DNA from: Polaribacter septentrionalilitoris | GTDB lineage: Bacteria; Bacteroidota; Bacteroidia; Flavobacteriales; Flavobacteriaceae | NCBI RefSeq assembly: GCF_009832745.1 | Contig: NZ_VRMJ01000033.1 | Location: 1-64,000, forward strand | DNA: 64,000 bases | Reading direction: 5' to 3' | Shown here: positions 1 through 64,000 of the stretch, one piece after another | How positions within the stretch are numbered: the first letter of the stretch is position 1 | Layout: every line of letters begins with the position of its first letter | Position numbers and translations under genes: made by a program | The notes under the pieces: model-generated | What the model saw: only the letters and a program-made list of their open reading frames with translations | The model's database searches: none | Told to the model about the DNA's origin: nothing

Positions 1-136
1 AGAACATCTTTTTACCATGAAGTACTTTGGCATAATAATCTACTTTAGTAGTTACTGATAAGTTGGATAAAAGAGCTTCTGGTATAACTCTCAATAATTG
101 ATTTACTGAAATTTTATGATCTTTAAAAACTGACAT
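1..136 (-). CDS. Probable transposase, N-terminal fragment (cut by window edge)
   Basis: An open frame starts at an ATG (complement 134-136) and runs off the left edge after 45 codons. The peptide begins MSVFKDHKISVNQLL and continues with a segment reading VIPEALLSNLS then KVDYYAKVLHGKKMF. The pattern of an N-terminal hydrophobic helix, then Ile-Pro, then a Tyr-Tyr-Lys segment resembles the N-terminal domain of IS4-type transposases common in Bacteroidota. That match is from memory of the family, and the DDE catalytic region lies outside the window. No terminal inverted repeat could be identified between 137 and 238. It could also be an unrelated short protein. Confidence 0.45.
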   Translation of the reverse strand, partial: MSVFKDHKISVNQLLRVIPEALLSNLSVTTKVDYYAKVLHGKKMF

Positions 137-238
137 AAATAGCTGATTATCAGATAAAAAGATACGTAAATATTATCAAATAAACAAGCTAAATAGTTGA
201 TTTTTAGTTTCTTAAATAGTAATTTATAAAACAAAAAA

Positions 239-260
239 GTCGGAAGAAAAATCTTCCGAC
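239..260 (-). terminator. Intrinsic terminator of the DUF3857/MORN operon
   Basis: Perfect 9-bp stem (GTCGGAAGA / TCTTCCGAC) around a 4-base loop, followed on the minus strand by six T residues (A-run at 233-238 on the plus strand). It lies about 45 bases downstream of the stop codon of the last gene of the minus-strand operon. The remaining sequence from 137 to 303 is AT-rich and shows nothing else recognisable. Confidence 0.85.
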
Positions 261-303
261 CATGACTAGCAATATGCTCCCTTTTTACTTTTTATAAGAT
301 GAC

Positions 304-2268
304 CTATTTTGGTTCTAACAACAACACAATTTTATTAAAATCGGCAGCACTATTAATTACGGTTCTGTATTCTTCATATACAGGAACTTCTATAATATTT
401 TCTCTGTAATGTTCATCTGCAGTTACAATAAGTTTGTTTCCTTCTAATTTGTAATACGATTTAAAAGAGAACAACTCTTTACCATCTTTAGCAAACGAAT
501 TGTCTATATTAATATCATCTAAATTGGTAATTTTATAGCCTTCTGGAATGTTAATGGTTAAGGTTCTGTAATAACTTCTATGAAACTGTTCTTCTAGAGG
601 TAATACTCTTTCTTTTTCTTGATACAATTGTACTTGTGGACCAATCAAATCGCCTAATTTAAATAAGTACTTTCTTCCTGCTTTTTCTACAAAAGCCTCT
701 GTCGTAAAATCTACTATAAATTGCAATGGTTTTACACCAAACAATTCAGATTCTCCATTTACTAATTTTCTTTCTTTAATCTCTAAATCTTTGGTGATGT
801 TTTCGATAAAATCATCTATCAACTCATCTCTTTTTTCACCTTGAATTAAGTGCATAAATGGCTGAATGTTCATGGCATAATAGCCATTAAAAGATCTATC
901 AAAATGAACATTGTTTTCATTTAAATTCTCTTTGTTAAAATCTACAGTTATATTCATGGTATCTACTGTATTTTTAACTTCTACAGGTTTGATGTATTTA
1001 ATTTTACTCACTGCAGATTTATAATCACCAATTACTACTTCTTTGATAAACAAACCATAATTATCCATCAAATAAGGCATTGGAAAACCATATCTTGTGC
1101 CAGAAGCATTTGGTGATAAGTATTTTTGAGATGATGTAAAATATAGTAAGAAATCAGTTAAAAAATTAGTTGCTTCAAAATCTGTATCGAACTTTATTTT
1201 CTTTCTATCACTGGTTAAAACTAACTCATGTTTAATGTTAAGTGTTCTTAAAACAGCAATGTATAGTTTAATAATTCCTGTTTCATTTGCTACTTTGTTT
1301 GTTAATATTTGTTCTAAATCTTGTAATTCTGCATTGTAAACATCTTGACTATATACGTTAGTTTTAATGTAAAAATCAACCTGTCTTATTATCGCTTCTT
1401 CATCTGCGTCTTCTGCTAATTTTAACTCTTTTATAAAGTCATTGATTAAAGTTTGGGTCTTTTTTGAATATTCTGGGTAATAAGAACCATATAAATTTTG
1501 TGCAATAGTATTGTAAGCAATAATTCCTGTGGCATTTGTTGCTGTATTTCCATCTAATTTATATACCAAGAATTTTTTTGAAGCTTCATAGGCTGCTTGG
1601 TATTCGCTTTCTAATTTTTCCATGTTTGTCACATGAAGTTTCCAATGTAATTTATCTGAAGTTACCGTATCTTTTTGAACTTCAGATAAACCATTAAAAC
1701 TTTTAAAAGCAAACACTAAATTACTTGGTGAGAATAGATCAAACTCTATTGTATTTTTGTTAAATGCAGCTTGTAAATTAACTCTTTTCCCTGTATAGGA
1801 TGGTGGTCTTTTTACCACATACATATACTCAATAAAACTTCCTTTTGTGATTCCTTCTAAAGCAAAATATTTATAAGTTCTACCTGATTCTTCATCTTTA
1901 GCCGTAAGTATTTTAGACTTATCTAGATTTACTAATTTTCCTTCTGTGGTAATTACTCTAGCTTTGTTTACTTGCAGTTCTGCTCTCGATGAAAAAGGCA
2001 AATAAATTTTGTTATATTCTTCTATAGCATCATCTGAGTTTAACCATAAAATTTTGTGTTCTAAGAAATACTCTACTAAATTGCGTTGTTCGAAAGCAAA
2101 TTCTGTTACTGTTTTTTCTTTTAAAGCAATTAAATCTTCTGTTGTTCCTTCTTTTACTTTATAATTTGGAGCTGCTTCCCAATCATAACTCTTAAAAAAT
2201 AATTCTTGAGAAATTGCAAATTGTGATATAAACAATAGGGCAATTAGTATTCTATTTTTGATGTTCAT
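304..2268 (-). CDS. Exported DUF3857 protein with degenerate transglutaminase-like region
   Basis: A 654-residue protein with an N-terminal signal peptide ending in Ala-Ile-Ser-Gln. The overall layout matches DUF3857 (roughly residues 50-220) followed by a transglutaminase-like fold (roughly 270-400) and a C-terminal beta-rich region. In the co-directional neighbour upstream the nucleophile sits in a Gly-Asp-Cys-Lys-Asp motif. Here the matching segment reads Ala-Asn-Glu-Thr-Gly, so the catalytic Cys is absent, and no obvious His follows. It is therefore probably a non-catalytic paralogue. The gene begins 6 bases after the neighbour's stop, so the two are surely co-transcribed. Function is unknown; a role in the periplasm or at the outer membrane is inferred from the signal peptide. 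Confidence 0.8.
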   Translation of the reverse strand: MNIKNRILIALLFISQFAISQELFFKSYDWEAAPNYKVKEGTTEDLIALKEKTVTEFAFEQRNLVEYFLEHKILWLNSDDAIEEYNKIYLPFSSRAELQVNKARVITTEGKLVNLDKSKILTAKDEESGRTYKYFALEGITKGSFIEYMYVVKRPPSYTGKRVNLQAAFNKNTIEFDLFSPSNLVFAFKSFNGLSEVQKDTVTSDKLHWKLHVTNMEKLESEYQAAYEASKKFLVYKLDGNTATNATGIIAYNTIAQNLYGSYYPEYSKKTQTLINDFIKELKLAEDADEEAIIRQVDFYIKTNVYSQDVYNAELQDLEQILTNKVANETGIIKLYIAVLRTLNIKHELVLTSDRKKIKFDTDFEATNFLTDFLLYFTSSQKYLSPNASGTRYGFPMPYLMDNYGLFIKEVVIGDYKSAVSKIKYIKPVEVKNTVDTMNITVDFNKENLNENNVHFDRSFNGYYAMNIQPFMHLIQGEKRDELIDDFIENITKDLEIKERKLVNGESELFGVKPLQFIVDFTTEAFVEKAGRKYLFKLGDLIGPQVQLYQEKERVLPLEEQFHRSYYRTLTINIPEGYKITNLDDINIDNSFAKDGKELFSFKSYYKLEGNKLIVTADEHYRENIIEVPVYEEYRTVINSAADFNKIVLLLEPK

Positions 2269-2274
2269 GTGTGT

Positions 2275-4221
2275 TTACTCTTTAATTAAGACTACAATTT
2301 CTTTATAGTTACGTTCTATTTTTTTAATCAACTTGTTTACTTCTTTTTGTTCTTCTACACTCAAGATCAAGAAATTTAGAATGATTTCATGGGTGTAAAT
2401 TACTTTATTTTCTTCTTTTTTATAGGTGATGTTACTTTCTAAAAACTCATTAGAAACAGACACATTTTCTGGCACATAATCTACTTTATAACCTTCAGGA
2501 ATTTCTAATGTAGTAGTGTATTTATGGTATCTTTTGTAATCGTATTCAATTGCATATTCACGTTTCTTATCCGTTTTAAAATAGGATAAATCTTTGTTTA
2601 GATTTAGGTTGATGTAGATTTCATTTCCTAATTTTTTTGAGTAATTTTTAATTTCAAAATCGTAATCAACTATAAAATCTTTATCATAATCATACTTATT
2701 GATTTCTTTAAAATTACCAATTAAAAACTTATTGTTTCCTTTGTTTAATTTTGCATTGTACAATTCTTGTAGTTTGATTTTTGTGTTTTCGTTTTCTAAA
2801 TCATGAAACAAATCAATTTTTGGATAGCCATCAATAGCTGTTGTTGATTTACCAATAACACTCCCACTTTTAATTTTAATAAGGGTATTATCTATAATCG
2901 AATTTACTTTCGCATCAACAACAGGTACTTTTTTAATCTTAAAGTCTTTACCATAAGAAACCAAAGCTTCTTTTCCTTGAATAAAAGAAGTTGGAATTCC
3001 GAATTTTATATACCGCCCAGTAGCATCTAAATAATACGTTCTTCCGTTTTTATCTTCGTAAGTAAGAATCATGTGATTGTCTACAACCGGAGTTGGAACT
3101 TCCTCATAAGTATAAGGTATTTTTCTGGTACCAATCCAAGTTAAATTTCCTTTAACTCCCGCAATTTCTAACATTCTATACAAAATGCTCGAATTATCTT
3201 TACAATCTCCATATTTTTTTCTAAAAACTTCATTTGATTCTCTTGGAATAAATCCGCCCAAAGCATATTCAAACGCAATATATTTTATGTTTTGTTGGGT
3301 CCAATAATATATAGCTTTTACTTTTTCTAAATCCGTTTTTTTATCTGCAGTAATTTTGTTGGTTAAAGCAATTAATTCTGGACTTGCAGGTTCTGTATTT
3401 ACATTTTCTACTAAAGAATAATACCAATCATACAAATTGGAAACTTTACCCAATAACTTTACTTCCTTTCTTTTTATTTTATATGAAGTGATGATTGGAA
3501 CAATGTGAGGTAAAAAAGTTTTAAAACTTGGTGTGTTTGCTTCAAAATCATATTCTTCTTGATTATTTAACTCCCAAGAATAAATAATTTTACCTCGTTT
3601 TTTGTCTTGTGAAAACTGAATTTTATCATCAGAAATGTTAAATTTTCTGAACTCTAAATTCACACCTTTATCGGCAATTATGGTTACTTTATTTTTTAAG
3701 ACAGGAAAATAATCACCAAAATAAAAAGGACTTAAAAATCTAGGGTTTTTAATATTTTGAGAATATTCTAACTTAGATTTTGAACCTTTTTGAAGATTAG
3801 GGTATACAAAGTTTAACGATTTTGAATCGTCATAAAAAGAATCATTGAGTTCATCTTTTTCTGTATACTTTTCGACCGCTGTTGATTCATATTTTTCACC
3901 ATTATAGGAAAGTGATTCTGCTGAAATTTTATCCAACTCAAAAAATGCAGAGAAATTCAATCTAGTTTTAGAATTATAGGTTGCAGATTCGTTCAAATAC
4001 AAATCTTCTTCTATAAACTTTTGGTTAATTTCTAACCCATCTTTATTAGCTTCTATAGTGATAATTGTTTCTTGATACAATCTTACTCTTGATGCTTCTG
4101 GGTATAATTTATTGTACTTTAAAAACTCAGGAGAATACTGAGCATTCAAGCTTGTAATTACTAATAAAAAAATGGCAATTAAACTATATCTATAAATTTT
4201 CTGTGTTGTATACATCTCCAT
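2275..4221 (-). CDS. Exported DUF3857/transglutaminase-like protein
   Basis: A 648-residue protein with a signal peptide (hydrophobic stretch near residues 12-25, ending Leu-Asn-Ala-Gln). DUF3857 occupies about residues 45-230 and a transglutaminase-like domain about 280-405. The expected catalytic triad is visible: Cys340 in Tyr-Gly-Asp-Cys-Lys-Asp, His383 in Asp-Asn-His-Met, and Asp399 in Tyr-Leu-Asp-Ala-Thr-Gly. Such proteins may cleave or cross-link peptide bonds in the periplasm; the substrate is unknown. The start overlaps the end of the upstream TPR/MORN gene by 32 bases (26 if the second Met at 4215 is used), which indicates translational coupling. Confidence 0.85.
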   Translation of the reverse strand: MEMYTTQKIYRYSLIAIFLLVITSLNAQYSPEFLKYNKLYPEASRVRLYQETIITIEANKDGLEINQKFIEEDLYLNESATYNSKTRLNFSAFFELDKISAESLSYNGEKYESTAVEKYTEKDELNDSFYDDSKSLNFVYPNLQKGSKSKLEYSQNIKNPRFLSPFYFGDYFPVLKNKVTIIADKGVNLEFRKFNISDDKIQFSQDKKRGKIIYSWELNNQEEYDFEANTPSFKTFLPHIVPIITSYKIKRKEVKLLGKVSNLYDWYYSLVENVNTEPASPELIALTNKITADKKTDLEKVKAIYYWTQQNIKYIAFEYALGGFIPRESNEVFRKKYGDCKDNSSILYRMLEIAGVKGNLTWIGTRKIPYTYEEVPTPVVDNHMILTYEDKNGRTYYLDATGRYIKFGIPTSFIQGKEALVSYGKDFKIKKVPVVDAKVNSIIDNTLIKIKSGSVIGKSTTAIDGYPKIDLFHDLENENTKIKLQELYNAKLNKGNNKFLIGNFKEINKYDYDKDFIVDYDFEIKNYSKKLGNEIYINLNLNKDLSYFKTDKKREYAIEYDYKRYHKYTTTLEIPEGYKVDYVPENVSVSNEFLESNITYKKEENKVIYTHEIILNFLILSVEEQKEVNKLIKKIERNYKEIVVLIKE

Positions 4222-7200
4222 TAAAATACTCCTTTTTCTTAATTAGTTTTCCTTCTTCATTGTAAAAATATGATATTCCATGTTTTAAATTATTCGAAAA
4301 CATAATTTCTTCCTTTCTATTACCATTTTTATAATAAAAAACTTCTTTTCCTTGTTTTTCTCCATGATAATATGTGACCTCTCTCTTTAGGGTACCGTCT
4401 TCGAAATATTCTTTTTTAGCCCCATGATAATTGCCGTTTACATAATTCATTTCTTCTTGTAAATTACCATTATAAAAATACGATTTGTATTGATTTACCA
4501 AATCTCCGTATTTAAACTCCATGGTTTTAGACGGCTTTCCATTATCAAAAAAACTCTCAATTTTACCACTTTCTCTATTTAAAGGTAACATAGCAATTTC
4601 TGTTCCATTTTTATCTAAATAGCTATACCCTATTAATTCTCCATGGTTATAAAAACGAACCAACTGTAATTTTCCAGAAATGTCATAAAATTCTTTACGT
4701 CCATGGTTTTTACCTTGATTGTATTCTGTTTCAGTTTCTTTGATACCATTTTCATAATACCTTACACTTTTTCCTACTTGTAAGTCATTTTCATAAGTAA
4801 ACTCTCCTTCAATTATCCCATCCTTGTAATAGTTAATAGTTTTTCCTTGGGTTTTTCCACTATTATAGGTTGATGTACTTTCTACTTTTCCATTTTCATA
4901 ATACCAGGTCCAAAGTCCGTGCTGTTCACCATTTAGATAATTTCCCGTTATTTTTTTATTCCCATTAAAATAGAAAACTTGGTATTTACCGTGTTTTACA
5001 CCATTTACATAAGAAATTTTAGTGTTTATTTTTGTATTAAAATGTTTAGATGTAACAATGTATTCATTTTTTTGTGAGGTATATTTTATTTTCTCAAATA
5101 CTTTTTCATCTTTTTGATAAATGGTTTCTAAAATTAAATCTCCAAATTTATATAAGTATAAAGATTCTAATTTACCATCTACACCATAATTTTTTTGTTG
5201 CCCATTAAGCTGTCCTTTATGAAAGAAATTAATTGCTTTAAGTGTTCCGTCTAAATAGTAATACCTCCACTCTCCATGCTGATTATCTTCTTTATACCAA
5301 CCTTGAGTACTCATTTGTTTATTGGGATGATACGCTACATAATACCCTTCTGCTACTCCGTCTTTGTATTGAGTTTTGTATTCTATATTTCCGTTTTTAT
5401 AGTAGGAAAAATGCTCTCCAATAATGTTATTTTCTTTATAGTTTCCTTTATTTATTAATACTCCATTATTGGAGTAAAATTTCCATTCTCCAACTTTTCC
5501 TCCTGAGATATCGTATAAACCTTCTGCGGTTTTATTTCCTTTGGGAGAAAAGCCTTGATAATAAAACTCACCACCTTTCTTTTTACCTTCTTTTAAAATA
5601 GAGCCATTTTTATTATAAAATTTATACGCTACAATTTCTCCTCTTTTGTACACATATTCATAGAATAATTTCCCATCTGTATCGAAGTATCTATACAAAT
5701 CATCTAACTTACCTTTTTTGTAAGAGTATTCTGCTTGAAGTTTTCCGTTAGTATAATACATTTTCCAATCTCCTTCATAAGATCCCTCTAAACTCTGGCC
5801 AATTTCACTTGGTTTACCATTTGAATGATACTGTTTAAAGCTTCCATGTACTTCTCCATTAACATACTCTATTTCTGATGATATGGACTTATTATAGTGA
5901 TATACGGTTTCAAGACCTTCTTTTTTCCCTGATATATAAGTTGATTTTGCATAGAGATTTCCGTTGGCATAATATTCGAAAACATCACCATCAATTTCTC
6001 CTTTCTTATATGGTATTTCAAACTCAATTAACTGTTCTCCAACTTTAAAAAAAGATTTATAATCACCATCTAAGAGTCCGGACTTGAAATATTTTCTCTC
6101 AATTAATGCTCCTTTGTTATTGAAGTACTCATATAAATCATTTAGTGAGTCATTTTTATAAATAGAATTTATATGTTTTTTTCCATTGCTGTAAAACATA
6201 AAGTTTTTTCCGTTAAGCAATCCTTCTTTGTACTCTGCAGTTTCTTTTATGTTGTTTTTATTATCAAGCCAAGTCCATTTTCCAATTCTTTTTCCATTTT
6301 TATCAAAATTTCCTTTCGCAAATTTTTGACCCGACTCATTATAAAATTCCCATATACCAACTGGTTTTTCATCTTCTAATTTTCCTATTGCATTAACATA
6401 AGAATCACTATATTGAAAAGTAACATCTTGCTCTTTACCATTAAACTGAATGGTGTTTTTTGCCACTATGCTTTTCCATTTGGTTTTTAAATCATCTAAA
6501 AATGCAATAATATTGTCTGTTTTTTTTTGAATTACTTTTTTATACTTTTGATTTTCTATAGCATAGGTTAAAGTATAAATGAAATCATCAAACTTATTAT
6601 TTTTAATTATCCATTGATAAAACGAAACATAGGTTTTATCCCAAAAACCTCCATTTCCTTTAAAATCTTTTAACTGCGTTATCATTGCATGATTTTGTTT
6701 TGTTAATGGAACTTTTATAGGGTTTTTAATTTTGTAATTGGTGTTAAGAGCAATTTTGCTGGTTAGGATTAAATCTATTTCCTCAAAACTATCATCTGCA
6801 TCTTCTAATTGTAATTTAGGATTTCTTTTGTTAGGGTTCTTAACTCTTACAACATTGTTTAAAGATTTTAGAGTTTCAAAAACTCCAGCAGCATCTGGCT
6901 CTAGAAGAATAAACATATTAAAGCACATTAATGCTTGTGCAAACCTTTCTTGCTTGTAAAAAATATTACCAATTCGTAAATGAGGATTTCTATAGGTAGG
7001 ATTATAGGTTATTGCTTTTTTATATGCATTAATTGCTTCGTTCAATTTCCCTTTTGTTTCTAAAAGATAACCTTTATTGTACCATAGTAAATAGTTTTTA
7101 GGATATAACTTTATCCCCTCGTTATAGTTTTCTAATGCTTCATCATCTCTCTTTAAGTTTGTTAGCGCAACACCTTTATTGGTATAGAAAAATGCTTTGG

Positions 7201-7471
7201 AATGGTTATGATTCCCTTGAATTCCTTGATTTGTAATTTCTAATGCTTCTTTGTACTTTTTTAATTGTAATAAATAATAAGATTTTGATGTTAATAGAGA
7301 AAAGTACGCAGAATCATTCTTATTGATTTTGTTGATAATCTTTAAGATTTTTTCTGGTTGGCTTTCTTTTTTAACTTTTTCTGTTATTTCAGTATAATCT
7401 ACAAACGGTATTTTTTCTTGTGAGTAGCAAAAATTTGCCACAAAGAGCATAGCAATAATTATTTTTTTCAT
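4190..7471 (-). CDS. Exported TPR and MORN-variant repeat protein
   Basis: The frame is open from 7519, but the ATG at 7471 is preferred: it gives a clean signal peptide (MKKIIIAMLFVANFCYSQ), whereas the longer form begins inside the terminator at 7485-7513. The mature protein of about 1075 residues has tetratricopeptide repeats near residues 35-205. From roughly residue 370 to the end it carries more than twenty MORN-variant repeats of the type (Tyr)-Tyr-x-x-Asn-Gly-Lys followed by a short beta turn (YwqK-like family). These repeats form extended beta ladders used for protein or lipid contact; no catalytic motif was seen. It is the first gene of an operon with two DUF3857 proteins, suggesting a shared envelope function. 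The substrate or partner is not known. Confidence 0.85.
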   Translation of the reverse strand: MKKIIIAMLFVANFCYSQEKIPFVDYTEITEKVKKESQPEKILKIINKINKNDSAYFSLLTSKSYYLLQLKKYKEALEITNQGIQGNHNHSKAFFYTNKGVALTNLKRDDEALENYNEGIKLYPKNYLLWYNKGYLLETKGKLNEAINAYKKAITYNPTYRNPHLRIGNIFYKQERFAQALMCFNMFILLEPDAAGVFETLKSLNNVVRVKNPNKRNPKLQLEDADDSFEEIDLILTSKIALNTNYKIKNPIKVPLTKQNHAMITQLKDFKGNGGFWDKTYVSFYQWIIKNNKFDDFIYTLTYAIENQKYKKVIQKKTDNIIAFLDDLKTKWKSIVAKNTIQFNGKEQDVTFQYSDSYVNAIGKLEDEKPVGIWEFYNESGQKFAKGNFDKNGKRIGKWTWLDNKNNIKETAEYKEGLLNGKNFMFYSNGKKHINSIYKNDSLNDLYEYFNNKGALIERKYFKSGLLDGDYKSFFKVGEQLIEFEIPYKKGEIDGDVFEYYANGNLYAKSTYISGKKEGLETVYHYNKSISSEIEYVNGEVHGSFKQYHSNGKPSEIGQSLEGSYEGDWKMYYTNGKLQAEYSYKKGKLDDLYRYFDTDGKLFYEYVYKRGEIVAYKFYNKNGSILKEGKKKGGEFYYQGFSPKGNKTAEGLYDISGGKVGEWKFYSNNGVLINKGNYKENNIIGEHFSYYKNGNIEYKTQYKDGVAEGYYVAYHPNKQMSTQGWYKEDNQHGEWRYYYLDGTLKAINFFHKGQLNGQQKNYGVDGKLESLYLYKFGDLILETIYQKDEKVFEKIKYTSQKNEYIVTSKHFNTKINTKISYVNGVKHGKYQVFYFNGNKKITGNYLNGEQHGLWTWYYENGKVESTSTYNSGKTQGKTINYYKDGIIEGEFTYENDLQVGKSVRYYENGIKETETEYNQGKNHGRKEFYDISGKLQLVRFYNHGELIGYSYLDKNGTEIAMLPLNRESGKIESFFDNGKPSKTMEFKYGDLVNQYKSYFYNGNLQEEMNYVNGNYHGAKKEYFEDGTLKREVTYYHGEKQGKEVFYYKNGNRKEEIMFSNNLKHGISYFYNEEGKLIKKKEYFNGDVYNTENL

Positions 7472-7484
7472 AAAATCTAAAATA

Positions 7485-7513
7485 AAAAAAGAGAGAAAGA
7501 TGCTCTCTTTTTT
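7485..7513 (-). terminator. Intrinsic terminator after the sulfur/HMA operon
   Basis: Perfect 11-bp inverted repeat (AAAAAAGAGAG / CTCTCTTTTTT) with a 7-base loop, lying 9 bases past the stop of the HMA protein gene. On the minus strand it reads as a hairpin followed by a T-run. It separates the sulfur-handling genes from the MORN operon, whose promoter would then have to lie in the few bases before 7471 or within this region. Confidence 0.8.
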
Positions 7514-7522
7514 GAACATTTT

Positions 7523-7792
7523 TTAAGCGTCTATTCTTCCTACAGCACAACTTACAAAAGATTTTGCTTTGTGTACTAGAGTGTTTTCATCTCCTACTTC
7601 TGGGTATCCTAATTTAGACAACTTTATCTTAACAGCATCTAAAGTTGAGGTTTCTGAAGAAATAGTAACTATTGAATTTTCTACATCAATTGCTACATCT
7701 TCTACACCTTGTATAGAAGAGATTCCTTTTTTTATAGTTGCAGCACAACCACCACATTTTAAATTTTCTATTTTAATATTTGTTTTCATCAT
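7523..7792 (-). CDS. Heavy-metal-associated (HMA) domain protein
   Basis: A small soluble metal-binding protein. The core carries the HMA signature Leu-Lys-Cys-Gly-Gly-Cys-Ala-Ala-Thr-Ile near the N-terminus, with the beta-alpha-beta-beta-alpha-beta pattern of copper chaperones such as CopZ. A further Cys lies near the C-terminus (Phe-Val-Ser-Cys-Ala-Val-Gly). The frame opens at 7813, but the adjacent ATG codons at 7792 and 7789 give the usual HMA start (MMKTNIKIEN) and avoid the 19-base overlap with the rhodanese gene. A Cys-Gly-Gly-Cys pair usually binds Cu(I). Its place at the end of a sulfur operon suggests a link between copper and reactive sulfur, but that is inference. Confidence 0.8.
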   Translation of the reverse strand: MMKTNIKIENLKCGGCAATIKKGISSIQGVEDVAIDVENSIVTISSETSTLDAVKIKLSKLGYPEVGDENTLVHKAKSFVSCAVGRIDA

Positions 7793-7794
7793 AT

Positions 7795-8160
7795 TTAGTT
7801 TTCTGTTTTCCACTTTGTATAACCTCCTAAAACATTATACACTATAAATCCTTTTTCTTTTAATATTACAGCAGCTTTGCCACTTCTATTTCCACTTCTA
7901 CAAAACAAATACACTGGTTTTGTTTTGTCTAACTTGTTGGTTGCTTTCATTGCAAAATCTGTGTCAAAATAATTTACAAAAAGTGCAGACTCGATACTTC
8001 CTTGTTCTATTTCTATTGGAGTTCTTACATCTAGAAGTTGTATTTTATCTTTACTGAGCAACTCTTTTAATTCTTGTGTTGTTATAGTATTTATATCTTG
8101 TTTTTTAGTACAATTTATAAACAAACAGCCTGAAAAAAATAAATAAATTAAATGTTTCAT
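7795..8160 (-). CDS. Rhodanese-like lipoprotein
   Basis: A 121-residue protein with a lipoprotein signal peptide; the lipobox Phe-Ile-Asn-Cys puts the lipidated Cys at residue 17. One rhodanese domain follows (residues about 25-120) with the active-site loop Leu-Phe-Cys-Arg-Ser-Gly-Asn-Arg-Ser, catalytic Cys87. It would carry a persulfide for sulfane-sulfur transfer on the periplasmic side of a membrane. It starts 4 bases downstream of the persulfide dioxygenase-like gene, so the two are likely an operon. The family is certain; the physiological sulfur donor and acceptor are not. Confidence 0.9.
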   Translation of the reverse strand: MKHLIYLFFSGCLFINCTKKQDINTITTQELKELLSKDKIQLLDVRTPIEIEQGSIESALFVNYFDTDFAMKATNKLDKTKPVYLFCRSGNRSGKAAVILKEKGFIVYNVLGGYTKWKTEN

Positions 8161-8164
8161 AAAG

Positions 8165-9571
8165 TTATTTTAATGTTGATGGACAAACAGCATCTGTTCT
8201 CTCAATAGTAGTATTTCTTATTGCTGCGTAACCACCAGCAACATCAATTACATTATGAAATCCACGCGCTTTTAAAATAGAAGCTGCAATTACTGAACGA
8301 TATCCACCTGCACAATGCACATAAAAATTTTCTTTTTTAGGAAATTCTGAAATATGATCATTTAAGAAATCTAATGGAGTACTTTCTGCTACTTTAATAT
8401 GTTCGCTTGCATATTCTCCTGGTTTTCTTACGTCAAAAACAGGATTTTTCTCTTTAATTTTTTGTTCTAAAATATCTGCTGATACTGAGGTTAGAGTATC
8501 TATTTCTTTATCTGATTTTTTCCATGATTCAAAACTTCCGCCTAAATACCCTAAAACATTATCAAATCCAACTCTAGACAAACGTGTAATGGTATCTTCT
8601 TCTTTTCCTTGAGGAGCCACTAATAAAATAGGTTGCTTAATGTCTTTGATCAAAGCACCCACCCAAGGTGCAAATCCTCCATCAATACCGATAAAAATAG
8701 ATTGAGGGATGAATCCTTTTACAAATTCCGTTTGATGACGAACATCTAAAATTACAGCACCTGTTTCATTCGCAATAATTTCAAAATCGTTAACAGATAA
8801 GGGTTTTGCACTGTTTTTAATAACATCATCTACATTTTTGTATCCCTCTTTATTCAATTTTACATTTAGAGGAAAATATGCTGGTGGAGGTAATAAACCA
8901 TCTGTAACTTCATTTACAAATTCTTCTTTGGTCATATCTGCTCTTAGCGCATAGTTGGTTTTCTTCTGCTCACCAATTGTACCAACAGTTTCTTTACTTA
9001 AATTTTTTCCGCAAGCAGATCCTGCTCCATGAGCTGGATATACAATTACATCATCTGTTAAGGTCATGACTTTGTTTCGTAAACTATCATATAAAAAACC
9101 TGCTAAATCTTTTTCTGTAATATCTCCTTTTTGTGCTAAATCTGGACGACCAACATCACCTAAAAATAAAGTGTCTCCACTAAACAAAGCATGGTCTTTT
9201 CCGTTTTCATCTTTTAAAAGAAAACATGAACTTTCCATGGTATGCCCTGGAGTGTGTAATACTGTAATGGTAATATCTCCAACATTAAAAACCTGATTAT
9301 TTTCTGCTATAATGGCATCGAAATTTGTTTTTGCTGAGGGTCCGTATACTATTTTAGCTCCTGTTTTTTCAGCTAAAGTTACATGTCCGCTAACAAAATC
9401 TGCATGAAAATGAGTTTCAAAAATATATTTAATTTTAGCATTATCTTTTACTGCCTTGTCTATATAATCTTGTACTTCTCTTAATGGATCTACAATTGCT
9501 ACTTCTCCATTACTTTCTATGTAATACGCTCCTTGTGCTAAACACCCTGTGTAAATTTGTTCTATTATCAT
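8165..9571 (-). CDS. Metallo-beta-lactamase/double-rhodanese protein, likely persulfide dioxygenase
   Basis: A 468-residue cytoplasmic protein. The N-terminal metallo-beta-lactamase domain (about 1-240) has Thr-His-Phe-His-Ala-Asp (His54, His56, Asp58), His110 in Thr-Pro-Gly-His, and Asp133 in Ser-Gly-Asp-Thr. The usual sixth motif residue, His, is Phe59, which fits a single-iron site as in ETHE1-type persulfide dioxygenases. Two rhodanese domains follow. The first (about 260-355) has no Cys at the active-site position (Val-Ala-Pro-Gln-Gly), and the second (about 370-460) has Cys420 in Val-His-Cys-Ala-Gly-Gly-Tyr-Arg. The domain order resembles staphylococcal CstB, which turns persulfides into thiosulfate. 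Glyoxalase II activity is a less likely alternative. Confidence 0.85.
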   Translation of the reverse strand: MIIEQIYTGCLAQGAYYIESNGEVAIVDPLREVQDYIDKAVKDNAKIKYIFETHFHADFVSGHVTLAEKTGAKIVYGPSAKTNFDAIIAENNQVFNVGDITITVLHTPGHTMESSCFLLKDENGKDHALFSGDTLFLGDVGRPDLAQKGDITEKDLAGFLYDSLRNKVMTLTDDVIVYPAHGAGSACGKNLSKETVGTIGEQKKTNYALRADMTKEEFVNEVTDGLLPPPAYFPLNVKLNKEGYKNVDDVIKNSAKPLSVNDFEIIANETGAVILDVRHQTEFVKGFIPQSIFIGIDGGFAPWVGALIKDIKQPILLVAPQGKEEDTITRLSRVGFDNVLGYLGGSFESWKKSDKEIDTLTSVSADILEQKIKEKNPVFDVRKPGEYASEHIKVAESTPLDFLNDHISEFPKKENFYVHCAGGYRSVIAASILKARGFHNVIDVAGGYAAIRNTTIERTDAVCPSTLK

Positions 9572-9615
9572 GATCTCTTACTTATTTAACGAGTTAAAAT
9601 AACATTGAAAATACA

Positions 9616-9638
9616 TGATTATCAATGATATTTATCAT
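9616..9638. promoter_or_regulatory. Paired small palindromes upstream of the persulfide dioxygenase gene
   Basis: Two short palindromes lie side by side in the 68-base gap between the SulP stop and the dioxygenase start: TGATTATCA (9616-9624) and ATGATATTTATCAT (9625-9638, 6-bp arms, 2-base spacer). They could be an operator or a weak hairpin. AT-rich DNA makes such palindromes common, so the support is limited. Confidence 0.25.
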
Positions 9639-9639
9639 C

Positions 9640-11367
9640 TTAATGGTATGCTTGATGAATATATTTTGCATACTTTTCTTGTTCTTCTCTATCTCCTGTT
9701 TTATAAAATTTTACTGCGTCATTGGCACGCATAAAAAAGTGATTGATATCTATAATAGATAACACACCACATTTAAATAAATCGTCTCTTACAGGTCCTT
9801 TTACACCTGCAAAATAGAAGGTAACCCCTCTTTTTTTATAATATTTAATTCGTTCTTTTAAAATTTCTAAACCTGTACTATCTACTCTATTGATACTTTC
9901 TGCGTCTAATACAATGAGTTTTAATTGATTTCCTTTTTTTGATGCCATTTCATCTAACTTATCTCTAAAATATCCTGAATTGGCATAAAATAATTGTGCG
10001 TCAAATCTAAAAATTAGAATATCATTTTCTATAATTACTTCTTCAAAACGACTTTTATTTCTGTAAAAATTTGAGTTGGGTACCTTCCCTAACTCTGCCA
10101 CATAAGGCCTTGATGTTCTAAAAATTAAAACGATTAATGATAAACCTACACCAACAATTATTCCATATTCTATGCCAAAAATTAAAGTGGCTATAAAAGT
10201 GGCTAACATTAACCAGAAGTCTAATTTATTTGCTTTCCATAAAAATCGAGCTTCTTTAAAATTCACCAATCCAAAAACAGCAACAATAATAATGGCCGCT
10301 AAAACTGATTTGGGCAAATGGTAAAATAACGGAGTTAAAAACAACAGTGTAAAAACAACCATTACCACTGAAACTAAAGCTGCCATTCCTGTTTTTGCTC
10401 CACTTTCTTGATTGATTGCAGAACGTGAAAAACTTGATGTGCTTGGATAAGCTTTAAACAAAGAACCCACCATATTTGCCAAACCTAACGCAATTAATTC
10501 TTGGTTAGGTCTAATTCTATATTCATCTTGTTTTGCTTCTAACGATTTTCCAATAGAAATAGTTTCTAAATACCCAACCATTACTAAAGTTAGCGCAATT
10601 GGTAATAATTCTTTGAATAAATCAATATCAAATTCTGGTATTCCAAAAGTTGGTAAACCTGATGGAATATCTTTTACGATATCTACATCCCCAAAAGATT
10701 TTCCAAAATATTTCATGATTACAATACCGATAATTACTACAATTAGTGCATTCGGAATCTTTTTATTGATTCTTCTAAAAACGATAATTACAATGACAGA
10801 AATCATTCCAATAACTGTTGTATGATAATTAAAATCTGTAATTTGAAGCCAAATATCTTCTAAAACATACTGAATTTGATCACTCTGAATAAAATCGACA
10901 CCTAATAAGTTCCGAAATTGATTGACGCCAATAATTAATGCAACTGCAGATGTAAAACCGGTAATTACAGGTTTTGATAAAAAGTTTACAATGAAACCTA
11001 AACTAAAAACCCCCATAACAAATTGAATAGTACCTACCATCATTGCTAAAATAATTGCAATGGCAATATAACTGTCTGAACCTGCTAAAGCTAAAGTAGA
11101 AACTCCAGTGGCTACAATTAAAGAGTCCATTGCAACAGGACCAATAGCTACTTGTCTTGATGAACCAAAAACAGCATACATTATTTGTGGAACTAAAGCG
11201 CAATACAAACCATAAATTGGTGGCAAACCAGCAATTAGTGCGTAGGCAATTCCTTGTGGAATTAAAATAATACCAACTGTAATACCTGCTACTAAATCAC
11301 CTTTAAACAAAGATGTATTATAGTTGGGTAACCACTCTAAAATTGGTATAATTTTTTTAATATTCAT
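9640..11367 (-). CDS. SulP-family anion transporter with STAS domain
   Basis: A 575-residue inner-membrane protein with 12-14 predicted membrane segments (about residues 20-430) and a C-terminal cytoplasmic STAS domain (about 445-560, with Asp-Ala-Glu-Ser-Ile-Asn-Arg-Val-Asp-Ser-Thr-Gly). The SulP signature Pro-Gly-Ile-Ala-Tyr-Ala type segment appears as Pro-Gln-Gly-Ile-Ala-Tyr-Ala near residue 38. SulP proteins move sulfate, bicarbonate or related anions by symport or exchange. Its position ahead of the persulfide dioxygenase suggests sulfate, sulfite or thiosulfate transport linked to sulfide detoxification. Bicarbonate uptake cannot be excluded from sequence alone. Confidence 0.9.
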   Translation of the reverse strand: MNIKKIIPILEWLPNYNTSLFKGDLVAGITVGIILIPQGIAYALIAGLPPIYGLYCALVPQIMYAVFGSSRQVAIGPVAMDSLIVATGVSTLALAGSDSYIAIAIILAMMVGTIQFVMGVFSLGFIVNFLSKPVITGFTSAVALIIGVNQFRNLLGVDFIQSDQIQYVLEDIWLQITDFNYHTTVIGMISVIVIIVFRRINKKIPNALIVVIIGIVIMKYFGKSFGDVDIVKDIPSGLPTFGIPEFDIDLFKELLPIALTLVMVGYLETISIGKSLEAKQDEYRIRPNQELIALGLANMVGSLFKAYPSTSSFSRSAINQESGAKTGMAALVSVVMVVFTLLFLTPLFYHLPKSVLAAIIIVAVFGLVNFKEARFLWKANKLDFWLMLATFIATLIFGIEYGIIVGVGLSLIVLIFRTSRPYVAELGKVPNSNFYRNKSRFEEVIIENDILIFRFDAQLFYANSGYFRDKLDEMASKKGNQLKLIVLDAESINRVDSTGLEILKERIKYYKKRGVTFYFAGVKGPVRDDLFKCGVLSIIDINHFFMRANDAVKFYKTGDREEQEKYAKYIHQAYH

Positions 11368-11411
11368 TTTTCAGCAATAGCTTTACACTTAAATTTTAAT
11401 GTTTATAGTTT

Positions 11412-12434
11412 TTAAAACAATTCTCCTTGATTTCTTCCTTTTATTCTTCCTAAATGTTTGTATGCCAAATCTGTAACTTCTCTTCCTCTTGGAGTTCTCA
11501 TAATAAACCCTTGTTGAATTAAAAACGGTTCGTAAACTTCTTCAATAGTTTCTGTATTTTCCGATACTGCTGTAGCTATGGTTCCTAAACCAACTGGTCC
11601 ACCTTTAAATTTATCGATGATAGTTGCTAAAATTTTATTATCCATTTCATCTAAACCATGGGCATCTACATTTAAGGCTTTTAACGCATATTTAGAAATC
11701 TCTATGGTAATTGTTCCATCTCCTTTTATTTGAGCAAAATCACGAACTCTTCTTAACAATGCATTTGCAATTCTAGGTGTTCCTCTACTTCTTCCTGCAA
11801 TTTCAATGGCAGCTTCCATAGAAATTGGTACATTTAAAATATGTGCACTTCTTTGAATAATTGTAGTTAACAATTCCGTTGAGTAATAATGCAAACGACT
11901 ACTGATACCAAATCTTGCTCTCATAGGAGCTGTTAGTAATCCTGAACGTGTAGTTGCACCAATTAAAGTAAATGGTTCTAAATTGATTTGAACTGTTCTG
12001 GCATTTGGACCAGATTCAATCATAATATCAATTTTGTAATCTTCCATTGCAGAGTAGAGATACTCTTCTACAATTGGACTTAATCGATGAATTTCATCAA
12101 TAAACAGCACATCACGTTCGTCTAAATTGGTTAATAAACCAGCTAAATCACCTGGTTTATCTAATACAGGTCCTGATGTAACTTTAATACCAACTTGCAA
12201 TTCATTTGCCAAAATATGTGCCAAGGTTGTCTTACCTAAACCAGGAGGTCCATGGAAAAGTGTATGATCCAAAGCTTCTCCCCTTTGGTTTGCAGCCTCA
12301 ACAAAAACTTTTAAGTTTTCTATAGCTTGGTCTTGTCCTGTAAAATCATCAAAAGATAATGGTCTTAGTTTTCTTTCTACATCTAATTCTTCTGATGAAA
12401 AATTGGTGTTTTCAGGATTTAGATTTTCGTTCAT
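11412..12434 (-). CDS. ruvB: Holliday junction branch-migration helicase RuvB
   Basis: A 340-residue AAA+ ATPase of normal family length. Visible motifs are Walker A Gly-Pro-Pro-Gly-Leu-Gly-Lys-Thr-Thr, Walker B Leu-Phe-Ile-Asp-Glu-Ile-His-Arg, sensor 1 Gly-Ala-Thr-Thr-Arg, and the Arg-Ala-Arg-Phe-Gly arginine-finger region, then the winged-helix domain ending in Thr-Pro-Arg-Gly-Arg. RuvB forms the hexameric motor that drives branch migration with RuvA; RuvC resolves the junction. Neither ruvA nor ruvC is in the window, as is usual in Bacteroidota. A promoter-like TATCTTTG lies only a few bases before the start codon. Confidence 0.97.
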
Positions 12435-12439
12435 AACTA

Positions 12440-12447
12440 CAAAGATA
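12440..12447 (-). promoter_or_regulatory. Candidate -7 box for ruvB
   Basis: TATCTTTG on the minus strand matches the Bacteroidota -7 consensus TAnnTTTG and ends 5 bases before the ruvB ATG, giving a very short or leaderless transcript. No clear TTG was found at the -33 position, so support is partial. Confidence 0.35.
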
Positions 12448-12499
12448 AGAGATTTTGAATGAGATTAAGTGTACTCTTTGTTACAGAAAATTATAGAAT

Positions 12500-13366
12500 C
12501 TAGCTATATATTCCTACTTCTATAAATGCTTTTTTAGAGGCTTCTGTTACATCGCCTTCAAACAGTTTTTCATAGCGCGCATCTAGCACATAAGCTTTTA
12601 CCAACACTTTTGTAGCTGCATGATCATCAAAGTGATCGAAAAATAAAATAGTTACAGGTTTATCTATGTTTAAATACCTTGAGGTAATGGCAGCTTCTTC
12701 GACAATTTTTCGAATCTGTGTAACATCTACATTAATAGGCAACCATAAATTAACAACTACCATACAGTCTAAAGCACCAGAATTTGCATTAGATATACTA
12801 TCAGAAATAATTGCTGAATTAGGAATGGTCACTGTATTATCATCCAAGGTATTTACAATGGTATTTCGTAAACCAATATTAACCACTTCTCCATAATTTC
12901 CTTTGATATTAATTCTGTCTCCAATTTGAAAAGGTCTATCTAAAATGATGAGTAAACCACCAAAAATATTTTTAACAATATCTTGCAGCGCAAATCCTAA
13001 TGCCAATGCAGATGATCCCATTAGTGCATAAATGGCTTCTGCAGATGGATTAAAAAGGGTAATAATTAGCGTATAAATGGCCAAAGTCCACACTAAAATC
13101 TTAACAATTGGCTGTAATCTTAAAATTTTTAAACGGTGTCTGTTAAAGTTTTTTACCAAGTTTTTAAAAAACCAATCTAACAGTTTCATTAAGCCCCAAG
13201 TAAGGATAATTACAACTACAATGGTTAAAATTTTAGTAATAGAAATAACTTCTGTTGCGTTAGAAATGGTATTTTCTACATTATTTTTTACATCGTTTAC
13301 AGTTTTTTCTTGAGAAAAAATAGAGAAGGATGCTAAGAAAAACAATAAGTTTATCATTTTTTTCAT
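12500..13366 (-). CDS. MscS-family small-conductance mechanosensitive channel
   Basis: A 288-residue protein. It begins with a signal-like segment ending Phe-Ser-Gln, then three membrane helices between about residues 38 and 150. The pore-lining TM3 reads Gly-Ser-Ser-Ala-Leu-Ala-Leu-Gly-Phe-Ala-Leu-Gln-Asp, the Gly/Ala-rich MscS pattern, and the beta domain follows with Gly-Asp-Arg-Ile-Asn-Ile. The channel releases solutes on osmotic downshock. The stop is at 12500 and the start lies 1 base after the stop of the upstream P-loop-like gene, so the two are one operon. The possible functional link to that partner is the unusual feature here. Confidence 0.93.
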   Translation of the reverse strand: MKKMINLLFFLASFSIFSQEKTVNDVKNNVENTISNATEVISITKILTIVVVIILTWGLMKLLDWFFKNLVKNFNRHRLKILRLQPIVKILVWTLAIYTLIITLFNPSAEAIYALMGSSALALGFALQDIVKNIFGGLLIILDRPFQIGDRINIKGNYGEVVNIGLRNTIVNTLDDNTVTIPNSAIISDSISNANSGALDCMVVVNLWLPINVDVTQIRKIVEEAAITSRYLNIDKPVTILFFDHFDDHAATKVLVKAYVLDARYEKLFEGDVTEASKKAFIEVGIYS

Positions 13367-13367
13367 A

Positions 13368-14552
13368 TTATCTAAATTTTCTATTTAATCGTTCTCTTAA
13401 CAAATCTTTTAAAATATCTAAATACATTAAATTGACTCTATATTGTGTTTTACCATTTACGGTTGATGTTGGTCTAATTAGCTCACGTTCTAACAGCTTT
13501 TCTATACTTAACCTACTTTGTCTGTCTGAATTTCTTAAAACAATATTCAATTCTTTAATAGACAATGATCTATGCTGAAAAATAGCTTCTAAAATAAAGA
13601 GTTCATTTAATGATAAATCATCGACTCTTTTGATGTGAATTGGTTTTATAAATACAGTTTTTAATTTAACATTATACGCTGAATTTCTTGCATATAAAAT
13701 AGCCTTGGAGATGTTTCCTTTTGCAAAAGCGGACATGTTTTTAAAGAATAGATCTTCTAAAATATTTTGTCTTTCTTCTGTAGAAGCTTTTTTTAATTGT
13801 TTTTCAATCTTTTTAGAAATCTTATTAGGCTTTAAATACACCATTTGATAACCTTGATTTCTATCTAAAATTTCTACTTTTAATTGCTTTTTTGAAATGG
13901 GTTCTAAATGGATGATTGATGGGAAATGTGAAGCAAAAAACTTAACTCTATTTAAATAATAAAATGAGTATTTATTGATAGATATAATCCAGTAGATTTT
14001 ATTTTTTGTAGCGTGTAAAAACAACAAAAAATCTTCTAATAAATCAAAGCCTTTTATCCTTCTGATAAACAATCTCTCTATATTCTCTAAAATAATTACT
14101 TCATCTTCTAGAGATGCATTGATGAACTTTTCTAAATCTTTTAGGTTTTTAAATTCTTCTGATATTCTTAAAACATTGGTTAATAAACCTATAAGTTTTT
14201 TATATGAATCTATGGATTGATTGGTTTCTAAAATTTTAGCATTAGGGTAAATATAGGTACTAGCGTGTAATAAAGAGGTTCCTCCTTCTCCTGGTTCATC
14301 TACTACTAAGAGTGGAGACTTTACAATTTTCCAATTCTCATACGCTTTTTCTAAGCTTTTAAACTCTTCTTCACGATTTTTAAGAAATTCTTTATTTTGA
14401 ATTGGATATAATGTAAAACGCTCCAGATACTCTTCTGGTAACTGAATTTTTTCTTCTGCTTCTTCAATTACAGAAACTTGTTTCTTTTCTTCAATATCAA
14501 AAAGTTTGTACAAAAAACTTTTACTGTATTGAATCTTTTCTAAAAGAGCCAT
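13368..14552 (-). CDS. AAA/STAND-like protein with degenerate P-loop, MscS partner
   Basis: A 394-residue soluble protein. At residues 84-94 it has a P-loop-like segment Asp-Glu-Pro-Gly-Glu-Gly-Gly-Thr-Ser, in which Gly91 stands where the catalytic Lys of Walker A is expected. A Walker B-like strand follows (Val-Ile-Ile-Leu-Glu-Asn-Ile-Glu, about 152-159), then a sensor-like strand (Ile-Ile-Ser-Ile-Asn). The C-terminal 70 residues look like a winged helix (Leu-Ser-Leu-Asn-Glu-Leu onward). This resembles STAND or ORC-type ATPases but probably without normal hydrolysis. It directly precedes the MscS gene with 1 base between. Its function is unknown; gating control or stress signalling is only a suggestion. 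Confidence 0.65.
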   Translation of the reverse strand: MALLEKIQYSKSFLYKLFDIEEKKQVSVIEEAEEKIQLPEEYLERFTLYPIQNKEFLKNREEEFKSLEKAYENWKIVKSPLLVVDEPGEGGTSLLHASTYIYPNAKILETNQSIDSYKKLIGLLTNVLRISEEFKNLKDLEKFINASLEDEVIILENIERLFIRRIKGFDLLEDFLLFLHATKNKIYWIISINKYSFYYLNRVKFFASHFPSIIHLEPISKKQLKVEILDRNQGYQMVYLKPNKISKKIEKQLKKASTEERQNILEDLFFKNMSAFAKGNISKAILYARNSAYNVKLKTVFIKPIHIKRVDDLSLNELFILEAIFQHRSLSIKELNIVLRNSDRQSRLSIEKLLERELIRPTSTVNGKTQYRVNLMYLDILKDLLRERLNRKFR

Positions 14553-14607
14553 TTTTGATATTTTGTTAGTAAGCTAATATAACAAATCAAAATGACTCTT
14601 TTAAACT

Positions 14608-14638
14608 AAAAGACCTTTCCAAATTGGAAAGGTCTTTT
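14608..14638 (-). terminator. Terminator of the act-cox operon
   Basis: A perfect inverted repeat with 15-bp arms (AAAAGACCTTTCCAA / TTGGAAAGGTCTTTT) and a single central base, so the real loop is about 5 bases. It lies 17 bases after the coxA stop codon, with T-rich sequence following on the minus strand. It is the strongest hairpin in the window. Confidence 0.88.
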
Positions 14639-14654
14639 TAATAAGTTTTTTTAC

Positions 14655-16436
14655 TTATGATGGTTCTTCGCCATCTAATAAAGGTGTTGTTTGCAACACA
14701 AAATCATCTCCATGTAGATAGTCACTTTCATCATCATTAGAATCAACTTTTTTACTGTAGTCGTATGCCCATCTATGAACTTCAGGAATTTTTCCTGGCC
14801 AGTTTCCATGGATATGCTCTACTGGAGTTGTCCATTCTAATGTATTCGATTTCCAAGGGTTTTGCGATGATTTTTCTCCTCTGTAAATAGAGATAAAGAA
14901 GTTAGCAATAAATATTATTTGTGCAAGACCTCCAGCAATCGCAAATAAGGTAATTACAACGTTAATATCGGCTAAATCATCAAACATTGGAAAGTTTGTA
15001 TTTGTATAGTATCTTCTTGGTAAACCTGCTAAACCTATAAAGTGCATTGGCCAAAACACACCGTATGCACAAATAATTGTAATCCAGAAGTGCCAATATC
15101 CTAAGGTTTTATTCATTAATTTACCGTACATTTTAGGAAACCAGTGGTAAATACCAGCAAACATTCCAAATAGAGCAGAAACTCCCATTACTAAGTGAAA
15201 GTGTGCTACAACAAAGTATGTATCATGAACATTAATATCTAAAGCAGAGTCTCCTAAAACCAATCCTGTTAAACCTCCTGTTACGAATGTAGAAACTAAT
15301 CCGATAGAGAATAACATTGCAGGATTTAATTGTAGATTTCCTTTCCAAAGTGTGGTTACATAATTAAATGCTTTAACCGCAGAAGGAATCGCAATTAATA
15401 ATGTTGTGAATGTAAATACTGATCCTAAGAATGGATTCATACCAGATATAAACATGTGGTGACCCCAAACAATTGTAGATAAAAATGCAATTGCCATAAT
15501 AGAACCAATCATTGCTCTATAACCAAAAATTGGTTTTCTTGAGTTTGTAGAGATTACTTCTGAAGTGATCCCTAAAGCTGGTAATAAAATAATATATACC
15601 TCTGGGTGACCTAAGAACCAGAATAAGTGTTCAAATAATACTGGTGACCCACCTTGATAATGTAATACTTCACCAGAAATAAATATATCTGATAGATAAA
15701 ATGAAGTTCCGAAACTTCTATCAAATATTAATAATAATGCTGCTGATAATAATACTGGAAATGAAATTACACCAATAATTGCTGTAATAAAGAATGCCCA
15801 CATTGTTAATGGCAATCTTGTCATTTTCATTCCTTTTGTTCTTAAATTGAAAATAGTAACGATATAGTTTAACGAACCAATTAAAGAAGAAGCAATAAAG
15901 ATAGCCATAGAAACTAACCAAAGTGTCATACCTGCTCCTGAACCAGGAATTGCTTGTGGTAAAGCACTTAAGGGTGGATAAATTGTCCATCCTGCAGATG
16001 CTGGTCCTGCCTCAACAAATAATGAAATTACCATTATTATTGAAGATAAGAAGAACAACCAATAAGAAACCATGTTCAAGAAACCTGATGCCATATCTCT
16101 TGCCCCAATCTGTAAAGGAATTAGTAAGTTAGAAAATGTACCACTCAACCCTGCTGTTAGTACAAAAAACACCATGATGGTTCCGTGGATTGTTACTAAT
16201 GCTAAATACATATCAGGATTCATTACTCCATCTGTTTGGTGTGGTCCTAAAAATGCTTCAATAATAGAAAACGACTTTTCTGGCCATGCCAATTGCAAAC
16301 GGAATAACATTGACATGAATACTCCAATGATTCCCATAATCATACCAGTTATTAAAAACTGTTTAGAAATCATTTTATGATCTTGACTAAAAATATATTT
16401 TGTTACAAATGTTTCTTTATGATGATGTTCTGACAT
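14655..16436 (-). CDS. coxA: Cytochrome c oxidase subunit I
   Basis: A 593-residue, 12-helix haem-copper oxidase catalytic subunit. Visible signatures are the CuB/Tyr cross-link motif Gly-His-Pro-Glu-Val-Tyr (type A1 oxidase, Glu present), the two CuB His in Gly-His-His-Met, and haem a/a3 ligands in His-Phe-His-Leu-Val-Met-Gly. It reduces O2 to water while pumping protons. It is the last gene of the act-cox operon, 36 bases after coxB. No subunit III gene follows; the next genes are unrelated, so coxC, if present, lies elsewhere. Confidence 0.97.
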   Translation of the reverse strand: MSEHHHKETFVTKYIFSQDHKMISKQFLITGMIMGIIGVFMSMLFRLQLAWPEKSFSIIEAFLGPHQTDGVMNPDMYLALVTIHGTIMVFFVLTAGLSGTFSNLLIPLQIGARDMASGFLNMVSYWLFFLSSIIMVISLFVEAGPASAGWTIYPPLSALPQAIPGSGAGMTLWLVSMAIFIASSLIGSLNYIVTIFNLRTKGMKMTRLPLTMWAFFITAIIGVISFPVLLSAALLLIFDRSFGTSFYLSDIFISGEVLHYQGGSPVLFEHLFWFLGHPEVYIILLPALGITSEVISTNSRKPIFGYRAMIGSIMAIAFLSTIVWGHHMFISGMNPFLGSVFTFTTLLIAIPSAVKAFNYVTTLWKGNLQLNPAMLFSIGLVSTFVTGGLTGLVLGDSALDINVHDTYFVVAHFHLVMGVSALFGMFAGIYHWFPKMYGKLMNKTLGYWHFWITIICAYGVFWPMHFIGLAGLPRRYYTNTNFPMFDDLADINVVITLFAIAGGLAQIIFIANFFISIYRGEKSSQNPWKSNTLEWTTPVEHIHGNWPGKIPEVHRWAYDYSKKVDSNDDESDYLHGDDFVLQTTPLLDGEEPS

Positions 16437-16472
16437 AATCTTATATTATTTGTAGTTTTTTCTTTAAAATTA

Positions 16473-17477
16473 TTATTTAATAACTGATGCTAATGTTGGT
16501 TGCTCTGCAATCCATTTTTCATACTCATCTGGTTCTACAACAGTGATTTTCATTTGCATGTTGTAATGGGATGCTCCACAGATTTTGTTACAAAGCAATA
16601 AATAATCAAACACATAAGGATCTTCTCCTTTGGCTTTTCTTATTTTATTAATTCCTATGGTTTTTTCAATTACTTCTGGTTGTTGTCTCATTTCTTCAGT
16701 AGTATACTTTGGTGTAAAGCCAAACTCAGTTACCATACCTGGAACGCAATTCATCTGTGCTCTAAAGTGAGGCATATATGCAGAGTGCAATACATCTTGA
16801 GAACGGAATTTAAAATGTATTTTCCTACCTTTTGGTAAGTACAATTCTGTAACTTGCTTATCATCTTGAGAGTTTCTATCAGTCATGTCAACTCCCATAG
16901 TGTTAATTCCTTTAATGTAATTTACATTACCTAGACCTAACGTGTTATCTTCACCAGCATAACGTGCATCCCATCTAAATTGTTGAGAATAAACTTCAAT
17001 GACAATAGCATCATCATCAGATAAATCCATAATGTTATTCCACTGCCATAACCCGTAACCTATCAAAAGTACTAAAACAATTGCTGGAGTAACTGTCCAG
17101 ATAAACTCTAATTTATGACTATCTGCATAAAATTTTGCTTTATTTTCTTTGTTTCCTCTATACTTAAATGTAAAATAGAAAATCAAAAATTGCATGATAA
17201 ATTGAACAACACCAATTAACCAAAAAGTGATGTTAAAAAGGTTATCATCATGTTCACCTTCAATAGATGCAGATTCTGGTAACATAATAACATTCATTGC
17301 AATTAAGCAATATACCATCATTATGTATAAAAAAACCAAAAAGAGTAGGGCATTTTTACCTTGTTTTTTGTTGTCTTTGTCTGTGGCAATAGAACCTCTA
17401 AAATTTAGAATTCTAGTTACTTGCCAAAAACTTACACCGATTGCAACACCTATAAAAATATAAAATAGAGCTAGCAT
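16473..17477 (-). CDS. coxB: Cytochrome c oxidase subunit II
   Basis: A 334-residue subunit that binds the CuA centre and takes electrons from cytochrome c. The CuA motif reads Cys-Asn-Lys-Ile-Cys-Gly-Ala-Ser-His-Tyr-Asn-Met. The order Cys-x3-Cys-x3-His-x2-Met is intact, but the canonical Glu between the two Cys is Lys. The upstream His lies in Leu-His-Ser-Ala-Tyr-Met-Pro-His. Instead of the usual two helices there are four hydrophobic segments before the cupredoxin domain (about residues 1-20, 43-66, 83-108 and 128-152). It sits between actF and coxA with 36-base gaps on both sides. A SCO1 homologue at 29.8 kb probably helps load CuA. Confidence 0.94.
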   Translation of the reverse strand: MLALFYIFIGVAIGVSFWQVTRILNFRGSIATDKDNKKQGKNALLFLVFLYIMMVYCLIAMNVIMLPESASIEGEHDDNLFNITFWLIGVVQFIMQFLIFYFTFKYRGNKENKAKFYADSHKLEFIWTVTPAIVLVLLIGYGLWQWNNIMDLSDDDAIVIEVYSQQFRWDARYAGEDNTLGLGNVNYIKGINTMGVDMTDRNSQDDKQVTELYLPKGRKIHFKFRSQDVLHSAYMPHFRAQMNCVPGMVTEFGFTPKYTTEEMRQQPEVIEKTIGINKIRKAKGEDPYVFDYLLLCNKICGASHYNMQMKITVVEPDEYEKWIAEQPTLASVIK

Positions 17478-17513
17478 ATTTATCTCGTCTTAATTATTTA
17501 ATTCAATTATTTA

Positions 17514-18971
17514 TTAATGATGACCTGATGATTCACCTCTGTGTTCGATATTGTAATAATGGAAATGTTCGCTTTCTTCTAAGTATGGATTTCCTTTAGG
17601 AATTGGATTAGCTTTTGCAAATGAGCTGAATGTTGCATATATAAAAATTCCTATGAAGAACAACAAACCTCCTAATTCAGGAATTCCAAATCCCCATTGA
17701 GCACCTACAGTTCCAGGCATTACCATTACAAAAATATCTATATAATGACCTGCAAGAATTACTAAACCTCCTATGATAACAAACCAAGGAATACTTTTGA
17801 AATCACTATTTAACAACAATAATACTGGAAAAGCAAAATTCATTACTACCATAGCTAAAAAAGGTAGTTTGTATTCGTTAAACCTTGCTACGAAATATGT
17901 TGTTTCTTCAGGAATATCAGCATACCATATTAACATGAACTGAGCAAACCATAAGTATGTCCAGAATACTGAAAAACCGAACATGAATTTAGCTAAATCG
18001 TGAATATGACTATCGTTTACAGATGGTAAAACTCCTTTAGAACGCAAATAAATTGTTACAAATGCTATAACAGTTAAAGCACTAACTAATAAACTTGCTA
18101 AAACATACCAACCAAATAATGTTGAAAACCAGTGTGGGTCAATTCCCATTATCCAATCCCAAGACATCATAGATTCAGTAATCATAAATATAAAAATAAA
18201 AACTACTGAAGTATTATAGTTGAATTTAAACATTTTTCCACCGTCATTAGCAGTGTCTTCTTTTATTGAATTTTTTCTAATCAACCATCTATAGGCATTC
18301 CAAAGTATCAAATAAATAACACTTCTTATAGCCCAACCTGGTACATTTATCCACCATGATTTACCATCTACAATTGGATCATAATTTTCATGACCTGGTG
18401 TAAAAACTCCTTCTGCCATCCATGGGAACATATGGTTCCAATGCATTACAGCCGCAACAACAACCAATAACATAATAATAGAGGTTGGTACTAAGTTTGC
18501 TGTAATTGCTTCCATTACTCTAAATAAAACAATTGACCAACCTGATTGTGCTACTCTTTGAGCTGCATAAAATGCCAATACTAATAAAGATATTCCTAAG
18601 AAGAAAAATAAAGCGACATACACAGCAGACCAAGGTCTATTTTGCATTTGATGGAAAACATGTTCTGCATGTTCATCTCCATGATGATCTCCATGAGCAT
18701 CTTCAGTATCTGCATGATGTTCGTCAGAATTATGATGTTCATTTCCTTCTTGTGCGTGTGTATCTTTAACGGCTCCCTTATGGTGGTCATTGGATTTTAC
18801 ATCATCATGAGAAGCACCATGAGCATCTCCATGAGACGCTTGATGAGCCATTATTTCTTTTGCTTCTTCTACAGTTTTTGGTGCTGATAAAAAGCCGTAA
18901 GCAATTCCTAATGCACCTATCAAAATAAGTGCGAAAGAGAACATTTTTAATTTACCTGAGAATTGATACAT
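17514..18971 (-). CDS. actF: Alternative complex III subunit ActF
   Basis: A 485-residue NrfD-like membrane subunit of quinol:cytochrome c oxidoreductase with about ten helices. ActF is believed to contribute to quinol binding or proton movement together with ActC. Between helix 1 (about residues 11-29) and helix 2 (about 114-135) there is an unusual loop, residues 43-107, holding 17 His together with many Asp and Glu. Its position fits a periplasmic or interfacial metal-binding loop. The gene is followed after 36 bases by coxB. Assignment rests on order, length and neighbours as well as sequence. Confidence 0.93.
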   Translation of the reverse strand: MYQFSGKLKMFSFALILIGALGIAYGFLSAPKTVEEAKEIMAHQASHGDAHGASHDDVKSNDHHKGAVKDTHAQEGNEHHNSDEHHADTEDAHGDHHGDEHAEHVFHQMQNRPWSAVYVALFFFLGISLLVLAFYAAQRVAQSGWSIVLFRVMEAITANLVPTSIIMLLVVVAAVMHWNHMFPWMAEGVFTPGHENYDPIVDGKSWWINVPGWAIRSVIYLILWNAYRWLIRKNSIKEDTANDGGKMFKFNYNTSVVFIFIFMITESMMSWDWIMGIDPHWFSTLFGWYVLASLLVSALTVIAFVTIYLRSKGVLPSVNDSHIHDLAKFMFGFSVFWTYLWFAQFMLIWYADIPEETTYFVARFNEYKLPFLAMVVMNFAFPVLLLLNSDFKSIPWFVIIGGLVILAGHYIDIFVMVMPGTVGAQWGFGIPELGGLLFFIGIFIYATFSSFAKANPIPKGNPYLEESEHFHYYNIEHRGESSGHH

Positions 18972-18997
18972 ATCTTTAGTATTCTATCTTTTTGTAA

Positions 18998-19549
18998 TTA
19001 TTTTAATAAGTCAACACGTAATTGTTGTACATACTGTACTACTTGCCAACGTTCTTTGTAAGTTAATTGAGATGAATGAGAGCCCATTAAGTTTTTTCCA
19101 TGCATTAATACGTGGTAAATACTTCCTTCTGTTAAATCTCTATCTTTATAATTAGGTATTCCTAAGAATTTTTCAGCTTCAACTAGATATCCATTTCCTG
19201 CTCCTTTTTTACCGTGACAAGAAATACAATAAATGTCGTACATTTTTTTTCCATTCTCTAAATTCTGTTCAGATACTTCTAAAGGATTTTTTAAAGTGGC
19301 TTTAGCCAATTCATAACCATCATTAGTATCAGGAATATCGTAAGCTGGATGACCTCCTCTTGGAATTGTACCAGCAACTGGTTTAATATTGGCACGAGTA
19401 CCTGGCTCAATACCACTTTCCGCATTAGGATTGTAAGGTACAGACTCATACATATCTGGCATATATTGAACCTGAGGTGTTCTTTTGTTATTACAAGAAA
19501 TGATACTTGCAAAAACTACTAAAGCAATAATTAATTTAAAATTCTTCAT
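18998..19549 (-). CDS. actE: Alternative complex III cytochrome c subunit ActE
   Basis: A 183-residue lipoprotein with lipobox Ile-Ile-Ser-Cys (Cys19) and one class I cytochrome c domain in the C-terminal half. The haem motif is Cys-Ile-Ser-Cys-His-Gly-Lys-Lys-Gly and the likely axial Met lies in Lys-Asn-Leu-Met-Gly-Ser. It receives electrons from the ActA/ActB side and passes them to the oxidase. It lies 10 bases from actD and 26 from actF. Confidence 0.94.
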   Translation of the reverse strand: MKNFKLIIALVVFASIISCNNKRTPQVQYMPDMYESVPYNPNAESGIEPGTRANIKPVAGTIPRGGHPAYDIPDTNDGYELAKATLKNPLEVSEQNLENGKKMYDIYCISCHGKKGAGNGYLVEAEKFLGIPNYKDRDLTEGSIYHVLMHGKNLMGSHSSQLTYKERWQVVQYVQQLRVDLLK

Positions 19550-19559
19550 TATCTATATA

Positions 19560-20087
19560 TTAGTGCTTGTCTACTACATTAATTTCTACAGCGCCTGTCT
19601 TTGTTAATAATGATGTTAACTCTTTAACATCACCATGAACAGGAATTTCCATTAAAAAATGATCATCTGTAGTTCTTGGGTCTGGATTTTCTGCTTCTTT
19701 AAACGGCCAAATTCTACTTCTCATGTAAAACGTAATAACCATTAAATGGGCTGCAAAAAATACAGTTAATTCAAACATAATTGGCACAAATGCTGGCATA
19801 TTATCGAACCAAGAAAAACTTGGTTTACCACCAATATCTTGTGGCCAATCTTGAATCATCATATAATTCGTCATCCAAATAGCAACAGACAAACCTGTAA
19901 TTCCATACATAAATGCAGTAATTGCTAATCGTGTTGGTGCTAATCCCATGGCTTTATCTAATCCATGAACTGGAAATGGACAAAATACTTCTTCTATGTG
20001 ATGACCTTCTGCTTTAACAGCCTTAACTGCATCTAATACAATTTCGTCATCGTTATAAAATGCGTGAATAACTTTTGATGATTCCAT
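19560..20087 (-). CDS. actD: Alternative complex III subunit ActD (DUF3341)
   Basis: A 175-residue protein with an N-terminal soluble part (Val-Phe-Cys-Pro-Phe-Pro-Val-His) and two membrane helices (about residues 55-75 and 100-125). This is the DUF3341 family, a structural subunit that packs against ActC in alternative complex III. It starts 2 bases after actC, indicating tight co-translation. Confidence 0.94.
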   Translation of the reverse strand: MESSKVIHAFYNDDEIVLDAVKAVKAEGHHIEEVFCPFPVHGLDKAMGLAPTRLAITAFMYGITGLSVAIWMTNYMMIQDWPQDIGGKPSFSWFDNMPAFVPIMFELTVFFAAHLMVITFYMRSRIWPFKEAENPDPRTTDDHFLMEIPVHGDVKELTSLLTKTGAVEINVVDKH

Positions 20088-20089
20088 AA

Positions 20090-21544
20090 TTATTCTTTAT
20101 CTTTTTTATCTGATGTACCTTCTGTTGCAACTACATTAATAGCTGGTTTAGTTGGTATACCTTGTTCTCTTCTCTTCTTGTAAAATTCACCAGAAGATTT
20201 TAATATTGTTTTCACTTCCGCTTGTGCAATAACAGGGAAAGTTCTTGCGTATAATAAGAATAATACGAAAAAGAATCCTATTGTTCCTATAAAGATACCA
20301 ACATCTACAAATGTAGGTTCAAAACGCCACCATGTTGATGGTAAGTGACCTTTACTTAATACAATTGCAATAATATCAAAGCGCTCAAACCACATACCAA
20401 TATTAATAAATATTGAAATGATGAATGACCATATAAAACTTCTTCTAATTTTCTTAAACCATAACAACTGAGGCGTTAAAATATTAAAGAATAATAACGA
20501 ATAGAATGCCCAAGCATAAGGACCTGTTGCAGCACCAACTGATAAGTAGGTGTAATTTTCATAAGGTGATCCTGTATACCAAGCAATAAAGAATTCAGTT
20601 GCATAAGCTACTGCTACAATACCACCAGTTAAGATGATTACAATGTTCATATATTCTACGTGTAAACGTGTAATATACTCTTCCATGTTAGTCACTTTTC
20701 TCATAATACCTAATAACGTTTGTACCATTGCAAATCCTGAAAAGATTGCTCCAGCAACGAAATAAGGTGGAAAAATTGTTGAGTGCCATCCTGGATTGAT
20801 AGATGTAGCAAAGTCCATAGATACAATTGTGTGTACAGAAAGTACTAATGGAGTTGCTAAACCTGCAAGTACCAAAGAAACTTCTTCAAAACGTTGCCAA
20901 TCTTTAGCTCTACCAGACCAACCAAAACTTAATAATGCATAAATTTTCTTTTGGAAAGGTTTTACAGCTCTGTCACGAATCATTGCAAAATCTGGTAATA
21001 AACCTGTCCACCAGAATACTAATGACACAGATAAATAAGTAGAGATTGCAAATACATCCCATAATAAAGGTGAGTTAAAGTTTACCCACAAAGATCCAAA
21101 CTGGTTAGGTATTGGTAATACCCAATATCCATTCCAAGGACGTCCCATGTGAATAATTGGAAACAATCCTGCTTGAAAAACGGCAAAAATTGTCATGGCT
21201 TCTGCAGAACGGTTAATTGCCATTCTCCATTTTTGACGGAATAATAAAAGTACTGCAGAAATTAATGTTCCTGCGTGACCAATACCTACCCACCAAACAA
21301 AGTTTGTGATATCCCAAGCCCATCCAATGTTCTTGCTTAATCCCCAAACTCCAATACCAGTTCCAACTGTGTAAAAGATACATCCAAATCCCCAAAGCAT
21401 TGCTGCTAAAGAAATATAAAATGCCATGTACCAATTCTTATTTGCCTTACCTTCTATAGGTTTTGCAATGTCTTCGGTAATATCGTGATAACTTTTATCA
21501 CCTAATACTAAAGGTTCCCTTATGGGTGCTTCGTAATGAGACAT
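20090..21544 (-). CDS. actC: Alternative complex III quinone-binding subunit ActC
   Basis: A 484-residue NrfD-like integral membrane subunit with about ten helices. It is the main quinol-oxidising subunit and sits beneath the iron-sulfur subunit ActB. Family features include a charged cytoplasmic N-terminus and conserved Asn-Phe-Val-Trp-Trp-Val-Gly-Ile-Gly-His-Ala-Gly-Thr at about residue 85. The gap to actB is 21 bases. Confidence 0.95.
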   Translation of the reverse strand: MSHYEAPIREPLVLGDKSYHDITEDIAKPIEGKANKNWYMAFYISLAAMLWGFGCIFYTVGTGIGVWGLSKNIGWAWDITNFVWWVGIGHAGTLISAVLLLFRQKWRMAINRSAEAMTIFAVFQAGLFPIIHMGRPWNGYWVLPIPNQFGSLWVNFNSPLLWDVFAISTYLSVSLVFWWTGLLPDFAMIRDRAVKPFQKKIYALLSFGWSGRAKDWQRFEEVSLVLAGLATPLVLSVHTIVSMDFATSINPGWHSTIFPPYFVAGAIFSGFAMVQTLLGIMRKVTNMEEYITRLHVEYMNIVIILTGGIVAVAYATEFFIAWYTGSPYENYTYLSVGAATGPYAWAFYSLLFFNILTPQLLWFKKIRRSFIWSFIISIFINIGMWFERFDIIAIVLSKGHLPSTWWRFEPTFVDVGIFIGTIGFFFVLFLLYARTFPVIAQAEVKTILKSSGEFYKKRREQGIPTKPAINVVATEGTSDKKDKE

Positions 21545-21565
21545 ATTCTATATCTTAATTTTTAA

Positions 21566-24500
21566 TTACGCTTCGTTTGTGTTTTTTATTTTCACTTGGT
21601 AGATTACATTTGGTTTTGTCTGTAAGTAATCTAACACGTTGTAAGCTCTTTTATCTTCTGCTAAAGCAGCTACTTCATCTTTCTTGTTATTCACATCACC
21701 AAACACCATAGCTCCTGTTGTACATGCTGATGAACAAGCTGTTTCAAACTCATCTGTATTTACAGCTCTACCTTCTTTCTTCGCTTTTAGAATTGTTGCT
21801 TGTGTCATTTGAATACACATAGAACATTTCTCCATAACTCCTCTAGAACGAACAACTACGTCTGGGTTTAACACCATTTTACCGTATTCGTTATTCATAT
21901 TAAAGTCAAACTCGTTATTATTTGCATAATTAAACCAGTTAAAACGACGAACTCTATATGGACAGTTGTTTGCACAATATCTTGTACCCACACATCTATT
22001 ATATGCCATTTGATTTTGCCCTTGACGACCATGAGATGTTGCTGCAACTGGACAAACCGTTTCACATGGAGCATGGTTACAGTGCTGACACATCATTGGT
22101 TGAAAAGTTACTTCAGGATTTTCTGCTTCAGTTTCTAAAGCTTCATAAGTTTCTCCTCTGCTTAATCCTAATTCTTTTGCTTCTTCTCTTGTTTCTACTT
22201 CAGAAGAATAATACCTATCAATACGCAACCAGTGCATATCTCTACCAACTCTTACTTCATTTTTACCTACAACTGGCACATTGTTTTCTGCATGACAAGC
22301 TACAACACAAGCACCACAACCAGTACATGAAGTTAAATCTATAGACAAATTAAAGTGATGCCCAACTTCTCTGTTGTGCTCATCCCATAAATCGATAGTA
22401 TTTGCTTCTACTTCATTATGATCATAAGATACATAAGCTGGCTTGTTCCAACCATGATGATGATCTTTAGGATCTACAGTTTTGTATTCTTTTAAAGAAG
22501 CTACCTTTAATATATCATGACGCCCAGCAATTGTTTTTTGTACTTGTGTACAAGCAAATTTATGGGTTCCAGACGCTTTTTCTATAGTGACTCCGTATTG
22601 AATATTATTAGAGTTAGTGTATAATGGATAAGCATTTACACCTACTTGCATTTCTTCTTTTAAACCAAAAGTTCTTCCATATCCTAAAGATAAACCTACA
22701 GAACCTTTAGCTTGTCCTGGTTGCACCATTACAGGAACAGTAACAGAAACTCCGTTCACAGAAACCTTAGCGTAATCACCATCAATGGCACCATTATCTT
22801 TTACAGGATTTGAGAAACCTAATGCCTTAGCATCTGCCATAGACATTGTTAAATAGTTATCCCATGAAGCTCTTGTAATTGGATCAGGGAATTCTTGTAA
22901 CCAAGGGTTGTTTGCTTGCTTACCATCACCTAGACCTGTTTTGGTATATAAATTCAGTTCGAAATCTGATGGATTTACTGATCTCTTTAACAATAATGCT
23001 ACATCTGATATAGAAATATCTCTTGGTGTAACAACATTATCTACTACAGTATCTACTGAAGCAGTGTAAAATCCATTATGTAAAGCAGTATTCCAAGAAG
23101 CATCTTTTAATATTTCTGAAGACCAAAATGCTTTTATATAATTGTAATATTTTGTATCGTTTCCAGACCATTTTAACAATACATCTTGAAGTTGTCGTGT
23201 ATTGAACAATGGTTGAATAGTTGGCTGCATTAAACCATAATTTCCTTGAGTAAAGTGTGTATCACCCCAAGACTCTAAGAAATGTGATGCTGGCAAAGCA
23301 TAAGTTGATGCATTGACAGTTTCATTATTCTCTGTTGAAATTGCCACACTTAATGCTAAAGATTTTATTGCTTCTGCAAAAACAGAAGAATTAGCATGCG
23401 TGTAAATAGGATCTACATTATATGTAATTAGTCCTGAAACATTTCCTGATTTTAAATCTGAAACTAATTTCTCTACTTGCTCATCACTTCCTTGACGGAT
23501 ATTTAAAGAGTTGTTTATTCCTAAAATTTCACTTCCTAAAGCTCTATTGATTGCTAAAGATATTAATTGAGCATTAATATCATTAACACCAGTCATAACA
23601 ACACCTTTAGAACCAGATTTTTTTAGTTCTTTAGCTAGTTGTTTGATTTCAGCGTCTATTGGTGTAGCATTAGAAGGAACACTTACTCCTGTAATTTCTT
23701 TGTATAAATTGATTAAAGCAAATACTACATCAGAAGGTTTTGCAACAATACGTTTGTCTGCATTTGCTCCTGTAAGAGACATGTTACTTTCTACCTGAAC
23801 ATGGTAAGACATGTGTCCTGTTTCTGGTTTTCTACCATCAATATACTGCTTTTCAAAACCACCATGAAAATCTCCAAGAAAGTCAGCTCCAAAAGAAACA
23901 ATAGTTTTGGCTTTATCTAAATGGTAATTTGGCAATGCACGTTGGCCATACATTGCTTCAAATGCGTCTGCAGCACCAGATTCTGAAACTGCATCATACA
24001 CAACATGTTTTACATTTGGATATGTTGCTAGAAACTCATCTACAATTTTACTTGTTGATGGACTTGCCATAGTTCCTGTTAATAATACAACAGGCTGATC
24101 CGCTTCTTTAAGCTCATTTAATTTTGCTCCAATCTCTTTATCTGCATCTGCCCAAGAGATTTCTTCTCCTCCTTTAGTAGGATTCTGTAAACGTAATTTC
24201 TCATCATATAAAGAAAGAACAGCTGCTTGCACTCTTGCACTAGTTGTTCCGTTTGCTTCTTTATTCGGCATAATTTGTATTGGACGACCTTCGCGTGTTT
24301 TAACCAACACATTTGCAAAATCATAACCATCTGCCATAGATGTTGCATACCAATCTGCAACCCCTGGAATTACATCATTTGGCTTTACAACATAAGGAAT
24401 AGATTTTCTTACTGGTCCTTCACAAGCAGCTAAAGAAGCTGCCGCTGTTGTGAATCCTACATATTTCAAGAAATCTCTACGGGAAGTAGAGGTATTCTCT

Positions 24501-24631
24501 AACGTTTCTTTATCACCTAAAAACTGATCTGTTGGAATTTCTTCTACAAACTCGTTTTTACTCAACGTTTCAACAATAGAACTATCTTTTAGTTCCTCAA
24601 CACTTTTCCAGTATTTTTTGTTTGAAGCCAT
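21566..24631 (-). CDS. actB: Alternative complex III iron-sulfur subunit ActB
   Basis: A 1021-residue fusion of an N-terminal molybdopterin-oxidoreductase-like part (about 75-720, not expected to bind molybdenum) and a C-terminal ferredoxin-like part with four iron-sulfur cluster motifs. These start Cys-Thr-Gly-Cys-Gly-Ala-Cys, Cys-Gln-His-Cys-Asn-His-Ala-Pro-Cys, Cys-Val-Gly-Thr-Arg-Tyr-Cys and Cys-Ser-Met-Cys. A Tat-type signal (Ser-Arg-Arg-Asp-Phe-Leu-Lys) lies about 50 residues from the start and ends in the lipobox-like Leu-Ala-Ala-Cys, so export by Tat and possible lipidation are expected. The extension before the Tat motif is usual for the family. It links quinol oxidation to the haems of ActA. 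Confidence 0.96.
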   Translation of the reverse strand: MASNKKYWKSVEELKDSSIVETLSKNEFVEEIPTDQFLGDKETLENTSTSRRDFLKYVGFTTAAASLAACEGPVRKSIPYVVKPNDVIPGVADWYATSMADGYDFANVLVKTREGRPIQIMPNKEANGTTSARVQAAVLSLYDEKLRLQNPTKGGEEISWADADKEIGAKLNELKEADQPVVLLTGTMASPSTSKIVDEFLATYPNVKHVVYDAVSESGAADAFEAMYGQRALPNYHLDKAKTIVSFGADFLGDFHGGFEKQYIDGRKPETGHMSYHVQVESNMSLTGANADKRIVAKPSDVVFALINLYKEITGVSVPSNATPIDAEIKQLAKELKKSGSKGVVMTGVNDINAQLISLAINRALGSEILGINNSLNIRQGSDEQVEKLVSDLKSGNVSGLITYNVDPIYTHANSSVFAEAIKSLALSVAISTENNETVNASTYALPASHFLESWGDTHFTQGNYGLMQPTIQPLFNTRQLQDVLLKWSGNDTKYYNYIKAFWSSEILKDASWNTALHNGFYTASVDTVVDNVVTPRDISISDVALLLKRSVNPSDFELNLYTKTGLGDGKQANNPWLQEFPDPITRASWDNYLTMSMADAKALGFSNPVKDNGAIDGDYAKVSVNGVSVTVPVMVQPGQAKGSVGLSLGYGRTFGLKEEMQVGVNAYPLYTNSNNIQYGVTIEKASGTHKFACTQVQKTIAGRHDILKVASLKEYKTVDPKDHHHGWNKPAYVSYDHNEVEANTIDLWDEHNREVGHHFNLSIDLTSCTGCGACVVACHAENNVPVVGKNEVRVGRDMHWLRIDRYYSSEVETREEAKELGLSRGETYEALETEAENPEVTFQPMMCQHCNHAPCETVCPVAATSHGRQGQNQMAYNRCVGTRYCANNCPYRVRRFNWFNYANNNEFDFNMNNEYGKMVLNPDVVVRSRGVMEKCSMCIQMTQATILKAKKEGRAVNTDEFETACSSACTTGAMVFGDVNNKKDEVAALAEDKRAYNVLDYLQTKPNVIYQVKIKNTNEA

Positions 24632-24694
24632 TTATTTATAGTTATTAGTTTTTAGTTTTTAGCTGTACTGTTACTTAAAACTATTTTCTTTTTA

Positions 24695-26002
24695 TTAATA
24701 GTGACACTTACCACACTCTAATCCACCTAACTGAGCTGCTGTAACTTTCTCTACACCATACTTCTTTGCTAATTGTTCGTGAATTTTTGCGTAATATTCG
24801 TTTCCTTTTAAATCTACTTTTGTCTCTCTGTGACAATCTATACACCAACCCATTGTTAGTGGTGAATGCTGATACAATTCTTCCATCTCCTCTACTGGAC
24901 CATGACATTTCTGACATTTTACACCTTGAACTGTTACATGTTGAGAGTGATTGAAGTATACAAAATCTGGTAAATTATGAATTCTAACCCACTTTATAGG
25001 TTTTGTATCACCTGTATACTCTAAGTTATCTGCATCCCAACCAGCTGCTTTGTATATTTTAGCAATTTCTAAATCTAATTCTTCCTTTCCTAAAACATAA
25101 CCATCACCCATATCCACAACTGTAGTTTCGGCTACTTCTGAAATATTTTTGTGACAGTTCATACAGATATTTACTGTAGGAATCCCTGAATGCTTACTGT
25201 GTTTTGCTGAAGAGTGACAATATTGACAATCAATCTTGTTGTCACCAGCATGAATTTTGTGTGAAAAAGCAATAGGCTGAATTGGTTGATAACCTTGATC
25301 AACACCTACTTGAAATATTGTTCCGAACACAACATAAGCACCAATCAACAATAATAATATCGTAGACATCACTTTTAAGAATGTGTTGTTTTTAACACCA
25401 ACCCATAATTCTTGTAAGTCTCTTCTAATGTTAGATTGTGTTTCTGGCGTAGTATTTCCTTTTAGCTCACTTACTTGTTTTAATAAACTTGCAATCATTA
25501 AGAAAGCAACTACTATTGCAGCAGCTAAAATATAAATTAACCATTCTGGTGCAGTTCCTTGAGCACTTCCCCCTCCTGTTGTTGTATTATCAGCAACAAC
25601 TTCTTTTTTGATTTCTCCAACAGTAGTATAATATAAAATATCATTTATATTTTGATCCGTTAACTGAGGGAAAGCAGTCATGTTAGAACCATTATACTCT
25701 TCGAAAATAGCAATTGCATCTTTATCTCCAGAAGCTCTTAGCTCTGCATTATTACGAATCCATGCAATTAACCAATCGTTTTCTCTACGCTCTTCGACAC
25801 CACCTAAAGCAGGACCTACTAATTTCTTATCAAGTTTGTGACAAGAAGCACATAAAGATTTAAATAATTTCTTTCCTTCTTTTTGACGAGCTTCGTCTAT
25901 ATCTTGAGAAAAAGATGATAAGCTGAACCCAAAAAATAAAAGAATCGTAAAGCCTCTAAGAAGAATTCTGGTTAGTCTATTGTGCAGTGCTACACTTTTC
26001 AT
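24695..26002 (-). CDS. actA: Alternative complex III multihaem subunit ActA with fused N-terminal cytochrome c
   Basis: A 435-residue protein with a signal peptide, then a cytochrome c domain (about 35-135, Cys-Ala-Ser-Cys-His with a Met in Ser-Asn-Met-Thr), one or two membrane helices (about 155-235), and the canonical pentahaem domain with motifs Cys-Gln-Tyr-Cys-His, Cys-Met-Asn-Cys-His, Cys-Gln-Lys-Cys-His, Cys-Ile-Asp-Cys-His and Cys-Gly-Lys-Cys-His. Six haem c sites are therefore predicted instead of five. It is the first gene of the act-cox operon, and its promoter-like box lies at 26064-26071. It shuttles electrons from ActB toward ActE or the oxidase. Confidence 0.95.
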   Translation of the reverse strand: MKSVALHNRLTRILLRGFTILLFFGFSLSSFSQDIDEARQKEGKKLFKSLCASCHKLDKKLVGPALGGVEERRENDWLIAWIRNNAELRASGDKDAIAIFEEYNGSNMTAFPQLTDQNINDILYYTTVGEIKKEVVADNTTTGGGSAQGTAPEWLIYILAAAIVVAFLMIASLLKQVSELKGNTTPETQSNIRRDLQELWVGVKNNTFLKVMSTILLLLIGAYVVFGTIFQVGVDQGYQPIQPIAFSHKIHAGDNKIDCQYCHSSAKHSKHSGIPTVNICMNCHKNISEVAETTVVDMGDGYVLGKEELDLEIAKIYKAAGWDADNLEYTGDTKPIKWVRIHNLPDFVYFNHSQHVTVQGVKCQKCHGPVEEMEELYQHSPLTMGWCIDCHRETKVDLKGNEYYAKIHEQLAKKYGVEKVTAAQLGGLECGKCHY

Positions 26003-26063
26003 ATTTAAACTTTGTTTAAAAATATCTAATATAAAATGATAAAAGTCATTTTTTTTCGTTCAG

Positions 26064-26071
26064 CAAAAGTA
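26064..26071 (-). promoter_or_regulatory. Candidate -7 box of the act-cox operon
   Basis: TACTTTTG on the minus strand matches TAnnTTTG and lies about 60 bases upstream of actA in the divergent gap with the SPOR gene. The matching -33 TTG is not evident, so only the -7 half is supported. Confidence 0.35.
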
Positions 26072-26171
26072 ACACATATTGCCATATTCTAAAATAGTAA
26101 AAGAATCTTAAATACTAATTTATAATTATTCTAAATAAATAATTGAGTCAATTTTTTACTAAACTACTCGT

Positions 26172-26179
26172 TATTTTTG
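26172..26179 (+). promoter_or_regulatory. Candidate -7 box for the SPOR-domain gene
   Basis: TATTTTTG matches TAnnTTTG and lies 15 bases before the start codon. A TTG occurs at 26144-26146, but the 25-base spacing is longer than usual. Confidence 0.35.
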
Positions 26180-26194
26180 TAGAAAATTATACTC

Positions 26195-26563
26195 ATGAGA
26201 AATTACTTTAAAATAGTATTGATATTTTGCTTTTTTTTGGCTTTTTCGTTCAATTCATTTTCACAAAATGAAACCAATGAATCAAAAAAAATAAAGAATT
26301 TAATTACCAAAAAAAGAGCTTTTAATAAAAAGTATGGTTTTGGGTACAGAATTCAGTTGTACAATGGTAACGAACAACAAGCTAGGAAACTACGTGAACG
26401 TTTTAGAATTGAATTTCCAGGAAATTCTATAAAACTAGTATATAGAGCTCCTGAGTGGAAAGTACAAGTAGGTAATTATAAAACAAAACTAGAAGCAGAT
26501 AGAGATTTGATAAAATTTAGAGAAGAATTCTCTGGTATTATTGTAATCCCTATGGGTAAATAA
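26195..26563 (+). CDS. Exported SPOR-domain protein
   Basis: A 122-residue protein with a signal peptide ending Ser-Phe-Ser-Gln and one SPOR domain (about residues 48-120: Gly-Tyr-Arg-Ile-Gln-Leu-Tyr, and Trp-Lys-Val-Gln-Val-Gly-Asn-Tyr). SPOR domains bind glycan strands lacking stem peptides and bring proteins to the division site. Here the domain stands alone, so it may be a small periplasmic peptidoglycan-binding protein. Its stop codon directly abuts the stop codon of the opposing DUF2911 gene with no bases between. Confidence 0.88.
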   Translation: MRNYFKIVLIFCFFLAFSFNSFSQNETNESKKIKNLITKKRAFNKKYGFGYRIQLYNGNEQQARKLRERFRIEFPGNSIKLVYRAPEWKVQVGNYKTKLEADRDLIKFREEFSGIIVIPMGK

Positions 26564-27130
26564 TTACTCTTTTTTTGATGTAATTTCTTTGATTGGAAGA
26601 GAAGCAACAGTGTTTCCCCAACCTAAATACATCATAATTGAATCTTTTTCATCTTCAAAAGTAATAGAAAATGCTTCAATAGTTTTATCAGTCGATGAAA
26701 CTTGACCATCTACTCTTAAAACATCGTCTTTTTTATCATATGTATAATGCCCCCAAACGTTTCTTACAGTACTTAGTACAAAAGTCCATTTCTCATCACT
26801 AGGAATTGTAAACATTGTATACGTACCAGCTTTTACTTTTTTACCTCCAAACAGCACATCTTTAAAAAACGTTATTTCTGGTGCTTCGTTAGCTCCAGTT
26901 CTCCAAACCCCTTTATTAGATACTTTTGCTAATGTTGTTAACTCCCTTCCTTTAAGTTGTGGTCTTCCATAAATAATTTTTACCAATTTATCTGAATTTC
27001 TCCAATTTTTAGGATACACAGCAGCATCCATAGGACTAACATCTAGTCTTGAAAATTTTTGTGCTAAACCGTCTGATGATGTTATTAAAGTAATTGTAAA
27101 AATTACGAGTGATAAAATTGATTTTTTCAT
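26564..27130 (-). CDS. DUF2911 family exported protein
   Basis: A 188-residue protein with a signal peptide (about 1-24) and the DUF2911 fold, including Arg-Thr-Gly-Ala-Asn-Glu-Ala-Pro-Glu-Ile and Gly-Thr-Tyr-Thr-Met-Phe-Thr-Ile-Pro. The family is common in Bacteroidota and has no known activity. The gene is monocistronic and convergent with the SPOR gene. A TATTTTTG box at 27172-27179 on the minus strand could be its -7 element. Confidence 0.85.
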   Translation of the reverse strand: MKKSILSLVIFTITLITSSDGLAQKFSRLDVSPMDAAVYPKNWRNSDKLVKIIYGRPQLKGRELTTLAKVSNKGVWRTGANEAPEITFFKDVLFGGKKVKAGTYTMFTIPSDEKWTFVLSTVRNVWGHYTYDKKDDVLRVDGQVSSTDKTIEAFSITFEDEKDSIMMYLGWGNTVASLPIKEITSKKE

Positions 27131-27252
27131 TTTTAGTAAAGTTTTATTAAGGATCTGTAAAGTAAGACTCCAAAAATAGAAAACCTTACCTTTTTATGGT
27201 GCTAATTTTCTGTTAAAGAAATATGAATCTAGAATTTAGCTTTACGCTTTAG

Positions 27253-27369
27253 TTAATGACAACCACAATCTGTACTGCAATTTTTATCTTTTTTTGATGA
27301 GAAAAAATATTTTTTCACTAAAAAAAGTATTGCTAAAAAAACTAAAGAGTATGTAATAAATTCTTGCAT
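27253..27369 (-). CDS. FeoB-associated Cys-rich membrane peptide
   Basis: A 38-residue peptide too small for routine ORF calling in its correct form: MQEFITYSLVFLAIL followed by a Lys/Phe boundary and a tail Asn-Cys-Ser-Thr-Asp-Cys-Gly-Cys-His. It has one membrane helix and a metal-binding-like Cys/His tail, the pattern of the FeoB-associated family. Its ATG overlaps the feoB stop by one base (TAATG), so translation is coupled. A longer upstream start at 27453 exists but lies inside feoB and would add no recognisable sequence. Confidence 0.8.
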   Translation of the reverse strand: MQEFITYSLVFLAILFLVKKYFFSSKKDKNCSTDCGCH

Positions 27370-29480
27370 TAACTTAGAATTTGATAAGTAATAAAAGATG
27401 AAACATAGGCTAATAACCCCATGCCAAACAATTGAATTAATGGCCATTTCCAAGATTTTGTTTCACGTTTCACGATGGCTAAGGTTGCCATACATTGCAT
27501 TGCAAATGCATAGAAAATCATTAAAGACATTCCTACCGCAAAATTGAATCTTTTCTGACCTGTATCTGGGTTTATTTCTGATGACATTTTTTGTTTTATA
27601 GTAGTTGCGTCTTCATCATCAGCTTCGACGCTATATATAGTTGCTAGAGTACCTACAAAAACTTCTCTTGCCGCAAAGGAAGTGATTAATGCAATACCAA
27701 TTTTCCAATCATACCCTAGAGGCTTTATGGTTGGTTCTATGGTTTTTCCTAAAATACCAATATAAGAATTCTGTAATTGAGCAGAAGCAATTTTTTGTTG
27801 CAACTCATCATCAGATAAATTTTTATTTGCAACATTTTCTATGGTATTTTTTTCTGCATTATCAAAAGAAGCTGGTCCATTTGAAGCCAAAAACCATAAC
27901 ACTATTGACAAGGCTAAAATAATTTTACCTGCCTCTAGTACAAAAGACTTTGTTTTTCCTACAACTTCAAAGAATACATTTTTAAGAGAAGGCAATTTAT
28001 AGTTTGGCATTTCTACTACAAAAAATGATTTCGAATTAATATGCAAGGTTTTATGTAAGATAAAAGCTGCTAATACTGCTGTTGCAAAACCAAGTGCATA
28101 TAAAGAAAGTAATACCAAACCTTGTAAGTTTAAAAATCCGAAGACTTTTTTACTTGGAATAATCAGTGCAATTAAAATGGCATAAATTGGCAAACGAGCT
28201 GAACAAGTAGTAAATGGTGTTACCAAAATGGTAATTAATCGTTCTTTCCAACTCGAAATAGTTCTTGTTGCCATAATTGCAGGAATAGCACAAGCTGTAC
28301 CAGAAATTAATGGAATTACACTTTTACCATTCATTCCGAAACGTCGCATAATTCTATCCATTAAAAAGACAACTCGACTCATATAACCTGTTTCTTCTAG
28401 AATGGCAATAAACATAAAAAGAATGGCAATCTGAGGAATAAAAATAATGACACCACCAACTCCTGGAATGATTCCTTCTGTAATTAAATCTGATAAAACC
28501 CCTGCTGGCAATTGTTGTTTAGCGTAACTAGAAATATCTGCAAAAGTGGCATCAATAAAATCCATTGGCACTGAAGCCCAATCAAAAATAGATTGAAAAA
28601 TCAACAACAATAAAAACACAAAAATTGCATATCCAAAGATTTTATGCGTAAAAATTTTATCTAATCTACTTCTTAAATCTGTGGCCTTATTTTTATCAAC
28701 CAAATAGGTTTTCTTTAAGATTTTATTAATCTCTTGATAGCGGTAAATAGTCTCTTTATGTTGGTATTTTTTAAGTTTTGAAATGTCTCGTTGAAAGCCT
28801 AATAATTTTTCTTTTTCTTCAGCAGAAATAGTATCAGGAAAACTATTTTGCGTAATCATCAACCACAACTCATACATTGAATAGTTTGGAGTGATTTCTT
28901 TAAGTTTTGCAAAATAATCGGCATCAATTTTACTATCAATATTACACAATGGTGATGCTTTTGCAGCAACATGACAACGAATAATAGCTTCTTTTACATC
29001 TTTAATTCCTTCATTTTTTCTGGCACTAACTAGAACGACTTCTGTATTTAGTTCTTTTCTTAATACTGATAAATCGATTGTAATGCCCTTTTTTGTCATT
29101 TGATCAACCATATTGATTGCCAAAACTGTAGGAATTTCTAAATCTTTTATTTGAGAAAAAAGCAATAGATTTCGTTTAAGATTTTCGATATCTGCAACCA
29201 CCAAAATAACATCTGGAGATGCTGCAATATCTTTATTTAACAGAGTTTTTAAAACAATGCTTTCGTCTATTGATGTTGGATTTATACTGTAAGTCCCAGG
29301 TAAATCTGTAATAATTGCGTTTTGAGTAGCAGACAATTTACTAACCCCTAGTTTTTTATCTACTGTAACCCCTGGATAGTTACCAACTTTTTGATTTAGA
29401 CCTGTAAGTTGATTAAAAAGTGAGGTTTTTCCTGTATTAGGATTCCCAATTAAAGCAACTTTGATATCGTTTTTAGACAT
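27369..29480 (-). CDS. feoB: Ferrous iron transport GTPase/permease FeoB
   Basis: A 703-residue protein. The N-terminal G domain has G1 Gly-Asn-Pro-Asn-Thr-Gly-Lys-Thr, G3 Asp-Leu-Pro-Gly-Thr-Tyr and G4 Asn-Met-Val-Asp. A helical spacer follows, then two Gate domains with about eight helices. One of these carries Gly-Thr-Ala-Cys-Ala-Ile-Pro-Ala. It imports Fe(II) across the inner membrane. It starts in a TAATG overlap with feoA and ends in another with the small Cys-rich peptide, making a tight three-gene operon. Confidence 0.97.
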   Translation of the reverse strand: MSKNDIKVALIGNPNTGKTSLFNQLTGLNQKVGNYPGVTVDKKLGVSKLSATQNAIITDLPGTYSINPTSIDESIVLKTLLNKDIAASPDVILVVADIENLKRNLLLFSQIKDLEIPTVLAINMVDQMTKKGITIDLSVLRKELNTEVVLVSARKNEGIKDVKEAIIRCHVAAKASPLCNIDSKIDADYFAKLKEITPNYSMYELWLMITQNSFPDTISAEEKEKLLGFQRDISKLKKYQHKETIYRYQEINKILKKTYLVDKNKATDLRSRLDKIFTHKIFGYAIFVFLLLLIFQSIFDWASVPMDFIDATFADISSYAKQQLPAGVLSDLITEGIIPGVGGVIIFIPQIAILFMFIAILEETGYMSRVVFLMDRIMRRFGMNGKSVIPLISGTACAIPAIMATRTISSWKERLITILVTPFTTCSARLPIYAILIALIIPSKKVFGFLNLQGLVLLSLYALGFATAVLAAFILHKTLHINSKSFFVVEMPNYKLPSLKNVFFEVVGKTKSFVLEAGKIILALSIVLWFLASNGPASFDNAEKNTIENVANKNLSDDELQQKIASAQLQNSYIGILGKTIEPTIKPLGYDWKIGIALITSFAAREVFVGTLATIYSVEADDEDATTIKQKMSSEINPDTGQKRFNFAVGMSLMIFYAFAMQCMATLAIVKRETKSWKWPLIQLFGMGLLAYVSSFITYQILS

Positions 29481-29731
29481 TAATTATTGCTTTTTAAAAT
29501 TTTTATTTGAGCTGCCGTTTCTTTACGAATTGCCAAATGACTTCCGTTTACACAGATATAAATTGGGTCTTTTAAAGGCGCAATTTGAATCAATTCTATT
29601 TCTGCTCCTGGCAAGCAACCCATTTCTAATAATTTTAGCGGAATAAAATCTAACGCTTCTTCTGAAATATAACCTATTTCTCCAATATGTAAAGATGCAA
29701 TTGTGCTCAACGAATTTATTTTGGTGAGCAA
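29480..29731 (-). CDS. feoA: Ferrous iron transport protein FeoA
   Basis: A small SH3-like protein of about 75-83 residues, with the core Ala-Ser-Leu-His-Ile-Gly-Glu and Leu-Glu-Met-Gly-Cys-Leu-Pro-Gly. FeoA binds FeoB and modulates its GTPase. No ATG precedes the conserved core. The frame as listed begins at a TTG (29731) that overlaps the -7 box, so initiation probably occurs at the next TTG (29710) or another non-ATG codon. The stop overlaps feoB by one base. Confidence 0.88.
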   Translation of the reverse strand: MLTKINSLSTIASLHIGEIGYISEEALDFIPLKLLEMGCLPGAEIELIQIAPLKDPIYICVNGSHLAIRKETAAQIKILKSNN

Positions 29732-29760
29732 AGATAGGAATTTAGAATGATTCTAAACAA
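29729..29760 (-). promoter_or_regulatory. feoAB promoter
   Basis: On the minus strand TTG (29758-29760), 21 bases, then TATCTTTG (29729-29736): both halves of the Bacteroidota sigma-ABfr consensus at the usual spacing. It sits between the SCO1 stop codon and feoA. The spacer is almost filled by the palindrome at 29741-29757. Confidence 0.7.
29741..29757. promoter_or_regulatory. Fur-family-type palindrome in the feoA promoter
   Basis: A perfect 17-base palindrome, TTTAGAAT-G-ATTCTAAA. The inner 15 bases TTAGAATGATTCTAA have the 7-1-7 form of Fur-family boxes. Binding here would block both promoter elements. The regulator is inferred from the iron-uptake context, not seen in the window. Confidence 0.6.
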
Positions 29761-29761
29761 C

Positions 29762-30451
29762 TTATTTAGACGCATATTCTTCTTTTAACAAAACAATATC
29801 TTTTTTTAGTTTTTCCATATCATTTTTGTCTGTTCCATCATAATAACCACGAATGCGTCTTTCTTTATCAACTAAAACAAATTGTTCTGTATGAATAAAA
29901 TCTTGTTCTCCTCCATCACCTTCATCTAAAACTGCAAAATAACTTTTACGCGCTAATTCGTAAATATGTTTTTTAGGACCCGTTGTTACATTCCATTTAC
30001 CATCTATAACTCCTTTTCTATTTGCATATCTTTTTAAGACAGAGACACTATCTATAACTGGTGTTACAGAATGAGAGAGAAACATAATATCATCATCATT
30101 TTTATAAAACTCTTGCAGCTCATTCATATTGTAAGCCATTGCAATACAAATAGTTTGACATCTTGTAAAAAAGAAATCTGCTATATAAATTTTGTCTTTA
30201 TAATTACTATTGGTAATCGTTTCTCCATTTTGATTGATGAGTTTAAAATCTGCAATGGTATGATTCTTTTGAATATGAAACATACTTTCATCAACTAAAC
30301 GTGGATTTACATCAACAGGATTGTAAATTTTAAGACGATTGTCTTTCTTTACTAAATAATAAAATACGGTGATTCCTATTGCTGAAAAAACTGCTAAAAA
30401 AATAAGAGTAGGTATCGATTTTTTAAAGAATTTAGCTTCCATTTTTATCAT
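29762..30451 (-). CDS. SCO1/SenC-family copper chaperone
   Basis: A 229-residue protein with one N-terminal membrane anchor (about 12-33) and a thioredoxin-like domain. The copper ligands are present: Cys98 and Cys102 in Cys-Gln-Thr-Ile-Cys, and His187 in Phe-Ile-His-Thr. SCO proteins deliver copper to, or reduce, the CuA site of cytochrome oxidase subunit II, which fits coxB about 12 kb away on the same strand. The second ATG (30442) is a possible alternative start. A TAAATTTG -7-like box lies at 30461-30468 on the minus strand. Confidence 0.93.
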   Translation of the reverse strand: MIKMEAKFFKKSIPTLIFLAVFSAIGITVFYYLVKKDNRLKIYNPVDVNPRLVDESMFHIQKNHTIADFKLINQNGETITNSNYKDKIYIADFFFTRCQTICIAMAYNMNELQEFYKNDDDIMFLSHSVTPVIDSVSVLKRYANRKGVIDGKWNVTTGPKKHIYELARKSYFAVLDEGDGGEQDFIHTEQFVLVDKERRIRGYYDGTDKNDMEKLKKDIVLLKEEYASK

Positions 30452-30576
30452 TTAGAAATGCAAATTTACAACTTCTCAAACAGCTAAGAAATCATCAAAA
30501 CCAAATACTTTGTAAAATCTATGTTAAAATAAAAATCTACTTCTAAATAGTTCTTTTACAACTCTCTTTAAAAACG

Positions 30577-30584
30577 TACATTTG
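30577..30584 (+). promoter_or_regulatory. Candidate -7 box for rseP
   Basis: TACATTTG is an exact match to TAnnTTTG and lies 29 bases before the rseP ATG. A T-rich stretch lies near -33 but no perfect TTG, so the support is partial. Confidence 0.45.
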
Positions 30585-30613
30585 TGCGTTTTTTAATTAT
30601 GATTTAACGCTGA

Positions 30614-31960
30614 ATGGAAATATTAATAAAAGCATCGCAATTTATTTTAAGTTTATCTTTATTGATTGTCTTGCACGAATTAGGGCACTTTATCCCTGCA
30701 AAATTGTTTAAAACAAAAGTAGAGAAATTCTACTTATTTTTTGATTATAAATTCTCTCTTGTAAAGAAAAAAATTGGTGAAACTGTTTATGGTATTGGTT
30801 GGATTCCGTTAGGAGGGTATGTAAAAATATCTGGAATGATAGATGAAAGCATGGATACAGAACAAATGAAACAACCTGCACAACCTTGGGAGTTTCGTTC
30901 TAAACCTGCATGGCAACGTCTTATAATTATGTTGGGGGGTGTTTTTGTAAACTTTGTACTGGGTATTTTTATCTATATTATGTTAATGTATGCTTATGGT
31001 GAAAAGTTTCTACCTAATGAAAATGTTACTGATGGTGTTTGGGTTCAAGATTCTTTAGCAATGGATTTAGGAGTACAAACTGGAGATAAAATCTTAACTA
31101 TTGATGGTGAAAGCGTTAAAAAATTCTCTGAACTAACACTTGGTTTTGTAAATGGAAACAATTTTCAAATTGAGCGTAATGGACAAATAATTGATATGGA
31201 AGTACCTGAGAACTTTATTTCTAAATTGGTTGATAGAGGTAAGGATGCAGGAGCTGTTTTATTACCAAGATATCCATTTGCTATTGCTGGTATTTCTGAG
31301 GGGTCTCCTAATGAAAATGCAGACTTAAAAAAGAAAGATATTGTTATTGGTATTAATGGAAATTCTATAAAATATTTTGATGAAGCTCAAACCGAGTTAG
31401 ACAAGTATAAAAACCAAGAAATTACTGTTACTGTTAAAAGAGGTTCAGAAACAAAAGTGATTCCTGTAAAAGTAACTAGTGATGGTAAATTAGGTGTTGG
31501 CTTAGGACAACTATCTTTTAAAGATTTAGAAAAATTAGGTTATTACCAATTGGCTAATATTGAATATTCTTTTGCTGAAGCAATACCTGCTGGTTGGAAT
31601 AAATCTTGGAAAACATTAACTGATTACGTAAAACAATTAAAGAAAATTTTTAACCCAAGTACAGGAGCTTATAAAGGTTTAGGAGGTTTTATTTCTATAG
31701 GAAGTATCTTCCCTGCTGAATGGAGCGCTCAATCTTTCTGGAACATTACCGCATTTTTATCTATCATGTTAGGGTTTATGAACTTGTTGCCAATTCCTGC
31801 TTTAGATGGTGGACATGTTGTATTTACCTTATGGGAAATGATTACTGGTAAAAAACCTGGAGATAAGTTCTTAGAATACGCTCAAGTAACAGGATTTATC
31901 TTGTTAATTGCTTTATTACTTTTTGCAAACGGAAATGATATATTTAGACTGTTTAAATAG
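30614..31960 (+). CDS. rseP: Site-2 intramembrane metalloprotease RseP
   Basis: A 448-residue polytopic membrane protease. The zinc motif His-Glu-Leu-Gly-His lies in helix 1, and the second motif Leu-Asp-Gly-Gly-His lies in the C-terminal membrane region (Pro-Ile-Pro-Ala-Leu-Asp-Gly). Two PDZ domains lie between (about 125-215 and 220-300). RseP cleaves anti-sigma factors and other single-pass segments in envelope stress control. It is divergent from the SCO1 gene and ends at a bidirectional terminator. Confidence 0.95.
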   Translation: MEILIKASQFILSLSLLIVLHELGHFIPAKLFKTKVEKFYLFFDYKFSLVKKKIGETVYGIGWIPLGGYVKISGMIDESMDTEQMKQPAQPWEFRSKPAWQRLIIMLGGVFVNFVLGIFIYIMLMYAYGEKFLPNENVTDGVWVQDSLAMDLGVQTGDKILTIDGESVKKFSELTLGFVNGNNFQIERNGQIIDMEVPENFISKLVDRGKDAGAVLLPRYPFAIAGISEGSPNENADLKKKDIVIGINGNSIKYFDEAQTELDKYKNQEITVTVKRGSETKVIPVKVTSDGKLGVGLGQLSFKDLEKLGYYQLANIEYSFAEAIPAGWNKSWKTLTDYVKQLKKIFNPSTGAYKGLGGFISIGSIFPAEWSAQSFWNITAFLSIMLGFMNLLPIPALDGGHVVFTLWEMITGKKPGDKFLEYAQVTGFILLIALLLFANGNDIFRLFK

Positions 31961-31980
31961 CAGAACAATAAAATAATAAA

Positions 31981-32012
31981 AAAAAAGCTCTGATTTCTCA
32001 GAGCTTTTTTTT
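31981..32012. terminator. Bidirectional terminator between rseP and the T9SS protein
   Basis: A perfect inverted repeat, AAAAAAGCTCTGA / TCAGAGCTTTTTT (13-bp arms, 4-base loop), lying between two convergent genes. A and T runs flank it, so it can stop transcription from either side. Confidence 0.9.
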
Positions 32013-32032
32013 AGTTTGAAATAGTAAGTAGT

Positions 32033-34039
32033 TTATCTTATTACTAATTTCTTAGTCGCTGTTTTACCTGCTTCTGTTACTTTTAAAATGTAAACTCCAG
32101 CGTTAATTGAAGAAACATCGATATCTTTCTTTACCCCAGAAAAACTTGTCGCAAATACTTTCTTACCAATTACATTAAAGATTGATATTTCTTTAAGGTC
32201 TGAGCTACTACTTGATATTGTAAAACTTTTGCTTGTAATAGGGTTTGGATAAGTTGCAAATCCTAAAATAGAATTTCTATCTAAACTCAATACAAAATCG
32301 TTTGCTTTACCAGGAGTTCCTAAATCACCTCCAGAAACAATTTCAGACGTAGCTTCTGCCCAATTAGCACCATTATCGTTGTCTGATGCAGAGTACTTAT
32401 TTGTTGCTAACTCCATACTTTTTCCATTTGGATCTGGAAAGGTTGTACCATTATCATAAGAAACACTATCGAAAATAGATGCGCTACATTCAATAGTTAC
32501 TGTTGCATCACCATTACCAAGAAATAAACCAGAATCGTATTGATAATCAACATTAACCCCACCATTAGTTGAGATATCTGAATTTTCACCTAACACAAAA
32601 TAACCATTAGCAGGAACTTCTACTGAAGTTGTAATGGTTCTTACAACTGGATTTCCTGTTCCTGAAGAAGTTTTTAAAACCCAACCTAATAAATTTATTG
32701 GCTCTGATGTTGTGTTATAAACTTCAAAATATTCTCCATTATTATCACTTACTTTATTTGGATTTTGCATAATCTCAGTAATTATTATTGATCCAGCTGC
32801 AGGACATGTAGGGGCTGGTAAACATGTAGGACTAAAAATATTCCTAGTAAAATTACAACTACTACCTTGTCCACCTACTACTTTTAAAGTAAAATTAGTT
32901 CCTTCAGGTATGCCAGAAATAGTTATTTGTCCTGTAGCCACATTACTTGGATCATCACCTGAAATTGTTCCGACATCAGCATCATTTTCATCTTTAGCTG
33001 TAATTGTATAAGTTGTCCCTGTGTTACCATCTGTAAAATCAATTATTGCTTGGTAAGTATCTGTTCCTGTTGTCAAATTATCACAAGTAGTATCTATTGT
33101 TGTTAACTGAATACTACATGGAAACTTTACAGAAAACGTAACAGATTGAACAATAGGAGAACCAAGTGAAGCCCCACTATTATCTACCAATTCTAAAGTT
33201 AAAGTATATGTATTTCCAGGTGTAACAGTTAAATCTGGTAAATCAGATGTAAAAAAAGATGCAGTCTCAGTAGAGCCACCTTGTGTTTCAAAGATAGATT
33301 TTATAAAACCATCACCAGAATTATCGCCTAAATCTGAACCGTTGTTTGCTGATAATGTGAAATTCTCTAGTGTAATATTAACATCTATTGTTGTTGTTGC
33401 ATTTTTTTCACCAGAGGTAGGAGATGTTATTGCTAATGTAGGCTCTGTAGAAGCTACAGTTGTGTAAGTACCAATTGGCATAGGTGAGCTTGCAGTTGCA
33501 TTGTTAGTTCCACCTTCTAGTCCATTTACGCCACTATAAGTCCAATCAGTATCAGCAAAAGTAGTGGTAATAGTTTTTCCATTTTTTCTATATGCCCATC
33601 CATCTAAATACTCCCAGGTTTCTCCATTACCATCAACATTTATATCTCCAAAAACATCTATAACAGCATCATTCATAAAAAGTTCTACTGCATCATCTCC
33701 GTTAATAGCCATTGCAGAACCAGCATCATAACTTGCAGCAAAGCCAAAGAAAGTATTAAATTCTGCTGTATTAGCTGTCACATAAATATAGCTACCAGCT
33801 GTAACTGCGTCTGCGGGAAATTCGTATTCTTCCCCATCAGTTCCTCCACCATTATTTGCTGAACCAATGCCATAAATACTTAAGTCAGCAATATCATTAA
33901 GAACATAAAGTTCAACCCCCTTTGGTGTTCCTCCAGAAAGTGAACCATCAAAAACTCCTGTAATTATTAAATCTTGACTAAAAATTAGTCCAGATATTAA
34001 AAAAGTTAATACTAAAGTAATAAAGTAATTTTTTTTCAT
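32033..34039 (-). CDS. Secreted lamin-tail-domain protein with T9SS sorting domain
   Basis: A 668-residue secreted protein. After the signal peptide (ending Ile-Phe-Ser-Gln) comes a lamin-tail-like region (about 23-190), an Ig-like or fibronectin-like middle, and a second lamin-tail domain (about 410-580, with Glu-Tyr-Phe-Glu-Val-Tyr-Asn). The last 75 residues are a type A T9SS sorting domain (Tyr-Pro-Asn-Pro, then Ile-Ser-Ile-Phe-Asn-Val-Ile-Gly and Gly-Val-Tyr-Ile-Leu-Lys-Val). It should be exported across the outer membrane by T9SS and attached to the cell surface or released. The ligand is not apparent; some such proteins accompany secreted nucleases or adhesins. Confidence 0.88.
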   Translation of the reverse strand: MKKNYFITLVLTFLISGLIFSQDLIITGVFDGSLSGGTPKGVELYVLNDIADLSIYGIGSANNGGGTDGEEYEFPADAVTAGSYIYVTANTAEFNTFFGFAASYDAGSAMAINGDDAVELFMNDAVIDVFGDINVDGNGETWEYLDGWAYRKNGKTITTTFADTDWTYSGVNGLEGGTNNATASSPMPIGTYTTVASTEPTLAITSPTSGEKNATTTIDVNITLENFTLSANNGSDLGDNSGDGFIKSIFETQGGSTETASFFTSDLPDLTVTPGNTYTLTLELVDNSGASLGSPIVQSVTFSVKFPCSIQLTTIDTTCDNLTTGTDTYQAIIDFTDGNTGTTYTITAKDENDADVGTISGDDPSNVATGQITISGIPEGTNFTLKVVGGQGSSCNFTRNIFSPTCLPAPTCPAAGSIIITEIMQNPNKVSDNNGEYFEVYNTTSEPINLLGWVLKTSSGTGNPVVRTITTSVEVPANGYFVLGENSDISTNGGVNVDYQYDSGLFLGNGDATVTIECSASIFDSVSYDNGTTFPDPNGKSMELATNKYSASDNDNGANWAEATSEIVSGGDLGTPGKANDFVLSLDRNSILGFATYPNPITSKSFTISSSSSDLKEISIFNVIGKKVFATSFSGVKKDIDVSSINAGVYILKVTEAGKTATKKLVIR

Positions 34040-34206
34040 AAGTGTAATATTTAATTTGAATTGATTGAGTAAATATAAGAATTTTTAAGGTACATTATCC
34101 TTATATATATCATTATCAAATTGTTAATTAGCTAATATTTTAATTGTTTTTTTTAAGTTATTTTAATGTTAACGAAACACCAATAGATTAAATGATTGTT
34201 AAGGAG

Positions 34207-34238
34207 TTGTTATTCTAATCAAATTATTAGTATTTTTG
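34207..34238 (+). promoter_or_regulatory. Promoter of the two-component operon
   Basis: TTG at 34207-34209, 21 bases, then TATTTTTG at 34231-34238: both halves of the Bacteroidota consensus at the normal spacing, 25 bases before the response regulator start. The upstream gap 34040-34206 is AT-rich with no other recognisable element. Confidence 0.6.
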
Positions 34239-34263
34239 ATATTCATGGAATTTCAATCAGTTT

Positions 34264-34962
34264 ATGAATAAAAGTGATATTAAGATTCTCTTAGTAGATG
34301 ATGAACCAGATATTTTAGAAATTGTAGGATACAATCTAAAAAATGAAGGTTATCAAATAACAACTGCTAATAACGGACAAGAAGCTATAAAATCTGCTAA
34401 AAAAAACAATCCTCATCTTATTTTGTTAGATATTATGATGCCAGAAATGGATGGTATTGAGGCTTGTGAAAAAATTAGAAAAATTAAATCTTTAGAAAAT
34501 GTAATTATTGCATTTTTAACTGCTAGAGGAGAAGATTATTCTCAAGTTGCAGGTTTTGAAGCTGGTGCAGATGACTACATTACAAAACCAATAAAACCAA
34601 AAGTTTTAGTAAGCAAAGTTAAATCTCTTTTAAGAAGACTTAAAACCGAAAAAGAAGTAGATGATACTTTTAAAATAGGAGATATTGTTATCGATAGGGA
34701 TGAATATGTTGTTTACAAAGCTGGCAAAAGAATTTCTTTGCCTAGAAAAGAATTTGAGTTGTTTTCTCTATTAACTTCAAAACCAGGAAAAGTATTTAAA
34801 AGAGAGGTTATTTTAGATACTGTTTGGGGCAATGAAGTTGTTGTAGGTGGTAGAACAATAGATGTTCACATCAGAAAACTTAGAGAGAAAATTGGTGACA
34901 ATCATTTTAAAACTGTAAAAGGAGTAGGTTATAAATTTGTTTTAGAAGGAGCAGATAAATAA
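34264..34962 (+). CDS. OmpR/PhoB-family response regulator
   Basis: A 232-residue regulator. The receiver domain (about 5-120) has the acidic pair in Val-Asp-Asp-Glu-Pro, the phosphoacceptor Asp in Leu-Leu-Asp-Ile-Met-Met-Pro, and the Lys of Thr-Lys-Pro. The C-terminal winged helix (about 140-230) has Leu-Pro-Arg-Lys-Glu-Phe-Glu-Leu and Arg-Thr-Ile-Asp-Val-His-Ile. It is followed after 10 bases by its partner kinase. The signal is unknown; PhoB-like phosphate control is possible but not shown. Confidence 0.95.
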   Translation: MNKSDIKILLVDDEPDILEIVGYNLKNEGYQITTANNGQEAIKSAKKNNPHLILLDIMMPEMDGIEACEKIRKIKSLENVIIAFLTARGEDYSQVAGFEAGADDYITKPIKPKVLVSKVKSLLRRLKTEKEVDDTFKIGDIVIDRDEYVVYKAGKRISLPRKEFELFSLLTSKPGKVFKREVILDTVWGNEVVVGGRTIDVHIRKLREKIGDNHFKTVKGVGYKFVLEGADK

Positions 34963-34972
34963 ATTTGCCTTA

Positions 34973-36013
34973 ATGAAATTCAAAAAAACATACTCTTATG
35001 CGCTTTGGTCTGCGGTTTATCTAACTATTCTTACAGCAATCATCGCTGCAGTTTCATACTTTTTTATTGTTGAACACCTAGGTTTTAGCACTATTTTAAT
35101 TTCATTTGTAGTTCTTTTTGCTGTTTCATTTTTTATTATTCAATACAGAGCTGAACACTTTATCTACAGACGTTTAAAGAAAATTTATGAAGATGTTTCT
35201 ATTCTTGATGTAAATGACTTAAGAAGAGATTCTGTAACAACAGATATCGAAAAACTCTCAAAACAAATGCAAAAATTTGTTGAAGGAAAAAGATTGGAAA
35301 TAGAAAGTTTAACAGAGAGAGATTCTTTTAGAAGAGATTTTTTAGGCAATGTTGCTCACGAATTAAAAACACCATTATTTACAGTACAAGGTTATATTTT
35401 AACCTTAATTGAAGGTGCTGTAAACGACAAACAGATTAGAACAAAATACTTAGAGAGAGCAAATAAAGGTGTAGAGAGATTAGTTGCGGTAATTAAAGAT
35501 TTAGACATGATTGCTAAATTAGAAAATGAAGGCACAAAATTAAACCTTGACGTTTTTAACATTTTAGAACTCATTCAAAATGTATTTGATTTGTTTGAAA
35601 TGAAAGCCAAAAAGAGAAATATCTCTTTAAAGTTTGATAAAATTTATGAATTCCCAGTTTTTGTTAGAGGTGATGTAGAAAAGATCGAGCAAGTTCTTAT
35701 CAATTTAATTGTTAACTCCATTAAATACGGAAAACCAAATGGAACTACAATAGTTGCTGTTGATAGTTACAATGAAGGTAAATTTATCATAAAAGTTATT
35801 GATAATGGAGAAGGAATCAAACAACAACATTTATCTCGTTTATTCGAAAGATTCTACAGAGTAGACCAAAGTAGATCTAGAGAACAAGGTGGTTCTGGTT
35901 TAGGGCTATCAATTGTAAAACACATTATTGAAGCTCACAATGAAACCATACTTCTAAAAAGTACTTTTGGTGAAGGCTCAGAGTTTTCTTTTACACTCGA
36001 AAAGGCCAAATAG
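34973..36013 (+). CDS. Membrane sensor histidine kinase
   Basis: A 346-residue kinase with two N-terminal membrane helices (about 10-60) and almost no periplasmic loop. The HisKA helix carries the phosphorylated His in Ala-His-Glu-Leu-Lys-Thr-Pro. The ATP-binding domain has an N box (Leu-Ile-Val-Asn-Ser-Ile-Lys), Asp-Asn-Gly-Glu-Gly, and Gly-Ser-Gly-Leu-Gly-Leu-Ser. The small sensing region suggests it reads a membrane or partner-protein signal. Its last 36 bases overlap the end of the opposing glycosyltransferase gene. Confidence 0.95.
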   Translation: MKFKKTYSYALWSAVYLTILTAIIAAVSYFFIVEHLGFSTILISFVVLFAVSFFIIQYRAEHFIYRRLKKIYEDVSILDVNDLRRDSVTTDIEKLSKQMQKFVEGKRLEIESLTERDSFRRDFLGNVAHELKTPLFTVQGYILTLIEGAVNDKQIRTKYLERANKGVERLVAVIKDLDMIAKLENEGTKLNLDVFNILELIQNVFDLFEMKAKKRNISLKFDKIYEFPVFVRGDVEKIEQVLINLIVNSIKYGKPNGTTIVAVDSYNEGKFIIKVIDNGEGIKQQHLSRLFERFYRVDQSRSREQGGSGLGLSIVKHIIEAHNETILLKSTFGEGSEFSFTLEKAK

Positions 36014-37036
36014 ACTAGTATCTATTTGTGTTTGATTAGCTTCCAAGCCTGTATAATTTTTAAGTTTTTCTAATTTTTCTTCTGAAAAACTTTCTATATA
36101 AGAAAAAGGAGCAGCTTTATTTAACTCTAAATATTGTGCTAAATACTCTTGTTCAGACTGATAATTTGTAGGAATAAAAAAAACATTTTTCTGTAAAACT
36201 GCTAAATCCATAATTGAGGAATATCCAGACCTACAAACTACAATTTCACTAGAATTAATGATTTTTTCTAATTTTTCAGACAATACATAATTGTAAAAAA
36301 TACATTTTTTTTCTTTCCATTTTTTTTGATGTTTTTCAACTTTACCTAAAACAAAAACAATTGATCTTTCATCATTTTTAAAAGTTGATATCAATTTTTT
36401 TTCTAATAAAGTTCTGTTGGGTTCTGGTCCAGAAAGTAGCACTAAAACATCTATTTCTTTTTTAATTTCTTGTTTTTTAAACCGACTTAAAACACCAATA
36501 TATTTTAGGTTGATAATTTTGTTTGTGATTGATAATTTTCCTGAAAACTCTGATTTTGAATTATCAGGAACCCAGCATTCATCAAATTTTTTGATTATTT
36601 TTTTATGAATAAAACTAGTTAAGAAAGTAGTAAATCCAGATAAGACATTAACTTGATGTGTTATATAGACACATGGAATTGTAGGATTAAAAACACCAAA
36701 TCTATTATCAGAAATAATTCCAACAACATCATTATTGATATCTATATACTCTTTAATTACTTTTTTTTCACTTTTAAAAGTGTTCCAAATTTTAGGAAGT
36801 TGAAATACTAATTTTAGCTTTAAATTTTTGCTATAAGTAATTTGATACGAGGGCAATTCTAAACTTTCTAAGTGAGGAAATTCTTGTTGTAAAAACAACA
36901 AAGATTGACCATCTGAAGCAATTATTGGTGTAAAATTATTTGAAATTAAAGCATTAATAATTGGCACACATCGTGAAGCATGACCCAGTCCCCAGTTTAG
37001 TGGAGCAACAATTATTTTACTTTTTTTAGTAGTCAT
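35978..37036 (-). CDS. MurG-like (GT28-type) glycosyltransferase
   Basis: A 352-residue enzyme with two Rossmann-like halves. The N-terminus has Val-Ala-Pro-Leu-Asn-Trp-Gly-Leu-Gly-His-Ala-Ser-Arg, typical of GT28-like proteins of Bacteroidota. The C-terminal donor-binding region has Ser-Gly-Pro-Glu-Pro-Asn-Arg-Thr and Cys-Arg-Ser-Gly-Tyr-Ser-Ser. It is not murG itself by neighbourhood; a role in glycolipid or surface glycan synthesis is likely. The start ATG lies within the outer arm of the palindromic repeat at 37032-37098, and the 3' end overlaps the sensor kinase by 36 bases. Confidence 0.82.
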   Translation of the reverse strand: MTTKKSKIIVAPLNWGLGHASRCVPIINALISNNFTPIIASDGQSLLFLQQEFPHLESLELPSYQITYSKNLKLKLVFQLPKIWNTFKSEKKVIKEYIDINNDVVGIISDNRFGVFNPTIPCVYITHQVNVLSGFTTFLTSFIHKKIIKKFDECWVPDNSKSEFSGKLSITNKIINLKYIGVLSRFKKQEIKKEIDVLVLLSGPEPNRTLLEKKLISTFKNDERSIVFVLGKVEKHQKKWKEKKCIFYNYVLSEKLEKIINSSEIVVCRSGYSSIMDLAVLQKNVFFIPTNYQSEQEYLAQYLELNKAAPFSYIESFSEEKLEKLKNYTGLEANQTQIDTSLFGLFECKRKL

Positions 37037-37098
37037 TGCGAGGAATTTATAACGTGGAAATCTTAAAAAACAGATTGCTTCACTTTGTTCGCAATGAC
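37032..37098. repeat. Small intergenic palindromic repeat element
   Basis: The 67-base segment has perfect 10-bp terminal inverted repeats, GTCATTGCGA and TCGCAATGAC, and an inner imperfect pair (GGAAATCT / AGATTGC). The ends match my memory of a dispersed repeat common between genes in flavobacterial genomes. It fills the gap between purD and the glycosyltransferase and supplies the latter's start codon. Only one copy is present in the window. Confidence 0.7.
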
Positions 37099-37102
37099 GA
37101 AT

Positions 37103-38377
37103 TTACAATAAATCGAAACCAATATCTTTTCTGTAATTCATTTTATCAAAATGAATTTTATCAATGCTTTTGTATGATTTTTCTAAAGCTTCTTCTATAG
37201 TTTCTCCAAAAGAACTAATTGCCATAACTCTACCTCCATTAGTTACAACTTTATCATCTTTAATGGTAGTTCCTGCATGAAAAACTATGGATTCATCAAT
37301 AGTATCAAAACCTGAAATTTCCTTTCCTTTCTCATAGGCTTCAGGATAACCACCAGCAACCAACATGACAGTTGTAGCTGTTTTAGAAGTTACTGAAAAT
37401 GACTTTTCATCTAAGGTTTGATTTGCAACACCTTCAAATAAATCGAACAAATCAGATTCTATTCTAGGTAACACAACCTCAGTCTCTGGATCTCCCATTC
37501 TTACATTATATTCCACCACAGAAGGATTACCATTATCATTCATTAAACCAATAAAAATAAAACCTCTGTAATCAATTCCATCTTTTCTTAAGCCTTCAAT
37601 TGTTGGTTTTACCACCAATTCTTCTACTTTATTTAAAAAAGCATCATCTGCAAATGGCACAGGAGAAATAGCTCCCATTCCACCAGTATTTAAACCAGTA
37701 TCACCTTCTCCAATTCTTTTGTAATCTTTTGCTGATGGTAAAATTTTATAATTCTTTCCATCAGTTAACACAAAAACCGAAAGTTCAATTCCTATTAAGA
37801 ATTCTTCTATCACTACTGTTGATGAAGCTTCACCAAATTTCTGATTAGAAACCATTTCTTTTAATTCAGCTTTTGCTTCTTCTAATGAATTTAAAATTAA
37901 AACTCCTTTACCAGCTGCTAAACCATCTGCTTTTAGCACATAAGGTGGTTCTAAAGTTTCTAAAAAAGCAAAACCTTCTGCTAAATTTTCTTTTGTAAAT
38001 GATTGATATTTTGCAGTTGGAACACCATGTTTTTGCATAAACTGTTTAGAAAAATCTTTTGATCCTTCTAAAGTTGCTCCATCTTTTTTAGGTCCGATTA
38101 CAGGGATGTTTTTTAAGGCATCGTCAGCTAGGAAGAAATCGTGAACGCCAGCTACCAAAGGTGCTTCTGGCCCCACAACTACCATTTTAATATCGTTATC
38201 TAAAACTGTTTGTTTTACAGCATTAAAATCTGTTGGATTGATATGGACATTGTTTGCAATTTTAGCTGTTCCTGCATTTCCTGGAGCAACAAAAAGTTGG
38301 TTTATTTTTTTACTTTCAGAAAGTTTTAAAGTAAAAGCATGTTCTCTACCTCCAGAGCCTAAAATAAGTACGTTCAT
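37103..38377 (-). CDS. purD: Phosphoribosylamine-glycine ligase PurD
   Basis: A 424-residue ATP-grasp enzyme of normal length that joins glycine to phosphoribosylamine in purine synthesis. The N-terminus is Val-Leu-Gly-Ser-Gly-Gly-Arg-Glu-His-Ala. Other motifs are Lys-Ala-Asp-Gly-Leu-Ala-Ala-Gly-Lys-Gly, Asp-Thr-Gly-Leu-Asn-Thr-Gly-Gly-Met-Gly-Ala, and Asn-Val-Arg-Met-Gly-Asp-Pro-Glu. It stands alone between surface-glycan genes. A TATATTTG -7-like box lies at 38399-38406 on the minus strand. Confidence 0.97.
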   Translation of the reverse strand: MNVLILGSGGREHAFTLKLSESKKINQLFVAPGNAGTAKIANNVHINPTDFNAVKQTVLDNDIKMVVVGPEAPLVAGVHDFFLADDALKNIPVIGPKKDGATLEGSKDFSKQFMQKHGVPTAKYQSFTKENLAEGFAFLETLEPPYVLKADGLAAGKGVLILNSLEEAKAELKEMVSNQKFGEASSTVVIEEFLIGIELSVFVLTDGKNYKILPSAKDYKRIGEGDTGLNTGGMGAISPVPFADDAFLNKVEELVVKPTIEGLRKDGIDYRGFIFIGLMNDNGNPSVVEYNVRMGDPETEVVLPRIESDLFDLFEGVANQTLDEKSFSVTSKTATTVMLVAGGYPEAYEKGKEISGFDTIDESIVFHAGTTIKDDKVVTNGGRVMAISSFGETIEEALEKSYKSIDKIHFDKMNYRKDIGFDLL

Positions 38378-38441
38378 TGTGGTTTCTTGTTAAGACTGCA
38401 AATATATTTTAATTTCTTTGGATTATAAATTTCAAGCCAAA

Positions 38442-39179
38442 CTAAAATCCCCATTTTAAAAAGTATTTTATTGCAGATGATGTATGTCTAAAAAATAGAT
38501 TAAGGTTTTTTGCTGAACCTTTTTGATGTTGATGAATAATACTAACTTTTGGATAGTATAAAATTTTCTTTTCAACTTCTTGAATTTTTCTACAAATATC
38601 AGCATCTTCCATATATAAAAAATAACGCTCATCAAATCCTCTTAAACTGATAAAATCATCTGTTTTAAAAAGCATGAAGCACCCATGTATAAATTCTGGA
38701 TTAAATGACTTATTCAAATCTTTATCAATATATTGATAGGAAATAAGTTTATTTTTTGAAATCTTTAGTTTTCTATTAATTAAATCAAAAAAAGTAGGGT
38801 GTTTTCTACAAACATATTGTAAATCATTATTAGGATAAATTACTTTAGGCGTCGTAAAAGCTATGTTAATGTTCGTTTCTAAGACTTTTATTAAGGTAGG
38901 AATTACATCAACATTAAAAACTACATCAGGGTTTAAAATTAAATGGTACTTAGATGATATTTTATTTAAAATCATGTTATGTGCAGCACCAAAACCTATA
39001 TTTTTCCCAATAAAAATGTATTCTATTTCTGGTTGGTTAAAAAATTCTTGAAGTTTGTTTTCTGATGAATTATCAATCAAAAAAAGCTTCTTATTTATGG
39101 GTGTTTGTAAAAAAGAAGTGACCGTTTTTTTTAATGTTTTTAAATCTTGATTGAATAAAACAATTGAGGCAGTTATCAT
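38442..39179 (-). CDS. Family 2 glycosyltransferase
   Basis: The preferred start is the ATG at 39179 (MITASIVLFNQ), one base after the stop of the upstream sugar-phosphate transferase; an 11-residue longer form at 39212 overlaps that gene. The GT-A fold has Leu-Ile-Asp-Asn-Ser-Ser, Gly-Phe-Gly-Ala-Ala-His-Asn and Leu-Asn-Pro-Asp-Val (DXD-like Asn-Pro-Asp). This resembles rhamnosyltransferases. It probably adds a sugar to the repeat unit of the surface polysaccharide; the exact sugar is unknown. Confidence 0.88.
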   Translation of the reverse strand: MITASIVLFNQDLKTLKKTVTSFLQTPINKKLFLIDNSSENKLQEFFNQPEIEYIFIGKNIGFGAAHNMILNKISSKYHLILNPDVVFNVDVIPTLIKVLETNINIAFTTPKVIYPNNDLQYVCRKHPTFFDLINRKLKISKNKLISYQYIDKDLNKSFNPEFIHGCFMLFKTDDFISLRGFDERYFLYMEDADICRKIQEVEKKILYYPKVSIIHQHQKGSAKNLNLFFRHTSSAIKYFLKWGF

Positions 39180-39180
39180 A

Positions 39181-40536
39181 TTAATATGCTTTTTCCTCTC
39201 CTTTGAACACATTTAATATTGTTTGTATAATAATTTTTACATCCAAAAAAAAAGACCAGTTTTCTATGTAAAATATATCTAAACGTATTCTGTTTTTTAT
39301 GTCAGACTTTCTTTTAATTTCACCTCTATAACCACTAACTTGAGCCAAACCTGTAATACCTGGTTTAACTATGTGTCTTTTTAGGTAATCTTCTACATCT
39401 TTTTGATATTCTAAAGATAGACTTTCTAAATGTGGTCGTGGACCAACTACACTCATGTCTCCAAACAAAACATTTATAAATTGAGGTAATTCATCCATGC
39501 TAGTTTTTCTAAGAAAAGCTCCAATTTTAGTAACTCTAGCGTCATTTTTTGTTGCATGGACTTTATCTGCAGCTGCATTAACTTTCATTGATCGAAACTT
39601 GTAACAAACAAATTCTTCTCCATTAATTCCTTCTCTTTTTTGCTTAAAAACTAAAGGTCCTTTTGATTCTAATTTAACTAAAATCCATAATATTGGTATT
39701 AACCATGAAAGTAAAAAAACACATATAAAAAGTGAAAAAAGTATATCAAATATTCTCTTTACATAAAAATTTTCTGCAAATTCAAATGGTAATTTTTTTA
39801 CATTTAAAACAGTTATCGTATCATCATAAAATTCAATATTTTGATTTTTACTGTATAACTCATTAGAGTCTGGAATTAATTTTAAGTTTAAATTTTTATC
39901 AATCGCTAATTTATTTATTTTCTTTATTTGAGTTTTGTCTAAAGAAGATACTGAACAATATATTTCATCTACTTCGTTTTTGTAAACATAATTGAAGATC
40001 TCATTAAATTTTCCTAAATAAAAATCACTTTTATAGGTTTTATCAGAAAAAAAGCCCAAGTATTTATACCCCAAATTGGATTTACTTTTAAATAACTTAA
40101 TGATTTTTTTTGCCGAATCATCATAACCAACAACTACTGTAGTTCTAAAATTGTTACCATATGATCTGTATTTTTTTAAAAGAAAAAACCACAAAAATTT
40201 AATACTTGTTATACTTATTAAAATTGAGCTTAAAATAACTAATTGGTTATTTACGACATCTCCTTCTCTAAAAATACCAAAATATGCAAAATATCCTAAT
40301 ATAAATATTGAAAACTGCTTACCTAATAGCGTAAATATTCTTAAAACTTTTGTGTGTCTGTAGACTTTATAAAAACCAAAAAAATAAGAAGTAATAAGCC
40401 AAAAAGCATTGATGTAAGAAAGAAAAGGTAGGTTCAAAAACTCCTTATCATATATTAAATAAACTGCAAAGTTTATTAATAGTATATCTATAAAAACCTG
40501 TATTGGTCTTATTAAGTAAGAGTATCTCTTTTTCAA
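39181..40536 (-). CDS. Undecaprenyl-phosphate sugar-1-phosphate transferase (WcaJ-like)
   Basis: A 451-residue polytopic enzyme with four N-terminal helices, a Rossmann-like CoA-binding domain (about 145-235), one further helix (about 265-290) and the catalytic bacterial sugar transferase domain. The last has Lys-Arg-Ile-Phe-Asp, Tyr-Lys-Phe-Arg-Ser-Met, Asp-Glu-Leu-Pro-Gln and Gly-Pro-Arg-Pro. It places the first sugar phosphate on undecaprenyl phosphate, initiating the repeat unit. It overlaps the upstream GT4 gene by 4 bases. Confidence 0.93.
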   Translation of the reverse strand: MKKRYSYLIRPIQVFIDILLINFAVYLIYDKEFLNLPFLSYINAFWLITSYFFGFYKVYRHTKVLRIFTLLGKQFSIFILGYFAYFGIFREGDVVNNQLVILSSILISITSIKFLWFFLLKKYRSYGNNFRTTVVVGYDDSAKKIIKLFKSKSNLGYKYLGFFSDKTYKSDFYLGKFNEIFNYVYKNEVDEIYCSVSSLDKTQIKKINKLAIDKNLNLKLIPDSNELYSKNQNIEFYDDTITVLNVKKLPFEFAENFYVKRIFDILFSLFICVFLLSWLIPILWILVKLESKGPLVFKQKREGINGEEFVCYKFRSMKVNAAADKVHATKNDARVTKIGAFLRKTSMDELPQFINVLFGDMSVVGPRPHLESLSLEYQKDVEDYLKRHIVKPGITGLAQVSGYRGEIKRKSDIKNRIRLDIFYIENWSFFLDVKIIIQTILNVFKGEEKAY

Positions 40537-41657
40537 TTCGATTTCTGTAAATATGATTCAACTATTTCTTTAAAATTATGCAAAAAATTACACTCTTCAA
40601 ACTTTTTTGCATGATTTCTAATCCATTCTGGGTTAAATTCTTTTTCTATAGTTTTAAAATATTCTACTGCTTCACATACTGATTTTTTACTTTGATTAGA
40701 AAAGAATACTCCTGATGATTGACCAACACGCTTTTTGTTTTCAACTACTGTTTCTAAAGCACCACCTTTGCCATAGGCTATTACTGGAACACCATAAGAC
40801 ATAACTTCTAAAGGTATCATACCAAAATCTTCTTCTCCTGGAAATAATAAAGCTCTAGATTTTTCTATATACTCACCTAATTCAGAATCTTTTAAAAAAC
40901 CTTTAAAAATAATATTTTCTTTTGCCTTTTTTTGCAGTTTTTCTTTCTCTGATCCGTTTCCAATTATTACTAGCTTTTCTCCATTTTTATTAAAACAATC
41001 AATTAATAAATCTATCCTTTTATATGGAGTAATAGCACCAAAACTTAAAAAATGATTTTTAGAGTTTACCTTTTTATTTAGTGGTTCAATAAATAATTCA
41101 GGCGATATCGGAGGATAAACAATTAAAGATTTTTTATTGTAATACTTCTTTACTCTTTTTGCTACATTATCTGAGTTTGCAATGTATAAATCTACATTAT
41201 CTTTTGTTTGATAATCCCATTTTTGTAATTTTTTAAATAAGTATTTTACTAAAGATCTTATGACCGGATGTAAAGCTCTAAGATACTCGTTAGTGTAACC
41301 CCAACAGTATCTCATCGGACTGTGAATGTAACAGATGTGCTTTGCATTATTTTTTATTTTTATACCTTTTACTGGACCAGATTCTGAAGAAATTATTAAA
41401 TCATAGTTTTTTTGTAATTCTAAAGATTTTAATATTTTAGGATATAATGGAAATATTTTTTGATAATGTTTTCTATAGAAAGAAGTATTATATTTTGAAG
41501 TATATACTCTATGATTTTTTAGATAGTTACCATATTTTTCCTCATCATAAAACAATGTATAAACATCTGCCTCTGGATAAAGTTTTAAAATAGATTCTAC
41601 AACTTTTTCCCCACCTCTTCTTGTTAAAAACCAGTAATGTATTATTGCTACTTTCAA
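40533..41657 (-). CDS. Family 4 glycosyltransferase (WbaZ-like)
   Basis: A 374-residue GT-B enzyme. Features include the N-terminal Arg-Arg-Gly-Gly-Glu-Lys, Ser-Pro-Met-Arg-Tyr-Cys-Trp near residue 115, and the GT4 donor site Pro-Gly-Glu-Glu-Asp-Phe-Gly-Met-Ile-Pro-Leu-Glu (EX7E). The layout resembles WbaZ-type mannosyltransferases. The first gene of the minus-strand run beyond the inverted GT gene, with a 4-base overlap to the initiating transferase. Confidence 0.9.
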   Translation of the reverse strand: MKVAIIHYWFLTRRGGEKVVESILKLYPEADVYTLFYDEEKYGNYLKNHRVYTSKYNTSFYRKHYQKIFPLYPKILKSLELQKNYDLIISSESGPVKGIKIKNNAKHICYIHSPMRYCWGYTNEYLRALHPVIRSLVKYLFKKLQKWDYQTKDNVDLYIANSDNVAKRVKKYYNKKSLIVYPPISPELFIEPLNKKVNSKNHFLSFGAITPYKRIDLLIDCFNKNGEKLVIIGNGSEKEKLQKKAKENIIFKGFLKDSELGEYIEKSRALLFPGEEDFGMIPLEVMSYGVPVIAYGKGGALETVVENKKRVGQSSGVFFSNQSKKSVCEAVEYFKTIEKEFNPEWIRNHAKKFEECNFLHNFKEIVESYLQKSN

Positions 41658-41729
41658 TTACTTTTAATGAACTTCTATTTTAATTAGTAATAATTTGGTA
41701 ATTATTATGTTTATATGGTATGTAAAATA

Positions 41730-41751
41730 TATTTTTGAAAAGTCAAAAATA
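41730..41751. promoter_or_regulatory. Palindromic divergent promoter region
   Basis: TATTTTTGA (41730-41738) and TCAAAAATA (41743-41751) form a perfect 9-bp inverted repeat with a 4-base spacer. Each arm contains an exact -7 consensus (TATTTTTG), one reading toward the plus-strand GT4 gene and the other toward the minus-strand GT4 gene. Clear TTG elements at -33 are lacking on both sides. Confidence 0.45.
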
Positions 41752-41766
41752 CCAAATCTCCCGTAA

Positions 41767-42810
41767 ATGATTGTCGTAAACACACGATTTCTAACTCAAA
41801 AAACTACAGGTGTTCAAAGATATGCTATTGAAATTTGTAAAAGACTTCCAAAAACTATAAATAATCAAAAAATAGTTTTTGTAGCTCCTAAAAAATCACT
41901 TATTGAAATTGAAAGTCTAAACAATTTAAAAATTGAGCAATTTGGGAATTTTACAGGAAATTTATGGGAACAAGTTGATTTAGCTAATTATTTAAAAAAA
42001 AATGACTCTCCATTGTTAATTAATTTTGGTGGTATTGGCCCTATATATTATAAAAATAAAATAACGTATTTACATGATTTAGCTTTTAAGTACTACCCAA
42101 AAACATTTTCTTATTTATTTCAAAAAATGTATAATATTTTTATACCAATTAGTATTAAAAATGCTAAAAAGGTTATAACAGTAAGCAAATATGTGAAACA
42201 AGATATTATAAAAAATTATGGTACAGATAATATTGAAGTAGTTTATGGATCTTATTCTAAGGTGTTTAAAAACCTAAATTTAGAAAGAGAAAAAATAATA
42301 CTAGCTGTATCATCTTTAGATCCAAGAAAAAATTTTAATAGAATTATTAAAGCGTATCAAAAACTAGATACAGATTATAAATTAGTCTTTGTAGGATCTA
42401 AATCTAAAGCTTTTTCAAAATTAATAATTGACAATAACTACGATGATAAAAATATAATCTTTACAGGATATCTAACTGATAAAGATCTGGTTGAAATGTA
42501 CAATAAAGCAAGTATTTTTATTTATGCTTCTCTTTTTGAAGGATTTGGAATACCACCTCTTGAGGCTCAATCCTGTGGTTGTCCATGTATTGTTTCTAAC
42601 CTTACTTCTATTCCAGAAATATGCAACAACTCTGTTGTATACTGTGATCCTTTTTCTATTGAAGACATCTCAAATAAAATAAAATATCTTATAAATGATG
42701 AGAAAAAAAGAGAAGAACTCGTAGGAAAGGGGTTTGAGAATATAAAAAAATACAGCTGGGATGCATCTGCAAATAAATTATTAGCAATTATTAAAAAAGA
42801 AATTATGTAG
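41767..42810 (+). CDS. Family 4 glycosyltransferase, inverted in the polysaccharide cluster
   Basis: A 347-residue GT-B enzyme with Thr-Gly-Val-Gln-Arg-Tyr-Ala near the start, Val-Ser-Ser-Leu-Asp-Pro-Arg-Lys-Asn in the donor half, and the EX7E site Phe-Glu-Gly-Phe-Gly-Ile-Pro-Pro-Leu-Glu. It is the only plus-strand gene in the cluster between 36 and 56 kb and overlaps the opposing ligase gene by 8 bases at its 3' end. It probably transfers a hexose in the same glycan. Confidence 0.9.
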   Translation: MIVVNTRFLTQKTTGVQRYAIEICKRLPKTINNQKIVFVAPKKSLIEIESLNNLKIEQFGNFTGNLWEQVDLANYLKKNDSPLLINFGGIGPIYYKNKITYLHDLAFKYYPKTFSYLFQKMYNIFIPISIKNAKKVITVSKYVKQDIIKNYGTDNIEVVYGSYSKVFKNLNLEREKIILAVSSLDPRKNFNRIIKAYQKLDTDYKLVFVGSKSKAFSKLIIDNNYDDKNIIFTGYLTDKDLVEMYNKASIFIYASLFEGFGIPPLEAQSCGCPCIVSNLTSIPEICNNSVVYCDPFSIEDISNKIKYLINDEKKREELVGKGFENIKKYSWDASANKLLAIIKKEIM

Positions 42811-44098
42811 CTTTTAGGTCTTTATTGTAATATAATAATGCAATAAAGAAAAAGAAAAATACAACTCCATCTGATCTTTCTAAAAGGTTTTCTGAAATAA
42901 AAACTATAGATGATGAGCAAATTACATAAAACAGCCTAATATTTACAGTGCGAATAGATTTTATAAAAATATTTACAATAAAACCTATAAAACCGATAAA
43001 ACCGATAAACCCAGCACTAATCCAAAAAAAAGCATATTGGTTATGCGAGTTATAATCACGCCAAGTATATACTTTAGCTCCAATTTTATTTGAGTAACAA
43101 TTATTTAGTTCATCTTGAATATCTCCAACACCCACTCCCATAAAAAAGTTTTCTTTAATAATTTGAAAATCACAAAAATAGACACCATTTCTAACATTTG
43201 AGGAGTTAAAACGATCTGATTCAAATTTTTGATGTGGAATAGATAAACCATTAGTATAATATTCTTTAACCCTAGTAGAAATAGGGTTTTTAAACAAAAG
43301 CAAAACACTAAAAGCTAACGGAATTGACAATAATAATAAAGTTTTCTTTTTCTTTGGTAATTTAGAAAAAATAAAAACAGCTAAGCTTATGGTAACTAAA
43401 AAAGCCATTAAAGGCATTCTAGCAGATATCAAATAGAACCAAACTACTAGTACTATAATAGAAATCATTGCGAATAACTTAAAGCTATTTTTTTTAAAAT
43501 TTTTAATATTTAAACCTAAAATAAATAGTGAAAATGAAATCCATAAACCTTGATATGTAGTATGGGTATTAGATTTTTCTATAATAAAATTTCTAAATCT
43601 TCTAAGTTTTATTTGATCTAACTTTGTTTTACTTATTTCTTCTATCGATTTAAATCCGTTAGATTTAATTTCACTTGGAGTGATGTTTTGAAATAATGTA
43701 TCGAAATTTATGAAAACAGAAATTGCTTGATAAAAAATAAGAATTAAAACAGAAAATATAAAAGTGTAAATAACATACGATATTAATTTTTTACTAAATG
43801 AATTTCTATTCAAATAAAATACTAGAGGAAAAATTAAAAAAGACACCATCTTTACGAGTAAAGAAATACCATAATTCAAATTTTTAGAGTAAAATAAAGT
43901 TATACATAGAATTAAAAAAGGAAATATTAATAATAAAACATCTTTTCCAAGTCTATTATTTTTATGGTTTACAAATAAATAGATTCCTAAAATTGCCCAT
44001 AAAAAAGTAAGTACACTTCTAGTTCCGAATGTTAAAATTGGAAAGGCAGCTATTAACAAAGTTAATGCAATAAAGATTTTTCTTAACTTCTTATTCAT
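42803..44098 (-). CDS. O-antigen ligase/polymerase family membrane protein
   Basis: A 431-residue protein with about 11-12 hydrophobic helices and a large loop (about 290-345) before the C-terminal helices. The Wzy_C region has Arg-Met-Pro-Leu-Met-Ala and Asn-Ser-His-Asn-Gln-Tyr, a pattern used by WaaL-type ligases and Wzy polymerases. A 9-base tandem repeat encodes Gly-Phe-Ile three times near residue 365. It overlaps the next polymerase-like gene by 4 bases; the roles cannot be assigned with certainty, but this one looks more ligase-like. Confidence 0.8.
   Translation of the reverse strand: MNKKLRKIFIALTLLIAAFPILTFGTRSVLTFLWAILGIYLFVNHKNNRLGKDVLLLIFPFLILCITLFYSKNLNYGISLLVKMVSFLIFPLVFYLNRNSFSKKLISYVIYTFIFSVLILIFYQAISVFINFDTLFQNITPSEIKSNGFKSIEEISKTKLDQIKLRRFRNFIIEKSNTHTTYQGLWISFSLFILGLNIKNFKKNSFKLFAMISIIVLVVWFYLISARMPLMAFLVTISLAVFIFSKLPKKKKTLLLLSIPLAFSVLLLFKNPISTRVKEYYTNGLSIPHQKFESDRFNSSNVRNGVYFCDFQIIKENFFMGVGVGDIQDELNNCYSNKIGAKVYTWRDYNSHNQYAFFWISAGFIGFIGFIGFIVNIFIKSIRTVNIRLFYVICSSSIVFISENLLERSDGVVFFFFFIALLYYNKDLKAT
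42981..43007. repeat. 9-base tandem repeat within the ligase-like gene
   Basis: Three copies of a 9-base unit (AAACCTATA, AAACCGATA, AAACCGATA), in frame, giving repeated Gly-Phe-Ile on the minus strand in a membrane helix. Change of copy number would keep the frame. Confidence 0.7.
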
Positions 44099-45267
44099 TC
44101 TTTTGTATTATCTAATACAATTAAATCTTCTTTTATTTTTACAAAAAATAGTGGAAACAGACTTAAAAAAACCAAACTTTGGGTAAGGCTCACAAAAAAA
44201 CCTGCAATAAAAAATGAAATTAAAATAAATATAGATTTATTGGTTTTTAAGCTTTTATCAAAAATAAAAAATAGAGTAAGTAAAACACCTATAATACCCG
44301 AGGAGAATAAAAGAAAAAGCCAGTAACTATCTATGGTTGCTATAAAACCTTGTCCTCTAGCACCTCCTCCTACTCTACCTATTTCACCACCAAAGAGAAA
44401 ACTATAATCAACATTAGTATTATTTGACCAAAGATGAAACCTATCATATAAAGAAGCTGTAGAAAGTATGTTATATTCTGAAAGCATAATTATTGATACT
44501 ATTAAAATTGGAATTCCAATTTTAAATATCAATACTAATATTTTTAAATTTTTCTTTTGGGTGAAAAACTTTAAAAATTCATATAAGAAAAAAACAAGGT
44601 ATGCACTTCTAACAAAAGAAAAAAACAAAGGAAATAAGGCTATATACTTGGTTTTATTAAAGTTTTTGTCTTGATCCATTAGCAAATAACTTATGATACT
44701 AAAATAACCAACTGAAGCAGCATCTCCAATTAATGCAGGAGATCTCCAGAATTTGTAAAAGTTAGATATCTTAAATTTATATTCTGGATCTATACCCCAT
44801 TTGTATCTATCCGTAATCATAATCATAAATTTTTCTGGCCCTAAATAATTGGTTAAAAAAATAAAAAAAGAGTTTAACAAAAGTAAAACTAGCATTAAAT
44901 TCAACACTTTTCTAAAGTGTTTCCTTTCTATTTTTATTTGACTGAAAATAAAAATTAGAATAAAAAGAAAATAAACTTCTCTAAAAACAATATACCCAGT
45001 TTCTAAACCATCAACGTTAAATATCATTATTAAAAAAAGGACAAAAAAGTATATAAAAAATGTGATATCTAAGGTAGATATTTTGATTTTCTTTATGGCT
45101 TTAAGAATAAAAAAAGTAACCACTAAAATAAAGGAAATAGGATGTAATATTTTTTTTAATTCCCAATTGCCCAAATATTTAAAAATGATAAAAAATAAAA
45201 CTCCTTGAGTTGATAAAATTTGAAAAATAATAGACCAATAAAATAATTTTTCTATTTTTATTTTCAT
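44095..45267 (-). CDS. O-antigen polymerase-like membrane protein (Wzy candidate)
   Basis: A 390-residue protein with about ten helices and few conserved residues, as usual for Wzy. A long loop before the last helices holds Gly-Glu-Ile-Gly-Arg-Val-Gly-Gly-Gly-Ala-Arg-Gly, and the last quarter contains Asp-Ser-Tyr-Trp-Leu. It is probably the polymerase that joins repeat units after flipping. It overlaps genes on both sides by 4 bases. Confidence 0.72.
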   Translation of the reverse strand: MKIKIEKLFYWSIIFQILSTQGVLFFIIFKYLGNWELKKILHPISFILVVTFFILKAIKKIKISTLDITFFIYFFVLFLIMIFNVDGLETGYIVFREVYFLFILIFIFSQIKIERKHFRKVLNLMLVLLLLNSFFIFLTNYLGPEKFMIMITDRYKWGIDPEYKFKISNFYKFWRSPALIGDAASVGYFSIISYLLMDQDKNFNKTKYIALFPLFFSFVRSAYLVFFLYEFLKFFTQKKNLKILVLIFKIGIPILIVSIIMLSEYNILSTASLYDRFHLWSNNTNVDYSFLFGGEIGRVGGGARGQGFIATIDSYWLFLLFSSGIIGVLLTLFFIFDKSLKTNKSIFILISFFIAGFFVSLTQSLVFLSLFPLFFVKIKEDLIVLDNTKE

Positions 45268-46436
45268 TGGTTTTGATTTATAACTTTATTAAAAACGTTA
45301 CTATAAGATTCTATAGTATTAGATATATTAAACTTGTAAAGAAATTCTTCATCAAATTTAAACTTCTCTAAAAAACTTTTATTAGAAATTATTTTTTTTA
45401 TGAGAATATTTAATTCACTTTCTATAGGTTTGAATAAAAACTCTTTGTTGTTAGATAACAACTCAGAGATTCCACCTCTACGACTTCCTAAAACAGGTTT
45501 TTTATTAAAAATACTTTCTATTACCACTCTCCCAAATGGTTCATTCCATAAAGAAGGAGTTATCAATACATCTATTTTTTTAAAAAAAACAGTACTATTA
45601 ACATAGCCTAAATACTCAATATTTTTAGAGTTATTGATAGATCTTAAATGTTCTAAATAATTGGCATCAACTTTTCCTGCTATTAATAGTTTCCAATTAG
45701 TTTCTTTTAAATTTAAAAAGCTTTTTAGGAGTAACTCAATACCTTTAGTTTTATTTATTTGACCAATAAATCCAAAAACTATTCCATTTGTTTTATGAAT
45801 TGGATTACTTTTCTCAATATCAAATCCGTTATAAATTACTTGACTAGGGGTGTCTTTGAAATAATTATTTTTAAGATGGTCTTTCAATATATATTCACTT
45901 ATACCAACTACAAAATCTACTTTTACTGTGTTTTTCTTTTTTAAAACTGATAAAACATTACAGTCAAAACATAATTTTTCGCAATTTTTATTTTCACGAA
46001 ATTTTACTGTTTTTGGGCATTGTAAATAATAATCTCTTAAAGTATGTACTATTTTTATATTTAATGTTTTTGCAATAGACCAAACTCTAGTAGAAAACCC
46101 TGCTAAGTTATTTGTAAAAAGAATATCTGGTTTAAATGAAATTAAAATATTTTTTATTTTTAAATCGTATTTTTTGTTTGACACATCTCTAATATGCCAT
46201 TCTAATTTATCAAATTTAGTACTAGTATTAAAACCAAAAGGCCAGTACTTATTTTCTAACTTAAGAACGTTTACAGAAACACCATTTAATTCAAAAAAAC
46301 TATTCTCCTTACCTAATGTGATAACTAAAACTTCATTTTCTAAATTACTAAAACCTTCTGCAAGGGTTTGAACAGATTTTTCTGCTCCACCAATAGCATA
46401 TGGCGCATAAAGAGTGTTAACTATAATTATTCTCAT
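45264..46436 (-). CDS. Family 4 glycosyltransferase
   Basis: A 390-residue GT-B enzyme. The N-terminus has Tyr-Ala-Pro-Tyr-Ala-Ile-Gly-Gly-Ala-Glu-Lys-Ser, and the donor site includes Asn-Glu-Pro-Phe-Gly-Arg-Val-Val-Ile-Glu. A cluster of Cys (four between about residues 144 and 168) is seen in the acceptor half, which is typical for a subgroup. The 1-base overlap with the preceding GT2 gene shows co-translation. Confidence 0.9.
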   Translation of the reverse strand: MRIIIVNTLYAPYAIGGAEKSVQTLAEGFSNLENEVLVITLGKENSFFELNGVSVNVLKLENKYWPFGFNTSTKFDKLEWHIRDVSNKKYDLKIKNILISFKPDILFTNNLAGFSTRVWSIAKTLNIKIVHTLRDYYLQCPKTVKFRENKNCEKLCFDCNVLSVLKKKNTVKVDFVVGISEYILKDHLKNNYFKDTPSQVIYNGFDIEKSNPIHKTNGIVFGFIGQINKTKGIELLLKSFLNLKETNWKLLIAGKVDANYLEHLRSINNSKNIEYLGYVNSTVFFKKIDVLITPSLWNEPFGRVVIESIFNKKPVLGSRRGGISELLSNNKEFLFKPIESELNILIKKIISNKSFLEKFKFDEEFLYKFNISNTIESYSNVFNKVINQNQ

Positions 46437-47386
46437 TAATAATTTTCTAAGTTATTATTATTTGCATCATTAAGAGCTCTTATAAAAACTTTAAAATTAT
46501 TACTTCTAAATGAGAATAGAAATAAAATTATACTAAAGAAATTTTTATTAAGGTTATATATAAATTTGTTATTTATTAAATATTTTTTCTCAAAAATCAT
46601 TCTATTTCTTATAGTATAATATACTCTAAATGACGGAGCATTTTTTATTTTGGTGAAAATTGTTTTTTCTTTGTTTTTAATGGCCCATGAGGTATCTATA
46701 TCATCTATAACACTATCTAAAACTATAAATATCTTATTGCCCTGATTAGTTATCCTGTATGTCCAATCATGATCATCTGAATACAAATAAAACTTCTCAT
46801 CTGGATAGCCAATTTCGTTTAGTAATTTTTTATGAAACAAAAGACCTCCATAAGGTGCATAAGCTATTTCTCCAAATGATTTATTTACACTTTTTTTTTG
46901 TTTTGAGAATAACTTTAAAATTTTACATTTAAAATGAAATCCAGAAAAACTATTTTTCTTACTTAAAACAATATTAGGATCTTGATAAATAACAGCATCT
47001 CTATACTGATATCTGTCTGGTCTATAAGATAGAACTGCTGAAACATTTTTTGGTTTATTATTCCAAAAATCTTTAAGAATACTTAAAGCGTTTTGTCTTG
47101 GTTTATTGTCATCATCTAATAGCCAAATATATTCGTTATCTATCTGATTCGCTCTTTTTAGACCTTGCTTGTAAGCTTTTGCAGAACCCAAATTAGTTTT
47201 ATTTGATATTAATACTAAATTTTCATTCTTACTTATAAAATTATTTATTTTAACTCTACTATTTTCATCAGAATTATTGTCAACTACAACAATATTATTT
47301 ACACCAGACTCCAAACATGATTCTAACACCTGTTTTAATAAGTGAAACCTATTAGCATACGTTACTATGACTACTGTAACTTTCAT
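46436..47386 (-). CDS. Family 2 glycosyltransferase
   Basis: A 316-residue GT-A enzyme. It begins Val-Thr-Val-Val-Ile-Val-Thr-Tyr-Ala-Asn-Arg and has Val-Val-Asp-Asn-Asn-Ser and the metal-binding motif Leu-Leu-Asp-Asp-Asp-Asn. The catalytic-base region reads Tyr-Ser-Asp-Asp-His-Asp-Trp, similar to GlfT2/WfgS-like enzymes. It likely adds a sugar, possibly galactofuranose, to the repeat unit. Confidence 0.88.
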   Translation of the reverse strand: MKVTVVIVTYANRFHLLKQVLESCLESGVNNIVVVDNNSDENSRVKINNFISKNENLVLISNKTNLGSAKAYKQGLKRANQIDNEYIWLLDDDNKPRQNALSILKDFWNNKPKNVSAVLSYRPDRYQYRDAVIYQDPNIVLSKKNSFSGFHFKCKILKLFSKQKKSVNKSFGEIAYAPYGGLLFHKKLLNEIGYPDEKFYLYSDDHDWTYRITNQGNKIFIVLDSVIDDIDTSWAIKNKEKTIFTKIKNAPSFRVYYTIRNRMIFEKKYLINNKFIYNLNKNFFSIILFLFSFRSNNFKVFIRALNDANNNNLENY

Positions 47387-47406
47387 TTAGTTTGTTATTT
47401 ATTATG

Positions 47407-48684
47407 TTAAAATGGAAGCGTTAAAATACCTGTTCTTTTTTTTACAATAATTACTCTTAAAATATTTTCACCAGCAATGGTTAAACTAGTTGCTATAGCA
47501 GCTCCAAGGATTCCATAAAGCTGAATAAATATAAAATTTAATACAATATTTATCAATAAAAAAACACCAGAAATATAACTAAATACTTTCTCATTTCCAC
47601 TCATAATCAGTAAAACTCCAGAACAACCAGTAGAAATATTAATAAATTGACCAAAACAAAGAATTATCAGGGAATAATAGGCTTCTATAAACTCTTCTCC
47701 CCAAAAAGTTAAAATATATTTACCAAAAATCAAAAAGAATAACGTTGATAAGACACCAATAATTATTAACCAAAAAGTAACTTTCTTTACTATATTTGAG
47801 ACTTCATCAATTTTTTTATTGGCATACAAAGCTGCAATTTTTGGTGAAAGAACAGAATTTGTAATTTGTAAAAAAAAAGCAACAAATAAAACTAACCTCG
47901 TTGACACTGTATACAAACCTACATTTTTAGAGCTACTTAACCAACCAAGCATAATTATATCTACAGATGATAAAAGCAGTGTAGTTGCAGAGACAAAAAG
48001 TAAAGGTTTAGCCATTTTTATCATTGATTTATCTATTGAACCTAATAAAAATATAGGTTTATATAATTTTCTAAGGTATATTAGAGATATTAAAAAGGTT
48101 ATACACCTACTTATTGTATAAATTATTATAACATTTAATAAATTAATTTGAACATCAAAAAAATTACATAATAAAAGACCCAACAATACAAATATAGAAG
48201 TTAAAAAATCTTTAAGAAGTCTACTTTGCCAAACCTTACTAAACCCATTTATTGCTGAAGCAAATACATTACTCATTGTTTGTGGTATTATAACCAAACT
48301 AGAAATAATTAAAGGTGTATTTAGTTCTTTAGATGAAAAAAAAATAGAAATTTGTTCAACACTAAAAAAAAGAAGTAATGATAAAGAAAAAGCTATAATT
48401 GTTGTGATATATATAGCAGTAAAAATTGTTCTTCCAATTGATTTAAATTCTTTTCTAAATAAATAAATTGAAATATTTTTCACCAAAACATGGTCCATAC
48501 CAAACATTGTGAAAACTAAAATAATTGTTATAATTTGATTAATTAGGTTGACATCTCCGAGCCCTGACGCTCCTAATTCTCTTCCCAAAAAAATACTTGT
48601 AATCAATCTTGAAGAAATGCCAACAACTTGTATAATTGTTGCTTTTGACGATTTTAAAAAAATATCTTTTATGTACTTATCCAA
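47407..48684 (-). CDS. wzx: Polysaccharide flippase (Wzx)
   Basis: A 425-residue MATE/MOP-type protein with about 12 helices, beginning with Ala-Thr-Ile-Ile-Gln-Val-Val-Gly-Ile-Ser-Ser-Arg and Gly-Ala-Ser-Gly-Leu-Gly-Asp. It would flip undecaprenyl-linked repeat units to the periplasmic face. It lies between rfbC and the GT2 gene, 19-22 bases from each. Confidence 0.87.
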   Translation of the reverse strand: MDKYIKDIFLKSSKATIIQVVGISSRLITSIFLGRELGASGLGDVNLINQIITIILVFTMFGMDHVLVKNISIYLFRKEFKSIGRTIFTAIYITTIIAFSLSLLLFFSVEQISIFFSSKELNTPLIISSLVIIPQTMSNVFASAINGFSKVWQSRLLKDFLTSIFVLLGLLLCNFFDVQINLLNVIIIYTISRCITFLISLIYLRKLYKPIFLLGSIDKSMIKMAKPLLFVSATTLLLSSVDIIMLGWLSSSKNVGLYTVSTRLVLFVAFFLQITNSVLSPKIAALYANKKIDEVSNIVKKVTFWLIIIGVLSTLFFLIFGKYILTFWGEEFIEAYYSLIILCFGQFINISTGCSGVLLIMSGNEKVFSYISGVFLLINIVLNFIFIQLYGILGAAIATSLTIAGENILRVIIVKKRTGILTLPF

Positions 48685-48703
48685 AGTAAAACTTATTTAT
48701 CTG

Positions 48704-49258
48704 CTAGTTAAAAAAACTAATAGTTTTGTCTAAACAAGCCAGTTTTCTATCTTTTTCAGACAAAATAATCTCACTTTCATTCAATTTCCAATCAATACCT
48801 AAAGTTTCATCGTTAAAAATAACACCTAATTCTGAGCCTGTTTGGTAATAATTATCACATTTATAATTAAAAATAGTATCATCTTCTAAGGTTGAAAAAC
48901 CATGTAGAAAATTTCTAGGAATAAAAAGTTGTTTTCCATTTTCTCTAGATAATTCAATAGAAAAATGCTGACCAAAAGTTGGCGAGTCTTTTCTATAATC
49001 GACAGCCACATCCAGAACTCTTCCTTTTACTACGCGTACTAATTTTGCTTGAGAATAAGGTGCTTTCTGCATATGTAATGCACGAACAACGCCTTTTTTT
49101 GAAACTGATTCATTATCCTGAACAAAATTAACTTTAGCTCCTAAAGCTTCTTCAAATTTTTGATGATTAAAGCTCTCCATAAAAGTTCCTCTTTCATCTT
49201 TATAAACAGTTGGTTCTATTACAAAACAACCTTTTAAATGTGTTTCTATTACTTTCAT
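48704..49258 (-). CDS. rfbC: dTDP-4-dehydrorhamnose 3,5-epimerase
   Basis: A 184-residue cupin-type epimerase of normal size. The fold carries Arg-Gly-Thr-Phe, Gln-Asp-Asn-Glu-Ser, Gly-Val-Val-Arg-Ala-Leu-His-Met (catalytic His) and Leu-Arg/Ile-Pro-Arg-Asn-Phe-Leu-His-Gly. It converts dTDP-4-keto-6-deoxyglucose to dTDP-4-keto-rhamnose. It shares one base with rfbA at its start. Confidence 0.96.
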   Translation of the reverse strand: MKVIETHLKGCFVIEPTVYKDERGTFMESFNHQKFEEALGAKVNFVQDNESVSKKGVVRALHMQKAPYSQAKLVRVVKGRVLDVAVDYRKDSPTFGQHFSIELSRENGKQLFIPRNFLHGFSTLEDDTIFNYKCDNYYQTGSELGVIFNDETLGIDWKLNESEIILSEKDRKLACLDKTISFFN

Positions 49259-50112
49259 TATATCTTATATAAATTATTGGCATATCCGCTTTTTAATAAA
49301 GGTTTAGAAATAGAAATCATTTCTTCTTTGTTTATAAAACCTGCTCTAAAAGCTGCTTCTTCTATAGATCCTACTTTTAAACCTTGCCTTTCTTCTATTA
49401 CTTGTACAAATTGACCAGCTTGCATTAAAGAGTTAAAAGTACCTGTATCTAACCATGCTGTACCTCTATCTAAAATTTCTACAGAAAGTTTTCCTTTTTT
49501 TAGATATACATTATTTACTTCTGTAATTTCTAATTCGCCTCTTTTGCTTGGTTGTATATTTTTTGCAATTTCTATAACTTCATTATCATAAAAATAAATG
49601 CCAGGAACTGCATAATTAGATTTTGGTTTGTCTGGTTTTTCTTCAATAGAAATGGCTTTATTATGTTCATCAAATTCTACAACACCATATCTTTCTGGAT
49701 CATTTACATGATACGCATATACAATACCTCCATCTGGATTGTTATTTGATTTTAAAAGATTTGCTAAACCAGATCCATAAAAAATATTATCACCCAATAT
49801 TAAGGCAACTTTATCTTTACCAATAAACTTTTCACCAATAATAAAAGCTTCTGCCAAACCATTTGGGTTTTCTTGAATCTCGTATTGAAAACTACAACCT
49901 ATTTTAGTTCCATCTCCTAATAGTTTTTGAAACAATGGTAAATCTTGTGGTGTAGAAATGATTAATATTTCTCTAATTCCTGCAGAAATTAAAGTAGAAA
50001 TTGGGTAATAAATCATAGGTTTATCATACACTGGCATTAACTGTTTGCTCACAGCTAAAGTTAATGGATGTAACCTTGTTCCAGATCCTCCTGCTAAAAC
50101 TATCCCTTTCAT
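49258..50112 (-). CDS. rfbA: Glucose-1-phosphate thymidylyltransferase
   Basis: A 284-residue nucleotidyltransferase. The signature is [11 protein letters not shown], followed by Lys-Pro-Met-Ile-Tyr-Tyr-Pro and Leu-Gly-Asp-Asn-Ile-Phe. It makes dTDP-glucose from dTTP and glucose-1-phosphate and is usually feedback-inhibited by dTDP-rhamnose. It lies 1 base from rfbB. Confidence 0.97.
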
Positions 50113-50113
50113 A

Positions 50114-51121
50114 TTAATTGTATTTTTTTAAATACCACTGAATGGTTTTTAAAATTCCAGATTCGAAGTTTTCTGCGGCTTTCCATCCCAATTCATTTTC
50201 TAATTTAGATGCATCTATAGCATATCTAAAATCATGGCCTGGTCTGTCTTTTACAAAACTAATTTGATTTTTGTAAGAGTTTTTCTTTGGATGAATATTA
50301 TCTAAAATCTCACAAATTTTTTTGGCTATGTACAAGTTATTACGCTCGTTTTTGCCACCAATATTATAAGTTTCTCCAGATTTTCCATTTTTGTAAACCA
50401 ACTCAATCCCAATACAATGATCTAAGACGTATAACCAATCTCTAATATTTTTTCCATCACCATAAATAGGAATATTATCCCCAGAAATTGCTTTTCTAAT
50501 AATGGTTGGAATCAACTTTTCATCATGCTGCTTTGGGCCATAATTGTTTGAACAATTAGTGGTTACCACATTCATTCCATAAGTATGAAAATAACTTCTA
50601 ACCAAAAAATCTGAAGATGCTTTTGAAGCACTATAAGGGCTATTGGGCGCATAAGGTGTGGTTTCTGTAAACAACCCTTCTGATCCTAATGTACCATAAA
50701 CCTCATCTGTAGAAATATGATGGAACCTTGCTTTTTCGAAACCTTTTTTATATTTATTGGGCGAATTCATCCAATAATTTTTTGCAACATCTAACAACGT
50801 AAAAGTGCCAAAAACATTTGTTTTTACAAACGCATCTGGATTTTTTATAGAATTGTCTACATGAGATTCTGCTGCAAAATGAATTACTCCAGAGAAATTA
50901 TATTCGTTAAATAAATTTTCAACTAAATCTCTATTGCAGATATCTCCTTCAAAAAAAGTATATCTTGGGTGATTATCTAACTCTTTTAAGTTCTCTAAAT
51001 CGCCTGCATAGGTAAGCAAATCTAAATTTACTACATGAATTTCTTTATTATTCTCAATAAAGTAAGGAATAAAATTGGACCCAATAAAACCTGCTCCTCC
51101 AGTAATTAAAATTGTTAGCAT
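50114..51121 (-). CDS. rfbB: dTDP-glucose 4,6-dehydratase
   Basis: A 335-residue SDR enzyme. It has the Gly-Gly-Ala-Gly-Phe-Ile-Gly NAD motif, Ser-Thr-Asp-Glu-Val-Tyr-Gly (catalytic Thr/Asp/Glu region) and Tyr-Ser-Ala-Ser-Lys. It forms dTDP-4-keto-6-deoxyglucose. The gene order rfbB-rfbA-rfbC runs into the flippase; no rfbD follows. Confidence 0.97.
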
Positions 51122-51123
51122 TC

Positions 51124-52161
51124 TTACTTTTTATAATTATTTAAATAAGAATTTACTTTAAATAATAACAGGATAAAAATCATTATTAATCCTCCTAAAA
51201 TTGCCAGCTGAAAAGCTTTGTTTTTAGTTACTCCTTTTATTTCTGAGCCAATAGGTTGAAAATTAGAAATCACATTAATGACTTCATATTTTTCTGATTT
51301 ATCTTCTGCAATGTCTTTTAATCGTGAATTTATTTTTCTATTAGATTCGAATAACTCTAACTCTTTTGTAGTTCTTTTTTCGCCACCTAAATCTATACTT
51401 GTTCCTGTGGTTTGCTTTTTAGCTTCCTCTATCATTACCTGCATGTACACTTTTCGCAAAGAATCTAACTGAGCTAAGTTTTGGCGATAAATTGAATCTG
51501 TTCTATTTAAATTTTCGTTGGTTAGTTCTTTTACTCTTTTAAAGTATTTGTTATTAACAACCGAAGAAATAATAACTTCATCAAGTTTAGAGAATACATT
51601 GTTTTTTTCAGCAACAACTTTAATTTTATGGATTTTATAGTCTAAATCTTTAAAAGATGTTTTAAACTCATCAAACGTGTAACTTTTTACAGTGGTTGTA
51701 TCTACTTCTAAAATAAAATCGTTGTAAGAATTTATAATATCATTTTCATTTACAATGGGTTCTATTGTAAATTTTTTAAGTGATGCTGCTTCTAATTTAC
51801 TTAATTTAAATGTATTTTGAATCCCTGAAGTGTCTTTTTGTTTTACCAAATCGTTATAATAATTGATATTATTATACAACTGATTGGCACTTTTAAAGTT
51901 TGGTTTTACCAACATTTCAGATTCATATTTATCTGTTGATTTTACTTGGATAAACACACCAATTGCAAAACCAATAATAGCAGCAATTCCTATTTTAACA
52001 ATATTGTCTTTTAGAAAAATTAGAGCAAGTATAAAGGCATGAAAAATACCTTTAAAGATATTACTAATAAAATTAAAAAGGTTTTGGAAACCTCTACCTA
52101 TAATTTTGAATAAAGATCCTAAATCTACTTCTTCTTCGTTGTTATTATGATTTGTTGACAT
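51124..52161 (-). CDS. Wzz-like chain-length determinant protein
   Basis: A 345-residue protein with two membrane helices, one near residues 55-75 and one near 315-335, and a long coiled-coil-rich periplasmic part, the layout of Wzz/PCP proteins. There is no C-terminal kinase. The region near the second helix lacks the typical Pro-rich motif, so detection relies on topology and location. It probably sets the length of the glycan. It starts 31 bases downstream of the nucleoside-phosphorylase-like gene. Confidence 0.68.
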   Translation of the reverse strand: MSTNHNNNEEEVDLGSLFKIIGRGFQNLFNFISNIFKGIFHAFILALIFLKDNIVKIGIAAIIGFAIGVFIQVKSTDKYESEMLVKPNFKSANQLYNNINYYNDLVKQKDTSGIQNTFKLSKLEAASLKKFTIEPIVNENDIINSYNDFILEVDTTTVKSYTFDEFKTSFKDLDYKIHKIKVVAEKNNVFSKLDEVIISSVVNNKYFKRVKELTNENLNRTDSIYRQNLAQLDSLRKVYMQVMIEEAKKQTTGTSIDLGGEKRTTKELELFESNRKINSRLKDIAEDKSEKYEVINVISNFQPIGSEIKGVTKNKAFQLAILGGLIMIFILLLFKVNSYLNNYKK

Positions 52162-52192
52162 ATGAGTTTGATTATAATAGCTGTCTTATTTA

Positions 52193-53872
52193 TTAAAAAA
52201 TTTGTTCTAATATTTTTTGAGTTATAGCATATGTTGGTATAACTCCTGTCATACCTAATCCTCCTGATGCTAATGTAGCTCCTGTTTCTAATGGATTATC
52301 TGATGCATAATATGCATATCTTACTTTTACATCTTCAGAAATATTTCCTCTAATTCTTGATGCGGATTGTATTGCTTTTTGATAATGTGCTCCTTCCATT
52401 TCTAAACCTATAACATTCCAAGTAGAATCGTGGAAAAACTTTAACAAATCTCTATTTTGTAAAGAAGTTCCAAGAACAGAAATCATAGCACCATCAAAAA
52501 CATCAACACCAAAACCTTCTAAATCTTTTTTAGATAACTCATTTTTAAACGGATAATTGTCTGCTGTACCTTCAAAAATATGCGCAGAAGGAATCATAAT
52601 GTCTCCTTTACCGCCCTCTAAAATACCTGCCTTACCCATTATTGAAACCGATTTCACATCTAAATGATTCTTTTTCTTACTATTTTTATAGGGTTTGAGT
52701 AACTCATCCATTGTTTCATAAGCTTGTTCTCCAAAGGCATAATCCATCACTATTATGACAGGATTTTCATCTGTAGAGTTTACTTTTTGAAACGTAGAGT
52801 TATCAAAATTTATTTTATCTGTATCTATTATTTGAACATTAATGTTTGTCCCAGAAGTGTCTTTAATGTAAATCAACCCATTTTCTGATGCATATTCTTT
52901 TACCTTTTTTTGTAAAGGTTTACTATTAGAATTACTTAGCAACTCGAACAACTCAAATCCTTTATGGTTTGCAGTTTCTTCTGGCAATGCATTTTTGGCA
53001 TAAATAGAATTTAGAACACTATGCATGTTTGCACTAATAATATGAATTGGTCTTTTTAATAGTTTGTTTTGTTTTAAGATTTTTTTGATGTTATTCGCCC
53101 AAATCTCTCCATAAATATGATGCCCAATTTCTTCAATTAATTTTGTACTAAATGTAATAGTTCTTTTCTTTTGTTCTAAAACCTCATTGATTGCCAATTT
53201 ACCCAACCAATACATCAGTTGAAAAAAACGATCTGGATTATCATCGGTTGTAAAATTTTGATGAATTTTAGAAACCTCATCAAAGGTTCTTCCTAAAATA
53301 TTTCCTAAATGCACAAGAGCAACTTCTCGTTCTTTTGCAGATATTTCTTTATTATGAATTACAATTTCTTCTAAATTTTTCCACTCTCGAGTAAAATCTT
53401 CTCCATCCTTTAGAGTAACTCTTCGTTGAATTTTATGAGATTCTATAAATAAGAACGTTAAATGCGTAAGAATATCATAGATTTCAGAACGTCCTCTTGT
53501 TATCTCAATATTCATTTGATCTTTATCAATTCTATAACAATTTCTTCTTCTTTTTGGAGGAATTATTGCCTCAAAAGTTGAGTTTCCATAACCTTCATCA
53601 GTAGTTAAATTGATAAACTGACATTCTTCTATACCTTTAGGAAGCCTGTCAATAACATACTCTAAACCATTTAATTCTATTCTTTCTCCAGCAATGGAAC
53701 CATAGATTTCAGGACAAAGTAGTAACAAAGAATTTCGTAAAGTTTCTCCAGAAACACCCATAGGTTTATAAAAACCTCTACTAAATAGATGTCGCATAGA
53801 AATGTATAATTTTTCTATTGCATTTCTAGATTCTTGCGCTCGAGTTCTATCTTTTTTTCTAAGTTTTGACAT
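52193..53872 (-). CDS. Conserved protein with nucleoside-phosphorylase-like C-terminal domain
   Basis: A 559-residue soluble protein. The N-terminal half is alpha-helical with no clear motif. The C-terminal half has Gly-Lys-Ala-Gly-Ile-Leu-Glu-Gly-Gly-Lys-Gly-Asp-Ile-Met-Ile-Pro, and Glu-Met-Glu-Gly-Ala at residue 491, the pattern that binds the ribose in purine nucleoside phosphorylases and MTA/SAH nucleosidases. Ser-Asp-Asn-Pro-Leu follows. It may be the Bacteroidota DUF6909 family, but I am not certain. It lies between the S41 protease and the chain-length gene with gaps of about 30 bases. The substrate is unknown. Confidence 0.65.
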   Translation of the reverse strand: MSKLRKKDRTRAQESRNAIEKLYISMRHLFSRGFYKPMGVSGETLRNSLLLLCPEIYGSIAGERIELNGLEYVIDRLPKGIEECQFINLTTDEGYGNSTFEAIIPPKRRRNCYRIDKDQMNIEITRGRSEIYDILTHLTFLFIESHKIQRRVTLKDGEDFTREWKNLEEIVIHNKEISAKEREVALVHLGNILGRTFDEVSKIHQNFTTDDNPDRFFQLMYWLGKLAINEVLEQKKRTITFSTKLIEEIGHHIYGEIWANNIKKILKQNKLLKRPIHIISANMHSVLNSIYAKNALPEETANHKGFELFELLSNSNSKPLQKKVKEYASENGLIYIKDTSGTNINVQIIDTDKINFDNSTFQKVNSTDENPVIIVMDYAFGEQAYETMDELLKPYKNSKKKNHLDVKSVSIMGKAGILEGGKGDIMIPSAHIFEGTADNYPFKNELSKKDLEGFGVDVFDGAMISVLGTSLQNRDLLKFFHDSTWNVIGLEMEGAHYQKAIQSASRIRGNISEDVKVRYAYYASDNPLETGATLASGGLGMTGVIPTYAITQKILEQIF

Positions 53873-53899
53873 AGTTAATTTAGAGGTTCAAATATAAAA

Positions 53900-55516
53900 T
53901 TATTTAGCAGATAACAATTGCTTGTATTTTTTTTGATCTTTCAACAACTTAATTGCTTCTTTAATTACATGATCATGCTTTAAATTATACTTGTAAACAC
54001 CTTCTTTGTAAAAATATCTTTGAAGTATTTCTTCTTTAATTTCTCTTTTAACAATATCTTTATTTTTAGCTACTTCATCAATTTTATAGTCTACTAATTT
54101 GTCTTGTATTTTACTGTATTCTTTAGCAATATTATCTACTAATGATGCTTTGTAGGCTTCTTTGAAAAGTCTTTCTTGTTTAGTTACAAAAGAAGTATCA
54201 ATTTTTAGATAGTTAGTAAATTGTTTAAAATCTGCGTCTTTAAACTCAAAACTATCTTCATTTTCTATATTTGGATTTTTATAAAAATAATCTGTCGCAA
54301 AATTAAAAATTGCTCTCGATTGTAAAAGTGATTTTGTAGCCTCTGTTCTTTTAGATTCTTCAATTATTACATCTGGTAAAACACCTCCACCATCATAAAC
54401 TGTTCTTCCATTAGCGGTTTTAAATTTGTTAATTCCTGAATCTGAAAACTTAGGTACCGAACCGTCTTTTTTTCGATTTGCATAATCTAATTCTTGAATA
54501 CATCTTCCGCTTGGAGTGTAATATTTAGAAATCGTCACTTTTAATTGAGTTCCATAGGTCAACTCACGATAACGTTGCACCAAACCTTTACCAAAAGAAC
54601 GTTGTCCCATAATTACAGCTCTATCATAATCTTGCAAAGAACCACTTACAATTTCTGACGCAGATGCAGAACGTCCATTTACTAAAACCACAATAGGAAT
54701 ATCTAAATCCAAGGCCTTATTTGTGGTTTTATACGTATTACTCCACTTTTTAATTTTTGCTTTAGTACTTACTATTTTTTTCCCTTTAGGTATAAAAAAA
54801 TTAGAAATATTAATAGACTCTAATAAAGATCCTCCAGGGTTAGAACGTAGGTCAAAAACCAACTTTTTCATGCCTTGTTTCTTTAATTTTTTAAATGCTT
54901 TTTTTACTTCGGATGAAGCTTTATTACTAAAACGTGTTAAAATAATATATCCTGTTTCTGCATCAATCATTTCTGAAAACGGAACAGGATTTACCACAAC
55001 TTTATCTCTGGTAATTTCTTTTGTAATAATTTGTCCTTGACGCTCAACATCAATAGTAAATTTGCTATTGGGTGTTCCTTTTAAAAACATAGACATTTGG
55101 TCTCTGTTCATATTTTGGAGAGGTTGGTTATTTACAGAAGTAATAACATCTCCAACTTTTAAATCTGCTTTATCAGCAGAAAAACCTTTGTAAACCTCTC
55201 TAATCTGAATTCCTTTTTTGGTATAATAAACAGAAACTCCAATACCTCCATATTCACCTTCTCTTCGAATTCTTGCATCTTCTACATCTTGTTCATTGTA
55301 AAAATTAGTGTAAGGGTCTAAATCTTTTAGGGTGTTTTTTATCGCTTTATCTGTAATTTCTGCAGGATTAATTTCATCAACATAATACATATTCAATTCT
55401 TTGAATAATGTGTTATAAATCTCTATCTGTTTTGCAACTTCAAAGAATTTAGATTTAAAAGAAAACGATAAAAATAATGTTCCTACCAAAAGAACAAGAA
55501 TCGTTTTTTTAGACAT
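53900..55516 (-). CDS. S41-family C-terminal processing protease (CtpA-like)
   Basis: The frame opens at 55555, but the ATG at 55516 (MSKKTILVLLVG) lies 1 base after the rnpA stop and gives a proper signal or anchor. The protein of about 538 residues has a PDZ domain (about 75-165) and the S41 protease domain with catalytic Ser in Gly-Arg-Ser-Ala-Ser-Ala-Ser-Glu and Lys in Gly-Lys-Gly-Leu-Val-Gln. It cleaves C-terminal tails of periplasmic proteins. The C-terminal 190 residues are helical and typical of the Bacteroidota subgroup. It follows rnpA. Confidence 0.92.
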   Translation of the reverse strand: MSKKTILVLLVGTLFLSFSFKSKFFEVAKQIEIYNTLFKELNMYYVDEINPAEITDKAIKNTLKDLDPYTNFYNEQDVEDARIRREGEYGGIGVSVYYTKKGIQIREVYKGFSADKADLKVGDVITSVNNQPLQNMNRDQMSMFLKGTPNSKFTIDVERQGQIITKEITRDKVVVNPVPFSEMIDAETGYIILTRFSNKASSEVKKAFKKLKKQGMKKLVFDLRSNPGGSLLESINISNFFIPKGKKIVSTKAKIKKWSNTYKTTNKALDLDIPIVVLVNGRSASASEIVSGSLQDYDRAVIMGQRSFGKGLVQRYRELTYGTQLKVTISKYYTPSGRCIQELDYANRKKDGSVPKFSDSGINKFKTANGRTVYDGGGVLPDVIIEESKRTEATKSLLQSRAIFNFATDYFYKNPNIENEDSFEFKDADFKQFTNYLKIDTSFVTKQERLFKEAYKASLVDNIAKEYSKIQDKLVDYKIDEVAKNKDIVKREIKEEILQRYFYKEGVYKYNLKHDHVIKEAIKLLKDQKKYKQLLSAK

Positions 55517-55517
55517 T

Positions 55518-55907
55518 TTAATGTTCATCTTTTGTATTTTTAGTTTCATTAACAAACAAAGTCAATAATTTTTCCATTTTAGAGAACAGTTCTTCATATT
55601 TCCATTCTTCTTTCCCAATATACGAAATCATAAAAATATAGGGTTGATCAATGGTATCGTAAACAATATGTTTCTGTAAACGATACGTTTCTCGAAGTAA
55701 TCTTTTTATTCGATTTCTGTCTACTGCTAACTTAAAATTCCTTTTTGGAACAGAAACACCAGCTTGTGCAGGATAATTTGAAGTGTGTTGGGTTTGCAAA
55801 AATATCATTCTTAACGGAAAAGCTTTTACAGAATTCCCTTCTTGATATAATTTCTCAATGAGTTTTCTACTCTTTAAACGTTCTTCTTTTCCTAAAGTAT
55901 ACTTCAT
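55518..55907 (-). CDS. rnpA: Ribonuclease P protein component
   Basis: A 129-residue basic protein with Pro-Lys-Arg-Asn-Phe-Lys-Leu-Ala-Val-Asp-Arg-Asn-Arg-Ile-Lys-Arg, the RnpA signature that binds the RNase P RNA. It helps mature tRNA 5' ends. No rpmH is found just upstream, unlike the classical order; the neighbour is a divergent dehydrogenase. Confidence 0.95.
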   Translation of the reverse strand: MKYTLGKEERLKSRKLIEKLYQEGNSVKAFPLRMIFLQTQHTSNYPAQAGVSVPKRNFKLAVDRNRIKRLLRETYRLQKHIVYDTIDQPYIFMISYIGKEEWKYEELFSKMEKLLTLFVNETKNTKDEH

Positions 55908-55912
55908 TACTA

Positions 55913-55920
55913 CAAACTTA
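55913..55920 (-). promoter_or_regulatory. Candidate -7 box for rnpA
   Basis: TAAGTTTG on the minus strand matches TAnnTTTG and ends 5 bases before the ATG, as at ruvB, suggesting a leaderless transcript. No -33 element is apparent. Confidence 0.3.
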
Positions 55921-55993
55921 ATAGAAAAGGATAACTTTTTAACGTTTTCTAAAGTAGAACTTTAAAAAAGTTCCTTATTTTTAATATTCATTA

Positions 55994-56026
55994 TTGTTTA
56001 ATAATTAACAATTATATTTATTTTTG
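55994..56026 (+). promoter_or_regulatory. Promoter of the glutaryl-CoA dehydrogenase gene
   Basis: TTG at 55994-55996, 22 bases, then TATTTTTG at 56019-56026, both halves of the Bacteroidota consensus, 20 bases before the start codon. Confidence 0.5.
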
Positions 56027-56046
56027 TTTAAAATAAAACTAAATCG

Positions 56047-57225
56047 ATGAAGCAAGACCTATTTCAAGCACCAGATTATTATAATTTAGATGATTTATTA
56101 ACAGATGAGCATAAGTTAGTGAGAGATGCTGCTAGAGATTGGGTAAAACGTGATGTTTCTCCAATCATTGAAGAGTATGCTCAAAAAGCCGAATTCCCAA
56201 CACAGATTATTAACGGTTTGGCAGAAATTGGTGCATTTGGCCCTTATATTCCTGAGGAATATGGTGGAGCAGGTTTAGATCAAATTTCTTACGGTTTGAT
56301 TATGCAAGAAATAGAACGAGGAGATTCTGGTGTGCGTTCTACTGCATCAGTACAATCTTCATTAGTAATGTATCCTATTTTTAAATATGGAACAGAAGAA
56401 CAACGTAAAAAATACTTACCCAAATTAGCTTCAGGAGAATGGATGGGTTGTTTTGGATTAACAGAACCCAACCATGGTTCAAATCCTGCAGGGATGGAAA
56501 CCAAATATAAAGATATGGGAGACCATTATTTATTAAATGGTGCAAAAATGTGGATTTCTAATGCTCCGTTTGCACAAGTTGCTGTAGTTTGGGCTAAAAA
56601 TGAAGAAGGTAGAATTCACGGACTAATTGTAGAACGTGGTATGGAGGGGTTTTCTACTCCAGAAACACATAACAAATGGTCTTTACGTGCTTCTGCTACA
56701 GGTGAATTAATTTTTGATAATGTAAAAGTGCCTAAAGAAAACTTACTACCAAATAAATCTGGTTTGGGGGCGCCTTTAGGTTGTTTAGACTCTGCAAGAT
56801 ATGGTATTGCTTGGGGTGCTATTGGTGCTGCAATGGACTGTTATGATACAGCTTTACGTTACGTAAAAGAACGTGAACAATTTGGAAAACCTATTGGTCA
56901 GTTTCAACTACAACAGAAAAAATTAGCTGAAATGATCACAGAAATTACAAAAGCACAATTATTGGCTTGGAGATTAGGTTCATTAAGAAACGAAGGAAAA
57001 GCAACTTCTGCTCAAATTTCTATGGCAAAACGAAACAATGTTGAAATGGCAATAAATATTGCTAGAGAAGCAAGACAAATGTTAGGTGGAATGGGAATTA
57101 CTGGTGAATATTCCATCATGCGCCATATGATGAATTTAGAAAGTGTAATTACTTACGAAGGCACACATGATATTCATTTATTAATTACTGGTTTAGATGT
57201 TACTGGATTAAATGCTTTTAAATAG
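56047..57225 (+). CDS. Glutaryl-CoA dehydrogenase-like acyl-CoA dehydrogenase
   Basis: A 392-residue FAD enzyme. The glutaryl-CoA-specific region reads Gly-Val-Arg-Ser-Thr-Ala-Ser-Val-Gln-Ser-Ser (Arg97), and the catalytic base is Glu371 in Tyr-Glu-Gly-Thr-His-Asp. It has Gly-Leu-Thr-Glu-Pro-Asn-His-Gly-Ser-Asn-Pro. These fit glutaryl-CoA dehydrogenase, which oxidises and decarboxylates glutaryl-CoA to crotonyl-CoA in lysine and tryptophan breakdown. The stop overlaps the SGNH lipoprotein gene by 14 bases. Confidence 0.93.
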   Translation: MKQDLFQAPDYYNLDDLLTDEHKLVRDAARDWVKRDVSPIIEEYAQKAEFPTQIINGLAEIGAFGPYIPEEYGGAGLDQISYGLIMQEIERGDSGVRSTASVQSSLVMYPIFKYGTEEQRKKYLPKLASGEWMGCFGLTEPNHGSNPAGMETKYKDMGDHYLLNGAKMWISNAPFAQVAVVWAKNEEGRIHGLIVERGMEGFSTPETHNKWSLRASATGELIFDNVKVPKENLLPNKSGLGAPLGCLDSARYGIAWGAIGAAMDCYDTALRYVKEREQFGKPIGQFQLQQKKLAEMITEITKAQLLAWRLGSLRNEGKATSAQISMAKRNNVEMAINIAREARQMLGGMGITGEYSIMRHMMNLESVITYEGTHDIHLLITGLDVTGLNAFK

Positions 57226-57937
57226 AAAATTAACATACAGTTTTTACTTTTTCATTTTACTTATCATGTTTTCTTGTGGAAGCAGTTCTGGAATTAGAAG
57301 TATGGAAAATGAAGGAGTTGAAGAACTGATAGAGGAAAAAATAAACATTCTGTCTTTAGGAGATAGTTATACTATTGGTGAAAATGTTTGCCAAAAATGT
57401 AGATTTCCTGAGCAACTTATAGATTCTCTAAGGCAAAGAAATACTGATTTAGACTTCGATTTAAAAGTAATTGCGACTACTGGATGGACGACAAGAAATC
57501 TCATAAACGCAATTGATAACCAAGAATTATCAACTAATTTTGACTTGGTTACATTATTAATTGGAGTTAATAATCAGTATCAAAGATTGCCTTTTTCAAC
57601 TTTTGAGAAAGAATTCCCTTTACTTATTCAAAAAGCTATAACATCTGTAAATTCCGATAAATCAAAACTTATTGTTTTATCTATTCCTGATTATGCTTTT
57701 ACTCCTTTTGGAAATGGAAACAAAATTATTTCACAAGAAATTCAAAAATACAACACGTACATCAAAAATTTTTGCTCAAGTAATAATATCACATTTTTAA
57801 ATATTACAAACATCACCCAATCTGGTCTAGCAAATCCAGATTATGTTGCCAATGATGGTTTACATCCTTCTAAAGAAGCTTACACAGAGTTTGTAAAGCT
57901 ACTGCTACCTTTGGCAACCCAAAAACTTGGATTATAA
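57212..57937 (+). CDS. SGNH/GDSL hydrolase lipoprotein
   Basis: A 241-residue lipoprotein with the lipobox Met-Phe-Ser-Cys (Cys22). The SGNH blocks are visible: Gly-Asp-Ser in Leu-Ser-Leu-Gly-Asp-Ser-Tyr (block I, catalytic Ser), Gly in block II (Thr-Thr-Gly-Trp-Thr), Gly-Val-Asn-Asn in block III, and Asp-Gly-Leu-His-Pro (block V). It is an esterase or acyl hydrolase at the outer or inner membrane. The 14-base overlap with the dehydrogenase shows co-translation. Confidence 0.92.
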   Translation: MLLNRKLTYSFYFFILLIMFSCGSSSGIRSMENEGVEELIEEKINILSLGDSYTIGENVCQKCRFPEQLIDSLRQRNTDLDFDLKVIATTGWTTRNLINAIDNQELSTNFDLVTLLIGVNNQYQRLPFSTFEKEFPLLIQKAITSVNSDKSKLIVLSIPDYAFTPFGNGNKIISQEIQKYNTYIKNFCSSNNITFLNITNITQSGLANPDYVANDGLHPSKEAYTEFVKLLLPLATQKLGL

Positions 57938-57989
57938 TTTTTGTTTCTAAGTAAATATCTCCTAAAACGTATTCGTAGATTCTACTGAT

Positions 57990-58036
57990 AACATGACATT
58001 TGACATGTTTTTTTGGGCATACTTGCTATAGTTTTG
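57990..58036 (+). promoter_or_regulatory. Promoter and operator-like region of the 1145-residue protein gene
   Basis: TTGACA at 58000-58005, then TATAGTTTTG at 58027-58036, which contains TAGTTTTG (58029-58036), a match to TAnnTTTG. An inverted repeat, AACATG (57990-57995) and CATGTT (58004-58009), spans the -33 element and could be an operator. The start codon is at 58074. Confidence 0.45.
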
Positions 58037-58073
58037 TTTCTGAAACTGAACTATTAATATTAAGTAATACATT

Positions 58074-61000
58074 ATGCAAGAAACTAGAAAAGACACTGTA
58101 CAGTTTATCAACTTACAATTGGCATCTTTAGGGCAACCAACTTTTAAAGATGATAAAGGAGAGTTTTTAGATCCTAAATTTGAAGAATTAACTACAGGAC
58201 TTATAAAAAGCCTTCAACAAAAATCTAGATTACTAACAAATCATCATGCACCAGTAGATGCAAGAATTCAAAATTTTATTGATGATTATTTAAAAGATGT
58301 ATCTATAGATAAACCCATAGTTGTTCCAAACAATACTTTAATATTATCTAAGAAAGGACAAGCTAGAGAAGTTAGTTTGCCACCAAATGGAGATTCTTTT
58401 AAAAGTGATTTAGTAACTTCTAATAGAGTAAAGCAAGGTATTTTAAATAATCCTTTACACGATAAAAGAACTACAAAAGGTACTTTTCATATTGTTGAAG
58501 GAGATTTACCTGTACCTCTTGATAAGTTTGAAGTTCCAAAAGTTGTTTTTGCACATTTTTTAAACGCAGCTTTTAATCCTAATGATGATTTAAAAGTGCT
58601 ACCATTTACTTCTAATCAAGAAGAAAAAGCAAAAGTGATGGTTTCAATGTTATTAAGACCCACTGTTTGTCCTGAAGTAAAAGGTGTAATTTCAAAAAAA
58701 TCTTTAGAAGTTAGGTTCTTTGTTCCTGGAAACTTAGTAAGTAATTTAGATTTTGTAGAATCTATCTTTGGTAATGCTGGCGATCCTAATTTAGCTCAAA
58801 ACGATGCTGCATTAGACACAGAACATTGGACAGGTCATACAGGTTGTATTGTATTAGCTCCTCAATTATTAAAACTTACAAAAAAAGAAGTTGGTTTACC
58901 TCATTTTGATGATGCAACAGAGCGTCAACGTAAAGATGGTATGTGCTGGAAAGATGAAAATGAACTGTATAATGATGGTGGTGCCTTTAAAATTACTTGT
59001 AGAGATGACAGAGGTGTAGTAATTACTTTAATAGCTGATAATTATTACGGATATTCTAAAAAAGAAATAAAAACTCAAATTAGTTATTCTGCCAACTTAT
59101 ATGGTTTGGTAGAAGAAGAACACGCTGGTGGTGCAATTGCATTTGCAAGAAGAGTAATGGGTGATACTCTTGATGGTAAAGACTATTCTGAGTTCCATAA
59201 TTTTCAACATACTTTTGAAGGGGTTAAAGAACTTTTAGGAGACAGAATTGATGTGAAGCCAGAAAACTATGCTGTTGATAAAAAATATCCAAATATCATA
59301 TACATTCCAGAGTTTTCTTATGTAAACACAAACACCAATAGCATTACTTGGACGCATAATAGTAAAGAGCAAAAACTTACATTATCTCCTCATAAAACAT
59401 ACGTACACCCTACTGGAAATAAATTCAAATTAGAAAAACACAAATCGGTTAATCTTTGGAGAATTGTAGATACGTTTGCAGAAGGTATATTCTGTCATAA
59501 GCCTTGTACAGTATCTGGTGGAGGAAAATCTGAGATTTCTAAATCGATGCAAAATGCGATTACATATAGCACTTTTAACATCCAAAATATAGAAGAAGAT
59601 TTTAAGAAAGCTGATGAAATTATAGAATACACATATTCTAATCGTTGGAAAGTAAAAGATCCTAATAGACCCGTTTCTAGATCTTTCTTAAGTGAAGAAA
59701 GAACATTAAGTTCTGCTGTAAGGTTGTTAACACCATCAGATCAAAACTCTGATGAATTTAATGAGATGTTAAGAAACATTCCTGTTCATATCCGTTCTTT
59801 AGTGTTGTTTGTAAAACGATTATACAGACAAGCACATGGTGGATTAAACTGGAAGGAGTACATGACTGTTGAAATTATCAACGGTAAAAAAGGAACTGGA
59901 GTGATTTACAACAATAATCCTGTGGTGGGTAGTTATGTTCGTATCGGATTTAATCCTCAAGGAAACTGGATGTTAAACAAATTACGTTCTGATTTTTCTC
60001 CGTGTGAAAAAATTCAAACAGAAGATGATATTACAGCATCTATAACTATACCAAGAAACAGATTAGACAACTTAAACCCAGAGTTTACCAATAAAAGTTT
60101 AAAAGTTCTTACCAATTGCGAAGCACATTTGTTTCAAAGACCAGATGAAGCTGTAGTAAGAGGTTATGACAAAGGTGCTGAATTAGATTTGGTAACAGAA
60201 GGTAGATTTTTAACAAACTATGAGTTGTTGAAAAAAGAAGATGCAATTGCTTTGTATGAAGACACCATCAACTTTGATAAATACACAAAACCGGTACAAG
60301 ACTTTATAGAAAGTATTGTAAAAAGTGATAAAGAGGAAGAATATTTTGTTGTTCCTTCGCATACAAGAATTGTAAATGGAGAACCAACTAAAAATCCTCG
60401 TTATCTAGAGCCAAATAGATTTATTGAAGAAACTGAAGCAAGTTATTTAGCTGATATTGGAGTTCGGTTAGTTAGAAAAATGGGATTAAATGAACCATTA
60501 AATCATGTTGTAAATGCAGTTTTACCAGGTAGAAGAAACAACCCTGTTGATAAAGCTAATGGAATTAGACCTTTAGCAGTGTATAATCCAATTCATTTCC
60601 AAGAAACTCCAGAATTATTTATGGACTTTATCTGTAGTTTAACAGGTAAATCTCCGTCAACAACAGGAGCTGGTTCTGAAGGGGCTTTAACTAAAGCACC
60701 GTTTAATATGTTAACACCAACAACAGATTTAAACAATGCTTTATTATCACATATTTTAACAGAGTCTCACGGATTTAGTACTGCTGCTGGTTATGTAGGA
60801 GCTGAAAATAAAATTGACCATGATGTTAGTTTATTAATTCCTGAAATTTGGGCAAGATTAGAAACTGAAGATAGAAACCCAAAAAGCCTAATAGAAACTG
60901 GGTGTTTAGAAAAAATTGAAGATTTTGAACATGAAGGTGAAACTATTTTAGCGAGTAGATTAGGGTACAGAATTACCAAAAAATTCTCTTACAGATGTAT

Positions 61001-61511
61001 GAGTAGAATTTTTGACGAACCTACAGCTGTATTTAGTGATAGAATGTTAAAACCAGAATTACAAGGTTTAGAAGATTATGTAGATGGTATTAAAAACATC
61101 ACTGAAGCACAACAAAAAGTAGCTTTAAACTATTTTGAAGATGGAAGTATAGAAGCTGCAATACCTCCTTTAAAAATTTTGTTACACATTATGGCGTATG
61201 GAAATTATGAAGGAAAAGAGATTAGTGATCCAGAGTTAAGAAAATACTTTGATAGAGATTATGTAGTGAATAGCGATTGGTATAAAGAACGATTAAAATT
61301 AAAACAAGAAAAAGATATTGCATTTTTCACAAAACAAATTCAATATTTAGAAGATTTTATTTCTAATCCATTCAACACAAATATTGCTAATGAATTAAAT
61401 ATTCAAGATCGTTTAACACAAGTTAAACAACGTCTAGAAGAAGTAAGTTCTAAAGTGTATTTAAATCTTTTAGAAGGAACTATAGGTGTAGATCCTTTAT
61501 GTAGAAAGTAA
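58074..61511 (+). CDS. Large conserved protein, candidate pyrophosphate-type PEP carboxykinase
   Basis: A soluble 1145-residue protein without signal peptide or membrane segments. It has a P-loop-like motif Gly-Gly-Gly-Lys-Ser-Glu (residues 482-487) preceded by Cys-His-Lys-Pro-Cys, and a conserved-looking Glu-Glu-Glu-His-Ala-Gly-Gly-Ala (347-354). Also notable are Arg-Thr/Pro-Thr-Val-Cys-Pro-Glu near 200 and Ser-Leu-Thr-Gly-Lys-Ser-Pro-Ser-Thr-Thr-Gly-Ala-Gly-Ser-Glu near 865. The length and the Lys-Ser motif resemble the large PPi-dependent PEP carboxykinases of Entamoeba and propionibacteria (about 1100-1150 residues), which convert oxaloacetate to PEP using pyrophosphate. This is inferred from memory; the protein could also be an uncharacterised enzyme. 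It is monocistronic with its own promoter and terminator. Confidence 0.4.
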   Translation: MQETRKDTVQFINLQLASLGQPTFKDDKGEFLDPKFEELTTGLIKSLQQKSRLLTNHHAPVDARIQNFIDDYLKDVSIDKPIVVPNNTLILSKKGQAREVSLPPNGDSFKSDLVTSNRVKQGILNNPLHDKRTTKGTFHIVEGDLPVPLDKFEVPKVVFAHFLNAAFNPNDDLKVLPFTSNQEEKAKVMVSMLLRPTVCPEVKGVISKKSLEVRFFVPGNLVSNLDFVESIFGNAGDPNLAQNDAALDTEHWTGHTGCIVLAPQLLKLTKKEVGLPHFDDATERQRKDGMCWKDENELYNDGGAFKITCRDDRGVVITLIADNYYGYSKKEIKTQISYSANLYGLVEEEHAGGAIAFARRVMGDTLDGKDYSEFHNFQHTFEGVKELLGDRIDVKPENYAVDKKYPNIIYIPEFSYVNTNTNSITWTHNSKEQKLTLSPHKTYVHPTGNKFKLEKHKSVNLWRIVDTFAEGIFCHKPCTVSGGGKSEISKSMQNAITYSTFNIQNIEEDFKKADEIIEYTYSNRWKVKDPNRPVSRSFLSEERTLSSAVRLLTPSDQNSDEFNEMLRNIPVHIRSLVLFVKRLYRQAHGGLNWKEYMTVEIINGKKGTGVIYNNNPVVGSYVRIGFNPQGNWMLNKLRSDFSPCEKIQTEDDITASITIPRNRLDNLNPEFTNKSLKVLTNCEAHLFQRPDEAVVRGYDKGAELDLVTEGRFLTNYELLKKEDAIALYEDTINFDKYTKPVQDFIESIVKSDKEEEYFVVPSHTRIVNGEPTKNPRYLEPNRFIEETEASYLADIGVRLVRKMGLNEPLNHVVNAVLPGRRNNPVDKANGIRPLAVYNPIHFQETPELFMDFICSLTGKSPSTTGAGSEGALTKAPFNMLTPTTDLNNALLSHILTESHGFSTAAGYVGAENKIDHDVSLLIPEIWARLETEDRNPKSLIETGCLEKIEDFEHEGETILASRLGYRITKKFSYRCMSRIFDEPTAVFSDRMLKPELQGLEDYVDGIKNITEAQQKVALNYFEDGSIEAAIPPLKILLHIMAYGNYEGKEISDPELRKYFDRDYVVNSDWYKERLKLKQEKDIAFFTKQIQYLEDFISNPFNTNIANELNIQDRLTQVKQRLEEVSSKVYLNLLEGTIGVDPLCRK

Positions 61512-61547
61512 ATTTATGTATTAAGAAGCTGTTTTCAGCAGAATATT

Positions 61548-61580
61548 AGGGCATCGCTTACAGTTGATGCCCTTTTTTTT
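61548..61580 (+). terminator. Terminator of the 1145-residue protein gene
   Basis: An 8-bp stem, AGGGCATC / GATGCCCT, with a 10-base loop, followed by eight T residues, about 37 bases past the stop codon. The rest of 61512-61680 is AT-rich with no other recognised element. Confidence 0.85.
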
Positions 61581-61688
61581 GTATTTATTACAACACTTGC
61601 TTTTTAAAGAAAAAAACTGTTAAGTAATATTAAAGACGATTTTTTTTACTTTTTAAAATCTATTTTAAATTGAAAAACTTCCTTGTAA

Positions 61689-61724
61689 AACTTAAATTAT
61701 AGTTAAATAACTATAATTTAAGTT
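61689..61724. promoter_or_regulatory. Long palindromic operator upstream of blaI-like gene
   Basis: A perfect inverted repeat of 17-bp arms (AACTTAAATTATAGTTA and its complement) around two A residues. The inner half-site TATAGTTA is shared with the second palindrome. It ends at the -33 element, so a bound repressor would cover it. Confidence 0.7.
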
Positions 61725-61753
61725 GTATAACTATAAAAATAGTTATACGTTTG
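61723..61753 (+). promoter_or_regulatory. Promoter of the blaI/blaR1-like operon
   Basis: TTG at 61723-61725, 20 bases, then TACGTTTG at 61746-61753, a full match to the Bacteroidota consensus. The start codon of the repressor is 28 bases further on. The second operator fills the spacer. Confidence 0.7.
61725..61748. promoter_or_regulatory. Second palindromic operator, within the blaI-like promoter
   Basis: A perfect inverted repeat of 10-bp arms, GTATAACTAT (61725-61734) and ATAGTTATAC (61739-61748), with AAAA between. It lies between the -33 and -7 elements. BlaI/MecI proteins bind dyads with TACA/TGTA-type halves; the half-site here is AACTAT, so the specificity is its own. Confidence 0.7.
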
Positions 61754-61781
61754 TAGTGCTTTTAATAATTATCAATTTAAA

Positions 61782-62141
61782 ATGGAAAAACTAACGAACA
61801 AAGAAGAAGAAATTATGCACGTTTTATGGAAGCTAAAAAAAGCTTTTGTAAAAGATGTTTTAGCAGCAATTAAAACAGACAAACCTCATTACAACACACT
61901 TTCTACAATTATTAGAAAACTAGAAGAAAAAGGCTATGTTGGTTACACAGCTTATGGAAAAACACATCAATATTTTCCTATTGTGTCTCTAGAAAATTAT
62001 AGAAAAAAATTTATGAATACAGCTATTAACAACTATTTTAATAGCTCTTATAAAAATATGGTATCTTTTTTTGCGAAGGAAGAAAAAATTAGTGTGGAAG
62101 AGCTTAAAGAGATTATTGCTTTAATTGAACAAAAAAAATAA
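61782..62141 (+). CDS. BlaI/MecI/CopY-family transcriptional repressor
   Basis: A 119-residue winged-helix protein. It begins Leu-Thr-Asn-Lys-Glu-Glu-Glu-Ile-Met-His-Val-Leu-Trp and carries the recognition helix near Tyr-Asn-Thr-Leu-Ser-Thr-Ile-Ile-Arg-Lys-Leu-Glu-Glu-Lys-Gly. The C-terminal part is a dimerisation helix pair. It is expected to bind the two palindromes upstream and repress itself and the downstream metallopeptidase until cleaved. The next gene starts 2 bases after its stop. Confidence 0.93.
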   Translation: MEKLTNKEEEIMHVLWKLKKAFVKDVLAAIKTDKPHYNTLSTIIRKLEEKGYVGYTAYGKTHQYFPIVSLENYRKKFMNTAINNYFNSSYKNMVSFFAKEEKISVEELKEIIALIEQKK

Positions 62142-62143
62142 TT

Positions 62144-64000
62144 ATGGAATATTTTTTTAAAGCAAGTTTAATAACGGCAATTTTGTATTTGTTTTACAAA
62201 ATAGTATTACAAAACGATACGTTTTTTCAGTTTAATAGAATTTTCTTATTCGTAGGAGTTTTTGCAATATTTTTAATTCCTTTCATTACAATTCCTATTT
62301 ATATAGAATATACTCCAGAATTTACAACAAATTCTTTTGCTGAAACTTCATTCATTCCTATAACGACAGAACATATAGAACAGCCTTTTCAGATAATAAA
62401 TTATATACCTTCTATTTATCTACTTGGTGTTTTAGGATTTTCTATTCGTCTTGTGCTTCAATTCGTATCCCTAATTCGTGTCACCAAACAAAACATATCT
62501 ATAAAACAAGACGGTTTTACAATTATAAAAACAAATGAAAATATATTACCATTTTCGTTTTTTAAATGGATTGTATACAATTCTACAATGTTTAGCAAAG
62601 TAGAATTAGCGCATATTTTAAAACACGAAAAAGCACATGTTAAAGAACTACATTCTATAGATATCATCTTAACACAACTCTCTTGTGTAGTCTTTTGGTT
62701 TAACCCTTTTATGTGGTTGTATGCTAAAGCTGTAAAAGAAAACTTAGAATTTATTGCTGATGAAAATGCAATTAAGAATACAAACTGTAAAAAAAATTAT
62801 CAATATACTTTACTTAAAACGAGTATCAAAAATAAACAGTTGGCGATATCCAATAGCTTTTATAAATCACCCATAAAAAAACGAATTGTTATGTTACAAA
62901 AAACTAAATCTAAAAAAATTAACCAACTAAAATATGCGCTGGTAATTCCTGTATTAGCTCTTTTTCTTATGAATTTTAATAAAGAAGAGGTTTATGTTGA
63001 AAAGGAAATAGAAAAAAATATTCCAGAATACAATCAGGAATCTTTTATCATAAGAAGTTATGATACTGATGCAGCTTTAAAAAGAATTAAAAATTCTTTA
63101 AAAAAGAAAGGAATGGATGCCAAAATCACAGGCGTTAAAAGAAACAATAATGGAGAAATTATTGCTATTAAAATTAATGTAAAATCTAAAAGTGGTAGTA
63201 CAGTAAATTATAGTCAAAATAATAACAAACCTATTGAATCAATCGAAATAACCTCTTACACAGATGAAAATGGACTTAAAATTGGTCCTCATAGAAAGAG
63301 CAACAATTCCAAAAAAATAAACAAATCTAGTGATAAGACAACATCGCTTTTAGTAATTGAATTATTAGAAAGGTATAAAGGTTCTGCTTTTTTTTTAGAC
63401 GGAAAAAAAATTACAGAAAAAAAATTACAAAAAATAAATGAAGTTGATATACATTCTATATCAGTATTAACTGGAGAATCTACTAAAGTATTTGGCCAAA
63501 AAGGAAAAAATGGGGTCGTACTTATAAACACCAAAGAAAAATTCATAGAAATTATTTTCAATAAAAACACAACTTTAGAAAAACTAAAAGCACAAAGTAA
63601 GTCTTTAAAAGAAAATTATAATATTGGTTTTGATTTTGAAATCATAAATAAAAATGGTGAGGTTGCAGATTTTAAATATCTATTTGACAATGGAGAGCAT
63701 AAGCAAGAAGCAATCTTTGAAAGAATATATCCATTTACCACAATGAGAGAAACTAATTCTTTAATTTTAAAATACGATTTAAAAACTAAATCACTCTCTA
63801 TGTATACTATTATTGATAATACGTTTGGAGAAGAACACAAATTAAATTTTTTCAGCAACAGTTTATTTTATATAAATGATAAAGACACGAATGAAATATT
63901 AGAAAAACAAAAAAAATCAATAAAAGAAAAAGGAGTAATTATCGAGTTTTTAGATATCAAACGTGATACAAATAACAGAATTACAGAAATTAAAATTAAT
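62144..64000 (+). CDS. BlaR1/M56-family membrane metallopeptidase (3' end outside window)
   Basis: The frame runs from ATG 62144 to the window edge without a stop (619 codons so far). It has four hydrophobic segments (about 6-22, 33-52, 89-110 and 178-195, then one near 258-275). The zinc motif is His161-Glu-Lys-Ala-His165, and a Glu near 202 in Leu-Glu-Phe-Ile-Ala-Asp-Glu could be the third ligand. This fits the peptidase M56/BlaR1 fold. The C-terminal part from about 285 contains a segment like the plug of TonB receptors (Lys-Gly-Lys-Asn-Gly-Val-Val-Leu-Ile-Asn-Thr-Lys). It probably senses an envelope signal and cleaves the upstream repressor. Confidence 0.88.
   Translation, partial: MEYFFKASLITAILYLFYKIVLQNDTFFQFNRIFLFVGVFAIFLIPFITIPIYIEYTPEFTTNSFAETSFIPITTEHIEQPFQIINYIPSIYLLGVLGFSIRLVLQFVSLIRVTKQNISIKQDGFTIIKTNENILPFSFFKWIVYNSTMFSKVELAHILKHEKAHVKELHSIDIILTQLSCVVFWFNPFMWLYAKAVKENLEFIADENAIKNTNCKKNYQYTLLKTSIKNKQLAISNSFYKSPIKKRIVMLQKTKSKKINQLKYALVIPVLALFLMNFNKEEVYVEKEIEKNIPEYNQESFIIRSYDTDAALKRIKNSLKKKGMDAKITGVKRNNNGEIIAIKINVKSKSGSTVNYSQNNNKPIESIEITSYTDENGLKIGPHRKSNNSKKINKSSDKTTSLLVIELLERYKGSAFFLDGKKITEKKLQKINEVDIHSISVLTGESTKVFGQKGKNGVVLINTKEKFIEIIFNKNTTLEKLKAQSKSLKENYNIGFDFEIINKNGEVADFKYLFDNGEHKQEAIFERIYPFTTMRETNSLILKYDLKTKSLSMYTIIDNTFGEEHKLNFFSNSLFYINDKDTNEILEKQKKSIKEKGVIIEFLDIKRDTNNRITEIKIN

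Follow-up and report, generated by a model that had tools for sequence, protein, structure and literature searches.

At one end of the window (the 64,000-nucleotide stretch of the Polaribacter septentrionalilitoris contig NZ_VRMJ01000033.1 that was analysed here), three minus-strand genes raise the question of what a giant exported repeat protein might do beside two proteins that carry the domain DUF3857. The preliminary description of this DNA read them as overlapping genes for three signal-peptide proteins; all three genes are present as described, and export is backed by sequence. Along the minus strand, the giant (1093 amino acids, 4190..7471) is followed by a protein that we call TG (648 amino acids, 2275..4221) and another that we call PS (654 amino acids, 304..2268). 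The description of the genes as overlapping holds only for the junction of the giant and TG, where the 3′ end of the first and the 5′ end of the second share 32 nt (4190..4221); TG and PS lie 6 nt apart. The 32-nt overlap also occurs in several relatives and is smaller or absent in others, and it may couple the translation of the giant to that of TG.

The first ATG of the open reading frame of the giant lies at 7519, and a terminator-like hairpin on the minus strand (7485..7513) separates an upstream gene with an HMA domain (Pfam) from the start codon at 7471. Because this hairpin sits between the two candidate positions, 7471 rather than 7519 is most likely the start of the giant. A second minus-strand hairpin of this kind (238..261), approximately 40 nt past the stop codon of PS, is the probable end of the operon; the window itself starts at the contig end, 303 nt past the operon stop. 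The scan returned 4 terminator-like hairpins in the stretch, against 2.2 (s.d. 1.8) in shuffled sequences, and each is weak singly, with its position being the informative part. With one hairpin before the giant and one after PS, the three genes therefore look like one transcription unit and are probably co-transcribed. No RNA element reached its gathering score within positions 1–16000.

The giant, described beforehand as a repeat protein of over 1000 residues, is a MORN_2 protein: the family model (PF07661; 5e-41) matches at 134.2 bits against a cut-off of 29.6, TPR_1 matches at 2e-19, and the repeats are predicted to form a hairpin solenoid. Pfam and AlphaFold2 together suggest a signal peptide, a TPR region (residues ~26–210), a linker with helices, modelled at low confidence, to residue ~336 and a solenoid from ~341 to 1092. 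Among named organisms, Polaribacter has the proteins most similar to the giant (64–67% identity). TG combines DUF3857 (3e-12), a transglutaminase core (Transglut_core, 1e-6; 29.2 bits, cut-off 23) and DUF3858 (PF12970, 1e-6; 29.3 bits, gathering cut-off 27). PS has DUF3857 (1e-11) and a degenerate core that stays below threshold (17.2 bits versus 23). For DUF3857 (PF12969) itself, TG and PS score 45.5 and 47.4 bits against a cut-off of 24.6, and these two are the only DUF3857 genes in their own genome at E ≤ 0.001. Three distant loci repeat the scheme in Pfam, with MORN_2 and TPR in the giant, DUF3857 and Transglut_core in TG, and DUF3857 in PS. DUF3858 is less constant: among distant TGs it falls under the cut-off in L119 and L122 and is absent from L111. 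The PS of L122 reaches 24.5 bits for Transglut_core (cut-off 23) despite the loss of its catalytic residues.

The two DUF3857 proteins had been taken as equivalents, both with a transglutaminase fold. TG fits that account and PS fits half of it, as a homologue that has shed the catalytic residues. Drawing on the trio, distant and pair-only loci, we aligned 60 sequences of TG with 62 of PS, dropping sequences of fewer than 600 amino acids; this removed locus L081 (genome G206), in which TG is split over two frames and the giant matches as a C-terminal remnant only. The TG columns C340, H383 and D399 are Cys, His and Asp in 60 of 60 sequences. At the same columns PS never has the Cys or the His (0 of 62 each) and has the Asp in 6 of 62, and it thus lacks the Cys-His-Asp triad of an active transglutaminase. 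Profile and triad together place TG in the transglutaminase-like superfamily, to which PS belongs by descent, not by catalysis. Using deep profiles, PS is clearly a full-length homologue of TG (99.8%, E 1.9e-29, 616 columns, 16% identity), whereas 9-row profiles gave a weak match (25%). Judged from their sequences, then, TG and PS are an enzyme–pseudoenzyme pair.

In a midpoint-rooted tree, PS and TG fall into two groups (support of 1.0 and 0.64), and the duplication that separates them therefore appears to predate the spread of the trio. The two proteins also differ in where they are conserved. Conservation in TG is concentrated in the core (mean of 0.71, with 31 columns at 95% or more) compared with 0.54–0.55 outside it; in PS, the core averages 0.55 (7 columns) and the N- and C-terminal parts 0.60 (17 and 26 columns), as might be expected for a protein kept for binding. 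There is an analogue in erythrocyte band 4.2, which belongs to a membrane complex and is a transglutaminase homologue without activity: it is a dead relative of an enzyme that is retained for binding, although its likeness to PS is one of analogy only.

All three window proteins begin with a Sec signal peptide followed by glutamine at position +1. A glutamine in this position, immediately behind the cleaved leader, typifies signal peptidase I substrates in Bacteroidetes and is known as the ‘Q-rule’ (PMC5837995; PMC10653852). Across 30 genomes and three proteins (90 sequences), a simple script, as opposed to a trained predictor, placed the hydrophobic core over its cut in 85 (29, 27 and 29 of 30 for the giant, TG and PS) and found [ASG]-Q after the hydrophobic stretch in 87 (29, 30 and 28 of 30). 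The three misses are a giant with a misplaced hydrophobic window, a PS with a late-called start and a PS with T-Q. A lipobox cysteine occurred in 0 of the 90 by a simple pattern, which speaks against lipoproteins. The three window proteins have no type IX secretion system (T9SS) sorting domain among NCBIfam matches with E up to 1, and we discarded T9SS cargo as a candidate identity on the basis of this missing C-terminal domain. Given export signals without such a domain, the proteins most likely remain in the periplasm.

The preliminary description staked its reading on finding the same genes side by side in other genomes, and they are. At a threshold of E ≤ 1e-60, which short forms could escape, the giant was found in 11 of 58 genus, 16 of 199 family (198 genera), 11 of 246 order and 6 of 395 phylum genomes; a genome can belong to more than one of these samples, and that of the window is part of every count, which leaves 39 different genomes. 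A further set of loci (L034–L041), of which L034 is the trio locus of Polaribacter sp. Hel1_85, may share strains with these genomes, and hence duplicate some sequences, and is excluded from the 39. The giant, TG and PS are contiguous, in the same order and on the same strand, in 37 of the 39, one of which (G408) has a contig that begins inside the giant. One of the remaining two (G073) is split between contigs, with the giant and TG at the end of the first and PS close to the end of the second; the other (G041, 76% complete) has a giant of full length but no pair next to it, and TG was not found in that genome at 1e-10. The trio extends to seven other families, four in the same order (f2, f7, f13 and f14) and three in the same class (f17, f18 and f23), and at 13 loci from other families the giant is 24–41% identical to that of the window. 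Because the order is kept in nearly all genomes with a giant, it is, on the genomes compared, conserved beyond chance. In two small genomes (G192 and G112, 84–86% complete), PS has no TG next to it.

The neighbourhood outside the trio changes. Clustering of 45 trio loci (32 near and 13 distant) revealed no fourth gene that recurs across clades, with the sole exception of an ABC-ATPase-like cluster that reaches one distant locus. Sulfur-type genes flank the trio in the genus of the window, ABC-transporter-like genes and a UPF0102 gene do so elsewhere, and the pair lineage discussed below has others; these names were read from protein starts, except for Pfam matches. As the neighbours switch by clade, we rejected the gene neighbourhood as a clue to function.

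Although the trio is widespread, the giant is not an obligatory part of it, as had been supposed. We sought the flanking gene in 24 of the 47 genus genomes without a giant and compared 16 loci at the empty site: 13 had neither TG nor PS at that place, and three (in G034, G037 and G038, with no giant at 1e-60) had TG and PS at the locus of the window. The TG and PS proteins of these three are 68.5–73.4% identical to those of the window and group with those of a complete trio, that of G040 (support of 1.0); the triad is retained in TG and lost in PS. The sequence before TG resembles the leader of the giant and then its last codons, and because these ends remain, we infer that the giant was lost. 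Strict dependence of the trio on all of its members is overturned by these loci.

A second set of genomes points the same way. In 16 of 199 family genomes there is a relative of TG (33–39% identity) and one of PS (30–34%), with no giant at 1e-60 and none by profile at 1e-30 in a search run without a positive control. TG and PS are adjacent in all 14 of the loci compared, in a neighbourhood that is different and itself conserved. Whether this lineage lost the giant or never had it is a point on which the TG and PS trees disagree. Since the giant was lost in three relatives that retain the pair, and a pair lineage has no giant, we take the TG–PS pair as the core and the giant as an accessory, to the extent that gene content can tell. 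Distances in the trees of the three proteins (giant, TG and PS) correlate with each other at r of 0.965–0.977 and with RuvB at 0.87–0.90 (30 genomes); partial correlations given RuvB are 0.84–0.89, and 13–17 of 27 splits are shared among the three, compared with 8–11 of 27 with RuvB. The simplest reading of these trees is that the genes descend as a linked unit, for the most part vertically, and have been lost many times; such correlations would also rise from linkage alone and are no proof of contact between the proteins.

For the giant itself, an AlphaFold2 model built from 9 rows has a mean pLDDT of 76.4 and a pTM of 0.44. Ten-residue pLDDT means are 53–88 over the TPR part and under 50 for residues 207–278; from 341 to 1092 they are 57–94, mostly above 75, and this segment is modelled as 65 short strands in succession. 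Glycine has a period of 24 residues and tyrosine periods of 12 and 24; about 31 repeats of 24 amino acids were counted from residue 358. By E value, Foldseek places shells of the Rhs and teneurin kind and their relatives at the top (E down to 6e-20, TM 0.09), and the crystal structure of Toxoplasma MORN1 (6t69) ranks 25th (E 3e-8, TM of 0.61 of the target). The local fold is thus predicted to be MORN-like, and the global shape, made uncertain by the shell matches and the low pTM, is most simply a rod; the predicted solenoid agrees with the extended repeat protein that had been proposed. Assuming a spacing of 0.48 nm between the strands of such a solenoid, ~62 strands would span ~30 nm.

The length of the solenoid appears to be fixed. 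The segment aligned to residues 358–1092 measures 732–737 residues in 30 of 30 orthologues, at pairwise identities down to 22%, and its register against the giant of the window slips by no more than 6 residues throughout. This alignment, capped at 30 sequences and kept clear of contig ends, holds 30 of the 39 giants; eight of the other nine have open reading frames of 1088–1100 amino acids and the ninth is truncated where its contig stops. Within the repeat segment of 32 closer orthologues, deletions fall at four sites and remove one or two residues, whereas insertions fall at three sites, each in a single sequence. Judged in this way, the giant has neither gained nor lost a 24-residue repeat, a constancy gauged on orthologues of the giant alone.

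We hypothesize, with a confidence that is about evenly balanced, that the locus encodes a periplasmic transglutaminase-fold enzyme, its pseudoenzyme partner and a scaffold of fixed length that act on envelope proteins. The module would be self-contained and probably co-transcribed. TG, as a Cys-His-Asp enzyme, would make or break amide bonds on proteins of the envelope, and PS, an ancient dead paralogue, may have been retained in a complex with TG, as a subunit that regulates it or serves as its adaptor. The giant would be an accessory scaffold with a TPR head that binds protein and a β-solenoid of ~62 strands, roughly 30 nm long, that positions the pair or its substrate in the envelope. A stronger and doubtful version makes the giant a molecular ruler of ~30 nm, its ~31 repeats unchanged from an early stage of the class onwards, which would span or line the periplasm and keep TG and PS at a set distance; the trio would then be an undescribed cross-linking or processing machine of the Bacteroidota envelope.

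The chemistry of TG could instead be proteolytic, as LapG is a cysteine protease within the transglutaminase-like superfamily. TG would then release or mature surface proteins, with PS as an inhibitor or regulator and the giant as a docking factor. A sequence search of solved structures returned nothing for TG alone and no relevant match for PS, and the TG profile reached 3kd4 at E 0.14 only. The structure model of PS, which at a mean pLDDT of 49.7 is too poor to serve for more than its top match, has 3kd4 as its best solved structure (E 2.7e-14) and 3isr at rank 24 (E 0.06), both of which were named putative protease by their depositors. Names of this kind are not a tested function, however; the second match, 4xz7 (E 8e-4), is named TGase, and no adhesin or protease gene recurs beside the operon. 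We consider a protease unlikely, and return to an enzyme and pseudoenzyme served by a scaffold.

The giant could also be the substrate, a lysine-rich rod that TG, aided by PS, cross-links or trims into an envelope meshwork. Its 1093 residues include 144 K and 40 Q, its gene comes first and overlaps TG, and the triad is present in all 46 TG sequences of the trio set. Yet proteins of an AT-rich genome are lysine-rich anyway, a polymer subunit needs no fixed number of repeats, and the three genomes of the same genus that lost the giant retain a TG with the triad. This makes a substrate role quite improbable in our estimation.

The partial losses in both directions bear on a more sceptical account, in which three exported proteins are co-transcribed without any joint function. 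As G034, G037 and G038 keep the pair alone and G041 a giant with no pair next to it, the parts are not strictly interdependent, which favours this account. It sits poorly, however, with a gene order that persists across seven further families at 24–41% identity, where no other gene is common across families in the clustered loci, and we give it little credence. Least credible of all is a conflict system (toxin–immunity, anti-phage or anti-predator) in which MORN_2 would supply the antitoxin or immunity function: YwqK antitoxin is a frequent annotation of MORN_2 proteins and the distribution is patchy (11 of 58 genus genomes), but Pfam shows no toxin domain, PADLOC matches the giant to a generic TPR model only (3e-4) and TG and PS to none, and so identifies no known anti-phage system, all parts carry export signals, and a constant length with trees that track RuvB (r of 0.87–0.90) is unlike arms-race genes. 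The YwqJK toxin–antitoxin module, which has an adjacent toxin gene and a cytoplasmic antitoxin, was also rejected, as the genes adjacent to the giant are TG, PS and the HMA gene and signal peptides are present.

The module that we favour combines domain kinds that are already known. Proteins with DUF3857, Transglut_core and DUF3858 (PF12969, PF01841 and PF12970) include 3kd4, BDI_1141 of Parabacteroides, and TG has all three domains; in contrast to that protein, named ‘putative protease’, the locus has two paralogues, one of them dead, whose tandem arrangement beside a repeat giant is conserved. MORN-repeat rods are represented by those of Toxoplasma gondii, Plasmodium falciparum and Trypanosoma brucei MORN1 and by junctophilin, and the giant is likewise predicted to be an antiparallel β-hairpin solenoid. 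It differs from MORN1 in being bacterial, with an export signal and a TPR head, and in having a MORN_2 variant repeat of 24 residues in ~31 copies (15 in T. brucei MORN1). MORN1 forms extended tail-to-tail dimers, and the data on its binding to lipid membranes are negative (PMC7725318). MORN_2-type repeats like those of the giant occur in bacterial proteins such as YwqK and the MORN2 proteins of Fusobacterium nucleatum. The latter were identified in outer membrane vesicles, with functions that the authors describe as not validated, and, unlike the giant, are not linked to a transglutaminase pair in the available part of that article (PMC10434195).

In the open literature searched, DUF3857 turned up in one paper, where its gene sits beside lolA in Xanthomonas. 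No title or abstract among the matches listed describes bacterial MORN and transglutaminase proteins together, and we did not find the joint occurrence of a MORN giant with TG and PS described in the open literature. A trio shared across families, in which an enzyme and its dead twin accompany a rod of unvarying length, gives an unassigned Pfam family a concrete and testable hypothesis, and the natural losses, in which the giant has gone and the pair was kept, are ready-made comparisons.

At L080 (G114:C66, 5512-16783), the giant, a TPR and MORN_2 repeat protein, is flanked on both sides by a pair of genes encoding TG, the DUF3857/transglutaminase-core protein, and PS, its pseudoenzyme homologue. 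Of the two PS copies, the first has diverged further (34% versus 43% for the second). A decayed trio occupies 8340-12693 of L081 (G206), where the giant has shrunk to a 159-amino-acid C-terminal ORF and TG is split over two frames, with PS almost full length; this state reflects either an assembly error or real decay. In three loci that have probably lost the giant (L163, L164 and L166), the called TG ORF starts with a TTG codon, shortly 3' of a hairpin that resembles the one at 7513-7485 of the window.

Two small genomes (G192 and G112; 1.4-1.5 Mb, 84-86% complete) encode a PS-like pseudoenzyme without an adjoining TG (loci L096 and L097), and neither genome, at that completeness, has a TG match at 1e-40. 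The lone retention of a dead enzyme is odd.

Upstream of the trio, the minus strand of the window carries a sulfur-type gene cluster (7523-11367) that encodes an HMA-domain protein, a rhodanese, a metallo-beta-lactamase and rhodanese fusion, which we take to be persulfide dioxygenase-like, and a SulP transporter. Within the genus, trio-less loci compared at the same place also retain most of this cluster. Beyond the hairpin of the operon, a minus-strand ORF (1-136) starts and then continues past the contig end; its beginning presumably resembles an insertion-element transposase; if this likeness is right, it would explain the contig break at the window start.
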